This document shows, in pieces, positions 1 through 64,000 of a DNA stretch of 64,000 nt. The stretch comes from Mauremys mutica (Eukaryota; Chordata; Testudines; Geoemydidae): the NCBI RefSeq assembly GCF_020497125.1, contig NC_059082.1, forward strand, positions 49,746,524-49,810,523, in the 5' to 3' direction. The position numbers and the translations under genes were made by a program. The first letter of the stretch is position 1; each line of letters begins with the position of its first letter. The notes below the pieces were generated by a model. It searched no databases and was not told where the DNA came from. It saw only the letters and a list, made by a program, of their open reading frames with translations.

Positions 1-129
1 CACTGACCGTCAGCGGTCATAGCCGCTGCCTAGGGCCCCGGGCCGGGACGCAGTGCAGTGGGTGGGCCTGCGTCCCCCCTGCCACCCCACTCACGGGTGG
101 CAGTTTTCCCCCTCACCCAGCACTCAGGC
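1..129. other. GC-rich sequence ahead of the minisatellite
   Basis: Non-repetitive GC-rich DNA leads into the first tandem array. It has no long reading frame. It could be the edge of a retroelement whose untranslated region carries the array, but no terminus or protein motif is visible, so this is only a guess. Confidence 0.3.
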
Positions 130-895
130 GTAAGGGCCTGAGCTTATTGTACTGTATTGCTGCTCAGCCCCTGAACCAAAGGGCCTGAGCCACCTGGTAC
201 TGTTTACTGCTCAGCCCCTGCTACAAAGGGCCTGAGCTCCCTGAACTGGTTACTGCTCAGCCCCTGCTACAAAGGGCCTGAGCCCCCCTGAACTGTTTAC
301 TGCTCAGCCCCTGCTACAAAGGGCCTGAGCTCCCTGAACTGGTTACTGCTCAGCCCCTGCTACAAAGGGCCTGAGCCCCCCTGAACTGTTTACTGCTCAG
401 GCCCTGCTACAAAGGGCCTGAGCTCCCTGAACTGGTTACTGCTCAGCCCCTGCTACAAAGGGCCTGAGCCCCCCTGAACTGTTTACTGCTCAGCCCCTGC
501 TACAAAGGGCCTGAGCTCCCTGAACTGTTTACTGCTCAGCCCCTGCCCCAAAGGGCCTAAGCTTCCTGACTGTTTGTTTGCTGCTCAGACCCTGCCACAA
601 AGGGCCTGAGCTTCCTGACTGTTTGTTTACTGCTCAGCCCCTGCCACAAAGGGCCTGAGCTTCCTGACTGTTTGTTTGCTGCTCAGCCCCTGCCACAAAG
701 GGCCTGAGCTTCCTGACTGTTTGTTTGCTGCTCAGCCCCTGCCCCAAAGGGCCTGAGCTTCCTGACTGTTTGTTTGCTGCTCAGCCCCTGCCACAAAGGG
801 CCTGATCTCCCTGAACTATATTGTTGCTCAGCCTTGTAGCAGAAGGCCTGAGCCCTGACTGACTCTTATATTGTTGCTCAGCCTTAAAGGAACAG
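130..895. repeat. Minisatellite, 46-49 bp unit
   Basis: About sixteen tandem copies share the core CTGCTCAGCCCCTGC followed by ACAAAGGGCCTGAGC. In the first half, units ending CTCCCTGAACTGGT alternate with units ending CCCCCTGAACTGTT, giving a dimer of about 93 bp. The second half has a longer unit of about 49 bp ending in TTCCTGACTGTTTGTT. The last copies, after about 800, are diverged. Short reading frames on either strand across the array are by-products of the repeat. Confidence 0.9.
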
Positions 896-1239
896 GGCAG
901 AACCCGCGTAAGAACCACGGGCCGGTGTGGCTCCCCTCCTCCCCGTGGAGGGTTGAGCCCCGGACCCACACGTTTACACACTTGTACAGCATATGGAAAG
1001 AAGCTGGGAAGCATGGCCTGCAGCTGAAGCAGTGAGAGACCATTCTGGGGCCTGGGATGTGTCTGTGTGGGCCAGACCAGAAGTAGGCTCAATGGTCTGC
1101 GAAGAGCTTGGGGACAGGCTCACAAAGCCTTCCTCCACAGAGCACGGCATGAACGCTCCTCAGCAGAGTACACCACACCAGCCATATTGCTTCAGTGCAA
1201 GGATATCAGCCTGGTTGTTTGCCTGGACTTCCTTCCCCT

Positions 1240-2065
1240 GAGCACAGGATGGAGAGGAGATCCCGCTAACAGGGCTGTGAGGGGAGGGGAAAGGAAAGGA
1301 GATCCCGCTAACAGGACCATGAGACGGGGGAAGGAGAGGAGATCCTGCCTACAGGGCCACGAGGGGGAGGGGGAAGGAGAGGAGATCCCCCTAACAGTGC
1401 CACGAGGGGGAGGAGAAAGGAAAGGAGATACTGCCTACAGGACCGCAAGGAGATGCGGGAAGGAGAGGAGATCCCACTGACAGGGCCACAAGGGGGCGGA
1501 GGAAGGAGAGGAGATCCTGCCTATAGGGCCATGAGGGGGAGGGGGAAGGAGAGGAGATCCCACTAACAGGGCCACGAGGGGGTGGGGGAAGGAGAGGAGA
1601 TCCTGCCTACAGGCCACAAGGGGGAGGGGGAAGGAGAGGAGATCCTGCCTATAGGGCCGCAAGGAGGTGCGGCAAGGAGAGGAGATCCCACTAACAGGGC
1701 CATGAGTGAGTGGGGGAAGGAGAGGAGATCCTGCCTACAGGGCCATGAGGGGGAGGGGGAAGGAGAGGAGATCCCACTAACAGGGCCACGAGGGGGTGGG
1801 GGAAGGAGAGGAGATCCTGCCTACAGGCCACAAGGGGGAGGGGGAAGGAGAGGAGATCCTGCCTATAGGGCCGCAAGGAGGTGCGGCAAGGAGAGGAGAT
1901 CCCACTAACAGGGCCATGAGTGAGTGGGGGAAGGAGAGGAGATCCTGCCTACAGGGCCACGAGGGGGAGGGGGAAGGAGAGGAGATCCCACTAACAGGGC
2001 CACGAGGGGGAGGGGGAAGGAGAAGAGATCCCACTAACAGGGCTGCATGGGGGACAAGAGGGATA
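1240..2065. repeat. Purine-rich minisatellite with a 214-bp higher-order unit
   Basis: Tandem units of about 43 bp share the core AAGGAGAGGAGATCC, alternating between CACTAACAGGGCCA and TGCCTACAGGGCCA types. A block beginning near 1526 recurs almost unchanged at 1740, an offset of 214 bp or five units. This is a duplicated higher-order block. The array is strongly strand-asymmetric, with G and A on the plus strand. Its Gly/Glu/Arg-rich and complementary Pro/Leu/Ser-rich frames are repeat artefacts. Confidence 0.9.
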
Positions 2066-4081
2066 AGAGATCCAGCTACCAAGAGGAAGTGATGGGGAGG
2101 TGAGAGAGAAGAGTCCCTGCCCAGAAGATGTGAGGGGTGCAGCTGACAAAAGCCCCAGCACGGGTGAGTGATGGAGAAAGAAAATCTCAGGAAAGCCATG
2201 TGCAGAGAGAGATACAAGGCTAGCATGGAGGATGGAGCATACTGAGAAATGGAGTGGGAATGAGCACACCACCAAAATGCCCATCCCCGAGATCAGATTT
2301 GCCCTGCCGAGTCCTTGCCCTGGTGCAAGCCTTGATTCGCTTTGGCAAGTAACCTGCCGCTGGTGGCCAACTGTACTGCAAGTGCTAGGGATCTGGCTCC
2401 GCACTATCCCACTTGGGATTTGTCCAAACACATACATAAAATAGACGTAAATAAAAGTTGCCTGAGATGGTTGTTTGTCTCTGCGCTGGCCGGGACCCCC
2501 CTCCAGACTCGCTGTTTGACTTGGCAGATGACAGCTGGATAATTTGTTTCCATTGCAATGAAGTCCTAATTAACTGGAATAAACTTTTTACACTAAGTGT
2601 GTTTGTTTAACAAACTGGCCCTTTCAGAGCCTCACCGAGGCCTGATTGATGCATTCGAGGGGAGTGGAAACATGCCGTGTGCTTGGACATTAAAGATGCA
2701 GCGTCTGGGCAGGCAAGCACTGAAAAGGGCTTTCTCTATGTTTGAACAATCGAAAATGACACCTCTCGTGTCTGGGCTAGGACGGAGCTTTCAGCTCAGC
2801 CTTTGGGTACAAATAATTAGATTTTTTATTTACTCCTTGAATTTATTTCATACAATTCAACCTCAGGGCAACAGAGTTGACACCAGGAGCTGCTGCAAGC
2901 TCCCCTTTGCATGGCGTGCCACACCACAGTCCCTCGTGGGAGAAGCAGGGATTCGCTGTAGCTGGGAACTTGCCCCTACAGCAGCTGCCTCACCCCATTC
3001 CCTATGGTGCCTCCTGTCGGGAGAAGGCCTGATCTGTGCAGCAGTCAGCTCCTCCACAACCAGGCTCCATGCACCATAGATGGCTAAAGTGCAGAATGTA
3101 ACATGGAAGTGCAGGCCCTGTAGACTACTGGAACCCATATGGAATATTCCTGTTTGATCACCGCAGAAGGTTGGTTAGATCAAGGTGGAGCAATGTATGC
3201 TGGGATGTGTAGTCTCTACAGGCCACCTCTTTATTCAAAACAAGGCTAGCTGTGATTGGTGTGTGCCAATTAGGTGCATCTTTCCATCTCCTGGCAACTT
3301 GCCAAGACAGCTCTCAGTTGATCAGACTCTAGGAGTGCCCCCCACATCCCCCATACCAGTCACTGTCACACGTAGCCTTCTGGAGAATGGGGAATTGGGC
3401 AGGGGAAGGAAAATGAAAAACAGGAGGGAGCAAATATAAATTCAGGCAAAGAAAGAGAGAAAACAAGACAAGACGCAGAAAAGGAAAAATAAAGACCAGA
3501 GTAGAGACACGGCAACTGCCCTGGGAGCATGGCCCGAGGGGTACTGGGTGAGGGAATATGAGATCAAACAGAAACAAGTTTGGGAATCGCTGAAGAGTGT
3601 CCTGGTGAAGGACAACAAAAGATATTACCTCCCCCACCTTGTCTCTCTCATATCCTGGTGAAGGGCAGCTGAGAGACTAGGAGCATTCCCTAGCACATGC
3701 CTTCTCTTGGGGACTACCTAGATGTTCCTGAGTCAAGCAGGTGTCCTCAGGGCAAAGATGTATAGTTCTTGGCTGGGCAGTGCAAATCTGCCACCTCCAC
3801 CAGTCAGTGCTCTGGGCTCCCACAGGCAAAGGAAAAGGAATAAGTCAAAAAAGGAAATAAAAATGGAACCCACCAGAGTAAACCACAAGAACACAAGTCA
3901 GATTAGTACAGCACTGTTAAGGCCCGAAGCCTGCAAAAGTTTATGTGCATGCTTAAGTGTATGACTTCAGTGACTGCAGAGTACAAAGCTGAGCACCTGC
4001 ATGAGTCTTTGCAGGATCAGGGCCTTAATGAACCCCAAGTTGTAGCTGTATTTTAACTGTTCAGTGGGATGATGGTATGTA
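2066..4081. other. No recognised feature
   Basis: The sequence has mixed composition. The longest frame (2597-3079, 160 codons) has no recognisable domain, no repeat match I know, and no splice or regulatory context that I can defend. I see no gene here. Confidence 0.5.
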
Positions 4082-4523
4082 CAGGGTTGCCACCTATTCA
4101 GGTTTTACCTGGACAGTCCAGTTTTTGGCTTCTGTGTCCAGTTGCCATTTAGGGTTGCCAGGTGCCTGGTTTTTGACTGAAAATTCAGGTTGAAAAGGGG
4201 ACCTGGCAACCCTAAATAGCACCCGAACCAAAAGTCTGGTTACCATGGAGCAGGAGGAGGCACCGGGTCATTAACACGCACCAGCCCCTGCTCAGCTGGG
4301 GCTGCCTCTTACCGGCAGGCAGGCTCCTGGAGACGATCCATCAAGAGACAGAGGGAGAGGAGTGAGCAATGGGGGCAGGGCCGTAGGGGGGAAGAGGCAG
4401 AGAAGAGGGTGAGGCCTCAAGGGAAGAGGCAGGGCAGGGGCAGGGCCATGGTGGAGGAAGTGGGGGCAGCTGGGAGGGCCTCGGGGGTCCAGTTGCCAGT
4501 AATTAGAAAGGTGTCAACCCTAA
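4082..4523. mobile_element. Candidate non-autonomous DNA element with short inverted ends
   Basis: The left end AGGGTTGCCACCT is the inverse of the right end AGGTGTCAACCCT, with one mismatch plus small offsets. The flanks carry a similar 7-mer, GTATGTA on the left and GTATGAA on the right, which could be a decayed target duplication. A second inverted pair sits inside, with TTTAGGGTTGCCAGGT near 4148 and ACCTGGCAACCCTAAA near 4200. There is no coding capacity. The superfamily is not determined. Confidence 0.5.
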
Positions 4524-4830
4524 GTATGAATAGCAAGAATCTCTGCTAGAAAATGCTGTCTGACCTTGCAAACAAAGAATCTCTGAAATCTGAGAAGAAG
4601 AATCCATTGTGGCTAAGCTCTGCATCACTATATTCTTTTTTCTCTACATGACACAATCAGAGTAATGCTAAATTGATTTAAGAGCACACAGTTTTCTCAG
4701 ATTGTTTCTTAGAGATGATAGAAATGTTTGGAATTAAAACATTTTTAATTTAAAATGGTCTTTTTTTGTTTTTAAACAAAATGTTTCACAAAATCATTTT
4801 GGTTTTTTTCCCCGTTTTTTTTATTTTTGG

Positions 4831-5437
4831 AAACATAAGAACATAAGAAAGGCTGTACCGGGTCAGACCAAAGGTCCATCTAGCCCAGTATCTGTCTACT
4901 GACAGTGGCCAATGCCAGGTGCCCCTGAGGGAGTGAACCTAACAGGAAATGATCAAGTGATCTCTCTCCTGCCATCCATCTCCATCCTCTGACGAACAGA
5001 GGCTAGGGACACCATTCTTACCCATCCTGGCTAATAGCCATTTATGGACTTAGCCACCATGAATTTATCCAGTCCCCTTTTAAACATTGTTATAGTCCTA
5101 GCCTTCACAACCTCCTCAGGTAAGGAGTTCCACAAGTTGACTGTGCGCTGCGTGAAGAAAAACTTCCTTTTATTTGTTTTAAACCTGCTGCCTATTAATT
5201 TCATTTGGTGACCCCTAGTTCTTGTATTATGGGAATAAGTAAATAACTTTTCCTTATCCACTTTCTCAACATCACTCATAATTTTATATACCTCTATCAT
5301 GTCCCCCCTTAGTCTTCTCTTTTCCAAACTGAAGAGTCCTAGCCTCTTTAATCTTTCCTCATATGGGACCCTCTCTAAACCCCTAATCATTTTAGTTTCA
5401 GTAGATGAAATAATATAGCCTACTAGTTGTTCTTCCA
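4831..5437 (-). mobile_element. CR1-like LINE, 3' fragment
   Basis: Read on the minus strand this is the C-terminal end of a LINE ORF2 (5031-5438). It contains the CR1-family signature [20 protein letters not shown] and, further on, [13 protein letters not shown] 3' untranslated region follows and ends in a short ATAAGAACATAAG-type tail at 4831. It is truncated at its 5' side within the RT C-terminal region. The tail differs from the ATTCTATGAT tail of other CR1 copies here, so it belongs to another subfamily. Confidence 0.85.
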
Positions 5438-5676
5438 CAAATTTTGTGTGTTTTCATTTGTTGTTTTTTGCATTGCCAGTTTTGATTGGTTAGCTTCATC
5501 AATGGTGGTCTGCTTTTGCTTTTTTTAAAAAAATCACAAATTGTTTAGAAAAATCCAATGGGAAAAAATCCTTCAAAATTTGAAACCTAAAAACTGTTCC
5601 AAAACCAACAGAAAGAAGGAGATTTCAAAAGGTACACAACTTTAAAAAATCAACCAGCTTTATTGTTTTTTTAGAC

Positions 5677-5799
5677 CATTGGTTTTCAATGTGTGGTCCG
5701 TGGACCTCTGGAGACTATGTCTAAGATTTCCAAAGAGGTCTGCACCTCCATTTGAAATTTTTTAGGAGTCTGCAAATTAAAAAAGGTTGACAACCACTG
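5677..5799. mobile_element. MITE-like inverted-repeat element (hAT-like ends)
   Basis: About 123 bp bounded by CATTGGTTTTCAA on the left and, inverted, CAGTGGTTGTCAACC on the right. These ends resemble the CAGTGGTTCTCAACC termini of small hAT-derived elements of vertebrates. There is no coding capacity. Confidence 0.55.
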
Positions 5800-6410
5800 A
5801 TTCAAACCATTTGAGTTTACTCAGCCTTTCTGTAACTCTGTAGGATTAGTCTGTAACAATTGTCTCAACAATCTACATACAGGTCATCTTTCTGTTATCT
5901 TTTGTATTGTTTTCCCTTATCCCTTGATCTGTTTAGAGTCTAAGCTCTTCATAGCAAAGATCCATGCGATTCTGTGTCTGCAAGAAGCCTCGAACACTTT
6001 GGGATATTAAATAAATAAATGATTTGTTTTATTATTGTGGGGTTTTTTTGTAACGCTGATATACTAATAAAAAGGTGACAAAATATCATGGCAATTCAAA
6101 TGAGCACCACAGCCCAGTGATGAGGGAGAAGAAGAAAAGGAGGAGACCATTAAAAAGATCAAAAAAGGCCAGTAGATATTGATGTCTATGCAACTGAAGG
6201 CACATGGGCCCTCATTCAGCAAAGCACACAAATGTGTGAGCAATCCCACCACTGAGGTCAATGGGGTTGATCACATGCTTCAGATTAATCATGTCTGTAA
6301 TTACATTGCTGAATCAGAGCCTTGAACAAGATTCTTTGGTGACCGTCATGTTTGGCTTACAAGTGACTGAACTTCACACCACCTGGCTACTGAGATTCAG
6401 TGATTCTCCC
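5800..6410. other. No recognised feature
   Basis: AT-rich spacer with no reading frame or repeat that I can identify. Confidence 0.5.
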
Positions 6411-7690
6411 ATCATAAAATCATATGGTTAGAAGGGACTGCAAGGGTCATCTAGTCTAACCCCCTGCCAAGATGCAGGATTTGTTGTGTCTAAACCATCC
6501 CACACAGATGTCTAGCCAGCCTCCTTTTGAAAACCTCCAGTGAAGGAGCTTCCACAACCTTCCAAGGAGTCTGTCCCATTGTCCTACTATTCTTACAGTT
6601 AGGACATTTTTCCTGAGATTCAATCTAGATCTGCTATGCTCTAGTTTGAACCCATTGCCTCTTGACCTGCCTTCTGTGGTGAAGGAGGGCAACTTTTCTC
6701 CATCTCTTTTACGGCAGCCTTTCAAGTATCTGAAGACCGCTATCATGTCCCCCTCTTAATCTCCTCTTTTCCAAACTAAACATCCCCTGTTCTTTCAGCC
6801 TTCGTTCATACAGCTTAGATTCCATCCCTTTGTTGGGATGGAATACAAAGCAGATCATCTTTGTTGCTTGCCTCTGGATCCTTTCCAGTTTCTCTACATC
6901 CTTTCTGTGCATTGGTGCATAGACAACGCGTGGGAGTAGAGGGAAGAGGATGCAGGGTCACATGCACCCTCCCTGCCAGATCTGCTGCTTGGCTTGTACT
7001 GAGTATGCTCAGTAACACTGCTGAAGCCAGCTGCCCTCACTCTGCCACTCCCCACCACTATTGGCGGGCATGGGTCATCTCTGCATTGGTGACCAAAACT
7101 TCAGCTGAGACCCAACAAGCGCCCAGTAGAGCAGTACAATCACCTCCCGTGACTTGCATGCTATGTCTGTTAATGCAACCTAAAACTGCACTTGCTTTTT
7201 TCGCAACAGCATCATATTGCTGACTCATGATGAGGTTGTGATCCACCACATCTCCCAGAACCTTTTCAGCAGTGCCGCTGCCAAGCCAGTTTTACCCCAT
7301 TCTGTATTTGTGCCTTTGTTTTTAATTCTCTAAGTGTAGCACCTTCCATTTGTCTTTGTTAAATTTCATTTTGTTGTCTATAGCGCACTTCTCCCATTTA
7401 TCAAGATCCCTCTGAATTTTAGATCTATGCTCCAAAGTATTGGCAACCTCCCAGCTTTGTGTCATCTGCAGATTTGATCAGGATGCTCTCTAGTCCTACA
7501 TCCAGGTTATTAATAAAGATGTTAAACAACATCAGACCCAGAACAGATCCCTGTGAAACCCCACTTGAGACCTTCCTCCAATCCGACACCATTCCATTAA
7601 TAGCTGCTCTTTGTTTGAGGTTGGTTAATCAATTATATATCCACTTAATGGTAGTTCTGTCATCATTTAGTTTTATTAAGATCATTTTGT
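6411..7690 (-). mobile_element. CR1 LINE fragment, 3' half of ORF2
   Basis: The minus strand carries broken pieces of CR1 ORF2. An RT C-terminal region with AVLGCINRHSMQVTGGD lies at 7058-7249, and pieces with KLERIQRQATKMI and the [20 protein letters not shown] motif lie at 6456-6912. The 3' end is at 6411. Several frameshifts and stops show it is old. Confidence 0.8.
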
Positions 7691-8810
7691 GGGGGTAAGG
7701 GAGGAATTTATAACATCTATACAGATGTCTCTATAGACTAACTCCAGCAATATCTGTCGTAAGCTTACTATGATGGGGACTGGTTACATAAAAACCCCCA
7801 TTAACAAACATCTGATGGTTCTGCTCATCTCATCCCCAAGTCCATCTGCTGGAAGGGCCATAAGGAACTCAGTGCTTCTGTGCAGTCTGAATTGCTGCAC
7901 AAAAAGCTGAAAGACAAAACAAAAGAGTCTCTGGGTCCCTCATCTCCCTTTTCATCTACTTCATCTGCCCATCACAGGAATTACCCTGCTCTTCAAAGAC
8001 ATGCTCTGGAATTTCCAGATCTGAATGGCAGTTCTCTGCAGGAGCGCTCACCATTTCCAGATTTCAATTGTGTACACTCCCTTATGAGGCGACGCCATGA
8101 AGACGATGCACTTTCTTCTTATTGAGATGTTCCCTCAACCAATTGGTACAGCCTGCATGTCTCCCTACAGTCTACTCAACAGTGCCTAAATTAGTCAGTG
8201 TAATCTGCTTTATCACCCACTGCCTTTCTGTGGCACACAGCTACAATAAAAACATGCTGCAGCAACAGACAACTTCCCCGTTGCCTTCAACGTAAACTAA
8301 TACTCTCACTTAAACCACTTAAGGTATTTTTCTCAGGAACTCATGAGAACTGAAGAAAGCCTGAAGAGACACCATCCCCTGGAGATACCACCCTCCAGAT
8401 TACATTAGTGTCAGGGAAAAGAGAGGGGAGAAGGTGAGCATTGTAGCAACCCATGAATGGAACATCCAGGTATGGACCTGTGTTTAGGGGAGCTAACAAT
8501 GGGCCAGCCTTCGCTGGAGGTCCTGCCAGAGAACAGGCACAGGGATAATAAAACACTATTTTAAAAAATAGCTCCCTATGGGCACACATACAAGAAAACC
8601 TGTTTTTATGTCAACAAATCATTCAGCCACTAGCTGGCCGGTAATGAAATATCTTACTGAAAGATCAGCTGAGCAGAATTTGAACAGTTTATAAATTTGT
8701 CATCACTAACCACCTCTGGCTGTTAGTGTCCGGCTCTCCATGCAGCATTGCACCTAAGAGCACGGGAGAGAGATTATGGGAGTCTGGAACACTTGACTGA
8801 AAAGATGCAC
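7691..8810. other. No recognised feature
   Basis: No repeat, gene or RNA that I can support. The short frames at 7880-8125 and 8341-8589 have no known motif. Confidence 0.45.
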
Positions 8811-9805
8811 CGATTCATTGATTCCAAGGCTAGAAGGGAGCACTGCAGTCATCTAGTCTTGTCCTCTTTTATGACACAGGTCACAGAACTTCCCCATATA
8901 ATTCCTATTTGAACTAGAGCATCTCTTTAAAAAAAATACAGTCTTGATTTAAAACTTGCCAGTGATGGAGAATCCACCACAACCCTTTGTAAATTGTTCC
9001 AATGATTAATTACCCTCACTGCTAAAAATGTACATTTTCTTTCCGGTCTGAATTTGTGTAGCTTCAACTTCCATCCACTGGATCTTGTCATACCTTCGTC
9101 TGCTAGACTGAAGAGCTGACAACTATTTGTTCCCAATGTAAGTATTTATAGACTGTGATCAAGTCACCCCTTTACCTTCTCTTTGTTAAGCTAAATAGAC
9201 TGAGCTCTTTGAATCTCTCTTTATAAGGCATGTCTTCTCATCCTTGACTCATTCTCGTGGCTCCTCTCTGAACCCTCTCCAATCTATCAGTCTCCTTGAA
9301 TTGTGGACACCAGACCTGGACACAGAATTCCAGCAGCAGTTGTACCATTGCCAAATACAGAAGTAAAATAACATCTCTGCTCCTACTCAAGACTCTCCTC
9401 TTTATGCATCCAAGGACTGCATTAGACTTTTTGGTCACAAAAATCACACGGGGAGCTCATGTACCATTGATTATCAACCATGATCTCCAAATCTTTTTCA
9501 GAATCACTATTTCCAAGGATAAAGTCTCCCATCAGTTACGTGTGGCCTACATTCTTTGGTCCTAGGTGTATACCCTTACATTTAGTAGTACTAAAACACG
9601 AACTGTTTGCTTGTGGCCAGCTTACCAAGCGACCCAGATCTCTCTTTATCAGTGACTTATTCTCTTCATTACCACTCCCCCAACCTATGTGTTATCTGCA
9701 TACTTTATCAGTGAACATTTTATGTTCTTTTCAAGGTCACTGATAAAAATGTTAAATAGAAGAGGGCCAAGAACCAAGCCCTGTGTGAGCCCACTGGAAA
9801 CACGA
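8811..9805 (-). mobile_element. CR1 LINE fragment, 3' half of ORF2
   Basis: Minus-strand CR1 remains. The 9238-9447 frame shows SNAVLGCIKRRVLSRSRDV and then RLERVQRGATRM, the CR1 RT C-terminal signature. The 8927-9136 frame shows the RVINHWNNLQRVVVDSPSL end of ORF2. The 3' end near 8811 has a degenerate ATTCATTGATTCC tail. Several frameshifts are present. Confidence 0.8.
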
Positions 9806-10765
9806 ACACATGAGAGATCTGTGGATGTTCCATTTCTTTCCCTTCTGGACATTAAAAACAGAAAATTACCTACCTGTCACTCATGTTCTCTGAAGTTGCA
9901 GACAGCAGTAGACTGCTGTGGACATGCTTCCAGAAACAGTCCAGGGAGCAACTCCACTAGTTCTAAAGTTCTGAGCTCATGAGCCCATGCTGCAGGGGCA
10001 ACTCATGCCTCCTCACCCCCAATTACTCTATGCAAAGGCTGTCCCACCTCTCTGATCTGTTTTTCAGCACAGATGGCAAAAAATGGGCAAAATAACTGGT
10101 AATTAACAAAGCTGAATAAAAGTAGAAACTACAGAACACTCAACTTTGTGAGGAAAGAGGGTGCTTGAACGGTGATCCACAAACATGTGCGGATGCGATT
10201 TCCAAAGGTAACCCCAAATCCCATTGATCCTCAGTGAGAGCCTGGCACCTAATTAGGATGGAATTTAGTAAATTATTAATGGGATTAAATGATGGGGTTG
10301 CCTGCAATAGCAGGAGTTTGAACTCAATGATGCAGGAGGTTGCTTCTTGTCAGAACCATAGTGGCTCCTCTTAAAGCCAGGGACTGGCTGGGACATGGGA
10401 TAGACCTGTCACCCTAGGGCGAGGTTCGCTAGCATAGAAGGGTGAGGTAAGAAGCAGGGTGGGGGAGGTGGGGGCTCCTTGGTGGGGAAGGCAGAGGGAC
10501 CCCCTCAAGGGATGAGCCTCTTGGGAGGGGATGGTTGTAGGGACTCAGAGGCCAGGGGGTTCAGGCTGGTGGGAGGGCACTTCAGGGAGGAAGATGAGGG
10601 TTGAGGGGATGGCTGCAGCATAGCCAGGGTGTGGCACTATGGCCCCCTCACTTCATATGGTGCTCTGCAGTTGCTGTTTAGAGAACTAAAATTGCAGGTA
10701 AAAAATTCTCTTGTCTCCAGAGATACCCCTTTTCAGTGGATTCCCATTCCCAGAGAGTCTCTACA
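9806..10765. other. Unassigned spacer with a G-rich stretch
   Basis: Around 10430-10620 the plus strand is G-rich and of low complexity (GGGGGAGGTGGGGGCT). Around 9862-9900 a short run resembles the end of the DIRS elements elsewhere in the window (TTACCTACCTGTCACT), but too weakly to annotate. No gene is seen. Confidence 0.4.
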
Positions 10766-11877
10766 CAGGGCTTTTGATACGGTCTCTCACAGTATTCTTG
10801 CCAGGACTTAAAGAAGTATGGATTGGATGAATGGACTATAAGGTGGATAGAAAGCTGGCTAGATCACTGGGCTCAACAGGTAGCGATCAGTGGCTTGATG
10901 TCTAGTTGGCAGCCAGTATGAAGCGGAGTGCCCCAGGGGGTTGGTCCTGGGGCCGGTTTTGTTCAACATCTTCATTAATGATCTGGAGGATGGGATGGAT
11001 TGCACCCTCAGCAAGTTTGCGGGAGACACTAAGCTGGGGGGAGAGGTAGATACACTGGAGGGTAGGAATAGGGTACAGAGTGACCTAGACAAATTGGAGG
11101 ATTGGGCCAAAAGAAATCTGATGAGATTCACCAAGGATAAGTGCAGAGTCCTGCACTTAGGATGGAAGAATCTCATGCACCCACTACAGGCTGGGGGTCG
11201 ACTGGCTAAGAAGCAGTTCTGCAGAAAAGGACCTGGGAATTACAGTGGACAAGACGCTGGATATGAGTCAACATATGCCCTTGTTGCCAAGGAGGCTAAT
11301 GGCATATTGGGCTGCATTAGGAGGAGCATTGCCAGCAGATTGAGGGAAGCGATTATTCCCCTCTGTTTGGCACTGGTGAGGCCACATCTGGAGTATTGCA
11401 TACAGTTTTGGGCCCTCCCCTACAGAGAGGATGTGGATAAATTGGGGAGAGTTCAGCAGAGGGCAACAAAAATGATTAGGAGGCTGAGGCACATGACTTA
11501 TGAGGAGAGGCTGAGGGAACTGGGCCTATTTACTCTGCAGAAAAGAAGAGTGAGGGGCATTTGATAGCTGCTTTCAACTATCTGAAGGAGGGTTCCAAAT
11601 GGGATGGAGCTCGGCTGTTCTCAGTGGTGGTAGATGACAGAACAAGTTGCAGTGGGAGAGGTCTATTAGGAAAAACTATTTCACTAGTGGGGTGGTGAAA
11701 CACTGGAATGGGTTACCTAGGGAGGTGGTGGAATCTCCATCCTGAGAGGTTTTTAAGGCCCAGCTTGACAAACCCCTGGCTGGGATGATTTAGTTGCTGT
11801 TGGTCGTGCTTTGAGCAGAGGGTTGGACTAGTTGACCTCCTGAGGTCTCTTCCAACCCATATCTTCTGTGATTCTAG
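10766..11877 (+). mobile_element. CR1 LINE fragment, 5'-truncated
   Basis: The plus-strand frame 10941-11564 reads through the RT C-terminal half of CR1 ORF2. It includes [59 protein letters not shown] and the [15 protein letters not shown] block. The upstream piece with AFDTVSHSILA is in another frame, so there is at least one frameshift. The frame breaks again after 11564, and the 3' untranslated region ends at 11877 in GTGATTCTAG, a decayed CR1 tail. Confidence 0.9.
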
Positions 11878-12989
11878 GGATTTGTACTGCTTCAACTAAC
11901 CTGATCCAATAAACCTGGCACAAGCCTCTGCATGGGCAAGGCCATAGAAACTTGAGCTCACTCTTACCAGGTGGCTCAAAAGGAGCTTTGACAAGTGTAA
12001 TCAGGACCCAAGGCCACAGATGCACCAACAAAGCAGCCCACTCATGCCTAGCTACCTAGCTAGATGAAACAAAACCCTAAGGGTATCAACCAAGTGTGCA
12101 AGGATGAACCCTGTTGATTGTCAGAGCTTCACAACTACAACAAAGAACACAAGGGGACTCACTCCAGGGCTTGGGGCAGTGAAGAATTGGGTGGGGGAAT
12201 CATCTACACACCAAGCGAGGGGGGTTAGCATGAGATACTTACTATGGGTATCTAACTGCTCCAGGATTCCTGCCTGGCCTCACATTGCTAGCACAGCATC
12301 CCAAGAGCGGGAACCACTTGAGATGGGTAGCTGTGGAGACAAGTGCCCTTCTAAATGGTATTCTTCTGCATTCTCATTTAACAACAGTGTTGACAGCCCA
12401 ATACAGAAAATAGCTGAATATGTTTCCTCCCCTTAAAACGCATGGCTGCGTGGGAGTGTCTGCTGGTGGGGTATGAGGGAGCGTGTTATCTCCCATGCCC
12501 AAAGCATCTCTGTCTTGATTCATTGTTTCAAACACTTTGCTCTCTAGCTTTAAGGAAAAGGCAGCCTTGGTTATTTTGTTCAAAAATGCCCATCTTCCTA
12601 CGCGCGATTCCCTTTTTTATGATTAATGCCAAGTTTAGAAATGTGAAAGGACTGCAGCTGGTGCATAGGTGGCTTCTTTGTTGTTCTCAGCTCTGAGCTG
12701 GCAGGTCCCTCCTCCCTTAGAATGAGAAGGAAATTTGGGCTCCTGTTCATATCAAGGGGGGCTCTCTCTTATGGCTTCTCTCATGGACTTTAACTCTCCT
12801 CTGCATGGCAGGACATTCAGCTGCCATGTTCATTCAGCTACGCGTGTCCCCCATACTGCTCCAAACAATGAAGCTTAATTGGTCTCTAAAGGACTCCCAC
12901 CCCCATTCCTGGGATGAAAGAGCAATTCATTTTCTAATTTCATTCAACTCTGCTTCTCCCACACTGCTCTACTGTAGCAATAATTCTGA

Positions 12990-13300
12990 AGGGACTGGTG
13001 TCTCCATAGCTCAGGGGATAGGTAATGAGTTATGGAGCCTGTCACCTCTGTCAAACTCTACAGAAGATGGTCATGACCAATGATTTTTATCTGATGAGAC
13101 CTGCAGTACCGATATGACTTTGTGGGTCAATGTCCAGTGGACAGGGGAGTGCATCACCATAAATGGCTCCTCATTCAGAAGAGATGCTAAAGACTGAGTG
13201 GCCTTTCTTTTCTTAGCAAGAGGCTCTCCCAAGACAGGGGTGAGTGACACTGGTAGGAAGCAGCAAAATAAGCCCATGCTAGACCTTTCTGAAGAGAAAT
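12990..13300 (+). repeat. Possible tRNA-derived SINE
   Basis: The segment contains TAGCTCAGGGG at about 13010, which fits a pol III A-box of a tRNA-derived SINE. No clear B-box or tail is visible. This is a weak call. Confidence 0.3.
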
Positions 13301-13779
13301 TCAGTTCCCCGGGCAATCACACCAGCACTAATTCACACATGCACCTACACACATAAAAAATTAGGTTAAAAAAAAGATATACTTCTAAGAAATTTAGTCC
13401 ATTTGTGACAATTGCTGAATAATCAGAACCTGGGCCAAACAGGTTTTAAATTGGACTGAAACTGAGATAATAGAAAAAGCTGCATTGGTTAAATGAAATA
13501 ATAATAATAAAAAAACCAGTGTTCCTATGGCAACCAATGCAGTAAAAGCCACACATTGCCAACACACTTAACACATTAAAAGCTGTAGAGAAACAAGTGA
13601 AACTCAAACTTCATTTTACCAATCTTAGCCAGAACTGCACAATCCCCAGACGAAACCAAGAGGCCTGGAAAAACCAGGTGCTCATGATCATTTGATGAGC
13701 TCCCCAGGCTTAGAGTCACTGTGGTCTACCACTCAGAGACCATAAGTAAATTCCTGGCCCCATGGAAGCCAATGGGAGT

Positions 13780-13935
13780 TTTGACATTGACTTCAAGGGG
13801 TGAGGATGACTATTTATTACTGGAATTGTGGTAGCACCCATGTGCCCCAGCCATAGACTGGGACCCACTGTGCTAGGCACGGTACAAACACAGAACCAAA
13901 AGAAGGTCCCTGGTCCAAGGAGCTGACAGCCTAAG
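13780..13935 (+). repeat. MIR/CORE-like interspersed repeat fragment
   Basis: It contains the block CACTGTGCTAGGCACGGTAC followed by AAACACAGAACCAAAAGAAG. The block recurs in shortened form near 22130, and a possible related end lies at the window's right edge. It looks like an old dispersed repeat. The family name is inferred from general resemblance only. Confidence 0.45.
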
Positions 13936-15555
13936 TAGTTCATCCTATGTTGGTACCAAAGAGTTCTGTCAGAAACAGCCCTCTTGGATCTCCTGCCCCG
14001 TTAGCTAGGAAGGGGTTAGAGACATACCCCAGTTCCCAACCTCCCTCAATAAGGAGTGAGAGAGAAAAAAAGGAGAGTTGCCTTAAACAGATGACTACAC
14101 AAATTCTGGGTGAGATTCACCACACTGCAGCGTAGCCAGGTCCAGGCCTACGTACCACCTAAGTCCAACTGAAGCTGGCCCACTCCCCAGGGGCGGCATT
14201 TCAGCCTCTGAGCTGGGTGGCTGATAAGACACAAAATGTGACCTGGCTTGGCGGGTGACGCAAGGATTAGGCAAGGCTGAATGCAGCTCTCAGTTGTGAG
14301 ATGTGAGAGGCTGAGGAGCGTGCAATAAGCCACCACATATGCTTTGGAGCTTCTTTCTCCGCAGAAACCTCCACTCTGTGATCAGAGGTAGCAGAAGGGG
14401 CAGGAGGGTTGACCGAACTTCCTTGTCTTGTGTCCCATCAGCAGACAGACAGGGAATGGCGACAGAAATTGCTGGCTCTTGCTGGGGGGTGACGAGCTGC
14501 TTGCTCCAGGAAATATTTGACTGCAAAGCAAGGAAGTGGCCAGCAGGGCAGCTGAATTAACTCGGCGCATGGCAGCAATGCAACACAGACATCCCTGCTC
14601 TCCCACGTCCACACCCAAACCGCACAGTCTGCCTGAGATGCCGCTCCTCCCATACACCCCACTCTATGTACCGCTTGGGCCTCCTCTCTCTGGCCCCATG
14701 CTTCCTCCCCCTTTACAACACTGCACCTCTCTGTTGGAATTACTTCCCATTCTCTTCTTGACCAGCTGCACACAGCATCAGAAGGTACAAGGGACCAGGG
14801 TCAATTGTCTGAGCTTAGCAGAGCCCAGGAGTTACCCCCTCCATGTGCCCCAGAGGCACAACATCCCCCCAAAGGGGGCAGAGACACAGGGGGCTATAGA
14901 CCTGCCCCTTGTTCCCGTGCTATGAAGGATGGTGCAGACTACACACTCCTTGTGTGAGATGGTGCCTCCCTGAGATTTGTCAGCCAGGGGCAATGCAGCT
15001 ATGCACTGCCCTTTATGCAGCACCACACAGCATCTGCTGGGGACTCCCCAAGCTGAGGGTACCCAGAGGGGTTTCCGCTCCCTTTGTCCCACCTGAACAG
15101 CTAAATCTCATCTGAAAACTTTCATAACGTCAAATGTCACTGCTGGGCAGAGACCAGGGCTAAATGCCATCACCTAGCCCATTATGTAGCAGAAGAGTTC
15201 CCACAGTGTTGTGATACACTGAGCTTTCTGGCAAAGACTGTGCAGCCTTAACTTTAGCAGCTGCTCCTTGCCATCATTCCAAGGCCGACTTGCCTTGTTC
15301 ATTCTCTGCAACTGTCCCCTACCAAACTGTCCCTCCATGTACTCCTGTTAAGCCTCCCTCTAGCGCAGATCTGCTCTCTCCCTCTGCCAGCAGTCAACTC
15401 CAAACCCTCATCCCTGCTGTCACCATGAGCAGCTATTGACTCCACATTCCTGTTCAGAGGTACCCACTAGGGACTTATTTCTACTCCCAGTGTTCAGAGA
15501 CTTGTAAAATCCCTCTGACCCCTTGTAAATCAGACTCTTGCTCTACTGGCCAGAC

Positions 15556-16713
15556 CCCAGTGTGACGTTGCAGTTTATAGGATTTTATAAATATATGCTA
15601 ATGAGTGAATATAATGTAACTGGAATATGCTTCAGGGAAAAGGTCTCTTGTAAAGTATCATTATGAAGTTTATAATCTACTGAGCGTGGTCATCCTATTT
15701 GTATAAATGTATCACTCTTGTATCTGAAACTAGAAATATGAAATATAACTCTGAAGGCCTATTGTAATTATGCAAAGTGTGGGCCATTAATGGTGGTTTG
15801 GAATCTTGATGGCTCCCATCAACCAGGACAATTGACTGTGGATGGCTCTGTTTGCAGGCAAGCCTTCCTGTGAGTCAGGCTGGGAGGAATGAAGGCTTGA
15901 AGTCTTTCAGTGACATGTGATCATGTCACCTGAACTGGAATCCATCTTTAACCTGGTGTCTTTCCATTGAGAAGGAGGGGGTGGGAACCCAGAGAGGGGC
16001 AAAGGATTCCCGCCTTATGCAAAAGATGGGTGGAAGAGAACAAAGGGGCAGCCATCATGAAGAATCCCCTAGCTACCACCTGAGCTGGAACAAGAGCTGT
16101 ACCAGGGGAAAGAATTGTGCCCAGGCCTGGAAGGTGTCCACTTTGAGGAAAAAAAACTTACTCTAAGGGTGAGATTATCTGTATTCAGTTTGATTAGACA
16201 GAGATTTGCGTGTTTTATTTTATTTTGCTTGGTAACTTACTTTGTTCTGTCTGTTACTATTTGGAACCACTTAAATCCTACTTTCTGTATTTAATAAAAT
16301 CATTTTTTACTTATTAATTAACCCAGAGTATGTGTTAATACCTGGGTGGGCAAACAGCTGTGCATATCTCTCTATCAGTGTTATAGAGGGCAAACAATTT
16401 ATGAGTTTACCCTGTATAAGCTTTCTACAGGGTAAAACAGATTTATTTGGGTTTAGACCCAATTGGGAGTTGGGCATCTGTGTGTTAGAGACAGGTACAA
16501 TTCTGTAAGTTGCTTTCAGTTAAGCCTGCGGCTGTTAGGGGACATGGTTCAGACCTGGGTCTGGGTTTGCAGCAGGCTAGCGGGTCTGGCTCAAACCAGG
16601 CAGGGCACTGAAGTCCCAGTCTGGCAGGGCAGGAAAGCAGGGGCAGAAGTAGTCTTGGCACATCAGGTGGCAGCTCCCAAGGGGGGTTCTGTGATCCAAC
16701 CCATCACACCCAG
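15556..16713 (+). mobile_element. Solo LTR with 5-bp target duplication
   Basis: A 1148-bp LTR (15561-16708) begins TGTGACG and ends CATCACA. It is flanked on both sides by CCCAG (15556-15560 and 16709-16713), a perfect 5-bp target duplication. An AATAAA signal lies at 16293-16298, which fixes the plus orientation. No internal retroviral or Gypsy genes are present, so it is a solo LTR left by LTR-LTR recombination. A truncated copy lies on the other strand at 18591. The family is not named. Confidence 0.85.
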
Positions 16714-17479
16714 TGAAACAGCTCCTAAGCCTGCTATAGACTTTAAAAGGCCAGCCCTGCTGCTAGGGTACCCTGGCTGGCATCGTAAACTTTTTAAACT
16801 TTGTAAACTTCGCCTGCTAAAAAGTTAAATGCACGAATCTAAAGGAAACTGGCTATAGGGAGGGCTATGGCCTGCTGGAAACTGATACCCTAAACCAGGG
16901 CTCCCACTTGGGGAGCATAGCTCCGGTCTGCCGCCCTTCCCTCCCATATCTGCCCCCATTACATCTCCCAACAGACCCCAATCCCTTTCCTCTGACCCCG
17001 CTTGCTGCTGTCCCACCCCACTGTACCCCCACGCCATCACAAACCCCAATCCCTGCCTTCCACCTACTCCCATCATACCCCCAGCCCATCACAGACCCCA
17101 ATCCCCATCACTCACCCATTACTATGACACCCTTACCCCCTTCACAGACCCCACAGGCATCTCTGATGGATTGCAACCTTGTGGTGGTGGAGAGGCTTGC
17201 GTGGGCTAAAGACCCTCAGAGCTACATTTTCCAGAGCTTTCATATTTCTGGTAGAGTCCCCCTTGGCAAGCAGGTGTGAGGCAAAGCTCCTGACTAACCA
17301 CAGTCCAAACTTCACAAGACCCCAACAGTGGATCAGGTGCTTATAGAGGCCCTTTTAATATTCTGTGGCTGTGTAGGCAGATGAGGGCTGTCTTGGACCC
17401 CCTTCCACTGAGTCAGGGTTTTCCTCCTGCCGAGTCTCCTGTGGTCACTGCCTATGCACTGTTTTCCCCATGTTAAAAG
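16714..17479. other. Pyrimidine-rich spacer, possibly 5' part of the following LINE
   Basis: 16900-17160 is C-rich and of low complexity with repeated ATCACAGACCCCAATCC words. The part after about 17160 may be the degenerate 5' portion of the LINE that becomes readable at 17480, but I cannot show that. Confidence 0.35.
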
Positions 17480-18590
17480 ATTTTATGTGCAGGCCTCTTC
17501 CAAAGGGCTCACACCCGCCCAAAGCCCTGTGGCGATGGAGAAGTGGTGGTGAAGACAGGAGTAGTGATCTTTGCGAGTCTTCAGGTCACAAATCTGCATG
17601 CAGGTGGCAGCCATGTGATGGTCATCTTGGTACAAATCATTGTTGGACAGACTATCGATTAGTAAGATCAGTCATGTACCTGCAGCTCACTCCACCACAC
17701 CGCAAACATCCAAAGACTAAGCAAAAGCTGTACAACGTCAAAGCACTTCAGGACCAAGCCAACTGCGAGATGTTCCAGCAACATTTGTCTGAGAAACTCT
17801 CTAACTTGCCTGATAACATCACTGACATTCAAGGGCACTGGGAGCAACTTAAAAATACCATTCACAGTGCATGTTCTGAAACCATAGGATATTCCACTCA
17901 TCGGCACCAAGACTGGCTTGATGAAAACAACGAGGAAATCCTAGCATTAATTCAACAGAAAAGAACTGCATTCTGTGACTAGCAAAATGATTCCTCTAAC
18001 CAATGAAAACGTGAGGCTTATCACCTGCTCAAAGCCAAAGTCCAAAGGAGGCTACAGTGACATTAAAAATAAGTTGTGGCCAGAGAAGGCCTCTGAGATC
18101 CAGGATTTCATAGACCAGGATGACATAAGAAGCTTCTTTCAAGTAACAAAAGCTATATATGGGACAATCTCCAAAGGCCCAACTCCCTTATGTTCCCAGG
18201 ATGGCTCCACATTCCTCAAGGACAATATGGCCATTAAACAACGCTGGAAGGAGCACTTTAAGAGCCTACTAAACCACGAATCCATGGACTCTGAAGACAC
18301 CATCGAGTCTGTTCAACAATGCTTGGCAATGGAACACCTTGCTGATCCCCCATCTTCTGAGGAAGTCCGGTGTGCCATAACCCAGACCAAAAAAAAATCA
18401 CAAGATACCAGGCCCAGAGGGCATCCCAGCTGAGGTTTGTAGAGCTGGTAGAACAGCACAAACTTTGCCAACTTCTCAACAAAATCTGGACCTTTGAAGA
18501 AATTCTACCAGACTTTAAGAATACCAACATTGTTACAATATTCAAGAAATGGGACAAATCTTTGTGCGGGAACTACAGAGGTATTGCCCT
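17480..18590 (+). mobile_element. Non-LTR retrotransposon (LINE) relic, endonuclease end to RT start
   Basis: Plus-strand frames resemble an endonuclease/RT polyprotein of a LINE that is not CR1. They show GTNHCWTDYRLVRSV (end of the endonuclease), HQDWLDENNEEILALIQQKR (linker), RWKEHFKSLLNHESM, and VTIFKK then GNYRGIAL from the start of the RT domain. Stops and frameshifts separate the frames 17470-17982, 17975-18433 and 18370-18590. RT motifs after GNYRGI are missing because an LTR fragment begins at 18591. The ORF resumes near 19232. The clade is undetermined. Confidence 0.8.
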
Positions 18591-19222
18591 TGTGATGGGT
18601 TGGATTACAGAAACCCCCTTGGGGCTGACAACTGATGTGCCAAGACCACTTCTGCCCCTGTCTTCCCTGCCAGCTTGGGACTCCAGAACCCTACCTGGTT
18701 GTGCCAGACACACATGCCATCCACAAACAGAGACTCAGGTCTGAACCACATCCCACAAACTGCAGGCTTAACTGAAAGCAGCTTAAGAAGTGTTCCTGTC
18801 TGTAACACTCAGGTGCCCAACTCCCAATGGGGTTCAAACCCCAAATAAATCCGTTTTACCCTGTATAAAGCTTATACAGGGTAAACTCATAAATTGTTCG
18901 CCCTCTATAACACTCATAGAGAGATATACACAGCTGTTTCCCCCCCCCCAAGTTTTAATACATACTCTGGGTTAATTAATAAGTAAAAAGTGATTTTATT
19001 AAATACAGAAAGTAGGATTTAAGTGGTTCCAAGTAGTAACAGACAGAACAAAGTGACTTACCCAGCAAAATAAAATAGAACATGCAAGTCTATGCCTAAT
19101 ACAGTAAGAAAACTGAATACAGATAAAACCTCACCCTCAGAGGTGTTCCAGTAAGCTTCCTTTTACAGACTAGTCTCCTTCTAGTCTGGGTCCAGCAATC
19201 ACTCACACCCCTTGCTGTCCTT
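18591..19222 (-). mobile_element. Truncated LTR inside the LINE
   Basis: The reverse complement of this segment matches the LTR at 15561-16708, from its CATCACA end (18591) back through the AATAAA region and the shared TTACTTATTAATTAACCCAG word. The similarity fades near 19150-19222, so the 5' half of the LTR is missing. The missing LTR half and the missing LINE middle point to a deletion across the right junction. Confidence 0.8.
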
Positions 19223-19231
19223 TGTTCCAGA

Positions 19232-19830
19232 TGACATCTCAAGCGGCTGGAGTGGTTCCAGCAGCACTGCCTCAGGAGGATTCTCAGGATCAGCTGGGAA
19301 GATCGATGCACTAACATCAGCGTTCTCTCTGCAGCCAACATCAGCAGTATAGAGCCACAGGTCATAAAACACCAACTGTGCTGGGCTGGCCACTGTGTAT
19401 GTATGCCTGACACTCGCCTCTGAAGCAAGTACTCTTCTCTCAGTTAAGTTAGGGAAGAAGGGCTCACCGAGGTCAGCAGCAGCACTTCAAAGACATACTG
19501 AAAGTACACCTTAAAAAGGGAGGCATCGATCCAGCAAACTGGGAAGACTTGGCACGGAACAGAGCACAGTGGCGCCACACCATACACCAAGCCACAGCTC
19601 ATTTTGAGGAGAACAGTTGTGCTCAAAAGACAAGAGAAGCGACAAAGGAGGGAAGATAGGGCACAACACTCTAGCCAACCTCGTCTCCTCCAAGATCACA
19701 CCGTCACTTCTATGGGAAAATCTGCAGGGCACGAATTGGGCTCCTCAGCCACTTAAAAACCCACCAACGAATGCCCTTGGCAGACATCATCCTCGCATCG
19801 AGGGACTGCTGAAGAAGATCGTACCCCCCC
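19232..19830 (+). mobile_element. LINE relic, C-terminal end of the same element
   Basis: The plus strand reads LEWFQQHCLRRILRISWEDR, IEPQVIKHQLCWAGHC and, after a stop, HLKKGGIDPANWEDLARNRA, the conserved C-terminal region of this LINE type. Together with 17480-18590 it forms one element that has lost the middle of its RT domain. Internal stops are present. Confidence 0.8.
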
Positions 19831-22094
19831 AAGACTCCAATCCTCGTCCCTACCTGCTGCTATTGTACCTCCACCCCCTCACGGACCCTGTTTTCAGGGA
19901 AGATCCTGTCTGCAATGAGCATGGTTCAGCCCAGGACAAAGCAGGACTTTCCCTGCAATTGGAGCTCTGGGCCAGGCTGGGAGTAGAACTGAAAGTAAAT
20001 TGCCCCTCTCTTCTGTGCTCTCAGAGCCCCCATCGCTGGGAGGAGGAAGCTGCCTCACTTCTGTACACAGGGGAGAAGAACCAGATGAAAGGGGAAGCAG
20101 GAGAAGGAGGTTGAGACAAAGAGCTGGAGAGGAGAATAGGACTGAAGGCGGGGTAGAAGGAAACAGATTGGAGTTGGAGCGGGAGGGGAGACAGCCTGTC
20201 TGGGCAAGGAAACTGGGACTGTGAATCAGTAGGGTGGGGTTGGTAAGGCTGTGAGAGGGGAGTGGAGACAGATCTGACAAGGAACCGATGTATTGGGGAA
20301 GAACTGGGACTGGTTGGGCAAATTGCTAGGCATGGGTGATAGTGGATGAGAAACCCAGGGAAGGAGATTGGGGCTGGGAGCCAGTGGGGACATGGAACAT
20401 GGAGGCCAGGGAGGGAGAGTACAGACAGAGCAGATGAAGAGCAGAGAGGGGTGGGGGGAGGGAACTGGAACAGTTGGTCAAAAAGCCTGGGATTGGGATT
20501 ATGAATTTGAGGATTGGAGACTGGGACTGGCTAGGTGAGGAGAATGGGGCTGGGACAAGGAGCCAGGAGTGGGGAAGAGACAAGATTAGGACTTTTTTTT
20601 AAACATAGGAAATTACACACAAAAACTACACTAAAATAACACGATTAAGGTTCCAAAGAGAAGCACTCAAAAGCTAGGAAATGCCAGAATTAAGGTTGCC
20701 CGTGCAATCTTAACTCAGCCCCATTGTGTTTATGCATTATGATCAGGCTTGGGAGGATTAGATTTTTATCGGTCAATATCAATAAATGTCGATTTCACTG
20801 TGCACACACGAACCAATGAAAGAATATTTCCATCAATAATAAAACATTACAGAGGCAAAGTAAGAAAAATGGTGCTTGAAAAGCACCATAGAGTATGATT
20901 TAAAGCTATTTACTTTGTATATTTTGACATATGATATTGACAGTTTGTGTTATTTAAGGGTTATAAAGCTTTAACTCTTTGCATCTCATCGTCTATTGTC
21001 ATTAGTTATTGTCTGACCCCTCTCAGTTTCCCACAACTGTGAAAACTGAAATCAATAGAAATTGTAAACAAATGTTAAAAAATAAACATCAGTATTAGCC
21101 GTCGAAATTATAACAAAATAAAAATTGACTTCTGCTGAGAGCAATTAGGATACAATTTTTATCTGCATGATCACAAGTTATTTTTAACACGAGATCCCTG
21201 CCTCTTTCAGTGTGCAGAATGGATGCCGCTCAGTTAATGAACAGCAATTCGTTATTCTGTTTTCTATTCATTGTTCACGTTTGTGGCCTCAGGCCTTACT
21301 TGCTGCACCCTCTTCAAACCCTACTATTAAAACAGAATTATTGATTTCCCGATGAGCTTTCCTATGCTGCACATCACTGTAGTATCTGAGTACTTTACAA
21401 ACATAAATTATCTCCCCGTGAGACATGGTGGTGGGATTTGCCCCATTTTACAGATGAGATTCAGAGGCAGAGAGAGATTAGGGTCAAAAGTATTCAATCA
21501 CTTTGGGTACACAATTTGAGATGCCAAGGACACGATTTTCAGAGTACTTAGCTGTATATAGCACTTTCCACGCTCAAAGCAAAGCTCCCATTGGCTGTGA
21601 GTGCTCAGCACTTCTGCAAATCAGACCTCAAGGCCTCAGGTTGGGCAACCAGAAAATGAGAAACACACAATTAGTGACTGTCTGTGAAAAGTTTGGTTTA
21701 AGTGACTTGCCCAGCGTCACACAGGAACTCTTTGTCAGAAACAAGGTTAGAATCCAATTCTCCAGGGAAGCATTCAGCTGACTTCACCATGAGGCCATCC
21801 TTTCTCTTCAGTCTCCTGCCTCATTTGCTACACACCTTCCAGCTTCTGCAACAAATGAAGCATGGCTCCTACTGGCAACAGTCTCCTTCACCAGACAACC
21901 CTGAATCATCTCCAGAGCGGGTCCAGCCCATGCACTGAATGAGGGGCTAGTCTGTGATCATGTAATGAAAGACAGTATCATAATGCATGTGCTCAAGGGG
22001 GCCCAACTAAGATTAGGCAAGAAACCTTAATTCAGGCATTTCTGAACCTTGCAGTGCTTGATTTTGCAACCTTAATGTAGCTTTTTGTAATTAC
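19831..22094. other. Unassigned; G-rich low-complexity part
   Basis: 20000-20590 is purine-rich with loosely repeated GGGACTGG/GGGGCTGG words on the plus strand. 20600-21350 is AT-rich. 21385-21785 holds MIR-like pieces, annotated separately. No gene is seen. Confidence 0.45.
21385..21785 (+). repeat. MIR/CORE-like SINE fragments
   Basis: It contains CCCCATTTTACAGATGAGA and, further on, GTGACTTGCCCAGCGTCACA, both typical words of the MIR core and its neighbourhood. The two words are separated more widely than in an intact MIR, so the piece is rearranged or interrupted. Confidence 0.5.
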
Positions 22095-22620
22095 TGATAC
22101 TACAAGCCCCAACCAAGACTGAGGATTCATTGTGCTCAGCACTGTACATCCACATAGTGAGAGTTTACAATGGAAACAGACAAGAGTCAGGAGAAAGGAA
22201 ATGTTATTAGCCCCCTGTTACAGCTGGGGAACAGGGAGATTTAGGCATGTATATATTATACTTACAGGTTGTGCTTACAGCTCACCTTTAATTGAGCTAC
22301 CTTGGGTCCTGGAGCAGTGAAGCCATGAAAGCACAGGTGTCAGTGTGAGCTGTACAAGTCCACCTGGAACCCTGTGTAATTACTGGTGGGGCTAGTCTGT
22401 GCTGCTGCATCTTCACTGCTCCGGGACCCGAGCTAGCTAGATTAAAGCTAGCTCAGGGATTTCTACACGAGTTGAAATTGCACCTTGTGATTATAGTATA
22501 GGCATATCTTCAGTGACTTGACCAAGGTCCCACAGGGAGTCTGTGACAGAGACTGGAAATGATCCAAGCTCTTTCAAGTCCCAGTCCACCACCTTACTCA
22601 CAAGACCATCCTTCCTCTCA
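22095..22620 (+). repeat. MIR-like repeat interrupted by a small element
   Basis: The left part has CATTGTGCTCAGCACTGTAC and TTACAGCTGGGGAACAGGGA. The right part has GTGACTTGACCAAGGTCCCA at about 22515. In an unbroken copy these would be nearly adjacent. Here 22224-22507 separates them. Confidence 0.5.
22224..22507. mobile_element. Small inverted-repeat element inside the MIR-like repeat
   Basis: About 280 bp. It has ATGTATATATTATAC at the left and GATTATAGTATAGGCATATC at the right, roughly inverse to each other. The interior has the pair AGCTAGCTAGATTAAAGCTA and GGGTCCTGGAGCAGTGAAG (inverse of CTTCACTGCTCCGGGACCC). No coding capacity. Probably a MITE. Confidence 0.45.
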
Positions 22621-24228
22621 TGTTGTCTTTCCCTTCCCATCTAACTCCTCCTCCTTACCTTACTGCCTTTCCTTCCCGTTCACAATGTATCCCATTCCTC
22701 TCTTTCTTCCCCAGTGCCCAGAACTTTGCCAATAAAGGGGCGGGGGTGGGAGGAAAGAGATTACAGTGTTAACTCAGCTTCACCCATCAGTGGATGAATG
22801 TCCCTCCTGAGTGATTCTCACCCACCGAAGAAAACATTAAATGTAATGTGTGTGTGCTGGTATTGTCGTTGTCTTTATTATAATGTCTGAATTATAGAAG
22901 AAATGCAAATGAATGTCCCTCACAGAAATACAGCAGCGTTGTTATGACGGAATGTGACGCTTTCAAGGGGTAAATACCCATTTCCAGATCCTTTAAAATG
23001 CCAGGGTTTTAGAAGATAATAATTCAACAATAAAACTTCACTCTAAGCCAAAACTGTGGAAGTTCTTAGCCTAGGAACAAACATTCTGTCTTTAAAAGAC
23101 AGGCAAAAGCTATCGAGAGCAGTACTGATGTAATGAATATTGCAAGGCAAAACAAACAAAAAGGGCTTTAAAAAGTACTTCCAAATGTTTTCTTCTGAGC
23201 TGTAGCTAAAAAATGAGTTATATAAGAGTATAAGGCTTCAGTGTGAACCTCATCTAAGAATTGTGTAGACCTGAGAACAGATAAGGAAGAATACTGTCAC
23301 ACCGCCAAGTATCAGCAGCTAAACTACATAAGACTCACATCAGATATAAGAGGTGTGTGACTAAATTGTGCTCAGAAATAACCAAGCGCCTCTACAGTTC
23401 AAATTCCTAAGAGCAAGCTCCAGTCTGTCTAGATCTTACTATCTACGGGAGTTACTCTGGCACTGCACTATATTTATTTAGACTATATCTGTAATGCCCT
23501 TAGCATGCCCTGCCTCTCAAAGATTTTTCTTAATTACTTATGGAGCACATAAATGCACATTTGCTTTACAAACCAAACCAAGACAGATTCCCTGCAATCT
23601 AGGATCCAGATCCTGCACTTGGGAGAGGAAAGAGGAAGAGAGAACCACATTTGACAGATGCATGTGACATTGCTTAAATCTCTGTAAGGGGCTCAGGTAC
23701 CACAGTGATGGGCACAGAACAGAATGCAGCCTGTGCAGAGGTAGGAACACAAGAGTCCATATGTGTGGGTGTGGCTGCAGGATTGAGGAGCAAGAGCAAA
23801 GGGGAGGAGATGAGAATGCATATCCTATTCCAACAAGGAGAATCCAATTGTGTCAGATGCTGAATACTCCCTGACAAGTCCATAGCACCCCCTGCTCACG
23901 CTGACTCCAAGGAGTACCCCGCAGAATCAGGCATGTATTGCACAGCCTCGCTAGGCCAGACAGTGCTTTGTCAAAGAGACTGTATCTGAAACAGCAATAA
24001 TGTCAGTGGCAGCAAGTTGGGGTAAAAGTCAATCTGGACAGCAGTGATGCTGGCTATGTGTCACAGCCATGAAGCTGTACCTGTCAAATGCAGCTTTGTT
24101 TGTATGTGTAACACAAATCCCCAGACAACTCGCAAAGAATCTTACACAGGACAGCAGGATGCAAATTAACTTGCGTCGTGTCTTATGATTGGCTAGGTCA
24201 TGGTCTGATATCACAGCCCATTCAGTGA
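22621..24228. other. No recognised feature
   Basis: Unassigned DNA up to the left boundary of DIRS copy 1. No gene, RNA or repeat that I can support. Confidence 0.45.
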
Positions 24229-24440
24229 AAAAGACGGTTACTCACCTGTAGTAACTGTTGTTCTTCGAGATGTGTTGCTCCTATCCATTCCAGTTAGGTG
24301 TGCGCGCCGCGCGTGCACGGCATCTCGGAACTTTTTTACCCTAGCAACCCCGGCGGGCCGGCTGGGTGCCCCCTGGAGTGGCGCCGCTATGGCGCTGAAT
24401 ATATACCCCAGCCGGCCCGTCTGCTCCTCAGTTCCTTCTT
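24229..24440 (-). repeat. DIRS copy 1, 3' inverted terminal repeat
   Basis: Inverse of 30209-30387 over about 180 bp, from AAGAAGGAACTGAGGAGC inward to the CTCCTATCCATTCCAG block, plus about 32 extra outer bases (AAAAGACGGTTACTCACC). The longer 3' repeat is what a DIRS internal complementary region requires. It includes the same TATATA core as the 5' repeat. Confidence 0.9.
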
Positions 24441-24475
24441 GCCGGCTACTCCGACAGTGGGGAAGGAGGGCGGGT

Positions 24476-24579
24476 CTGGAATGGATAGGAGCAACACATC
24501 TCGAAGAACAACAGTTACTACAGGTGAGTAACCGTCTTTTCTTCTTCGAGTGATTGCTCCTATCCATTCCAGTTAGGTG
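24476..24579 (-). repeat. DIRS copy 1, internal complementary region
   Basis: Its plus-strand sequence equals the outer end of the 3' repeat (ending ACCGTCTTTT at 24540) directly followed by the outer start of the 5' repeat (CTTCTTCGAG at 24541). It therefore records a head-to-tail junction of the element's ends. I see no mismatch against either end over the stretch I compared. Confidence 0.9.
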
Positions 24580-24594
24580 ATTCCCAAGCCTTAC

Positions 24595-25665
24595 CTAGGC
24601 GGTGGGGTCGGAGTGAGACGTGGCGGAGTGTAATACCGCGGAGCCGAAGGCTGCATCGTCTCGAGACTGTTGCACCAACGCGTAGTGGGAGGCGAAGGTG
24701 TGGACCAAAGACCAGGTGGCCGCTCGACAGATGTCCTGGATCGGAACATGGGCCAGGAAGGCAGCCGACGAGGCGTGCGCCCTCGTCGAGTGGGCGGTGA
24801 GTCGGCACAGGGGGACGCGAGCAAGCTCGTAGCAGGTCCGAATGCATGCTGTAACCCATGAGGAAATCCGCTGGGAGGATATCGGCTCGCCTTTCATGCG
24901 GTCAGCCACCGCTACGAAGAGCTGGGGCGAACGCCGGAAGGACTTAGTCCGCTCGATGTAGAAAGCGAGCGCCCTGCGGACGTCAAGGGTATGCAGCTGC
25001 TGCTCCCGAGGCAAGGCGTGCGGCTTTGGGAAGAACACCGGGAGGAAGATCTCCTGGTTGAGATGGAACGCTGACACTACCTTCGGGAGGAAGGCCGGAT
25101 GAGGGCGAAGCTGCACCTTGTCCCCATGGAAGACGGTGTATGGCGGGCTAACCGTCAGGGCGTGGAGCTCAGAAACTCGTCTTGCTGATGTAATGGCGAC
25201 GAGGAAGGCCGTCTTCCAGGAGAGGTAGAGCAAGGAGCACGTGGCCAAGGGCTCGAAGGGGGGACCCATCAGCTTGGCCAGCACAAGGTTCAAATCCCAG
25301 GTCGGGGTAGGACGCCGCACCGGCGGGTACAAGCGGTCCAGGCCTTTGAGAAAGCGGGAAACCATCTGGTTCGAGAAGATGGACCGACCTTCTACGGATG
25401 GACGAAAAGCGGACACTGCCGCCAGGTGAACTCTCAAGGAGGAGACCGCAAGACCTTGCTCCTTAAGGTACCAGAGGTAGTCCAGGATGGTAGGGACCGG
25501 GACTACAAATGGATTGAGACCTCGTTCATCACACCAGAGTGCGAATCTCTTCCATTTCGCTAGGTAAGTGGAGCGAGTGGAAGGCTTCCGGCTCTCAAGT
25601 AGGACCTGCTGGACTGCTGCAGAACAGCCCCTCTCCGCGCGGGTCAACCACTCAGGTACCAAGCT
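24595..25665 (-). CDS. DIRS tyrosine recombinase, copy 1
   Basis: Integrates the circular DNA copy by strand exchange through a 3'-phosphotyrosine. Visible motifs in order: an N-terminal SAM-like region (RKPSTRSTYLAKWKRFALWC), catalytic Arg in SARRVSEL, the HSTR box (His-x-x-Arg) and the ATWSLVHTFASHY end, whose last residue is the presumed nucleophile (Tyr codon 24682-24684). All expected catalytic positions are present and there is no stop. The domain has no obvious ATG of its own. Its frame stays open upstream to an ATG at 27129, giving 844 codons that overlap RT in another frame. How translation starts is not visible. The domain of about 356 residues is a normal length. Confidence 0.85.
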   Translation of the reverse strand, partial: SLVPEWLTRAERGCSAAVQQVLLESRKPSTRSTYLAKWKRFALWCDERGLNPFVVPVPTILDYLWYLKEQGLAVSSLRVHLAAVSAFRPSVEGRSIFSNQMVSRFLKGLDRLYPPVRRPTPTWDLNLVLAKLMGPPFEPLATCSLLYLSWKTAFLVAITSARRVSELHALTVSPPYTVFHGDKVQLRPHPAFLPKVVSAFHLNQEIFLPVFFPKPHALPREQQLHTLDVRRALAFYIERTKSFRRSPQLFVAVADRMKGEPISSQRISSWVTACIRTCYELARVPLCRLTAHSTRAHASSAAFLAHVPIQDICRAATWSLVHTFASHYALVQQSRDDAAFGSAVLHSATSHSDPTA

Positions 25666-27773
25666 GTGAGATGGAGGGACTGCAGGTTCGGATGGCGGAG
25701 TCTGCCGAAGTCCTGAGTGATGAGGTCCGGCCACAACGGAAGGGGGATGGGTTCCCGAACGGAGAGCTCGAGGAGCAGGGTGAACCAGTGCTGCCTCGGC
25801 CAGGCCGGCGCTACGAGTATGACGGTGGCCCTGTCCCTCCGAAGCTTCAGGAGCACTCGGTGCACGAGCGGGAACGGAGGGAAGGCATAGAGGAGGCGTT
25901 CCGTCCAGGGGTAAAGGAAGGCGTCTGACAGGGAGCCTGGCGAGCGACCCTAGTATGAGCAAAACAGGCGGCACCTCCTGTTCTCCCTGGAGGCGAATAG
26001 GTCTACTTGGAGAAATCCCCACCTCCGGAAGAGTGTGTGGACGACATCTGGACGGAGGGACCACTCGTGGGAGAGGAACGACCTGCTGAGATGGTCGGCC
26101 AGCGTGTTCTGCACTCCCGGAAGAAAGGACGCTTCCAGGTGAATGGAGTGGGTCACGCAGAAGTCCCACAGGAGCATCGCCTCCTTGCAGAGGAGGGAGG
26201 ATCGGGCTCCGCCCTGTTTGTTTACGTAGAACATTGCTGTTGTATTGTCCGTGAACACTGTTACACAGCGGCCTTGCAGGCGAGCGCAGAAGGTGCGACA
26301 GGCCAGACGTATCGCTCGCAGCTCGTGGACATTGATGTGCAGGGCGAGCTCCTGCGGCGACCACAGACCTTGGGTGTGAAGATCGCCCAGGTGAGCTCCC
26401 CAACCGAGCGCTGAGGCATCCGTAGTCAGAGTAGCGGATGGGCGAGGAGGGTGGAACGGGACTCCCGCACACACGACCTCCGGGTCGAGCCACCAGCGGA
26501 GGGACTCGAGGGTCGTCCTGGTGACCGTGACCACCATGTCGATGGGGTCTCGATGAGGCCGGTACACCGACGCGAGCCGAGACTGGAACGGGAGGAGGTG
26601 GAGCCGTGCGTACGCTGTGACATATGTGCACGAAGCCATGTGGCCCAGGAGGCGGAGGCAGGAGCGCACCGTCATGGTTGGGAAGGTGACGAGGTCCCGG
26701 ATGATGGAGACCATCGTCTGGTGTCGAGCGCGAGGGAGACAGGCCCTGGCCACCGTGGAGTCGAGGACCGCTCCGATGAACTCCACTCGCTGTGCCGGGA
26801 TCAATGTGGACTTCTCGGCGTTGATGAGAAGACCAACTCGCTGAAAGAGAGCCAGGATTTCTGCCATCTGGTCCAATACGAGTTGTCGGGACTGACCTCG
26901 AACCAGCCAGTCGTCGAGATATGGGTAGACGTGTATCTGACGACGTCAGAGGGCTGCGGCCACTACCGCCATACATTTGGTAAATACCCTCGGGGCGGTG
27001 GAGAGACCAAACAGCAACACCGCGAACTGGTAGTGGGTGTTGTTCACCACAAACCGGAGGTAACGACGATGGGGAGGATAGATTGCGACATGGAAGTAGG
27101 CATCCTTCATGTCGAGGGCGGCAAACCAATCTCCCGGATCCAGAGAGGGAATGATGGTCCCCAAGGTGACCATGCGAAACTTGGGCTTGAGCAGGTATTT
27201 GTTCAGCTCGCGAAGGTCCAGGATAGGACGTAGCCCCCCTTTCGCTTTGGGGATGAGAAAATAACGGGAATAGAATCCCCTGCCCCGCCTGTCTTGAGGC
27301 ACTGCTTCTATGGCACCCACGCTCAACAGAGTGTGAACCTCTTGTAGGAGGACTTGCTCATGAGAGGGGTCCCTGAAGAGGGACAGGGAGGGTGGGTGGG
27401 AAGGAGGGGGCGAAACAAATTGCAGGCGGTATCCCGACTGGACCGTTTGAAGCACCCAGTTGTCTGATGTTACTTGGGACCACGCCGAAAAGAAATGGGA
27501 AAGGCGATTGTAAAATAACGGGGAAGGACCCGGTAGGGAGAGTGATGGGCCGTCCTCGAGCGTCCCATCAAAAGGCCTGCTTGGCCCCCTGAGGGGCCTT
27601 GGACGAGGCCTGGCCCTGGTTACGGCGGTTGCCTGAAGGACGACGGCGATTTTGGGCCGGTCGCCGGCTATTGTATGGCCGATATCGGGACTGATAGACG
27701 GGTCGGGAGGGCTGCTGACGGAAGGACCTGCACTGCGTCGCCGGCGTGTGCATGCCGAGAGTACGTATCGCAA
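25644..27773 (-). pseudogene. DIRS reverse transcriptase/RNase H, copy 1, two stops
   Basis: Copies element RNA into DNA. The frame overlaps the 3' end of gag by about 200 bp in another register. RT motifs: RPILDLRELNKYLL, WFAALDMKDAYFHV, FGLSTAPRVFTKCM and YLDD (catalytic aspartates). RNase H follows, with TTDASALGWGAHL, NVHELRAI, FTDNTTAMFYVNKQGG and NTLADHLSRS. A C-terminal extension contains VDLFASRENRRC and APAWPRQHWF; in DIRS proteins this zone is sometimes called methyltransferase-like, which I cannot confirm. TGA at 26946-26948 replaces an Arg codon of copy 2 and TAG at 25950-25952 replaces its Gln codon. Both fit C-to-T change. The rest of the frame is open, so inactivation looks recent. 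Confidence 0.88.
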
Positions 27774-30024
27774 TACGGCCGTCCTTCAAAGTTTGGATTC
27801 GAGAATCCGTCTTTTCAGAGAAAAGACCCTTTGTGTCAAAGGGTAGGTCTTGTAACGTGTATTGGACCTCCGGCGGCAGGGTGGAAGACTGCAGCCAAGC
27901 GATGCGCCGCATCGTCAAGCCGGAGGCCAAGATCCTGGCACCTGAGTCCGCAGCGTCGAGGGCGGCCGTGATGGAGGATCTAGACGACCTCCTTCCCTCC
28001 TCCAACATTGCTGCGAACTCCTGCCGGGAGGCTGTTGGCAGGAGCTCCGTAAATTTCGCCAGGGACGTCAGGATATCGAAGACGTACCTGGCGAGGAGGA
28101 CCATCTGATTGGCTATCCGCATTTGCAGACCGCCAGCGGAATAGACCTTACGGCCTAGCAGGTCCATACGCCGCGCGTCCTTAGATTTGGGCGCAGGGGC
28201 AGGCTGGCCGTGCCTCTCCCTATCATTGACCGATTGGACGACCAAGGAGTCCGGGGTCGGGTGCGTGTACAGGTATTCATAGCCCGTGGGAGGGACAGAG
28301 TATTTGCGTTCAACCCCACGGGCCGTAGGAGGTACGGATGCAGGCGTCTGCCAGAGAGTGGTGGCATTCTTTTGCACTGTCCGCACGAAAGGCAGTGCAA
28401 CTTGCACTGGCACCTCTGCCCCGACTACATTTGTGATGGGGTCCTCGTCCTCCTGTACCTCCGCTATCGGCAGAGCCATAGCCGTCGCCACGCGGTGAAG
28501 GAGGTCTTGGTGTGCTTTTAAGTCTATGGGCGGAGGCTCCTTCGTCGACGCTCCGGCCACCGCTTCATCAGGCGAGGACGAGGAGGACAAGCCCTGGATC
28601 ACCGGCTCCGAAGAGGGATCTGCCGCGTGCTCGGCGGGGGGGTCGGGCTGCGCGTGCCCCTGGGGTTCAGGTGGTATAGCGTCCGCAGCAGGCGGTGAAG
28701 GGGCCGGTCGGCTGACCGTCGCCTCTGGAACCCTGCGCTTGGACGCGAGGGGTCTTGGGGGGGAGGGCACCCCCTGCGCCTCATACTGGGCCCATGGAAC
28801 CCAGAAGCCCCATGGCTGTGCCCCTTGAGGATGGCCCTGCGGGGTGGGTGGCAGGAGTCCGTAGCCCTCCGTCCCAGAAGCGACTGACGCAGGACGGGAT
28901 GGCCAGGGAGGTGCCGAGGCGCTGACGGAATGCGCTGCGGAGTGAGGTAGTCCATCCCCGGATGGCAGCGAAGAGCGATGTTGGTCCGTTCGGTACCGGG
29001 ACGGCGACCGGGGGTGACGTCCGTCACGGTGCCGGGAGCTCGACCGGTGCCGGGAGCTCGACCGGGATTGAGACCTCCAGTGCCGGGAGCGCCCGCGCGA
29101 GTCGCGGTGCCGGGAACGGTGCCGGGACGGCGACCTCTGGCGGTGCCGACGCGATGGCGACCTGGACCTCGTGCGGCGCCGGGAGTACGACCGGTACCGC
29201 GATGACGAGCGGTACCGGGACTGCGACCGACGTTTCGACGGCAATCGGTACCGCGATGGCGAGCGGTGCCGAGATCGTGATCGACGGGACGGAGATCTGC
29301 CACGGGACCGGGAACGTGATCGGGACCGGGTGTGCCGTCCATGTCGACTGTCCAGCGAGGGCAGCCGGGTCATTCTGGCCGGCTTTCCCGCCGACACGAC
29401 AGCCCACACCGGCGGCGCCGGGGGCCGGAGGCTCGGTGCCTCTATGAGCCGAATCAGCTCACGCGCCTCAGAGAATGTCTCCGGCGTCGAAGGCAGCCGG
29501 GGCTCAACCACGGACGGTACCGGGAAGCGTGGCGGCGCCGGACTCGACGGGCCTTGCGGCGCCGGAGTCAAAGGTCCAGTGCACGGCTTGTGCACGGTCA
29601 CCGCGGGGGCCGCAAGTAGCGCAACCGCTTTCGCCGAGTCCTCAGCGCGAGCCTGCGCCAGTGCCTTCGCCAGTCTATGTTTTTTCGAAGGCGAAAGCGA
29701 GCGGTGCCGAGACTTCGTAGCCGCTTTCTGAGGCTTCGGTGCCGCGGAGCCGGAGCGGCTCGGTGCCGCCGGTGCGCTCTGTACCGAGGAAGCTCGCGGT
29801 GCCGGCGCGGACGGTGCCGGTGGCTGAAGCGACGCTTCCATCAAGAGCTGCTTCAAGCGGATATCCCGCTCTTTTCGAGTCCGCGGTTTAAATGTAGAAC
29901 AGAGCGAACACTTATCTGTTCTATGCCCTTCGCCCAGGCAACGGAGGCAGGCGTCGTGCGGGTCTCCGACGGGCATAGGCCTCTGGCACTCAGCGCAGGG
30001 CTTAAAGCCCGGTGCTTTGGGCAT
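27568..30024 (-). CDS. DIRS Gag-like protein, copy 1 (intact)
   Basis: Predicted 818 residues, started at the ATG 30022-30024 because copy 2 begins at the equivalent ATG; an upstream in-frame ATG at 30084 adds 20 unconserved residues. Domains: residues 10-42 carry Cys-rich zinc sites including a CX2CX4HX4C knuckle (CLRCLGEGHRTDKC). Pro/Ala-rich linker follows. Residues about 231-352 are a dense Arg/Ser domain with RSRSRSR, SRYRS and SRHRS words. Then come an acidic segment and a globular C-terminal half (about 540-790) with DLLGRKVYSAGGLQMRIANQ and LPFDTKGLFSEKTDSRIQTL. That half belongs to the DIRS1-gag type known as the source of the LAP2-alpha C-terminal domain in mammals. Presumed role: binding and packaging element RNA. 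No stop or frameshift. Confidence 0.85.
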   Translation of the reverse strand: MPKAPGFKPCAECQRPMPVGDPHDACLRCLGEGHRTDKCSLCSTFKPRTRKERDIRLKQLLMEASLQPPAPSAPAPRASSVQSAPAAPSRSGSAAPKPQKAATKSRHRSLSPSKKHRLAKALAQARAEDSAKAVALLAAPAVTVHKPCTGPLTPAPQGPSSPAPPRFPVPSVVEPRLPSTPETFSEARELIRLIEAPSLRPPAPPVWAVVSAGKPARMTRLPSLDSRHGRHTRSRSRSRSRGRSPSRRSRSRHRSPSRYRLPSKRRSQSRYRSSSRYRSYSRRRTRSRSPSRRHRQRSPSRHRSRHRDSRGRSRHWRSQSRSSSRHRSSSRHRDGRHPRSPSRYRTDQHRSSLPSGDGLPHSAAHSVSASAPPWPSRPASVASGTEGYGLLPPTPQGHPQGAQPWGFWVPWAQYEAQGVPSPPRPLASKRRVPEATVSRPAPSPPAADAIPPEPQGHAQPDPPAEHAADPSSEPVIQGLSSSSSPDEAVAGASTKEPPPIDLKAHQDLLHRVATAMALPIAEVQEDEDPITNVVGAEVPVQVALPFVRTVQKNATTLWQTPASVPPTARGVERKYSVPPTGYEYLYTHPTPDSLVVQSVNDRERHGQPAPAPKSKDARRMDLLGRKVYSAGGLQMRIANQMVLLARYVFDILTSLAKFTELLPTASRQEFAAMLEEGRRSSRSSITAALDAADSGARILASGLTMRRIAWLQSSTLPPEVQYTLQDLPFDTKGLFSEKTDSRIQTLKDGRIAIRTLGMHTPATQCRSFRQQPSRPVYQSRYRPYNSRRPAQNRRRPSGNRRNQGQASSKAPQGAKQAF
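28968..29334 (-). repeat. RS-coding CpG-dense repeat inside gag, copy 1
   Basis: The DNA encoding the Arg/Ser domain is built from short words such as CGGTACCG, CGGTGCCG and CGGGACCG. It is very CpG-rich and internally repetitive, with many near-palindromes. On the opposite strand it opens spurious Asp/Arg-rich and Gly/Ala/Thr-rich frames, which I reject as genes. Confidence 0.7.
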
Positions 30025-30208
30025 GAGCCCGCACCGGGTGAGGCAAAAGGGGAAACCCCCCCCTTTTACCTTATCTATTAACACTAACTATCTAACTAAC
30101 TAACTGTAAAACTAATCACTAAACTAACTATATACAAACAACAAGCGAGAGCTAGGGTTGTGGAGGACAAAGAGCATTCCACAGTTCCAACTGGCCGTCA
30201 CGGGCGGT

Positions 30209-30387
30209 AAGAAGGAACTGAGGAGCAGACGGGCCGGCTGGGGTATATATTCAGCGCCATAGCGGCGCCACTCCAGGGGGCGCCCAGCCGGCCCGCCGGG
30301 GTTGCTAGGGTAAAAAAGTTCCGAGATGCCGTGCACGCGCGGCGTGCACACCTAACTGGAATGGATAGGAGCAATCACTCGAAGAAG
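30209..30387 (-). repeat. DIRS copy 1, 5' inverted terminal repeat
   Basis: About 180 bp, inverse of 24229-24440. It starts (element sense) CTTCTTCGAGTGATTGCTCC and ends CTCAGTTCCTTCTT. It differs from the 3' repeat in its outermost bases, as in other DIRS elements where the two ends are not identical. Confidence 0.9.
30244..30250 (-). promoter_or_regulatory. TATA motif of DIRS copy 1
   Basis: ATATATACCCC in element sense lies about 220 bp upstream of the gag ATG, after a GC-rich hairpin-like GGCGCCGCTATGGCGC. Position and conservation in copy 2 suggest the core promoter. Transcription start is not shown by sequence. Confidence 0.55.
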
Positions 30388-31121
30388 AACACTGAGGTTC
30401 TCATAGCTGCCTGGAGGCGAAGCTAAAGATTCAGATCTTTGAAAATTGGCTTAGAAGTCTGGAGGGTAGGAAAATATGTCTTCAATGGGTGGAGAAGGGC
30501 ATACTCTCTGCGGCAGGCAATCATCCCTTGTTCCCTGATGGGATGATCTGTAGGAAGCTCGGGGAGTCCCTTTGCCTATCTATTGGGTTTTCCTGCAGGG
30601 TGGGGTTTGGACGGGGGGCCATGATTTAGCCCCTACATTTAAGAATAATCTCCACTATTTGCCTCCCATATTTCTGATAAGAAGTCTCACAAGAGCATGA
30701 AAAAGGCATGCTTTTCTTGTCTCAAAAATCATGTACTCCATGCAACATGCAATAGACAAACACTGGAGGATTGTTAATAAGGCTACAAATGTAATTCAAA
30801 GTCCTCAGCTGCAGGTGCTTCACTTTCTTCACTACATCTAGCATGGGGTCATAACTCCATGATGGAACCTCAAAGCTTCCAGAAACCTGTGTGACGTTTC
30901 AACACCTAAATAAGTACTTTGATTTTCAAAAGGGCTGAGCACTCAGCAGCTCCACTGACTTTTAAAAATTGTGCCAGCATATGCCTGTCCTGAAGCCAGA
31001 GAATTGAGAGCTCCTGTAATTTAGGAATATGGAATTAGGAGCCTAATGTTAGGCATTTCTTTTTGCAAATCTTGGCAATAGACAAATCAAGGGACTATAG
31101 ATGGATGGATGAACTGAAGAA

Positions 31122-31122
<1 letters not shown>
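30388..31122. other. No recognised feature
   Basis: Spacer between DIRS copy 1 and the CA microsatellite. Nothing recognised. Confidence 0.45.

Positions 31123-31176
<54 letters not shown>
31123..31176. repeat. (CA)n microsatellite
   Basis: About 26 uninterrupted CA dinucleotides. Confidence 0.95.
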
Positions 31177-31188
31177 ATGAACTGCGAA

Positions 31189-31982
31189 CAGGGTGGATAA
31201 AAATCAATTTAAAAAATCAGATATTTTTTATTTAAATCAGATTTTTTTTATAAAATGCGTTTTGAGGAAAAACCTATCTAAAGATAGTTTTAATTAAGAT
31301 ACACTATAGCTCAAAGATATCTCATTATGGAATAGGGATTATAAATTATGAACAGACAGGAAAATGAAGGTGAAAATGACCAAGTTAGCTGCAGAAACCA
31401 ATATTTTCAGTTTCTTATGTTGACCTGGCTGACATAGTCGATTTAATTTTTGTTTAAATATTTCACTTAACTATTTTAGTTAAAAACAATTTTAACAAAA
31501 ACAAACCTGATTTTAAAAAAACTTGAATGTTTAACTAAATTAAAAAATTCACATGCTTGTTTTGTTAAAATATTATGTTTGCTGTTGAAGAAGAAAATCC
31601 AAAATATATAACGTTGTTTTAGATAAATAAAACAATTTAAATATCTGTCTGGTGATGTTCTCCTCCTAATACGGCATGCAAGAAAATCCTCCAAATATTA
31701 ATGATTAACCTGTTGAATATCTGCTTCAATTACCTTTGGTAAATGAAATAACCAAACAATTATTCATTTTCTGATATAGCTATAAAACTAATCTGAAAAG
31801 TTTTCAAAATAAATCACTTTAAAAATGTATAGTGTGTACCTTCTAAAAATGAAACCTACATCTCTCTGAGTTGCGAAGAATATGTATTAAGGTTATAAAA
31901 ACCAACAAGAATGCACTTTTATATAGAAATCCATGATTAAATCAAGTCTTCCTGACTAGTAATTTAAATCAAATACACCCTG
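31189..31982. mobile_element. Candidate non-autonomous DNA transposon, AT-rich
   Basis: A 794-bp AT-rich block starts CAGGGTGGATAAAAATC and ends AAATCAAATACACCCTG, giving inverted ends led by CAGGGTG, as in many hAT elements. The 8 bases outside each end (ACTGCGAA and ATAGCAAA) agree at five positions, compatible with a decayed 8-bp duplication. No transposase frame remains. Confidence 0.5.
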
Positions 31983-32692
31983 ATAGCAAACAATGCTTGC
32001 TGCTAGACACACCATGATGAAGTCTGAAATTCTACTAGTATTCCAAAGGCGTCTTGATGCTAAGAGTAATCAGACAAGGCAGTGACAGAGGCCGTTGTCT
32101 CGTGCTTACCACATATTTTGTACACAGTGCTGAAAAGGAACCTTCTGGAGAATCTCTTTGGAAAGTAACCAGGAGAAATAAATAGCAGAACAACTCTATT
32201 TTTAAAGACATTTCTCCCCAATCCCATCCCCTTGAAGGAGAAAATTCCAGTGCTGTTCCCAAAAGTTACAGCTCACTTCCACAGCTTCCGTCACCAGAAA
32301 TACCTCAACACTCTGTTTTCACAGATTGAAAAAGTTCAGAAGGTTACGAAAAAGGCCAGAGCAGTGATGACAACAGACTATGCACACACAAATGAACGCT
32401 TGACATCACAGTGCTGCAGGGTGACAGGAATGGCTCCCTCCCAGTCATGACTGGATGCTGTAAGTACCTCTCCAGTTTGTAAGAGAAGTCGCTCTTATTG
32501 AAAGATCACATTGGCAACCCTGCATTTCAAACAGGAAGCCTTCACATTCTGCAGCTCTATAGGTACCTTTCTGTACTGAAAGGCCTTGCATGTTTGGTGT
32601 AACAAGCCAAATTCCACAGAGATGAGGGCTTCGGCTGTATTTCAGTCAGGGGCCCAGAGGTTGAAAATGGTTTAAGGGCTTTATTCACTCTG

Positions 32693-32810
32693 TCCCATAG
32701 GAATGGCCATGCTGGATCAGTGCAATGGTCCATGTAGACAGGGAATGCACTGTTCTGCCAACTGCCTACTCTGTTGCTGGTCTAGTAGTATATTAGGAGA
32801 GCCTATGTCT
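32693..32810 (-). mobile_element. CR1-like 3' tail fragment
   Basis: CATAGGAATGGCCATGCTGG then CAGTGCAATGGTCCATGTAG resembles the terminal 3' untranslated region of the CR1-like fragment at 4831 (GGTCAGACCAAAGGTCCATC). Short and diverged. Confidence 0.45.
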
Positions 32811-34014
32811 ATGACTACTGATACAATGGCTCCAAAGAGTCCTCTCCCCATATTTTACCCTCAAAGGTGGCGACTTGTATCAGATGGAATGAGAGGGAAA
32901 TATTTGTGTCAAAATACTGGCAGTGAAAGCTCCATTCCAAGATCAGCCAGTTACAACATACAGCAGCAGAGCCTCCAGACCAACCACAACGGGTTCATGA
33001 CAATTCCAGAGCAAGGAGTAGCAAAGGTGGGAAAGACCATCTTTGCAACCCCCTCCTTCCGAGGCCACTGGACATCAGCCTGGACCCTGATGCCAGGCAC
33101 AGCAGCTTTGATTCTTCCTGACCTCATCTGAGGATTTGCATATGCCCTGAAGCAAAACAACTGACAGCCCTTGCAGTGTTATCCTAGCAAGCGTAATTGC
33201 AGAAGCTATTCTTATCTATTGACATGGCTAATCTTAGTGAGATACAGTATTTCTCTCAATAATACGTTGCAATCGTGAATTTCCACTCAGGTGCACACAC
33301 ACTCTCTCAAACACACAGGCCACTGGCACTTACTTTGGTTGGAAAAAGTCCTTCTTGTCCGCTGACCCAAGGCTCTGAAAGACAAAAACAGACACGTTTC
33401 TTTAAGCCCCTTTCATTCATCTGCCTGCCAGGAAAACCTATCCCATGCAGAGAGAGCAACCGAAAGCATTCGTGTGTACATGTAGGAATGGGAATGGCAC
33501 ATGGAGCCAGGGCCTGGGTTCAAATCCAACTTCCACCACAAGCCATTGAAAATCATGAATGCTTAATGGCTGCTCAGTGGCCTGTGTGAAGTGAATGGGT
33601 GGCAGGAATCACCACTGGCAGCTGCACTCACTGCCTCCCCTGCAGGGAATCTCAGTGGAGACCAAGGACTGAATAGGTCATGCAGACACAATGATCCTCT
33701 CACTCCTAGAGGTCAGGTTACAAGCACTCTGCAGGGACAGCTTGCACTGCCATTGCCTCAGTAGTACCAGCCCTGGGGATAAACAGGAGGCTGTGATGCC
33801 CCTGGCTGGAGTGGCAACATTTCTCAGGACGTTCAATGAGCATGTTGTGCAGAAGGGCTGGAGGGGTTCACAAGGTCTGTATTCAGAGAAGCAGAAATGC
33901 CACCAGGCCCAAGGTTCACGGATGCAGTTTGACTCACTGTGCATCCTAATCTCCCTTGGCCCCTATCTGGCCGCCTCACCCTGCACCTGAACACATCATG
34001 AACTGGTTACTGGC

Positions 34015-34185
34015 TTGTACCCCCTGAGGCAGGGGAGTGCTATTGTCCCCAGGCTACAGAAGGGGAAGTATGGCACAGATTAAGTGATCGACTTGCCCAA
34101 GGTTACACAGCATGTCTGAACTGAACTCGGGTCTCCCAAGTCCCAGTTTCAACCACTCAGTACTTCACACTAGATGAACTGTGTC
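34015..34185 (+). repeat. MIR-like SINE fragment
   Basis: TATTGTCCCCAGGCTACAGA is followed by CGACTTGCCCAAGGTTACAC and TCGGGTCTCCCAAGTCCCAG, the order found in MIR and related CORE SINEs. Confidence 0.6.
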
Positions 34186-35683
34186 AAACTCCAAGCATGC
34201 ATCCACAACTGCCAGTAGAAGAGATGATCTGACATACAGAGAGATTCCCATGTGCTATTGTTTTCCAAGTGTAGATGGTTTACTGTGGTTTCACTCACCA
34301 ACAACACCATTTATTAAAAGTTTGACAAAATCCCAAACCACCTGCTCTGAGACAGTCTAAGAACTTTGTATTTTCCAAAGCAGGTCCTGCCCTGTCTCAG
34401 TCTTTCAGAAGGAAAACACCACAGGCTGGATTTCCAAAGGGGCTTGGATTTTCTGCACTGGCAAAGGCAGTGTGTTTTGGCATGCATTCAGCTAGCTTCT
34501 GTGAATTCCTATTTGCATATGGGAGAGAGGGTATGAGAGTGTGTGGGAGAGAGGGTGTGCGTGACAGGTGTGGAAGTGTGTGAGAGAAAGGGAAAGTGTG
34601 ATTATGTGTACGGTGAGTATGTACACACTGTACATGTCCATATATCAGTGGACCTTTCCTGGCTACCCCAGCAGCTAATTCGGGGGAAATACATGCAGAC
34701 ACATCATTCTCGGCCCTTAGAGAAAGGAGCCAGAGACACGTCACTCAAGTCCCAGGCAGGTGAGGAGAGCCCCACATCCAGCTCTCCTCTGCTCTGGGAC
34801 ATTCCTGACAGGGCAAAACCTCAGGGCTGCAAACTAACTGGGGGCAAGTGCTTGCCCCGTGTGAGAGATATGAAGGGAGAGGGGCACACTTAGCAAAAAC
34901 CAAACCTCAAGGACTTCTGGGCAGTGGCTGGGGCCAGACAAGGTGCTGCCAGCAGCACTTCCACCAGCAAACGGACATGGAAGGGAGGGGAGAGGGGAAC
35001 CAGCAGAGCCATGCCTAGCAAGCAGATTTTCAGCAGCTGCAGGTATCCCATTCACGCTGCGCTTGGGCAAGGGAGAGACAGCAAGACAGACAGACAGGCA
35101 GACCAAACCTTAGCTTCAGCAAGCCCCGCCCATCGTCCCAGTGCTAAGAACCCTCTCCTCCTCTTTGTACTGGCTCATTGCTGCTCTCGCTGCTTGTTTT
35201 CTTATTGTCCAAATCCCTCCTCTCCCCTTTCAATCTTCCTCCTCGCAGAGTTGAAGATGAGGATGGTTTAGCAGGGAGGATACAGCCACCTGCTCCGGGA
35301 CGGCAGTGGAGTAGAAGAGGATGTGTGTGCATGAGAGGAGCAGGCTTGAACTCTGAAGCTGGTGTTGTACTTTTACACTACGGTTGCCAGGCAATAGCTA
35401 AGGCTAACTCCAAAACAGTGAGAAGCAACCAGTCAGAATACTAATCAATGGAGCAGTAATCACCGCCCCCACTGCATTCACATCACCAGCCTCCTTGCCT
35501 CAATGGGACCCACTGGTTGTTTGCACTATTTGTTTGAAAAGCAAGTGGCTACACTGCCTCTATATTGAGAATTTCTAAGCCTTTCAGTGCCTGTCCAAGC
35601 ACACTGGGTAGGAAGCACCATCCAGCCCCATATAGGTAGGATGTACTACTGCCCTATTTCCAGCAGACTTTCACTCAAAGCTT

Positions 35684-37110
35684 ATAGACTCATAGAAGAT
35701 TAGGATTGGAAGAGACCTCAGGAGGTCATCTAGTGCATCCCCCTGCTCAAAGCAGGATGAATACTAACTAAATCATCCCAGCCAGGGTTTTGTCAATCCG
35801 GGCCTTAAAAACCTCTAAGGATGGAGATTCCACCACCTCCCTAGGTAACCCATCCCAGTGCTTCACCATCCTCCTAGTGAAATAGTGTTTCCTAATATCC
35901 AACCTAGACCCCCCCACCACTGCAACTTGAGATCTTTGCTCCTTGTTCTGTCATCTGTCACCACTGAGAACAGCCTAGCTCCATCCTCTTTGGAACCTCC
36001 CTTCAGGTAGTTGAAGGCTGCTATTAAATCCCCCGTCACTCTTCTCTTCTGCAGACTAAACAATCCCAGTTCCCTCAGCCTCTTCTCGTAAGGCATGTGC
36101 CCCAGCCCCCTGATCATTTTTGTTGCCCTCCGCTGGACTCTCTCCAATTTGTCCACATCCTTTCTGTAGTGGGGGGCCCAAAACTGGACACAGTACTCCA
36201 GATGTGGTCTCCTTTGACCCAATCCTCCAATTTGTCTAGTTCACTCTGGACCCTATCCCTAACCTCCAACATATCTACCTCTCCCCCAAGATTAGTGTAA
36301 TCTGTGAACTTCCTGAGGGTACAATCCATCCCGTTGTCCAGATCATTAATAAAGATACTGAACAAAACTGGCCCCAGGACCGACCCATGGGGCACTCCGC
36401 TTGATATCAGCTACCAACTAGACATTGAGCTGTTGATCACTACCCGAGGAACCCAACAATCTAGCCAGCTTTCTTATAGTCCATTCATCCAATCCATACC
36501 TTTTTAACTTGCTGGCAAGAATACCGTGGGGGACCATATCAAAAGCTTTGCTGAAGTCCAGCTATATCACATCCATTGCTTTCCCCATATCCACAGAGCC
36601 AGTTATCTCATCATAGCAGGCAATCAGGTTGGTCAGGCATGACTTGCCCTTGGTGAATCCATGTTGACTGTTCCTGATCACCGTCCTCTCCTCCAAGTGC
36701 TTCAAAATGGTTTCCTTGAGGACCTGCTCCACGATTTTTCCTGGGACTGAGATGAAGCTGACTGATCTGGTTTCCTGGGTTGTTGTTCTTCCCTTTTTAA
36801 AAGATGGGCACTATATTTGCCTTTTTCCAATTGCCCGGGACCTCCCCCGATCACCATGAGTTTACAAAGATAATGGACAATAGCTCTACAATCACATCAG
36901 CCAATTCCCTCAGCACCTTCGGATGCATTAGATCTGGAACCATGGACTTGTGCATGTCCAGCTTTTCTAAATAGTCCTTAACCTGTACTTTTACCACTGA
37001 GAGCTACTCACCTCCTTCCCATACTGTGTTGCCTAGGACAGCAGTATCGGAGCTGACTTTGTCTGTGAAGACCGAGGCAAAAAAAGCATTGAGTACTTCA
37101 GCTTTTTCCA
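35684..37110 (-). mobile_element. Older CR1, 3' half (split by the younger CR1)
   Basis: Minus-strand CR1 ORF2 remains, from the region just before RT through the C-terminal end. The 36114-36395 frame has VLGPVLFSIFINDLDNGMD and the 35863-36222 frame has [20 protein letters not shown] plus [14 protein letters not shown]. At 37110 the sequence opens with a piece reading KAEVLNAFFASVFTDK in translation. That piece continues the ORF2 segment found beyond 41097, so both are one element. Multiple frameshifts and stops mark it as old. Confidence 0.88.
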
Positions 37111-40100
37111 AATCATAGAATCATAGAATTCAAGATCAGAAGGGACCATTATGATCATCTAGTCTGACCTCCTGCAAAATGCAGGCCACATAAGCCGATC
37201 CACCCACTCCTGAACTAATTTTCTCCCTTGACTCTGCTGTTGAACGCTCCAAATCATGATTTAAAGACTTCAAGTAGCAGATAAACCACCAGCAAGCGAC
37301 CCCTGCCCCATGCTTCGGAGGAAGGCGAAAAACCTCCAGGGCCACTGCCAATCTACCCTGGAGGAAAATTCCTTCCCGACCCCAAATATGGCGATCAGCT
37401 GAACCCCGAGCATGCGGGCAAGACTCTCCAGCCAGACCCTCTGGAAAAGGCTAACAATATCCCAACATTGACCCTTTGTACTAATTACCAGTGTGGCACG
37501 TTATTGACCTATTGACTAAACCCGTTATCCTATCATACCATCCCCTCCATAAACTTATCCAGCTTAATCTTAAAGTCATGGAGGTCCTTCGCCCCCACTG
37601 TTTCCCTCGGTAGGCTGTTCCAGAATTGCACTCCTCTGATGGTTAGAAACCTTCATCTAATTTCAAGCCTAAATTTCCTGACTGACAATTTATATCCATT
37701 TGTCCTCGTGTCCACATTAGCACTGAGCTGAAATAATTCCTCTCCTTCCCTGGTATTTATCCCTCTGATATATTTAAAGAGTGCAATCATATCTCCTCTT
37801 ATCCTTCTTTTGGTTAAGGAAAACAAACCGAGCTCCTCAAGTCTCCTTTCATACGACAGGCTTTCCATTCCTCGGATCATTCTAGTGGCCCTTCTTTGTA
37901 CCCGTTCCAGTTTGAATTCATCCTTCTTAAACATGGGAGACCAAAACTGCACACAATACTCCAAATGAGGTCTCACCAATGCCTTATATAACGGGACTAG
38001 CACCTCCTTATCTCTACTAGAAATACCTCATCTAATGCATCCCAAGACCACATTAGCTTTTTTAACGGCTACATCACATTGCCTACTCATAGTCATCCTA
38101 CGATCAACCAGGACTCCTAGGTCCTTCTCCTCCTCCGTTACTTCCAACTGGTGCATCCCCAGCTTATAACTAAAATTCTTGTTAGTCATCCCTAAATGCA
38201 TAACCTTACACTTCTCATAATTGAATTTCATCCTGTTACTAATACTCCAGTTTACAAGGTCATCCAAATCTCCCTAGAGGATATCCCGATCCTTTTCCGA
38301 ATTGGCAATACCTCCCAACTTGGTGTCATCCGCAAACTTTATCAGCCCACTCCTACTTTTGGTTCCGAGGTCAGCGATAAATAGATTAAATAAGATCGGA
38401 CCCAAAACCGAACCTTGAGGAACTCCACTGGTAACCCCCCTCCAACCCGACAGATCACCCTTCAATACGACCCTCTGCAGTCTCCCCTTTAACCAGCTCC
38501 TTATCCACCTCTGGATTTTCATTTCGATCCCCATCTTTTCCAATTTAACCAGTAATTCCTCATGCGGTACCGTATCAAACGCCTTACTGAAATCTAGATA
38601 TATTAGATCCACCGCATTTCCCTTGTCTAAAAAATCTGTTACTTTCTCAAAGAAGGAGATCAGGTTGGTTTGGCACGATCTACCTTTCGTAAAACCATGC
38701 TGTAATTTGTCCCAGTTGCCATCGGCCTCAAGGTCCGTAACCACTCTCTCCTTTAAAAATTTTTCCATGACTTTACATACTACAGATGTTAAACTAACAG
38801 GCCTGTAGTTACCTGGGTCACTTTTTTTCCCCTTCTTGAATATAGGAACTATATTAGCTAATCTCCAGTCAAACGGTACAAGCCCCGAGTTTAGAGATTT
38901 ATTAAAAATCATCGCTAACGGGCTTGCAATTTCACTTGCCAATTCCCTTAATATTCTAGGATGAAGATTATCCGGGCCCCCCGATTTACTTCCGTTAAGC
39001 TGTTCAAGTTTGGCTTCTACCTCAGATACCGTAATGTCTACCCCCATATCGTCATTCCCATCAGTCCCTCTACCACTATTCCTTAGCCCTTCATTAGCCT
39101 CATTAAAGACCGAGGCAAAATATTCATTTAGATATTGTGCCATGCCAAGATTATCCCTAATCTCCACTCCGTTTAAAGTTTTAAGCGGTCCCACTTCTTC
39201 CTTCTTGGTTTTCTTCCTATTTATATGGCTAAAAAACCTTTTGCTATTGGTTTTAATCCCCTTCGCTAGGTCCATCTCCACCCGGCTCTTTGCCTTTCTC
39301 ACTGCTTCCCTACACCCTCTGACCTCAATAAGGTAGGTTTCTTTGCTGATCCCTCCCATCTTTCACTCCTTGTACGCTTTCTGTTTTTTCTTAATCACCC
39401 CTCTGAGACGCTTGCTCATCCAGCTCGGTCTAAAACTGCTACCTACGAACTGTTTTCCCTTTCTCGGGATACAGGCCTCTGACAGCTCCTGCAACTTCAA
39501 CCTGAAGTAACCCCAGGCGTCTTCCGCCTTTAGATCCCTAAATATGTTAGTCCAATCCACTTCCCTAACTAGTCACCTTAATTTAGTAAAGTTAGCCCTT
39601 TTGAAATCGTAAACCTTAGTCTCAGATGCAATTTTGTTTATCCTTCCATTTATTTTGAAACGAATTAGCTCATGATCACTCGAGGCAAGGTTGTCCCCTA
39701 CAACTATTTCCTCAACAAGGTCCTCGTTACTCACCAAAATCAGATCTAAAATGGCATCCCCCCTCATCGGTTCAGCAACTATTTGATGAAGGAATTCATC
39801 AGCTATCACGTCTAGGAAAAGCTGAGCCCTATTATTATTACTAGCATTTGTTCCCCAATCTATATCCGGGAAGTTAAAATCTCCCATGATCATACAGTTC
39901 CTATTAGTATTTACCTCCTTAAAAACATTAAAGAGCTCTCTATCCATATCCAGGCTAGATCCCGGCGGTCTATAGCACACCCCAATCACTATCCCAGGGG
40001 ACGCTCTAGTAGTTTTCTTCCCCAATGTGATCATTGCCCAAACGGATTTCCGTATTATCCATTGCATTGCTAGTTATTTCGTTACATTTCACCTCATTAT

Positions 40101-41096
40101 TGACATACAATGCTACTCCCCCACCTTTACCTTTGTTTCGATCTTTCCTAAACAGCACATACCCTTCCATACCTGTACTCCAGTCATGGCTACTGTTCCA
40201 CCATGTTTCGGTTATTCCTACGATATCCGGTTTCAATTCTCAGACCAGGAGCTCTAGTTCCTCCATTTTGTTACCTAAGCTTCTCGCATTGGTGAACAAA
40301 CATCCTAATTTTTGCTGTTTGGCTCCTCTCACCCTTTTCACCCAACTTGGTAGGGACACAGTACTACCAGTATGACCTGTCGGTCTAGTATCTGTCCCCC
40401 CCCTTTTCCTTATACCTAACCCTCCCCCTCTGTCTATATCTGTTGTTATCCTGTTGTTCTCACTCTCAATGTATACATTTGGCGTGGAGAGTACCTGGAC
40501 CTCTCCCAACCGTCTCCCCCCAATGTCTAGTTTAAAGCTCTTTTAATCAGATGACCTAGCCTCCCTCCTAGAATTCTACTTCCTTCCCTACTTAGGTGGA
40601 GCCCATCCCGTGAGAACAGTTCTCTGTCCCCGAAAGCCTCCCAGTGTCCATACATCCCAAAGCCCTCCTTGTAACACCACTCCCTCAGCCAACTATTTAT
40701 CGTCACGATCTTGTCACCCCTTTGGCGCCCTTCCCTAGGGACAGGTAGAATCCCACTGAAGATCACCTGAGCCTCAATTTCCTTGAGCATCTTACCCAAC
40801 CTGGCATAGTCTCCCTTGATCCTCTCTAGCGAGAATCTAGCCGTGTCATTCGTTCCTACATGAAGGATGATCAACGGGTTCTTACCTGCTCCTCTTAGGA
40901 TCCTTTTCAACCTCAGGTCCACATCCCGTATTTTAGCGCCCGGTAGACAGCACACCCTTCTGTTCTCCGGATCGGCCCTGGTCACAGGCCTGTCCAACCT
41001 TCGCAGTATGGAATCCCCAATCAGATAGACCTGCCTTTGCCTGGGGACAATGTGGTCCTCTAACCTATCCTCCGTCCCCCCTGGTTGCAAGCTCCT
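37111..41096 (-). mobile_element. Younger CR1, nearly full length, nested in the older CR1
   Basis: A 3986-bp CR1 on the minus strand, flanked by TGGA (plus-strand TCCA at 37107-37110 and 41097-41100), a likely 4-bp target duplication. Its tail reads GAATTCTATGATTCTATGAT in element sense. It holds the SGNH-esterase part of ORF1, then endonuclease, RT and the C-terminal end of ORF2. The 5' end lies inside ORF1, so it is mildly 5'-truncated. Confidence 0.9.
37530..40509 (-). pseudogene. CR1 ORF2 (endonuclease/RT) of the younger element, decayed
   Basis: ORF2 nicks target DNA and copies the RNA there. Endonuclease motifs: LFTNARSLGNKMEELELLV, KPDIVGITETWW, GKGGGVALYV, GVCYRPPG, MGDFNFPDIDW, SSDHELI. 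RT motifs: [68 protein letters not shown] and FADDTKLG (catalytic Asp pair present). In-frame stops lie at 40240, 39573, 39363, 38274, 38028 and 37653. Five are TGA and one TAG, mostly where Arg or Gln is expected. One frameshift falls near 40030-40067. Otherwise the frame is continuous, so decay is moderate. Confidence 0.9.
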
Positions 41097-41222
41097 TCCA
41101 TCATCTGTCACTAGGTTGCCTCCCCCATTCAGTAAGAGTCCCACACTTCCCCTGACCTTCTTGTTGCTAACATACCTGTAGAAACCCCTCTTGTTACACT
41201 TCACATTCCTTGCTAGCTGCAA
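40527..41222 (-). pseudogene. Chimeric frame: older CR1 ORF2 piece joined to younger CR1 ORF1 (SGNH esterase)
   Basis: The 231-codon frame is open but composite. The first about 41 residues (FYRYVSNKKVRGSVGLLLNG) are ORF2 of the older CR1. From 41096 onward it is ORF1 of the younger CR1. The ORF1 part has SGNH-hydrolase blocks: YLIGDSILRRL (Ser), HVGTNDTARFS (Asn) and DGLHLSREG (Asp/His). CR1 ORF1 proteins are known to carry such an esterase domain. The catalytic residues look intact, but the N-terminus of ORF1 is missing and the leading sequence is an accident of nesting. Confidence 0.85.
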
Positions 41223-41366
41223 CTCTAGTTATGTTTTGGCCTTCCTGTTTACACCCCTGCATGCTTGAGCAATATTTTTATACTCCTCCTTAGTCATCTG
41301 TCCAAGTTTCAACTTCTTGTAAGCTTCCTTTTTGTGTTTAAGGTCACTGAAGATTTCACTGTTAAG

Positions 41367-42158
41367 TCAAGCTGGTCGGCTGCCATATTTGCTATTCTTT
41401 CTGCACATCGGGATGGTTTGTTCCTGCGCCCTCAATAAGGCTTCTTTCATATACAGCCAGCTCTCCTGGACTCCTTTCCATCTCATATTAGCCTCCCAGG
41501 GGATCCTGCCCATCAGATCCCTAAGGGAGTCAAAGTCTGCTTTTCTGAAGTCCAGGGTCCGTATTTTGCTACTGTCCTTTCTTCCTTTTGTCAGAATCCT
41601 AAACTCAACCATCTCATGGTCAGTGCTCCCCAGGTTTCCACACACTTCTACTTCCCCTACCAATTCTTCCCTGTTTGTAAGTGGCAGGTCAAGAGGAGAA
41701 AGGCCCCAGGTTGGTTCCTCCAATAGTTGCATCAGGAAATTGTCCCCAACACACTCCAAAAACTTCCTGGATTGTCTGTGCATTGCTGTATTGCTCTCCC
41801 AGCAGATGTCAGGGTGACTGAAGTCCCCCATTAGAACCAGGGCATGTGTTCTGGAAACTTCAGTTAATTGTCCGAAGAAAGCCTCGGCTACCTCATCCTC
41901 CTGGTCCGGTGGTCTATAGCACACACCCACCACAACATCACCCTTGTTGTTCTTGGTTCTAAACTTAACCCAAAGACTGTCAACAGGCTTTTCTCCAGTT
42001 TCATACTGGAGCTCTGAGTAATCATACCGCTCTCTTACATACAGTGCAACTCCACCAAATTTCCTTCCCTGCCTGTCCTTCCTGAACAGTTTATCCCCAT
42101 CCATGACTGTGCTCCAGTCATGTGAATTACCCCACCAAGTCTCTGTTATTCCAATCAC
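41367..42158 (-). pseudogene. CR1 endonuclease domain, older element
   Basis: A 263-codon open stretch covers most of the apurinic-type endonuclease. It contains IGITETWWGNSHDWS, GGVALYVRERYDY, GVCYRPPDQEDEVAEAFF, LMGDFSHPDICW and GSTDHEMVEF. The catalytic SDH-type motif is TDH here. It is cut from the rest of ORF2 by a TGA at 41367 and another stop at 41223. Confidence 0.88.
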
Positions 42159-42531
42159 ATCATAGTTCTTTTACTGTGCCGGGACTTCCAATTCTTCCTG
42201 TTTGTTTCCCTGGCTTCTTGCATTTGTGTATAGGCACCTAAGATAACTAGCTGATTCCCCTACTTTCTCAGTATGAATTAGGAGGCCTCCCCCTGGTGTT
42301 TCCACCTGATATCCCACTTCCCCACTTACCTCAGGGCTTAGCTCATCATACCCCAGCGAACCTACTTTAAAGCCCTCCTCACTAGGTTAGCAAACCTGCC
42401 TGCGAAGATGCTCTTTCCTCTCTTCGTTAGGTGGTTTCCAACACTTCCTAGCAATCCTTCTTCCCAGAACAACATCCCATGGTTGAAGAATCCAAAGTCC
42501 TCTCTCTGACACTACCTGCGTAACCATGCAT

Positions 42532-43165
42532 TTACCTCCACGCTTCGAAGGTCCCTACCTGGGCCTTTTCCTTCAACAGGGAAGATGGACAAGAACATGA
42601 TTTGACCTCAAACTCCTTTATCCTTCTTCCCAGAGCCACACAGTCTTCAGTGACCTGCTCAAGATCATTCTTGGCAGTATCATTGGTAACCACATGGAGA
42701 AGTTGGAAGGGGTAGTGGTCCGAGGGCTTGTTCAGTCTCAGCAGACACTCCGTCACATCCTGAATTCTAGCTCCAGGCAAGCAGCACACTTTGAGTCTCT
42801 CGGTTTGGTCAGCAGATGGATGACTCTGTCCCCCTTAGGAAGGAGTCCCCGACCACCACCACCTGTCTCCTCCTCTTGGGAGTGGTGGTACCCTCATCTC
42901 TAGGACAATGCATCTCATGCCTTCTGGTCGATGGGTCTCCTTCTGATCCGTTCCCTCAGATGGCTCTTCCAAATCATTCTCTGCAGTAGTACCTGTGCAG
43001 AGAGCCTGAAAACGGTTTCTTACCTCTATCTGCATAGAGGGTAGATGGGTTCTCCTCATTCTTGTCTGGCCATGGACCAGCACAATGTTCATCTGCAATC
43101 AGTTTGAAATCTCCTCTTGGAGATGTGCATGTTACCACTCTGCTCTCAGGGAGGCCTCTCCCCAC
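42532..43165 (-). pseudogene. CR1 ORF1 esterase remnant, older element
   Basis: The frame 42532-42789 aligns by eye with the SGNH part of the younger ORF1. CCLPGARIQDVTECLLRL matches CCLPGAKIRDVDLRLKRI, and HVVTNDTAKNDLEQ matches HVGTNDTARFSLER, with the Gly of the GTND block changed to Val. Further upstream frames are broken. Confidence 0.7.
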
Positions 43166-43190
43166 TTTGCATATGTTTGGAAAGCACCTG

Positions 43191-44598
43191 ATTCCAAACC
43201 CATTGCTACGGCGATGAGCACCCTAGAAATACCTAGCTATAAGTAATTCTTCTGGTGCAGCGACCTCAGACAGAAAGTCTGAGCCAGTCACACGAGGCAG
43301 CTCCCAGGAATTGCTCTGGAACCATACGTGGAAAGACTAAGAATGCATAACTACCCGGTCACCCATTCTGGGGCAGTGTGGGAGGTGGGGTTGCTTTGCA
43401 ATGCCCCCTTCAGGGCTATGCATGGCACTGTGGCGCTCCCTGCCTGAGTCTGCAACCACTGGCTGCCAGTTTGGGGCAGGGTAGCCTGTGCTGTAAGCTT
43501 GGTGTCAGCCTCTGAACAATCAAGTAACTAAACAGGAACTCCAGGTTCCGCTGTCTGCGCCTTGAAACAAAGAGGAAATAAAACAACGTTCAAATGCAAC
43601 AGCTTAGCTGTAGCACGTAGGGCCAGGCCCTGGCTTCTGGGTTAGTCTTGAGGCACTGTCCCAGTCTCACCCAGCTCTGCCCCTAAGCAAACAAAGGCAT
43701 GCCTCTGTTCTTGATTGGTCAGTATGTCCTCCTGGCCCTGTGGGGGGACCATCTTTTTGGTTTCCCAGGTTGAGTGGATTTTCCTTGGGTGGGGAATGTC
43801 AGGGCACTGATGCCTCCAGCGGAGGTTGTTAGTTACCTACTGGTAGAAAAGTAGTCACATAGGCAAATACCCCAGCTAACCAATACTGGAAGAATATACC
43901 ATGTGTGACAGAGGTTAGTCACACTGCTTAGTGCACAGCTGGAAGGTGCTCAGCACCTACGGTGACAAGAGTGCCTACACTGAACATTACAGTACAATAC
44001 CACTGCGACCTGGGCAACCAAAGCAGCAGCAGCTCAAAGCCCAAGAAGTCTGTGCATTGTATAGGTAAACTGGATTACCTGAAATCAGCCCTCAGTGCTA
44101 GGAGCACATCTTACTGTCCATTCTTAAGCCTTCTAATGGGGAACCTGGTTTTTACCAGTCTTCATTCGTAACCTCATTTTACTAATCAGCACCCTGCAGA
44201 ACTCATTCTCCTTCTCAACAGCCTTCCCCATCAGCTTTCACTTGCAAATCCTGTTCTTCGCTCAAAACGGCCTTCTCCTAGCAAGCCCGCTTCACCTTCC
44301 CAGTGGTTATCACTGGGAGACAGCCTCATCCAAAATCAATCCTACCTTACCCAACATCAGCCCCAGTCACATCCCACTTCAACGGCTACATGGTCTTCAG
44401 CCAGGGATCGCACCCCCTTGCAGTAAGAGAAAGACATTCAGAGTGAGCACCAAGTTTTCGCTTGTCCACAGCATCTCCATGAAAGACTCCCATTACTTCT
44501 TCAAATGACCGTATCATAGGGACGTCACAATACCTCTAGAAGGCACTTTTTAAAATGCTTAATCCACAATAAGGGGCTCAATCCAATTCCCTGCGAAG
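43191..44598. other. No recognised feature
   Basis: Unassigned DNA. Short frames near 43962-44508 have no motif. Confidence 0.45.
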
Positions 44599-45056
44599 TC
44601 ATAGAATCATAGACTTTAAGGTAAGAAAGGACTGTTATGATCATCTAGTCTGACCTCCTGCACAATTCAGGCCATAGAATCTCACCCACCCACTCCTGTA
44701 TCAAACCTATGTCTGAGCCATTGAAGTCCTCAAATCACAGTTTAAAGACTTCAAGGTGCAGAGAACCTTCCAGGAAGTGACCCGTGCCCCACACTGCAGA
44801 GGACGGCGAAAAACCCCCAGGGCTTCTGCCAATCTGCCCTGGAGGAAAATTCCTTCCCGACCCCAAATATGGCGATCAGCTAAACCCTGAGCATGTGGGC
44901 AAGACTCACCAGCCAGACACCCAGGAAAGAATTCTCTGTAGTAATTCAGATCCCACCCCATCTAACATCGCATCACAAGCCATTGGGCATATTTACTGCT
45001 AGTAGTCAAAGACAAATTAATTGCCAAAATTAGGCTATCCCATTATACCATCCCCA
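44599..45056 (-). mobile_element. CR1 3' tail, same subfamily as the younger CR1
   Basis: The segment repeats the 3' end of the CR1 at 37111: TGATCATCTAGTCTGACCTC, CTGGAGGAAAATTCCTTCCC and ACCCCAAATATGGCGATCAG occur in both in the same order. Only the 3' untranslated region is present. The tail is at 44599 (TCATAGAATCATAGA). Confidence 0.85.
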
Positions 45057-45501
45057 TCAAAGGGGAGACTCTTATTGACTTTACTGGGAATAAGACTGGG
45101 CCTTACCAGTCCAGCTGTCTTTTAGGTAACAGAGACTCACTACCAGTTCTTTGGAATAGCAGTTAGTCCTAGTACATTAATAACTAGTAACAACAACAGT
45201 AACAGTACTATCACCTATACAGCACTTTCACTTTTTCAAAATGCTGCACACATGCTCACTCAATATATTTCTTGTAGAAGACAGCTATATCCGAAAGAGC
45301 TACTTCGCCCAGTTATAGGAAACTGGGAATTCCTGACCTCTTGAGTGTGTCTAATCTCTCCTTTAAAGGGAGGTGTTTTTACTGAAATGAAGATTCATGG
45401 GTCCCATTTCTGCCTGATTTAAAATCCATCTTCACCAAGAAAAATAAAGATACAGAAGTTTTGAAAATCAAGGAAAAAGGTGCACCTTGTAAATTTAGTT
45501 A
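45057..45501. other. No recognised feature
   Basis: Spacer before the solo LTR. Nothing recognised. Confidence 0.45.
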
Positions 45502-45506
45502 CTGAT

Positions 45507-46198
45507 TGTAGCGGGGTGGACACCCACTCCTGCCCTGAAGGGCTTAAAACAGCCAGGAAGAGGGCTGTGGCAGGGAAAAGCTAAGCTGATTGGGGACGTA
45601 GCCACAGCTGGGCCATGCCCCAATCAGGCCCAGCTGGTCCCTATAAAAGGCTGTGAGCCAGAGGCCCAGGGACAGTCTCTCGCTGCATTCAGAGAGAGAA
45701 GGGCCTGGCTGTAGGGAGCTAGAGATAGGGTACGTGAGTGGAGCAGGGCTGGGGAAAGGCAGAGGAGCTGGGGAGCTCCAGCCTGGAAAGCCCCAAGCTG
45801 CGGCCTAGCAGAAGCCAACAGGTACTGGGGGTTGCAGAGGGCAGCCCAGGAATAGGCAAAGGCAGCAGGTCCAAACCCAACCTTGCCAGTGATGAGTAGG
45901 CTGATACTGCAGTCTGCCCCAGGGCGTGGGGGCTAGATGATGACTGGCAGTAGCCTGATACTGAGGCAAGGTGGGGATAGTGGGTTGGGGGTTCCCTTGG
46001 GAGGGGGAGACCAAGAACTGTGGGGGTATTGCCAGGGGGCAGCACCCCAGTTAAAGGGGCACCGGGATCCAGGGAGGGAAACGGGGGCCAGAGGACAAGT
46101 GGATCACCGGCCTGCAGAGGGTGCTCCTGGCTGGCAGTAAGCTAATTCCCAGAAGTCACCAGCAGGAGGCGCTGCAGGGGTGAGTCCGCACGTCTACA
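45507..46198 (+). mobile_element. Solo LTR A, 5-bp duplication CTGAT
   Basis: A 692-bp element begins TGTAGCGGGGTGG and ends CACGTCTACA. It is flanked by CTGAT on both sides (45502-45506 and 46199-46203), a perfect 5-bp duplication. CTATAAAAGG at 45641-45650 is a plausible TATA box, giving plus orientation. No coding region accompanies it. The copy at 50252 matches it along its length, including GCTAGATGATGACTGG and GAGGCAAGGTGGGGATAG. Confidence 0.88.
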
Positions 46199-46504
46199 CT
46201 GATAGAAAATAAGTAAAGGAATATTTGCAAAAGCAGGAATATGTACACATCAGTGAGTCCAGATGATTTACACCTCAGGGTGTTAAGGGAATCAGTTAAC
46301 ATTAGCTTATCAAACAAGTACTTCTGAAGAGTCGTGGAGAGTGGAAGCAGTACTGCATGGCTGGAGAAAAGCAAATGAGGGACTAATCTTAAAAAAAAAA
46401 AAAAGCATGACCCTGCTAATTGTTATTCATAAAATCTATCTACAATCCCTAGTGAAATCGAACAAATAAGAAAAAATTCTAGTAATGTGGTCCAGTGAAT
46501 CAGA

Positions 46505-46700
46505 CCTGGACAAGGAACCAGGATTCCCAGCTCTGCCATTGGCCTGCTGGGTAACTAAAGAAATAATTTCCCCTCTCCGTGCCTCAGTTTCTCCATCTTT
46601 AAAATGGGGATAACAACACTAAGCTTCCTTTGTGAAGCTCTTAGAAATCTATAGATGAAAATTCTTTATAGGAGTGAAGTAACACTATTGTTGTTATTCA
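46505..46700 (-). repeat. MIR SINE fragment
   Basis: CCTCAGTTTCTCCATCTTTA then AAATGGGGATAACAACACTA and TTCCTTTGTGAAGCTCTTAG are the hallmark order of a reverse-oriented MIR. Confidence 0.75.
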
Positions 46701-48246
46701 CCTACAAGACAATGGAACCAGGAACAATAAACAGATGGGATTACAAAGAATAAATCTCACCAGATAAACTTGATTTAATTTTTTCACAGAACAACACTAA
46801 TCTCAGAAGAGAGCCCAGGAGCTAGACTGGTCATATATTTGGATTGTAGGAAAGTATTTAATATAATGCTCATGGAATGTTACCAGCACACTTCAGATTG
46901 TCTTGAGTACAGATGCTGCCAAATACAGTGAAATTTGCCATAAGGACTATAATGGCCAAGCACTGAGTCAGTGGAAGGTGGAATGAAATGAAAAATAGGG
47001 GAAATTTAGTCAGGAAAAATGTCCTGATGCTGAGATTAGAGTTTAGAAGAATCTGCAGAATGGAGGGGATTTTTAAAATCACTCAGGATTTTTAAAAGCT
47101 GCCTAGATAAAGCACTAGGCAACATGCAGAAGGGACAATTCCTGCCCTCACAGGGAGATGGTCTAGTTGATTCATGTCCAAGTTCTGTGACACCCAACCT
47201 GTGCCTGATGACTGAAGCAGACAAAGGAGGAAGCTCCATGGAATGAAGCCTCTAAGGTTTGACACTTGACTCTCTGGTGGTAGAAAAGGTTCATATCCCT
47301 GAGGTGGGCATGAAATGACCTGGGATTTAGACCCTATACTTATATCTCTCATTATATTACTAGGCCATCTGCTTTTTGGTTCTATGAAGACTGGTGTAAA
47401 AGCACAGCCAGGTGCTGAAGAGGGGTGGTGCTGGAGGAAGCAGATTACCTCTCCTAAAATAACTCCAGAAGCCACTGAGGTTCTGGCTGACCTGTCATTC
47501 CTGCAAAGCAAGCTGGAGCCCAGGAGAGAAGGAGACAAGGAATGGAGGGTGGTGACAGTGAGTTAAATCAACAGCTCCCAGATCCAAGCCCCACCTCACA
47601 GTTCCTCACCACTCTGGATGAGTCACCTGGAGCATAGCCTTGCGCATTTCTCCTTGTTTGCTCATTTCATTGATGACTCAGGGTTTAGGAAGCACACTCT
47701 AAATCTCCTAATGAAATAATGGAGAGGAGTCAGTTTTATCGTGCTGGGTGTATTTTTAAACATATATTTTTAGATGATGCTCAAGTCTGTCTCTAAAGCT
47801 CATCAATCTCCAGAGATAGGGAAGAGAATTCCTTGCTATACAGAAACATTTCGACATGATGGAAGGGGCCTCTTAAGACAGAGGAACAGCAGCCCAGCCC
47901 GTCTACCAATCCCCCCAGCATGGAACAGGGAGAGTGAACATGACAGACTTAGGGGTGGATGTGCTGCAGCCGGAGACACTGCACATGCTCCATCTCCTTG
48001 TACCCCAGCACGACGATGCAGGTGGTGATGCTGTGCTGTTATAGGTGCTCTCCATAACCTGGCTACTCTCCATTTCCAAGTTCTCCAATAAGGAGCTAGG
48101 AACACCATGTTGTTGGAAGGCCTGTCCTTCTCAATGTGGATCTGTTCTATCTTCCAACCCTAGACAGCTTTGTCTCCTCCTCAGCCTTACAGATCACCTT
48201 GGGGAACAGTTTACCTAAAATCAATGAAGCAGCAAAGGAGGAGACT

Positions 48247-48533
48247 AAGGCTTGGTCTACACACAGTTTTTGGACCAGTATAACCATGAGGTTAGGGATG
48301 TAATTGTTTACCAATACAGGTATACTGGTATAACCCCAAGTGTGGCTGTAGTTATACTGCTATAAAGATGTCTTACCTCAGTATTGCTTATTTTCCTTCC
48401 CATACAGGAATAGCTATATTGCAAAAGCACCTTTATACCCAGTGCAATTGCATCCTTGTTAGGGGATTGTACAGCTTTAAATATACAGCACCGACATAGT
48501 TAAACAGGTACAACTTTCTAGTGTAGGCAAGAC
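48247..48533. mobile_element. MITE-like inverted-repeat element
   Basis: It starts AAGGCTTGGTCTACACAC and ends CTAGTGTAGGCAAGAC, which is inverse to the start apart from small changes. About 287 bp without coding capacity. Internal GTATACTGGTATAACC words also form inverted pairs. Confidence 0.5.
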
Positions 48534-50251
48534 ATATAGTGATGGCAGGAGAAAGCTGGTTCCAAATGTGACCAATTGCAGCACAAACAGCTTTGGTGTT
48601 CCTATCCTGATGTGACTGTGGAAGGTAAAAGAGTTGATTTTTCTCCTACCCCACAGCATCCATAATGTGTTGGATAAAGGATATCTCTGTTACACATTCA
48701 ATGCCTGGTTCCATCTCTAAAGTTAAGGAAGTGAGAAGTCACCCAAGAGATCTTCTAGAGAAACAAGAAAACTGGACTTACCATTCCTGATATTTCTAAG
48801 TTAAAACAAGAACTAAAAGATTCAGGCTTCTTTTTATTCTCCATAAAAGAGCAATAGCAAGGGCACAAACTCAACTTTTCAAAATCCTTTTAACTCCTAC
48901 GCAGCTTTGATGCCGTTCAGACCAGCTATGCAAACACACTGTCACATTCAGAGCTGGGAAACTACTGAGCACCCCCAACCCCCTTGCCCAGTAAGATCAT
49001 CAATAACAAAAGAATATACATAAACCTAAGTCAAGGAAATTGTCTTTTTCCTGAAGCTGTTGTGTGTGACTGGCACATCAGCTGCTGTTGCTAAACCCCC
49101 TTCTCGCTGCATCCCACCCTGTTTTGTAGAGTACCTGGCGGAGAGAGGATCATACCCCAAGTTTCAAGGCCGAGCTTTTAAAAAAAATATCTCAGAAAGC
49201 CTTTGCCAGGATTGGCGCATCAGTTAAAGGATGTGCTGGACCAATTCATCTCACTTGTACCTGATGAAAATCAGTGCAATGTGTTGCACAGATGAAAAAG
49301 CAAAACTTTTCAACGATAGCTCTGAATTCCCAAATTAAGCACAGATGGAAAGAAGATCTACAAGAGTTTCAAAACATATTGCATGTCGATGGGCCGAAGC
49401 AAAGACTGGGCTGGTTTTTGTTTTGTTTTTTGAAGCCCTGCTTCAAGGCAAACTGCAGATACTGTAGACATCAAATTCATTGCGCTTTTCACTCAGTTAA
49501 AGGCTACCATGTAGTCTCAGCTATTTTTTTCTGGGCAGTGGTGTCAATAGAAGAATAAACTATTAATGAGCCTCAGGAAGCTTTGTACAATTTAGAAACT
49601 ACCCCAAAATAATCCCCAAAAGACAAGCAGCTGCTGCAGGTGACAGTTTTCTAAGTCAATTTTTAATTGGCCCAGTAACTCACAGGGTAGTCACTGCCTG
49701 TAGAATCAGAGAGGAGAGACAGACAAATGGATGTTATTTTTCCAAGCTATGAGAGGGTCTGACAAGAGACTGTTTTGGGCCAATCTCAAAAACCCAAAAA
49801 CAAAAAAACAAAAACCCAACCCTTCCCCCCGGCAACACTGTTATAAAACTCTCATCTACCCCTTACCTCCTTGAGGGATTTCTCCCCCATCTAGAGCTGC
49901 CATCCATTCCCCTGTGGCTACTTAGGATTCAGCACTAAGAGCTTTATCCTAAGACATGCTGGACTCCTTGACTCTCGCTAACTTCAACAGCTGCAAAGAG
50001 TGCTCAGCCCACTGGAAGGATCAGGCCGTAGGCACTGAGATATATCCTGTCAGCCTGTGGCATCTCCCCCATGACACTGGCAGTCTGTATTTAAAGCATG
50101 CCCACTAGGCAGCTCAGTATACCTGCAATGCGCTGCATCAGGAGCTGATGCCTGACTCTCCTAAGGGCAATCATACCCCCATGCCTCAGGGTGGAAACTG
50201 ATGGTTTGCAGGGCTTAAAAGGAATTTCCCTCCACTTGGCCCATAGCAGGC

Positions 50252-50903
50252 TGTAGGGGGGCAGCTGCCCCATTCCCTCAGATCAGGGGTTAAAAGCAGC
50301 CGTGGAGAGTGAGAGCAGCTGAGTGAGTAGCTGGCCACAGGACCCAGCTGGCCCTGATAAGAGGGCTGTGGGCCAGAAGCTGAAAGAGTCTCTCTCTAGA
50401 AGTGGAGAGAGAAGGACCTAGCTGCCTGGGAGTAGGGTACCAGAGGTAGAGCAGTGCTGGGGAAAGACAAGGGGAACTGAGGAGCTCCAGCCTGAGAAAC
50501 CCCCAGGCTCCAGGCCTTGCTAAAGGCCCAAAGCAGGTACTGGGGTTGCAGAGGTGCAGCCCAGGGTTAGGAAAGGCAGCAGGTCCAACCTCCCCTTGCC
50601 AGTGATGAGAGGATTACAAACTGCAGTCTGCCCCAGTGAGCGGGGGCTAGATGATGACTGGAAGTTGCCACTGAGGCGAGGTGGGGATAGAGGGTTTGGA
50701 GTTCCCCTGGAAGGGGAGACTCAAAGACTGAGGGGGTACTGCTAGGGCAGAAACCTGAGGTAAATGGTACCGGGGTCCAGGACGGACACGGGGCCAGCAA
50801 CAGGCAAGACACTGGCCTGCACAGGGCCCGCTATACGCTGGAGAGCTAATTCCCAGGACGACCAGCAGGAGGTGCTGTGCCGGTGAGTTGTCGCCCTGCT
50901 ACA
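50252..50903 (+). mobile_element. Solo LTR B, 5-bp duplication CAGGC
   Basis: A 652-bp LTR of the same family as 45507-46198 begins TGTAGGGGGGCAG and ends CCCTGCTACA. It has a perfect flanking duplication CAGGC (50247-50251 and 50904-50908). The TATA box equivalent is degenerate (CTGATAAGAGGG), so this copy looks older or less constrained than LTR A. Confidence 0.87.
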
Positions 50904-50908
50904 CAGGC

Positions 50909-51444
50909 AGAGCACTTGAAAGGTTTTTAGCCTTCCTCTGACCAGGGAGTGATGGATCCTTGAGCAACACGAACCCACACATTATACATCCCTCATGGGA
51001 CTGCAGGCCTTTGCTCAGGTGTCAGGAGAGCACTACACCAGGATGGCCAACATTTTCCAGCACAGGGGCCTAGAATTGGGCAGTTGAGGCCCAAACAGCA
51101 GAGGCTTGATTTTCAAAGGTGCCAAGTACCCCGAGCTCCCACTGAGTTCAGAGGGGACTTGTGTGTGCTCAGCATTGTGTGTTACACTGAAGAAGCTCCT
51201 GTAGTCCTGGTGCCAGACATACACCCATGTGACTCCACTTGCCTTCTCCTTCAGTGAAAGGATCATGAGAGGGGATGGATGAGCTGCCAGGGAATAAGCA
51301 CAGCTAAAGAACGATGCCAACGCTCTTAACATTTTCATTTTTCAGCGCCTAGCTCATCCCAGCATGGCTCCAAGAGAGGATCTCACACTTGCCTGTGAAT
51401 ATTGACTGATGCTGGACATGGGTGGGTGTGCATGTATTAGTATT
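50909..51444. other. No recognised feature
   Basis: Spacer between solo LTR B and DIRS copy 2. Nothing recognised. Confidence 0.45.
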
Positions 51445-51625
51445 CTTCTTCGAGTGATTGCTCCTATGCATTCCAGTTAGGTGTGCGCGCACCGCGTGCA
51501 CGCTCGTCGGAAGATTTTTTTACCCTAGCAACACTCGGTGGGTCGGCTGGGCGCCCCCTGGAGTGGCGCCGCTATAGCGCTAGATATATACCCCAGCCGA
51601 CCCGTCCGCTCCTCAGTTCCTTCTT
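51445..51625 (+). repeat. DIRS copy 2, 5' inverted terminal repeat
   Basis: About 181 bp, inverse of 58226-58438 with scattered differences. It carries CCTATGCATTCCAG where copy 1 has CCTATCCATTCCAG. Confidence 0.9.
51584..51590 (+). promoter_or_regulatory. TATA motif of DIRS copy 2
   Basis: ATATATACCCC at 51584, about 240 bp upstream of the gag ATG and at the same place as in copy 1. The inverted 3' repeat carries the same motif pointing inward. Confidence 0.55.
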
Positions 51626-51829
51626 ACCGCCCGTGACGGTCGTTGGAACAGTGGAGTGCTTAGCTGACCTCCACAGCCCTAGCTTCTCACTGCTTTTCTT
51701 CTCATACTTGTTGTATATAGTTCTTTAAAAATAGTTAGATTAGTTTAAATAGTTTGTTGTACTTAGTGTTAGTTAGTTAGGGGAAATCGGGGGGCCTAGC
51801 CCTTCTTTTTCCCATCCCGGTGCGGGCTC

Positions 51830-54209
51830 ATGCCCAAGGCACCGGGATTTAAGCCGTGCTCGGCCTGCCAGCGGCCCATGCCGATTGGAGACCCTCACGA
51901 CTCCTGCCTGCAGTGCTTAGGAGAGTCTCATCTTACAGATAAGTGCCGCATTTGCAAGTCCTTTAAGCCAAGGACAAAGAAGGAGCGGGACTTTCGCTTG
52001 AAGCAGCTCCTGATGGAATCGGCACTTAGCCCTGCGGTGCCGACACCAGCCACTCCACAGACCTCTTCGGTGCGGAGTGCTCCAGCGGTTCCTGGCCGTT
52101 CCGGTACCGAGGCCATGAAGAAGCAGCAGCCGGCACCGGCACCCTGGCACCGTTCCCTCTCTCCCTCGAGGAAACGTAAGCCAGCGCAGACGTCCTCCAA
52201 GGTCTCTGCACCAGGACCTCTCGCCCAACCACCGGCACCGGCGCCCCAGGCACCGACTCCGACAGCGCATAAACCGTGCGCTGTACAGTTGACTCCGGCG
52301 CCGCAAGGGCCGTCGAGTCTGGTACCTCCTTGCTCCCCGGTGCATACCGCGGTCAAGCTCGCTCTCCCGTCGACACCTGAAACCTTTTCGATGGCGAGAG
52401 AACTCATTGCGTTGACGGAGCCAACGCATACTCAACCCCCAGTCAGCGGGCAAGCCGGCTATCATGCGGCCTCCTTCCCCTGACAGACAGGAGAGACGGT
52501 ACTCCAGGTCCCGGCCCCGATCCCGGAGACGTTCGCGTTCACGCTGCTCCAGATCTTGGCACCGCTCGCAGTCCCGGTACCGCTCTCCATCGCGGTACCG
52601 GTCGTACTCGCGGAGACGATCCCGGTCCCGCTCTCCTGACCGGCGCTATCGGCACCGATCCAGCTCTCGGTACCGTTCCCGGTACCGGTCCTCCCGCAGC
52701 CGCTCCCACCGTCGGGACTCGAGATCCCGGTCGACCTCCCGGCACCGACACGGTAGACGGTCCCGGTCTCATTCCCGGCACCGCGAAGACCGGCACCGTT
52801 CCCCGGCACCGTCCAGGGACAGACCGGCGTCGTCGACCGCGCAGTCGCACAGTCTCTCCGCCCCGCCGTGGCCTTCGAGACAGCCGTCCGTCTCCTCTCT
52901 GGCAGACAGCGCAGTTGATCAGCGCACCGAGCCTCAAGGGCAAGACCAGGGTCCTCCTCAATGGGGCTTCTGGACTCCATGGGCCTACCATGAGACTCAA
53001 GGAGTGCCCTTTTCCACTCAGCGCTCCAGGACAGCCGATCACAGGGCGCCTGAGGCTACGGTCAGCAGACCTCCTCCCACAGCCGTGGTAGAGGAGCCGC
53101 TGACATCCACGGATGCGGAGCATCCCCCTGTCGCTGAGGCCCCGCAGCAGCTCGATGAACCCCCGCCAGACACGCTGCTCCCGGGCCTGTCATCCTCTTC
53201 ATCACCGGATGAGGCCGTGGCTGGGGCGTCCTCCTCGGGCCCTCCTCCGATCGACCTTCGGGCCCATCAGGACTTGTTACGACAGGTGGCCCAAAACATA
53301 AACCTGCCAGTTGAGGAGGTGGCAGAGGACGATGACCCCATCGTCAGCATAATTGGAGCAGATGCGCCTCTTCGTGTGGCCCTGCCCTTCATCCGCACAA
53401 TCCAGCGGAATGCGGACACTGTCTGGCAGTCACCAGCTTCCATCCCTCCCACCGCTCGGGGGGGTGGAAAGAAAATACTCGGTCCCATCTAAGGGATACG
53501 AGTATCTCTACACGCACCCAGCTCCATGCTCATTGGTGGTCCAGTCGGTTAACGACCGTGAGCGACATGGCCAGCCAGCGCCAGCGCCCAAATCCAAAGA
53601 AGCAAGGCGTATGGACCTTTTGGGCCATAAGGTCTATTCAGCCGGTGGCCTCCAGTTGAGAGTCGCCAACCAGCTGGCTCTCCTCAGCAGGTACACCTAT
53701 AACACCTTGGTGTCCCTCTCGAAGTTCTCTGAGCTTGTGCCATCCGACTCCCGGCCTGAGTTCATGGCCCTTGTTGAGGAGGGTAAGAAGGCGTCCCGGT
53801 CGGCCCTCCAAGCCTCTCTGGACTCTGCAGATTCGGGAGCCAGGACTTTGGCCTCTGGAGTGACCATGAGGAGAATTTCGTGGCTTCAGGCCTCCACGCT
53901 GCCGCCGGAGGTCCAGCACACCATCCAGGACTTGCCGTTTGATGGCCTGGGTCTCTTTTCTGAAAAGACAGACTCACGGCTGCAGACCCTCAAGGATGGT
54001 CGAATCACAATACGCTCCCTGGGCATGCACACGCCCGCTACCCAGCGGAGATCCTTCTGGCCACAGCCGTACCGCCCGTTCAACAGCCCAGACCGCGCCC
54101 CGATAATAGGCGCAGGGGCAGAGTGAACTGGCGCAGGCAGTCGGGCAATCAGGGAAACCAGTCCCAACCGCCCTCGAAGCCTTCCTCAGGACCCAAGCAA
54201 AACTTTTGA
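51830..54209 (+). pseudogene. DIRS Gag-like protein, copy 2, three frameshifts
   Basis: Starts at ATG 51830 (PKAPGFKPCSAC). It has the same N-terminal zinc pattern with knuckle CLQCLGESHLTDKC, a Pro/Ala linker, an Arg/Ser domain at about 52464-52820 (SRYRSPSRYRS) and the LAP2-alpha-like half (DLLGHKVYSAGGLQLRVANQ and LPFDGLGLFSEKTDSRLQTL). Frame is lost near 52447, near 53462 in a G-run, and near 54085. Between these points the frames are fully open (51830-52483, 52464-53492, 53353-54126). The stop matching that of copy 1 is at 54207. Confidence 0.88.
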
Positions 54210-56101
54210 TGGGACGCCCGAGGATGGCCCACCACTTTCTTTACCGGATCCTTCCCCGTTGTTTTTCAACCGTCTTTCCCACTTCCTACCGGCATGGTCC
54301 CAGATAACAACAGACAACTGGGTACTTCGCACGGTGGAGTCTGGTTACCGCCTCCAGTTTGTTTCGCCCCCTCCCTCCCACCCACCCTACCCGTCCCTCT
54401 TCAGGGACCCCTCTCACGAGCAATTCCTCTTGCAAGAGGTCGAGACTCTGTTGAGTTTGGGTGCCATAGAGGAGGTGCCGATATTTCCTAATCCCCAAGG
54501 CGAAGGGAGGTCTGCGACCAATCTTCGACCTCCGAGAGCTCAACAGATTTCTGGTCAAGCTCAAGTTTCGCATGGTAACCCTGGGGACCATTATTCCCTC
54601 CCTGGATCCGGGAGACTGGTTTGCCGCCCTCGACATGAAGGACGCGTATTTCCATATTACGATTTACCCTCCTCATCGACGCTACCTGCGCTTTGTCGTC
54701 AACCACCAGCACTACCAGTTTACGGTGCTCCCCTTCGGCCTCTCCACGGCACCGAGGGTCTTCACCAAGTGCATGGCAGTGGTCGCCGCGGCCCTTCGCC
54801 ATCGCCGGATACATGTTTACCCGTATCTCGACGACTGGCTGGTCCGCGGAACGTCCCAGCAGCTCGTAGCACAGCAAATGGCCGAGATCCTAGGCCTGTT
54901 TCAACACCTAGGCCTTATGATCAACGCTGAGAAGTCTACCTTGACTCCAACACAGAGGATAGAATTCATCGGCGCGGTCCTGGACTCCAGTCTAGCCAGA
55001 GCCTGCCTCCCACTGCCTCGACACCAGGCCATGGCTTCCATCACCCGAAGCCTGCAGTCCTTCCCGACGACAACGGTGCGCACCTGCCTCAGCCTCCTAG
55101 GCCACATGGCAGCGTGCACTTTCGTGACCCCATACGCGAAGCTCCACCTTCGCACCTTTCAAACGTGGTTGGCGTCTGTTTACCGCCCGCACAGGGACTC
55201 CATAGACACGGTGGTCACGATCCCGCCGTCAGTCCTCGTCTCGCTCAACTGGTGGTTGGACCCAGGGGCGGTGTGTGCCGGGGTTCCGTTCCGCCCCCCT
55301 CACCCCTCCATCACTTTAACTACGGACGCCTCGGCCATGGGGTGGGGTGCGCACCTCGGCAGCCTACACACCCAGGGCCTTTGGTCACCCCGCGAGCTGA
55401 CCCTCCATATCAACGTCAGGGAACTGCGAGCGGTTCACTTGGCATGCCAGACTTTTCGCTCCCAACTTCAAGGTCGCTGCGTGTCTGTCCTCACTGACAA
55501 CACGACAGCGATGTTCTACATCAACAAGCAGGGCGGAGCACATTCCTCCCGGCTTTGCACGGAAGCGATGCAACTGTGGGACTTTTGCATAGCCCACTCC
55601 ATACACATAGTGGCATCGTTTCTCCCGGGAGTGCAGAACACACTGGCAGACCGCCTCAGCAGGTCTTTCCTCTCCCACGAGTGGTCGCTTCGTCCCGATG
55701 TGGTGCACACAATTTTCCAGAGGTGGGGTTTTCCCCGGATAGACCTTTTTGCCTCCAGAGAGAACAGGAAATGCCATCTGTTCTGCTCTTACCAGGGCGG
55801 CTCCCAGGGCTCCCTCTCGGATTCATTCCTCCTCCCCTGGAAGGATCGCCTACTGTATGCCTTCCCTCTGTTCCCCCTCGTACACCGGGTGCTGCTCAAG
55901 CTCCGGAGGGACAGGGCCCGCCTCATTCTCATTGCTCCGGCGTGGCCGAGACAGCACTGGTACACCCTGCTGTTCGACCTCTCAGTAGCGGATCCTATTC
56001 CCCTCCCGCTATGGCCGGACCTCATAATGCAGGACTTCGGCAGGCTTCGCCACCCGGACCTGCAGTCCCTCCACCTGACGGCTTGGCTCCTGCATGGCTA
56101 A
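54205..56101 (+). pseudogene. DIRS reverse transcriptase/RNase H, copy 2, frameshifted
   Basis: The first part (54205 to about 54480) matches the N-terminal RT region (FNRLSHFLPAWSQ, GAIEEVP). A net loss of 32 bp near 54478 relative to copy 1 removes about 11 residues and shifts frame. The rest is one open frame from 54572 to 56101: WFAALDMKDAYFHI, FGLSTAPRVFTKCM, YLDDWLV, then RNase H with TTDASAMGWGAHL, NVRELRAVHLA, LTDNTTAMFYINKQGG, NTLADRLSRS, and the extension with APAWPRQHWY. The Arg and Gln codons that became stops in the other copy are intact here. Confidence 0.88.
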
Positions 56102-58072
56102 CCCGAGCAGAGCGGGACTGTTCCGCTGCAGTGCAGCAGGTGCTGCTAGAGAGCAGAAAGCCTTCCACTCAGTCGACCTACCTCGCTAAGTGGAAGCGTT
56201 TCGCGCTCTGGTGCAATCACAAAGGTCTCAACCCTCTCCTGATACCTATTCCCAGGATCCTGGACTATCTTTGGTCCCTCAACGAGCAAGGCCTCGCAAT
56301 CTCCTCCTTGAAAGTGCACTTGGCGGCAATATCCGCCTTTAGGCCCAGCATAGGGGAACGTTCCATCTTCTCCAATCACATGGTTTCCCGTTTTCTAATG
56401 GGGCTAGAACGATTATACCCTCCGGTACGACGCCCAACTCCTACCTGGGATTTGAACTTGGTCTTAGCCAAGCTTATGGGAGCCCCCTTTGAGCCCTTGG
56501 CCACGTGTTCCCTTCTCTACTTGTCCTGGAAAACGGCCTTCCTCGTCGCAATTACTTCGGCGCGACGGGTCTCTGAGCTTCGTGCCCTAACGGCTGACCC
56601 GCCGTATACTATCTTCCATAAGGACAAAGTGCAGCTTCGGCCACACCCCGCCTTCCTACCTAAGGTGGTGTCGGCTTTCCATGTGAACCAGGACATCTTC
56701 CTCCCGGTCTTCTTCCCGAAGCCGCACACATCTCGTAGGGAGCAGCAGCTTCATAGCCTCGACGTGCGTAGGGCCCTCGCTTTTTACATCGAGCGAACGA
56801 AGCCTTTCCGCCGTTCGCCTCAGCTCTTTGTGGTGGTAGCAGATCGCATGAAGGGCATGCCAGTCTCTTCCCAGCGGATTTCGGCCTGGGTGACGTCATG
56901 TATCAAGACATGCTACGAGCTCGCTCACGTTCCAGCTGGTCATCTCTCCGCTCACTCTACAAGAGCTCAAGCCTCTTCTGCTGCCTTCCTGGCCCATGTC
57001 CCCATTCAGGACATCTGTCGGGCGGCGACCTGGTCTGGAGGATGGTGTGGACTGCACCCTTAGCAAGTTTGCAGATGACACTAAACTGGGAGGAGTGGTT
57101 GATACGCTGGAGGGTAGGGATAGGATACAGAGGGACCTAGACAAATTAGAGGATTGGGCCAAAAGAAATATGATGAGGTTCAACGAGGACAAGTGCAGAG
57201 TCCTGCACTTAGGACGGAAGAATCCCATGCACTGCTACAGACTAGGGACCGAATGGCTGGGCAGCAGTTCTGCAGAAAAGGACCTAGGGGTTACGGTGGA
57301 CGAAAAGCTGAATATGAGTCAGTGTGCCCTTGTTGCCAAGAAGGCTAATGGCATTTTGGGTTGTATAAGTAGGGGCATTTCCAGCAGATCAAGGGATGTG
57401 ATCATTCCCCTCTACTCAGCACTGGTGAGGCCTCATTTGGAGTACTGTGCCCAGTTTTGGGCCCCACATTACAAGAAGGATGTGGATAAATTGGAGAGAG
57501 TCCAGCGGAGGGCAACAAAAATGATTAGGGGGCTGGAGCACATGACTTATGAGGAGAGGCTGAGGGAACTGGGATTGTTTAGTCTGCAGAAGAGAAGAAT
57601 GAGGGGGGATTTGATAGCTGCTTTCAACTACCTGAAAGGGGGTTCCAAAGAGGATGGATCTAGACTGTTCTCAGTGGTAGAAGATGACAGAACAAGGAGT
57701 AATGGTCTCAAGTTGCAGAGGGGGAGGTTTAGGTTGGATATTAGGAAAAACTTTTTCACTAGTAGGGTGGTGAAGAACTGGAATGGGTTACCTAGGGAGG
57801 TAGTGGAATTTTTTTTTTTTTTAGAGGTTTTTAAGGTCAGGCTTGACAAAGCCCTGGCTGGGATAATTTAGTTGGGTTTGGTCCTGCTTTGAGCAGGGGG
57901 TTGGACTAGATGACCTCCTGAGGTCCCTTCCAACCCTGAGATTCTATGATTCTATGATTCCGTTCACACCCTTGCTGCCCACTACGCATTGGTGCAACAG
58001 TCCAGAGACGATGCAGCCTTTGGCTCAGCAGTCTTACACTCTGCCACGTCTCACTCCGACCCCACCGCCTAG
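56086..58072 (+). pseudogene. DIRS tyrosine recombinase, copy 2, split by CR1
   Basis: The frame (open from 55555 in the same register) shows RKPSTQSTYLAKWKRFALWC, SARRVSEL (catalytic Arg), HSTR box in [10 protein letters not shown] and ATWS, then runs into a CR1 at 57037 and stops at 57063. The last segment, with the nucleophile Tyr (codon 57983-57985, in AAHYALVQQ), lies beyond the CR1 at 57961 and ends at TAG 58070-58072. The insertion therefore separates the nucleophile from the rest of the enzyme. No other stop is seen in the coding parts. Confidence 0.9.
57037..57960 (+). mobile_element. CR1 inserted in the DIRS recombinase
   Basis: A 5'-truncated CR1 of 924 bp begins inside ORF2 ([17 protein letters not shown]) and ends with GATTCTATGATTCTATGATT. 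The ORF2 C-terminal frame stays open from its first base to the stop at 57869-57871, including [20 protein letters not shown] and [19 protein letters not shown], so the insertion looks fairly recent. A run of about 15 T at 57808 encodes FFFF where relatives have other residues. No target duplication is clear. Confidence 0.93.
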
Positions 58073-58087
58073 GTAAGGCTTGGGAAT

Positions 58088-58190
58088 CACCTAACTGGAA
58101 TGCATAGGAGCAATCACTCGAAGAAGAAAAGACGGTTACTCACTGTTGTAACTGTTGTTCTTCGAGACGTGTTGCTCCTATCCATTCCAG
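58088..58190 (+). repeat. DIRS copy 2, internal complementary region
   Basis: Inverse of the joined ends of this copy, with the join at 58126/58127. The half matching the 5' end carries CTGGAATGCATAGG, the same G-to-C-type variant that this copy's 5' end has. The half matching the 3' end has a few mismatches (CGAGACG versus CGAGATG). Confidence 0.9.
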
Positions 58191-58225
58191 ACCCACCCTC
58201 CTTCCCCACTGTCGGAGTAGCTGGC

Positions 58226-58438
58226 AAGAAGGAACTGAGGAGCGGACGGGTCGGCTGGGGTATATATCTAGCGCTATAGCGGTGCCACTCCAGGGGGCAC
58301 CCAGCCGACCCACCAAGTGTTGCTAGGGTAAAAAAATCTTCCGATGAGTGTGCACGCGGCGTGTGCACACCTAACTGGAATGGATAGGAGCAACACATCT
58401 CGAAGAACAACAGTTACAATGGTGAGTAACCGTCTTTT
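58226..58438 (+). repeat. DIRS copy 2, 3' inverted terminal repeat
   Basis: Inverse of 51445-51625 plus about 32 outer bases ending GTGAGTAACCGTCTTTT. It ends the element at 58438. Confidence 0.9.
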
Positions 58439-61400
58439 TCCCTGCTTGGTGTCTGCCGCAAGATGAAATGTGTTTTGAAAGTTGAGAAAAATCCCTTTAT
58501 CCATTTCTGAATTTTGGAAGTTGTGGCTACAGTAAAAATGACTGAAGTTTGTAACTTAGCCTGGAGATTGTGTTCAATAAGAATTAGGGCATTTGCTAGG
58601 CTTCCCCTTATAGAAAAGTCCTATAAGAATGTAATAGAGAATAATATCCCTGCTATAGAATCCGATTTGTTGGGTCAAAGAATCAATGGAACAAACACCT
58701 CCCACTATAACAGTCTATAGAACTGTAGAGTAATTTCTATGGAATCCTATTAGTTTCACCCCTATTCAGTTCTGTAGGACGTATCCAAAAAGGGTCAAAA
58801 AGAGTGGATTTTATTTAATGAACCTGTGGACATCTACAAATTGTATAGTGAACAAAGCAGACATCTCTTTGTGGCTCCCCCTTAAAGACCTCAGCACATG
58901 CATTCCATCATTTAAATAAACAAGTCTCTAATTTCATCTGGCTTTCAAAACCACCAAGACTCACCAACCATCAGAATGATGGACTGGGGCTCGCCAGTAT
59001 ACCATACTGCCTGAGTGATGTGGCCAGGTGGTGTCCAGATATGCAGCCCGCTCTGGCTTGGGACTTAAAGGGATGTAACTTTATCCTGGCAGGACATTGA
59101 AGCTATCCCCTTCTCAACCTTCCCAATGCCCCCCTCAGTTCCTTGCAAGTCACCCTAAATGAAGGGACGAATTTACTCTAACCTGACCATCCTCCCCAAA
59201 ATTCCCTTTACGGAACAATCCACACCTGAGAAGCAGAAGGAAAAGCTGCAGTAACATCCTGTGGGAATCATGTAACATCAGATGCATTTCAAACTTGCCC
59301 GAAAAGAAATCCAGCATTTCATTCTCCTCCATCAAAACCAGAACCTGCCGTTAAAGCTATGCTTAGATGCCTTCCTGACCCCACCACCTCACTGCAAGGG
59401 GAATGTACCCCCAAAGCAAGTGGACACCCACAGTTTGCTGGCTAAGGTTACCAATGGCTGAATGTTGCTACTGATCATTTATCCTCTCGCTTGGCCAGGA
59501 CCAAAAGCAATTTTAAAACTTGGACTCTCTCTGGGGGGTGAAACTTGGAAGTAAATACGCTACTGTGTGAAATGCCCTTCATCTTCTCCCATCTTCTTGA
59601 CTACAATTCTGAAGGTTGTGGGTTTGAGTCTCACCTGATCTCACACTGAAAGGTCACCCAGCTACAAAATGAGTATCTGACCCATCTGCTTAGGGAAGTC
59701 AGAAGTGATGTTGGCCTCACCACTCCCTTGTATACTGACGGCAATGAAACGGAGGTGCCTGTGTCAGCCTGATGAGCTCAGGGGAAATTTTTTTTAAAAA
59801 GAAAAAAAAACTACTTTCTCTGGAAGCATTAGCCTGATTTGTACTGTTAGTCCTGGGAGAGAGTGAAAAACACTTTCACTTTCATGCCACAGAAGTCCCT
59901 TTACAATCATGTTTCATCAATGGTTCTCAATGCACAGGGTGGTAGGTCTTCACCTGGTGGTTCCCCACTCCACCATTCTGCCTCTTTTTCATTCCTTTCA
60001 ACATCTCACAATCTTTGCATCTCTGATTCTTCCAGCTCCTTAGTTTTCATTGACCTATGGTGATAGAAGTGGGTGGCACAGAGCCACCATGCTGCCACTA
60101 TGCCATCTAAGGATGTGCCTCAAAAGCAGGGTATCTGTCCTATTGTGTTAAGCTTCTCTGTGTACAGCTTGTCCAATTGGCTCTTACGGAACAGCTGTAT
60201 ATTATTACTGGTTTATAACAAATAAATACATCTTTACTAAAAGAAAGGAATTAACTTTCTATGGGCACTTTCCATGGGCACTTTCCATGGCGTACATATG
60301 CAGCTTGGGAATCACGCAGACTTTGGATCAAAAAAGAAGCTCTCTAGGTCAAGGAACTTGTAAACTCTGCTAGCAACCCCACTGGAGCTTGTAAGCTCTA
60401 TGGGCTCAACAGAATACAGTTTGATTCTCACACGCACCTTTTTCCCATTTCAAGTTGTCTGTCTTTTTTTAATCTATGAAATTAAATGCATGAAATTATT
60501 AATGCAACATGAAGGTTACACATTTGAAATGTAATAAGCAAGGAAATGGTACTAATGAAGGTTCATCGGTAACATTTACAAGGGTCATCTTACACATGTT
60601 CCATTTTCCACTTTAATCGTACAAACTACTAGAGTAACTTTACACACGTTGGGAAAGTTATGCATGTGCTTAGGTGTTTGCACAGTCAGGCTTATATGTA
60701 TACTTTATCTTACTATTTACGAGATGTGCAATATGGCTAAGTTAGCATTGCTGTTAGAACTTGAAATTTTGTTTTCCCTGACTTTGTGATTTCAGCTGTG
60801 ACACCTTAATGTTGCATTAACGCACTGCTTGGCATTTCACACATACATTTTATCATCTCTGGGCATATTGACCCATACATGTTTATCTTGGTTCCAAGGT
60901 AAAGATACATATTTCATCACTGAAGAAGGTGGCAGGGGAAGAGAGAAAAGAAAAGAATGACAGAAAAAAGCTTGGAGCAGTGTGGTCAGCTTTCAACTCC
61001 AAGGGCCTGTCGTTAATTACACCGTGTTCTATAGTGTATACTTTAAACTCTGCATTACAATTCCTGTCCCCTTGTTGTGTGTCATTCATTTTGACAACAA
61101 GTCTGCCTGCCAACCTAACTAATTACAGTGCAGGGAGGCAAATTACTGGGATCCTTCCCTTCTGCAGGCTCCTCTCAATCAGCTGCATGCTCCTGAGTGG
61201 CAGATGATCCAGTGCGGTAGCCATGGGGAGTCATGGGGAGGAGGAGCTCCCTCTTCGGGGAGGTGGCACGGAGTGTCAGGGAAGCAGGCTTCCATGAAGT
61301 TAACGCAGATCCAAAGATCTGGCAATTTGAACTGTCCTCCCAAGGTAGCAGATTTCCCCTCTATCCTTCGGCCTCAAACCTGCATGTGCAGCCTCGGGAG

Positions 61401-64000
61401 TGGACTAGCTTTGAAACCGTTCTATTGAGGGACATTTGGAAGTAGCTTGTCCTTGCACATTGAGAAGCACACACTGTCCTGGCTCCACGAACAATCAGGA
61501 GGCCCAGATCAAACCTATTTCCCCAAATCATGCTGACTTTCTGCATGATTTAGGGTCTTGTCCCTTCCCTGCTCTCTCTCTGCACATTCCCTACCTTCAG
61601 GGCATGTCACACTCAGAAAAACCATAGGGGTGGACATCAGGTCAAAGGGACTACTACTCCAGTGAGTCTGTCTGGCCCAGCTTAGACTAAACAACAGCAG
61701 AGCCTATAATTGCCACTGTCACATGGAGCCCCACATCCCCAACCCATGGCCAAATACTGGGCTGCAATTTGGTGCTAGTCAGCCACTCTGGGGGAATGTC
61801 TATTCTATTCTACATACATCTTTATACCGTGCTCATCACTGTAGCACCTGAGCATCTCCAAGTAGCACATTAAGCAACATGACTACACATCTGCCATGTT
61901 GGATGCAGTCATTATGCTATATACATACACATGTATTATACACACAGAGAGAGACAAACCCATCACTATATGTTTATGTTAGAGAAGGCAGGTCAAAGAA
62001 AACACCCCTTGCATTTGGAGCAGAAGTTGGTGGGGTTTGGTATGGTCCTTAGTTCCTGCCACAGTATAGGGTTGACCTCTAAGAAGGGAGGCCAGACTAC
62101 ACCCACTCCAAGATAGCTTCTCCACTGCCCCAGCTCTGCAATGGCAAATGCCAGGCCTAGTGCTGCAGTGCGAGCCCCTTTTAAAATGGTAAAATTAGCA
62201 AAGGTAATACAAAGCCAATTCTCCAACTCATTCAGGGAAAGTGAGCGTGTGTGTGTGTGTACGCACGCCCCCCACACCACCATAGGTGACAATCCTCAGA
62301 GAACACACACAAGTCTCCAAAGCTCACTCTGCTCTAGGAGATTAGAGCATGAGGTTCAATGTGTAGCATGACATATTTCTGGGCATGGCATTTCAGAGTT
62401 ATCTGCAAAAGACTCTGTGCATAAGTTGTGGGCCAGGTTGACTAGCTTTTGCTGAACTGGAGAAGAACGCATCCCCCTCTGGGACATAAAGGAGGCATAG
62501 TCATCATTCCCCAGGGCCTGATTGCTGTACATACTGGTTGGGGGGGTCACAGACTCTGCCCCGGGGAGTTGGACTCCCCCTCAGGATCAGTTTAGCCATC
62601 TGAGGTTGCAGAGTACAGCAGCACTGCAGAACTATTATAGGCTCGGTGCCAGCATTTGAATCACTGACCTTACTACTCCTGTAACACAAGGGTCAAGGAC
62701 AGAGGATGTCAGATTCCTCTTTGAACAATGATCTGACCACACTGGTGAGTGGCTCGCCCACACATACTAATAGAGCTCTGGCTGTGGGTTTCACTGGAAG
62801 CATGGAGCCATTTATAGGCCCAACATAATCTGGTCTTCTTATGGCACATCGACCAACCATGGCCTGAAATACCACAAGACGACCATGTCTCACATTATGG
62901 CCCTATAAGGGGCTCCCTGCAGTTATACAAAGTCTGTGTAAAATGTAAATACAAACAAACATCCCTCCTTGGAACCAAAAACTCGCCAGAAGACCCTATG
63001 CATATCCCTCACAGTATGACACAGACTATTTTGATATGATCTTCACTTACTGAGAAATTGCAGCAAGATGACCAAAGCTTATCTTCAAACATAGTTAATT
63101 GAATGCTGTGCTTAAATCCTTAAAATAAAAGAAATTCTGCTAGATGGGCTCTTACGAGACAGCACTTTAGAGAGTGCACTGTATTTGGAAATTTATGTCT
63201 TAGCCCTGGCTTAAAGAACCGACTCAGAAAAGTGATAGTAAAAATGGACCCCATAAACTCACTATTTTTCACATCTAATTCACTCTGTTAGTAGCAAGGC
63301 AAGAGATTAGTTTTCTGATCCCAAGATGAGCTGAAAGCGGTCAGAAACATCATCTGTGTTCTTCCTGCCACTTTCAGCATGGCCAGTGATAAAGTTTATG
63401 TAATCATAATTTAACTGATTTGCCAAGGAAGCGTGAAGCAAAAGAGAATCCAATTCAGTCTCAATCACTGCATCAGCTTTGGTGTGTTCTAACAGGAGTA
63501 AACACTAGTTTTGGTCAATAAAGTGAGCATGTGTGATGCTGACTCAGGGGCAGCAGAAACAGTGGGTAAGAAGGTGCTATTTATACAGTCCCTTTATGGA
63601 TTATACCCACCTTTCAACTTTCAACAAAGAGACCTGCTCATGGCTTGCACCTTAACATTCCATTCTAAGCAGCATTTTTCACATGCAGTCGCTTTGTAAA
63701 AATAGCTCTCTTAGGCCTCAAATTTCTCATGTTTAGTCTCAGGCCAAAATTAAGTCTCTTTAAAACAGGGTCTGAAGTAAATCAGCCAAAGCATTTTGGA
63801 GTTATAGGACTCTCAAAAATTAATATGTTGCAGACTTTTAGGAGTAGAATCTAACATATTTCATTCACTCAAAAAGCCACAAGCCTTTTATGAACTTCCC
63901 ATGCACATAGACCTTCATTATTTATTATAATTATTATTTTCTTGTATTACTGTGGTGTCTACAAGTCCCTCCCTCCCCCTGGAGATCAGGGCCTCATTGT
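58439..64000. other. No recognised gene
   Basis: The right end of the window has low coding potential. A short GT run lies near 62245-62260. A weak MIR/CORE-like piece may lie at 61803-61900, and another at the very end (63925-64000) with ATTATTATAATTATTATTTT. No reading frame exceeds about 100 codons with a motif I know. Confidence 0.45.

What the first reader, a model, noticed from the sequence alone, without database searches (positions are those of the whole stretch)
24229..30387. Structurally complete DIRS-like element with two intact frames
Inverted repeats, internal complementary region, 818-residue gag and a recombinase with all catalytic residues are preserved. Only RT is broken, by two stops. 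Such a copy could be mobilised in trans if an active relative exists, and it suggests recent activity of DIRS elements in this lineage.
Basis: partly seen in the sequence, partly recalled or inferred. Interest (0 to 1): 0.8.

Follow-up and report, generated by a model that had tools for sequence, protein, structure and literature searches.

The report
Young turtle DIRS retrotransposon copy
This is one copy of a DIRS retrotransposon, a jumping gene that inserts with a phage-like recombinase; its reverse transcriptase is broken, but close relatives without broken genes occur in the same turtle genome, so the family was active recently, which is notable but ordinary for this kind of element.

Summary
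Window 24229-30389 (minus strand) is a complete DIRS1-like element with inverted terminal repeats, a perfect internal complementary region, an 818-residue gag, a recombinase with its catalytic residues, and an RT-RNaseH frame with two stops. The host is a turtle, probably Mauremys mutica.

Twenty further copies were fetched, those best matching its 3' end. All 20 are full length, about 92-97.5% identical, and 5 of 20 show no counted stop or frameshift. This copy carries 0.51% private substitutions, so it is young.

Trans-mobilisation is not supported: 40 of 43 distinct lesions are private, while 136 of 299 synonymous variants are shared. Copies seem to arise from intact templates.

Unlooked-for: insertion at a two-base TT core with purine at -1 (36 of 41) and pyrimidine at +2 (37 of 40), replicated on new junctions. 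Gag appears to be exchanged as a cassette between subfamilies. A second, older DIRS copy lies at 51443-58438.

New member of a known kind.

The parts
24229..30389 (-). complete DIRS1-like element, copy 1 (6161 nt); coding strand is minus
30205..30389 (-). 5' terminal repeat (window right end)
   Evidence: inverted match to 24275-24444, 3 mismatches in 170 nt
24229..24444 (-). 3' terminal repeat (window left end)
24476..24579 (-). internal complementary region; its two halves overlap by the 2-base circular junction
   Evidence: 65 of 65 and 41 of 41 nt complementary to the two ends; exact junction sequence in 21 of 22 copies
27571..30024 (-). gag, 818 aa, open; zinc-knuckle-like N-terminus (read by eye), Ser-Arg-rich middle, conserved C-terminal part
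25647..27785 (-). RT-RNaseH-methyltransferase-like frame, broken by two stops
26946..26948 (-). first in-frame stop, just upstream of the YLDD catalytic box
   Evidence: also in 1 of 20 relatives
25950..25952 (-). second in-frame stop, in the methyltransferase-like region
   Evidence: in 0 of 20 relatives
24598..25758 (-). tyrosine recombinase, C-terminal 387 aa, open; R193 K226 H323 R326 W349 Y359 in the numbering of this piece; its true start was not determined
51443..58438 (+). second DIRS copy (copy 2), older, of another subfamily, opposite orientation
57037..57961 (+). LINE-like insert (CR1 type, name recalled) interrupting the recombinase frame of copy 2
   Evidence: weak RVT_1 match below the curated cut-off; related copies at 10979-11876 and 35684-36211

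Best explanation
The locus is a young, RT-defective insertion of a DIRS1-like retrotransposon family that multiplied recently in a turtle. Shown: the anatomy, many close relatives, the unbroken state of several, the mostly private nature of lesions, and the insertion-site motif. Inferred from the established DIRS model: the element RNA is reverse-transcribed, the ends are completed and closed into a circle on the internal complementary region, and the recombinase recombines the circle's TT junction with a TT in the chromosome, in the context R-TT-N-Y, leaving no target duplication. Also inferred: copies arise from intact templates, so the proteins act mainly on the RNA that encoded them or only a few intact masters are copied. 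This copy is an end product that decayed after insertion.
For: Anatomy. 20 of 20 fetched relatives full length; main alignments 92.7-97.5% identical, one copy in two pieces of 94.2 and 92.4%. 5 of 20 without a counted lesion, 2 of these 5 with an uncounted stop at codon 10 of the RT frame. Private substitutions of copy 1: 23 of 4492 sites, 0.51%; tip lengths 0.86% (RT+recombinase) and 0.48% (gag). Complementary-region clock: 0 changes in copy 1, 18 in 21 copies, mean 0.40% per site. pN/pS 0.39-0.70 for variants seen once against 0.03-0.28 for variants seen in 2 or more copies. Lesions shared 3 of 43 against synonymous variants shared 136 of 299, Fisher p 2.5e-7. TT at both ends in 22 of 22 copies; purine at -1 in 19 of 22 and 17 of 19 new, pyrimidine at +2 in 22 of 22 and 15 of 18 new.
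Against: The 20 full copies were the best matches to this copy's 3' end, so they lean to the young and intact. In a second sample chosen on the 5' end, usable recombinase sequence was found in only 7 of 14. A few master copies could give private lesions without cis-preference. One shared stop sits in two copies on neighbouring branches. No transcript or polymorphism data were available. No empty site was seen, so the TT overlap is inferred from the junctions and the complementary region.
Confidence: 0.88

Rival explanations
1. Broken copies such as this one are mobilised in trans by intact relatives, so the two stops do not end its career.
For: Unbroken relatives exist; the cis sequences of copy 1 are perfect; one shared stop lies in two copies on neighbouring branches.
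Against: Lesions are mostly private: 3 of 43 recur, at hot-spot codons. One of copy 1's stops is in 0 of 20 relatives.
Confidence: 0.1
2. The family is old and looks young only through gene conversion between copies.
For: Between copy 1 and copy 2 the ends are far more alike than the interior.
Against: Single-copy synonymous divergence is even along the element and of the same order as the complementary-region clock. The 22 copies examined all have different flanks.
Confidence: 0.05
3. The element is domesticated host sequence rather than a mobile element.
For: DIRS gag has been domesticated elsewhere (LAP2alpha, PMC4495291, passages); gag and recombinase are open here.
Against: Dispersed copies with precise ends; the RT frame is broken. 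Copy 1's private changes, 15 amino-acid-changing and 8 silent, are too few to show or exclude selection.
Confidence: 0.01

Closest known systems
DIRS1-like retrotransposons (PMC3266345, passages seen), including the Anolis and Xenopus elements AcDIRS and XtDIRS
   Same: gag, RT-RNaseH(-MT) and recombinase, inverted terminal repeats, two complementary regions overlapping at a circular junction, no target duplication, ends of the form NTT
   Different: Only TT is common to the circle and the targets here. The base before it is T in the circle but purine in 36 of 41 targets, which departs from the 3-base identity of the published model.
DIRS elements of the painted turtle with LAP2alpha-like gag (PMC4495291, passages seen)
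   Same: turtle host; 4 of 8 aligned gag relatives match the LAP2alpha profile
   Different: This gag has no Pfam match of its own, and the seven relatives aligned with it are at most 65% identical.
DIRS families of Xenopus with putatively functional copies (PMC9210276, passages seen)
   Same: several full-length unbroken copies in a vertebrate genome
   Different: different host and family

Membership tests
DIRS1-like | inverted terminal repeats | tested here: met
DIRS1-like | internal complementary region matching both ends and overlapping at the circular junction | tested here: met
   65 of 65 and 41 of 41 nt, 2-base overlap
DIRS1-like | gag, RT-RNaseH and tyrosine recombinase | tested here: met
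   RT-RNaseH relatives by way of copy 2
DIRS1-like | methyltransferase-like domain after RNaseH | tested here: inconclusive
   Pfam finds none in the 101-aa piece, but the stretch is conserved with copy 2 (81% aa, dN/dS 0.16); the domain name is from PMC3266345 and recall
DIRS1-like | recombinase catalytic residues | tested here: met
   R193, K226, H323, W349, Y359 invariant and R326 nearly so in 13 sequences; the roles are recalled; Pfam matches to the integrase domains are below the cut-offs
DIRS1-like | integration without target site duplication | tested here: met
   22 of 22 copies: no duplication beyond the shared TT; empty sites not available
DIRS1-like | ends of the form NTT (23 of 28 elements in PMC3266345) | tested here: met
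   TT preceded by a flanking base at the 5' end in 22 of 22
3-base-junction integration model, as told in PMC3266345 (a mechanism, not a membership criterion) | 3-base circular junction identical to the target | tested here: not met
   only TT is common; the -1 base is purine in 36 of 41 targets, T in the circle
Ngaro or PAT elements | split direct repeats | tested here: not met
   terminal repeats are inverted; apart from the short gag repeats and one 20-nt two-copy match, the only direct pair is terminal repeat against complementary region

The most novel reading that the evidence does not exclude
In this vertebrate DIRS family integration follows a two-base TT core in the asymmetric context R-TT-N-Y instead of a 3-base identity. 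Copying is essentially restricted to intact templates (cis-preference). New subfamilies form by swapping a whole gag cassette, between the terminal repeat and the RT, onto a common RT-recombinase backbone.
Probability: 0.5. Interest if true: 0.5.

Novelty: new member of a known kind. Interest (0 to 1): 0.35.

Why it matters
DIRS elements are little studied among retrotransposons, and their integration model rests on few insertion sites (recalled). A family with many young, precisely delimited copies lets three open points be measured from sequence alone: what the recombinase requires of its target, whether proteins act in cis, and how new subfamilies form. The complementary region against the element ends also serves as a built-in clock, like LTR pairs in LTR elements.

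Tried and rejected
Palindromic target. The inferred target of copy 1 has 6-base inverted arms around AAA. Over 22 sites no pair of flanking positions covaries convincingly; the lowest of 74 tests has p = 0.007, as chance would give. Rejected as a rule; only the purine and pyrimidine preference remains.

Recombinase less often broken than gag. In the first 20 copies the recombinase had 2 lesions against 29 in gag and 15 in RT (where two frameshifts in the gag/RT overlap count twice). That sample was chosen on the 3' end, which covers the recombinase. In 14 copies chosen on the 5' end, the recombinase had 4 lesions in the 7 usable copies. Gag, over an equal length, had 5 in 9 once one truncated copy (L084) was dropped; the script's own total of 41 in 10 includes that copy. 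Rejected as a sampling effect.

Inherited lesions. Three stop positions occur in two copies each, one of them in copy 1. All three are at codons that contain CpG in 15 to 18 of 20 copies. None unites sister copies, but L009 and L010 share one while copy 1, which groups with L010, lacks it; descent followed by loss or recombination is not excluded. No frameshift is shared at an exact position; sharing was scored by exact position, and the near coincidences differ in kind or length. My first count (46 events, 44 distinct) was corrected for double counting to 44 events and 42 distinct, 43 with copy 1; the p-value moved from 1.3e-7 to 2.5e-7.

Copy count. 5711 (3' probe) and 3977 (5' probe) are first-look candidates, not confirmed copies.

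Rfam on the whole window: no match at the gathering thresholds.

Searches of the held library for turtle DIRS, complementary regions, Mauremys, target sites and cis-preference listed no title on this family or on the target motif. Most subscription journals are not held, and of papers not cited I saw only listings.

Full report
What is there. The stretch 24229-30389 is a complete DIRS1-like retrotransposon, read on the minus strand. Its terminal repeats are inverted (170 nt with 3 mismatches). The internal complementary region 24476-24579 pairs without a mismatch with both outer ends, 65 and 41 nt, the halves overlapping by two bases. Gag is open over 818 codons. The RT-RNaseH-methyltransferase-like frame, 27785-25647, has two in-frame stops. 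The first lies just before the YLDD box, so a product ending there lacks the catalytic aspartates. The recombinase frame is open; in an alignment with 12 relatives R193, K226, H323, W349 and Y359 are invariant and R326 nearly so. Pfam recognises RT, and RNaseH and the recombinase only below the curated cut-offs. Gag itself has no Pfam match, but 4 of the 8 aligned gag proteins match LAP2alpha, a relation published for turtle DIRS (PMC4495291, passages).

Host. Of 17 gag relatives found, 15 are from turtles, the best 14 among them, and 2 from a newt. The window lies in a 2.48-Gb genome of 595 contigs. One contig, C9, is 106,458,794 bases long, exactly the contig length given for a Mauremys mutica protein (P0053). 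I infer that the host is Mauremys mutica. The assembly differs in size from the 2.23-Gb one in PMC9098631 (passages).

Second copy. A second DIRS element lies at 51443-58438 on the other strand. It is of another subfamily. Nucleotide identity to copy 1 is 73-78% in the longer interior blocks and 91% over the last 480 nt. dN/dS between the two is 0.04-0.17, with dS 0.57-3.2 by segment. Its gag is spread over three frames, its RT has a deletion near 54470, and a LINE-like insert of about 925 bp cuts its recombinase. The low dN/dS indicates that both lineages evolved mostly as working elements before these copies were inserted. A search of the genome for this subfamily did not complete.

Copies in the genome. 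A 1200-nt probe from the 3' end gave 40 scored matches, copy 1 among them, all 95-100% identical. All 20 are full length; main alignments are 92.7-97.5% identical to copy 1, one copy aligning in two pieces of 94.2 and 92.4%. Five of 20 have no counted stop or frameshift in any frame; gag is open in 6, RT in 11 and the recombinase in 18 of 20. A stop at codon 10 of the RT frame in 4 copies, inside the gag overlap, was not counted; 2 of the 5 have it. The recombinase figure is inflated by the choice of probe, as a second sample shows. In that sample of 14 copies chosen on the 5' end, only 7 had usable recombinase sequence at the expected distance, so not every copy in the genome is full length.

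Age. Copy 1 differs from all 20 others at 23 of 4492 compared sites (0.51%; the middle of gag was left out). Its tip is 0.86% long in the RT+recombinase tree and 0.48% in the gag tree. The complementary region gives an independent clock: 0 changes in copy 1 (95% upper limit 1.4%) and 18 over 21 copies, 0.40% per site. At 0.5-1e-9 substitutions per site and year, a turtle rate recalled and not taken from a call, 0.48-0.86% is roughly 5-17 million years.

Are broken copies copied? The 20 relatives carry 44 lesion events, 42 distinct; with copy 1 there are 43 distinct, of which 3 occur in two copies. All three are at codons containing CpG in 15-18 of 20 copies, and none unites sister copies, although one pair lies on neighbouring branches. 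By contrast 136 of 299 synonymous variants in RT and recombinase are shared (Fisher p 2.5e-7). With the internal share of the RT+recombinase tree at 0.229, three or fewer of 43 has probability 0.006, and none 1.4e-5. Variants seen once have pN/pS 0.39-0.70, shared ones 0.03-0.28. The simplest reading is that templates were intact and copies decay after insertion: cis-preference, or a few intact masters.

Insertion sites. All 22 copies, copy 2 included, have TT at both ends. The complementary region, which templates the circle junction, has room for one TT only; that exact junction sequence is present in 21 of 22 copies. So one TT is inferred to come from the target. In the first 22 sites the base before TT is a purine in 19 and the second base after it a pyrimidine in 22. 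In new junctions the figures are 17 of 19 and 15 of 18. These came from the other 19 three-prime ends and from 20 of 23 further five-prime ends; one of each (L047, L054) lacked the exact end motif and was left out. TT sites in the window outside the two elements have 41% purine and 54% pyrimidine at these places; p = 1.8e-5 and 1.9e-5 for -1, 1.4e-6 and 0.01 for +2. The published model speaks of a 3-base junction identical to the target (PMC3266345, passages); here only two bases are common, since the circle has T before TT. One of the sampled insertions seems to sit in the end of another DIRS copy.

Gag cassettes. Five of the 20 relatives have gag 88-91% identical to copy 1, while their RT and recombinase are 95-98% identical. 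For the four of them profiled against copy 1, identity rises at the gag/RT border, and the first 200 nt are again 97-98% identical; single 200-nt bins of RT still fall to 90%. Synonymous variants shared by 2-3 copies number 0.55 per site in the C-terminal and 0.36 in the N-terminal gag piece, against 0.15 in RT and 0.11 in the recombinase, whereas single-copy ones are even (0.20-0.25) (p = 4e-12). This fits recombination that joins different gag cassettes to one backbone. Faster mutation of gag is unlikely, because single-copy variants show no excess there.

Verdict. A real, young, RT-defective copy of a recently active DIRS family in a turtle: a new member of a known kind. No transcript evidence was available.

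Noticed in passing
51443-58438: A second DIRS copy of another subfamily, in opposite orientation, interrupted by a LINE-like insert; its last 480 nt and its ends are far more like copy 1 than its interior is.
   Followed up: partly
10979-11876, 35684-36211, 57037-57961: Three copies of one LINE-like repeat (83-87% identical), one inside the second DIRS element.
   Followed up: partly
132-817 and 1247-2043: Two GC-rich minisatellite arrays with units of 49 and 43 bases and higher-order periods of 93 and 214.
   Followed up: no
L064 and L068 (G000:C3:900774-901500): A DIRS 5' end joined to the last 32 nt of another DIRS copy in opposite orientation, at a site fitting the target motif: apparently a DIRS inserted in a DIRS end.
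   Followed up: partly
36001-42000: Strong GC skew, -0.25 to -0.36 over 6 kb.
   Followed up: no
28500-29700 (gag): Gag carries a long Ser-Arg-rich region; public annotation names several turtle relatives serine/arginine repetitive matrix proteins, which are probably DIRS gag proteins.
   Followed up: no
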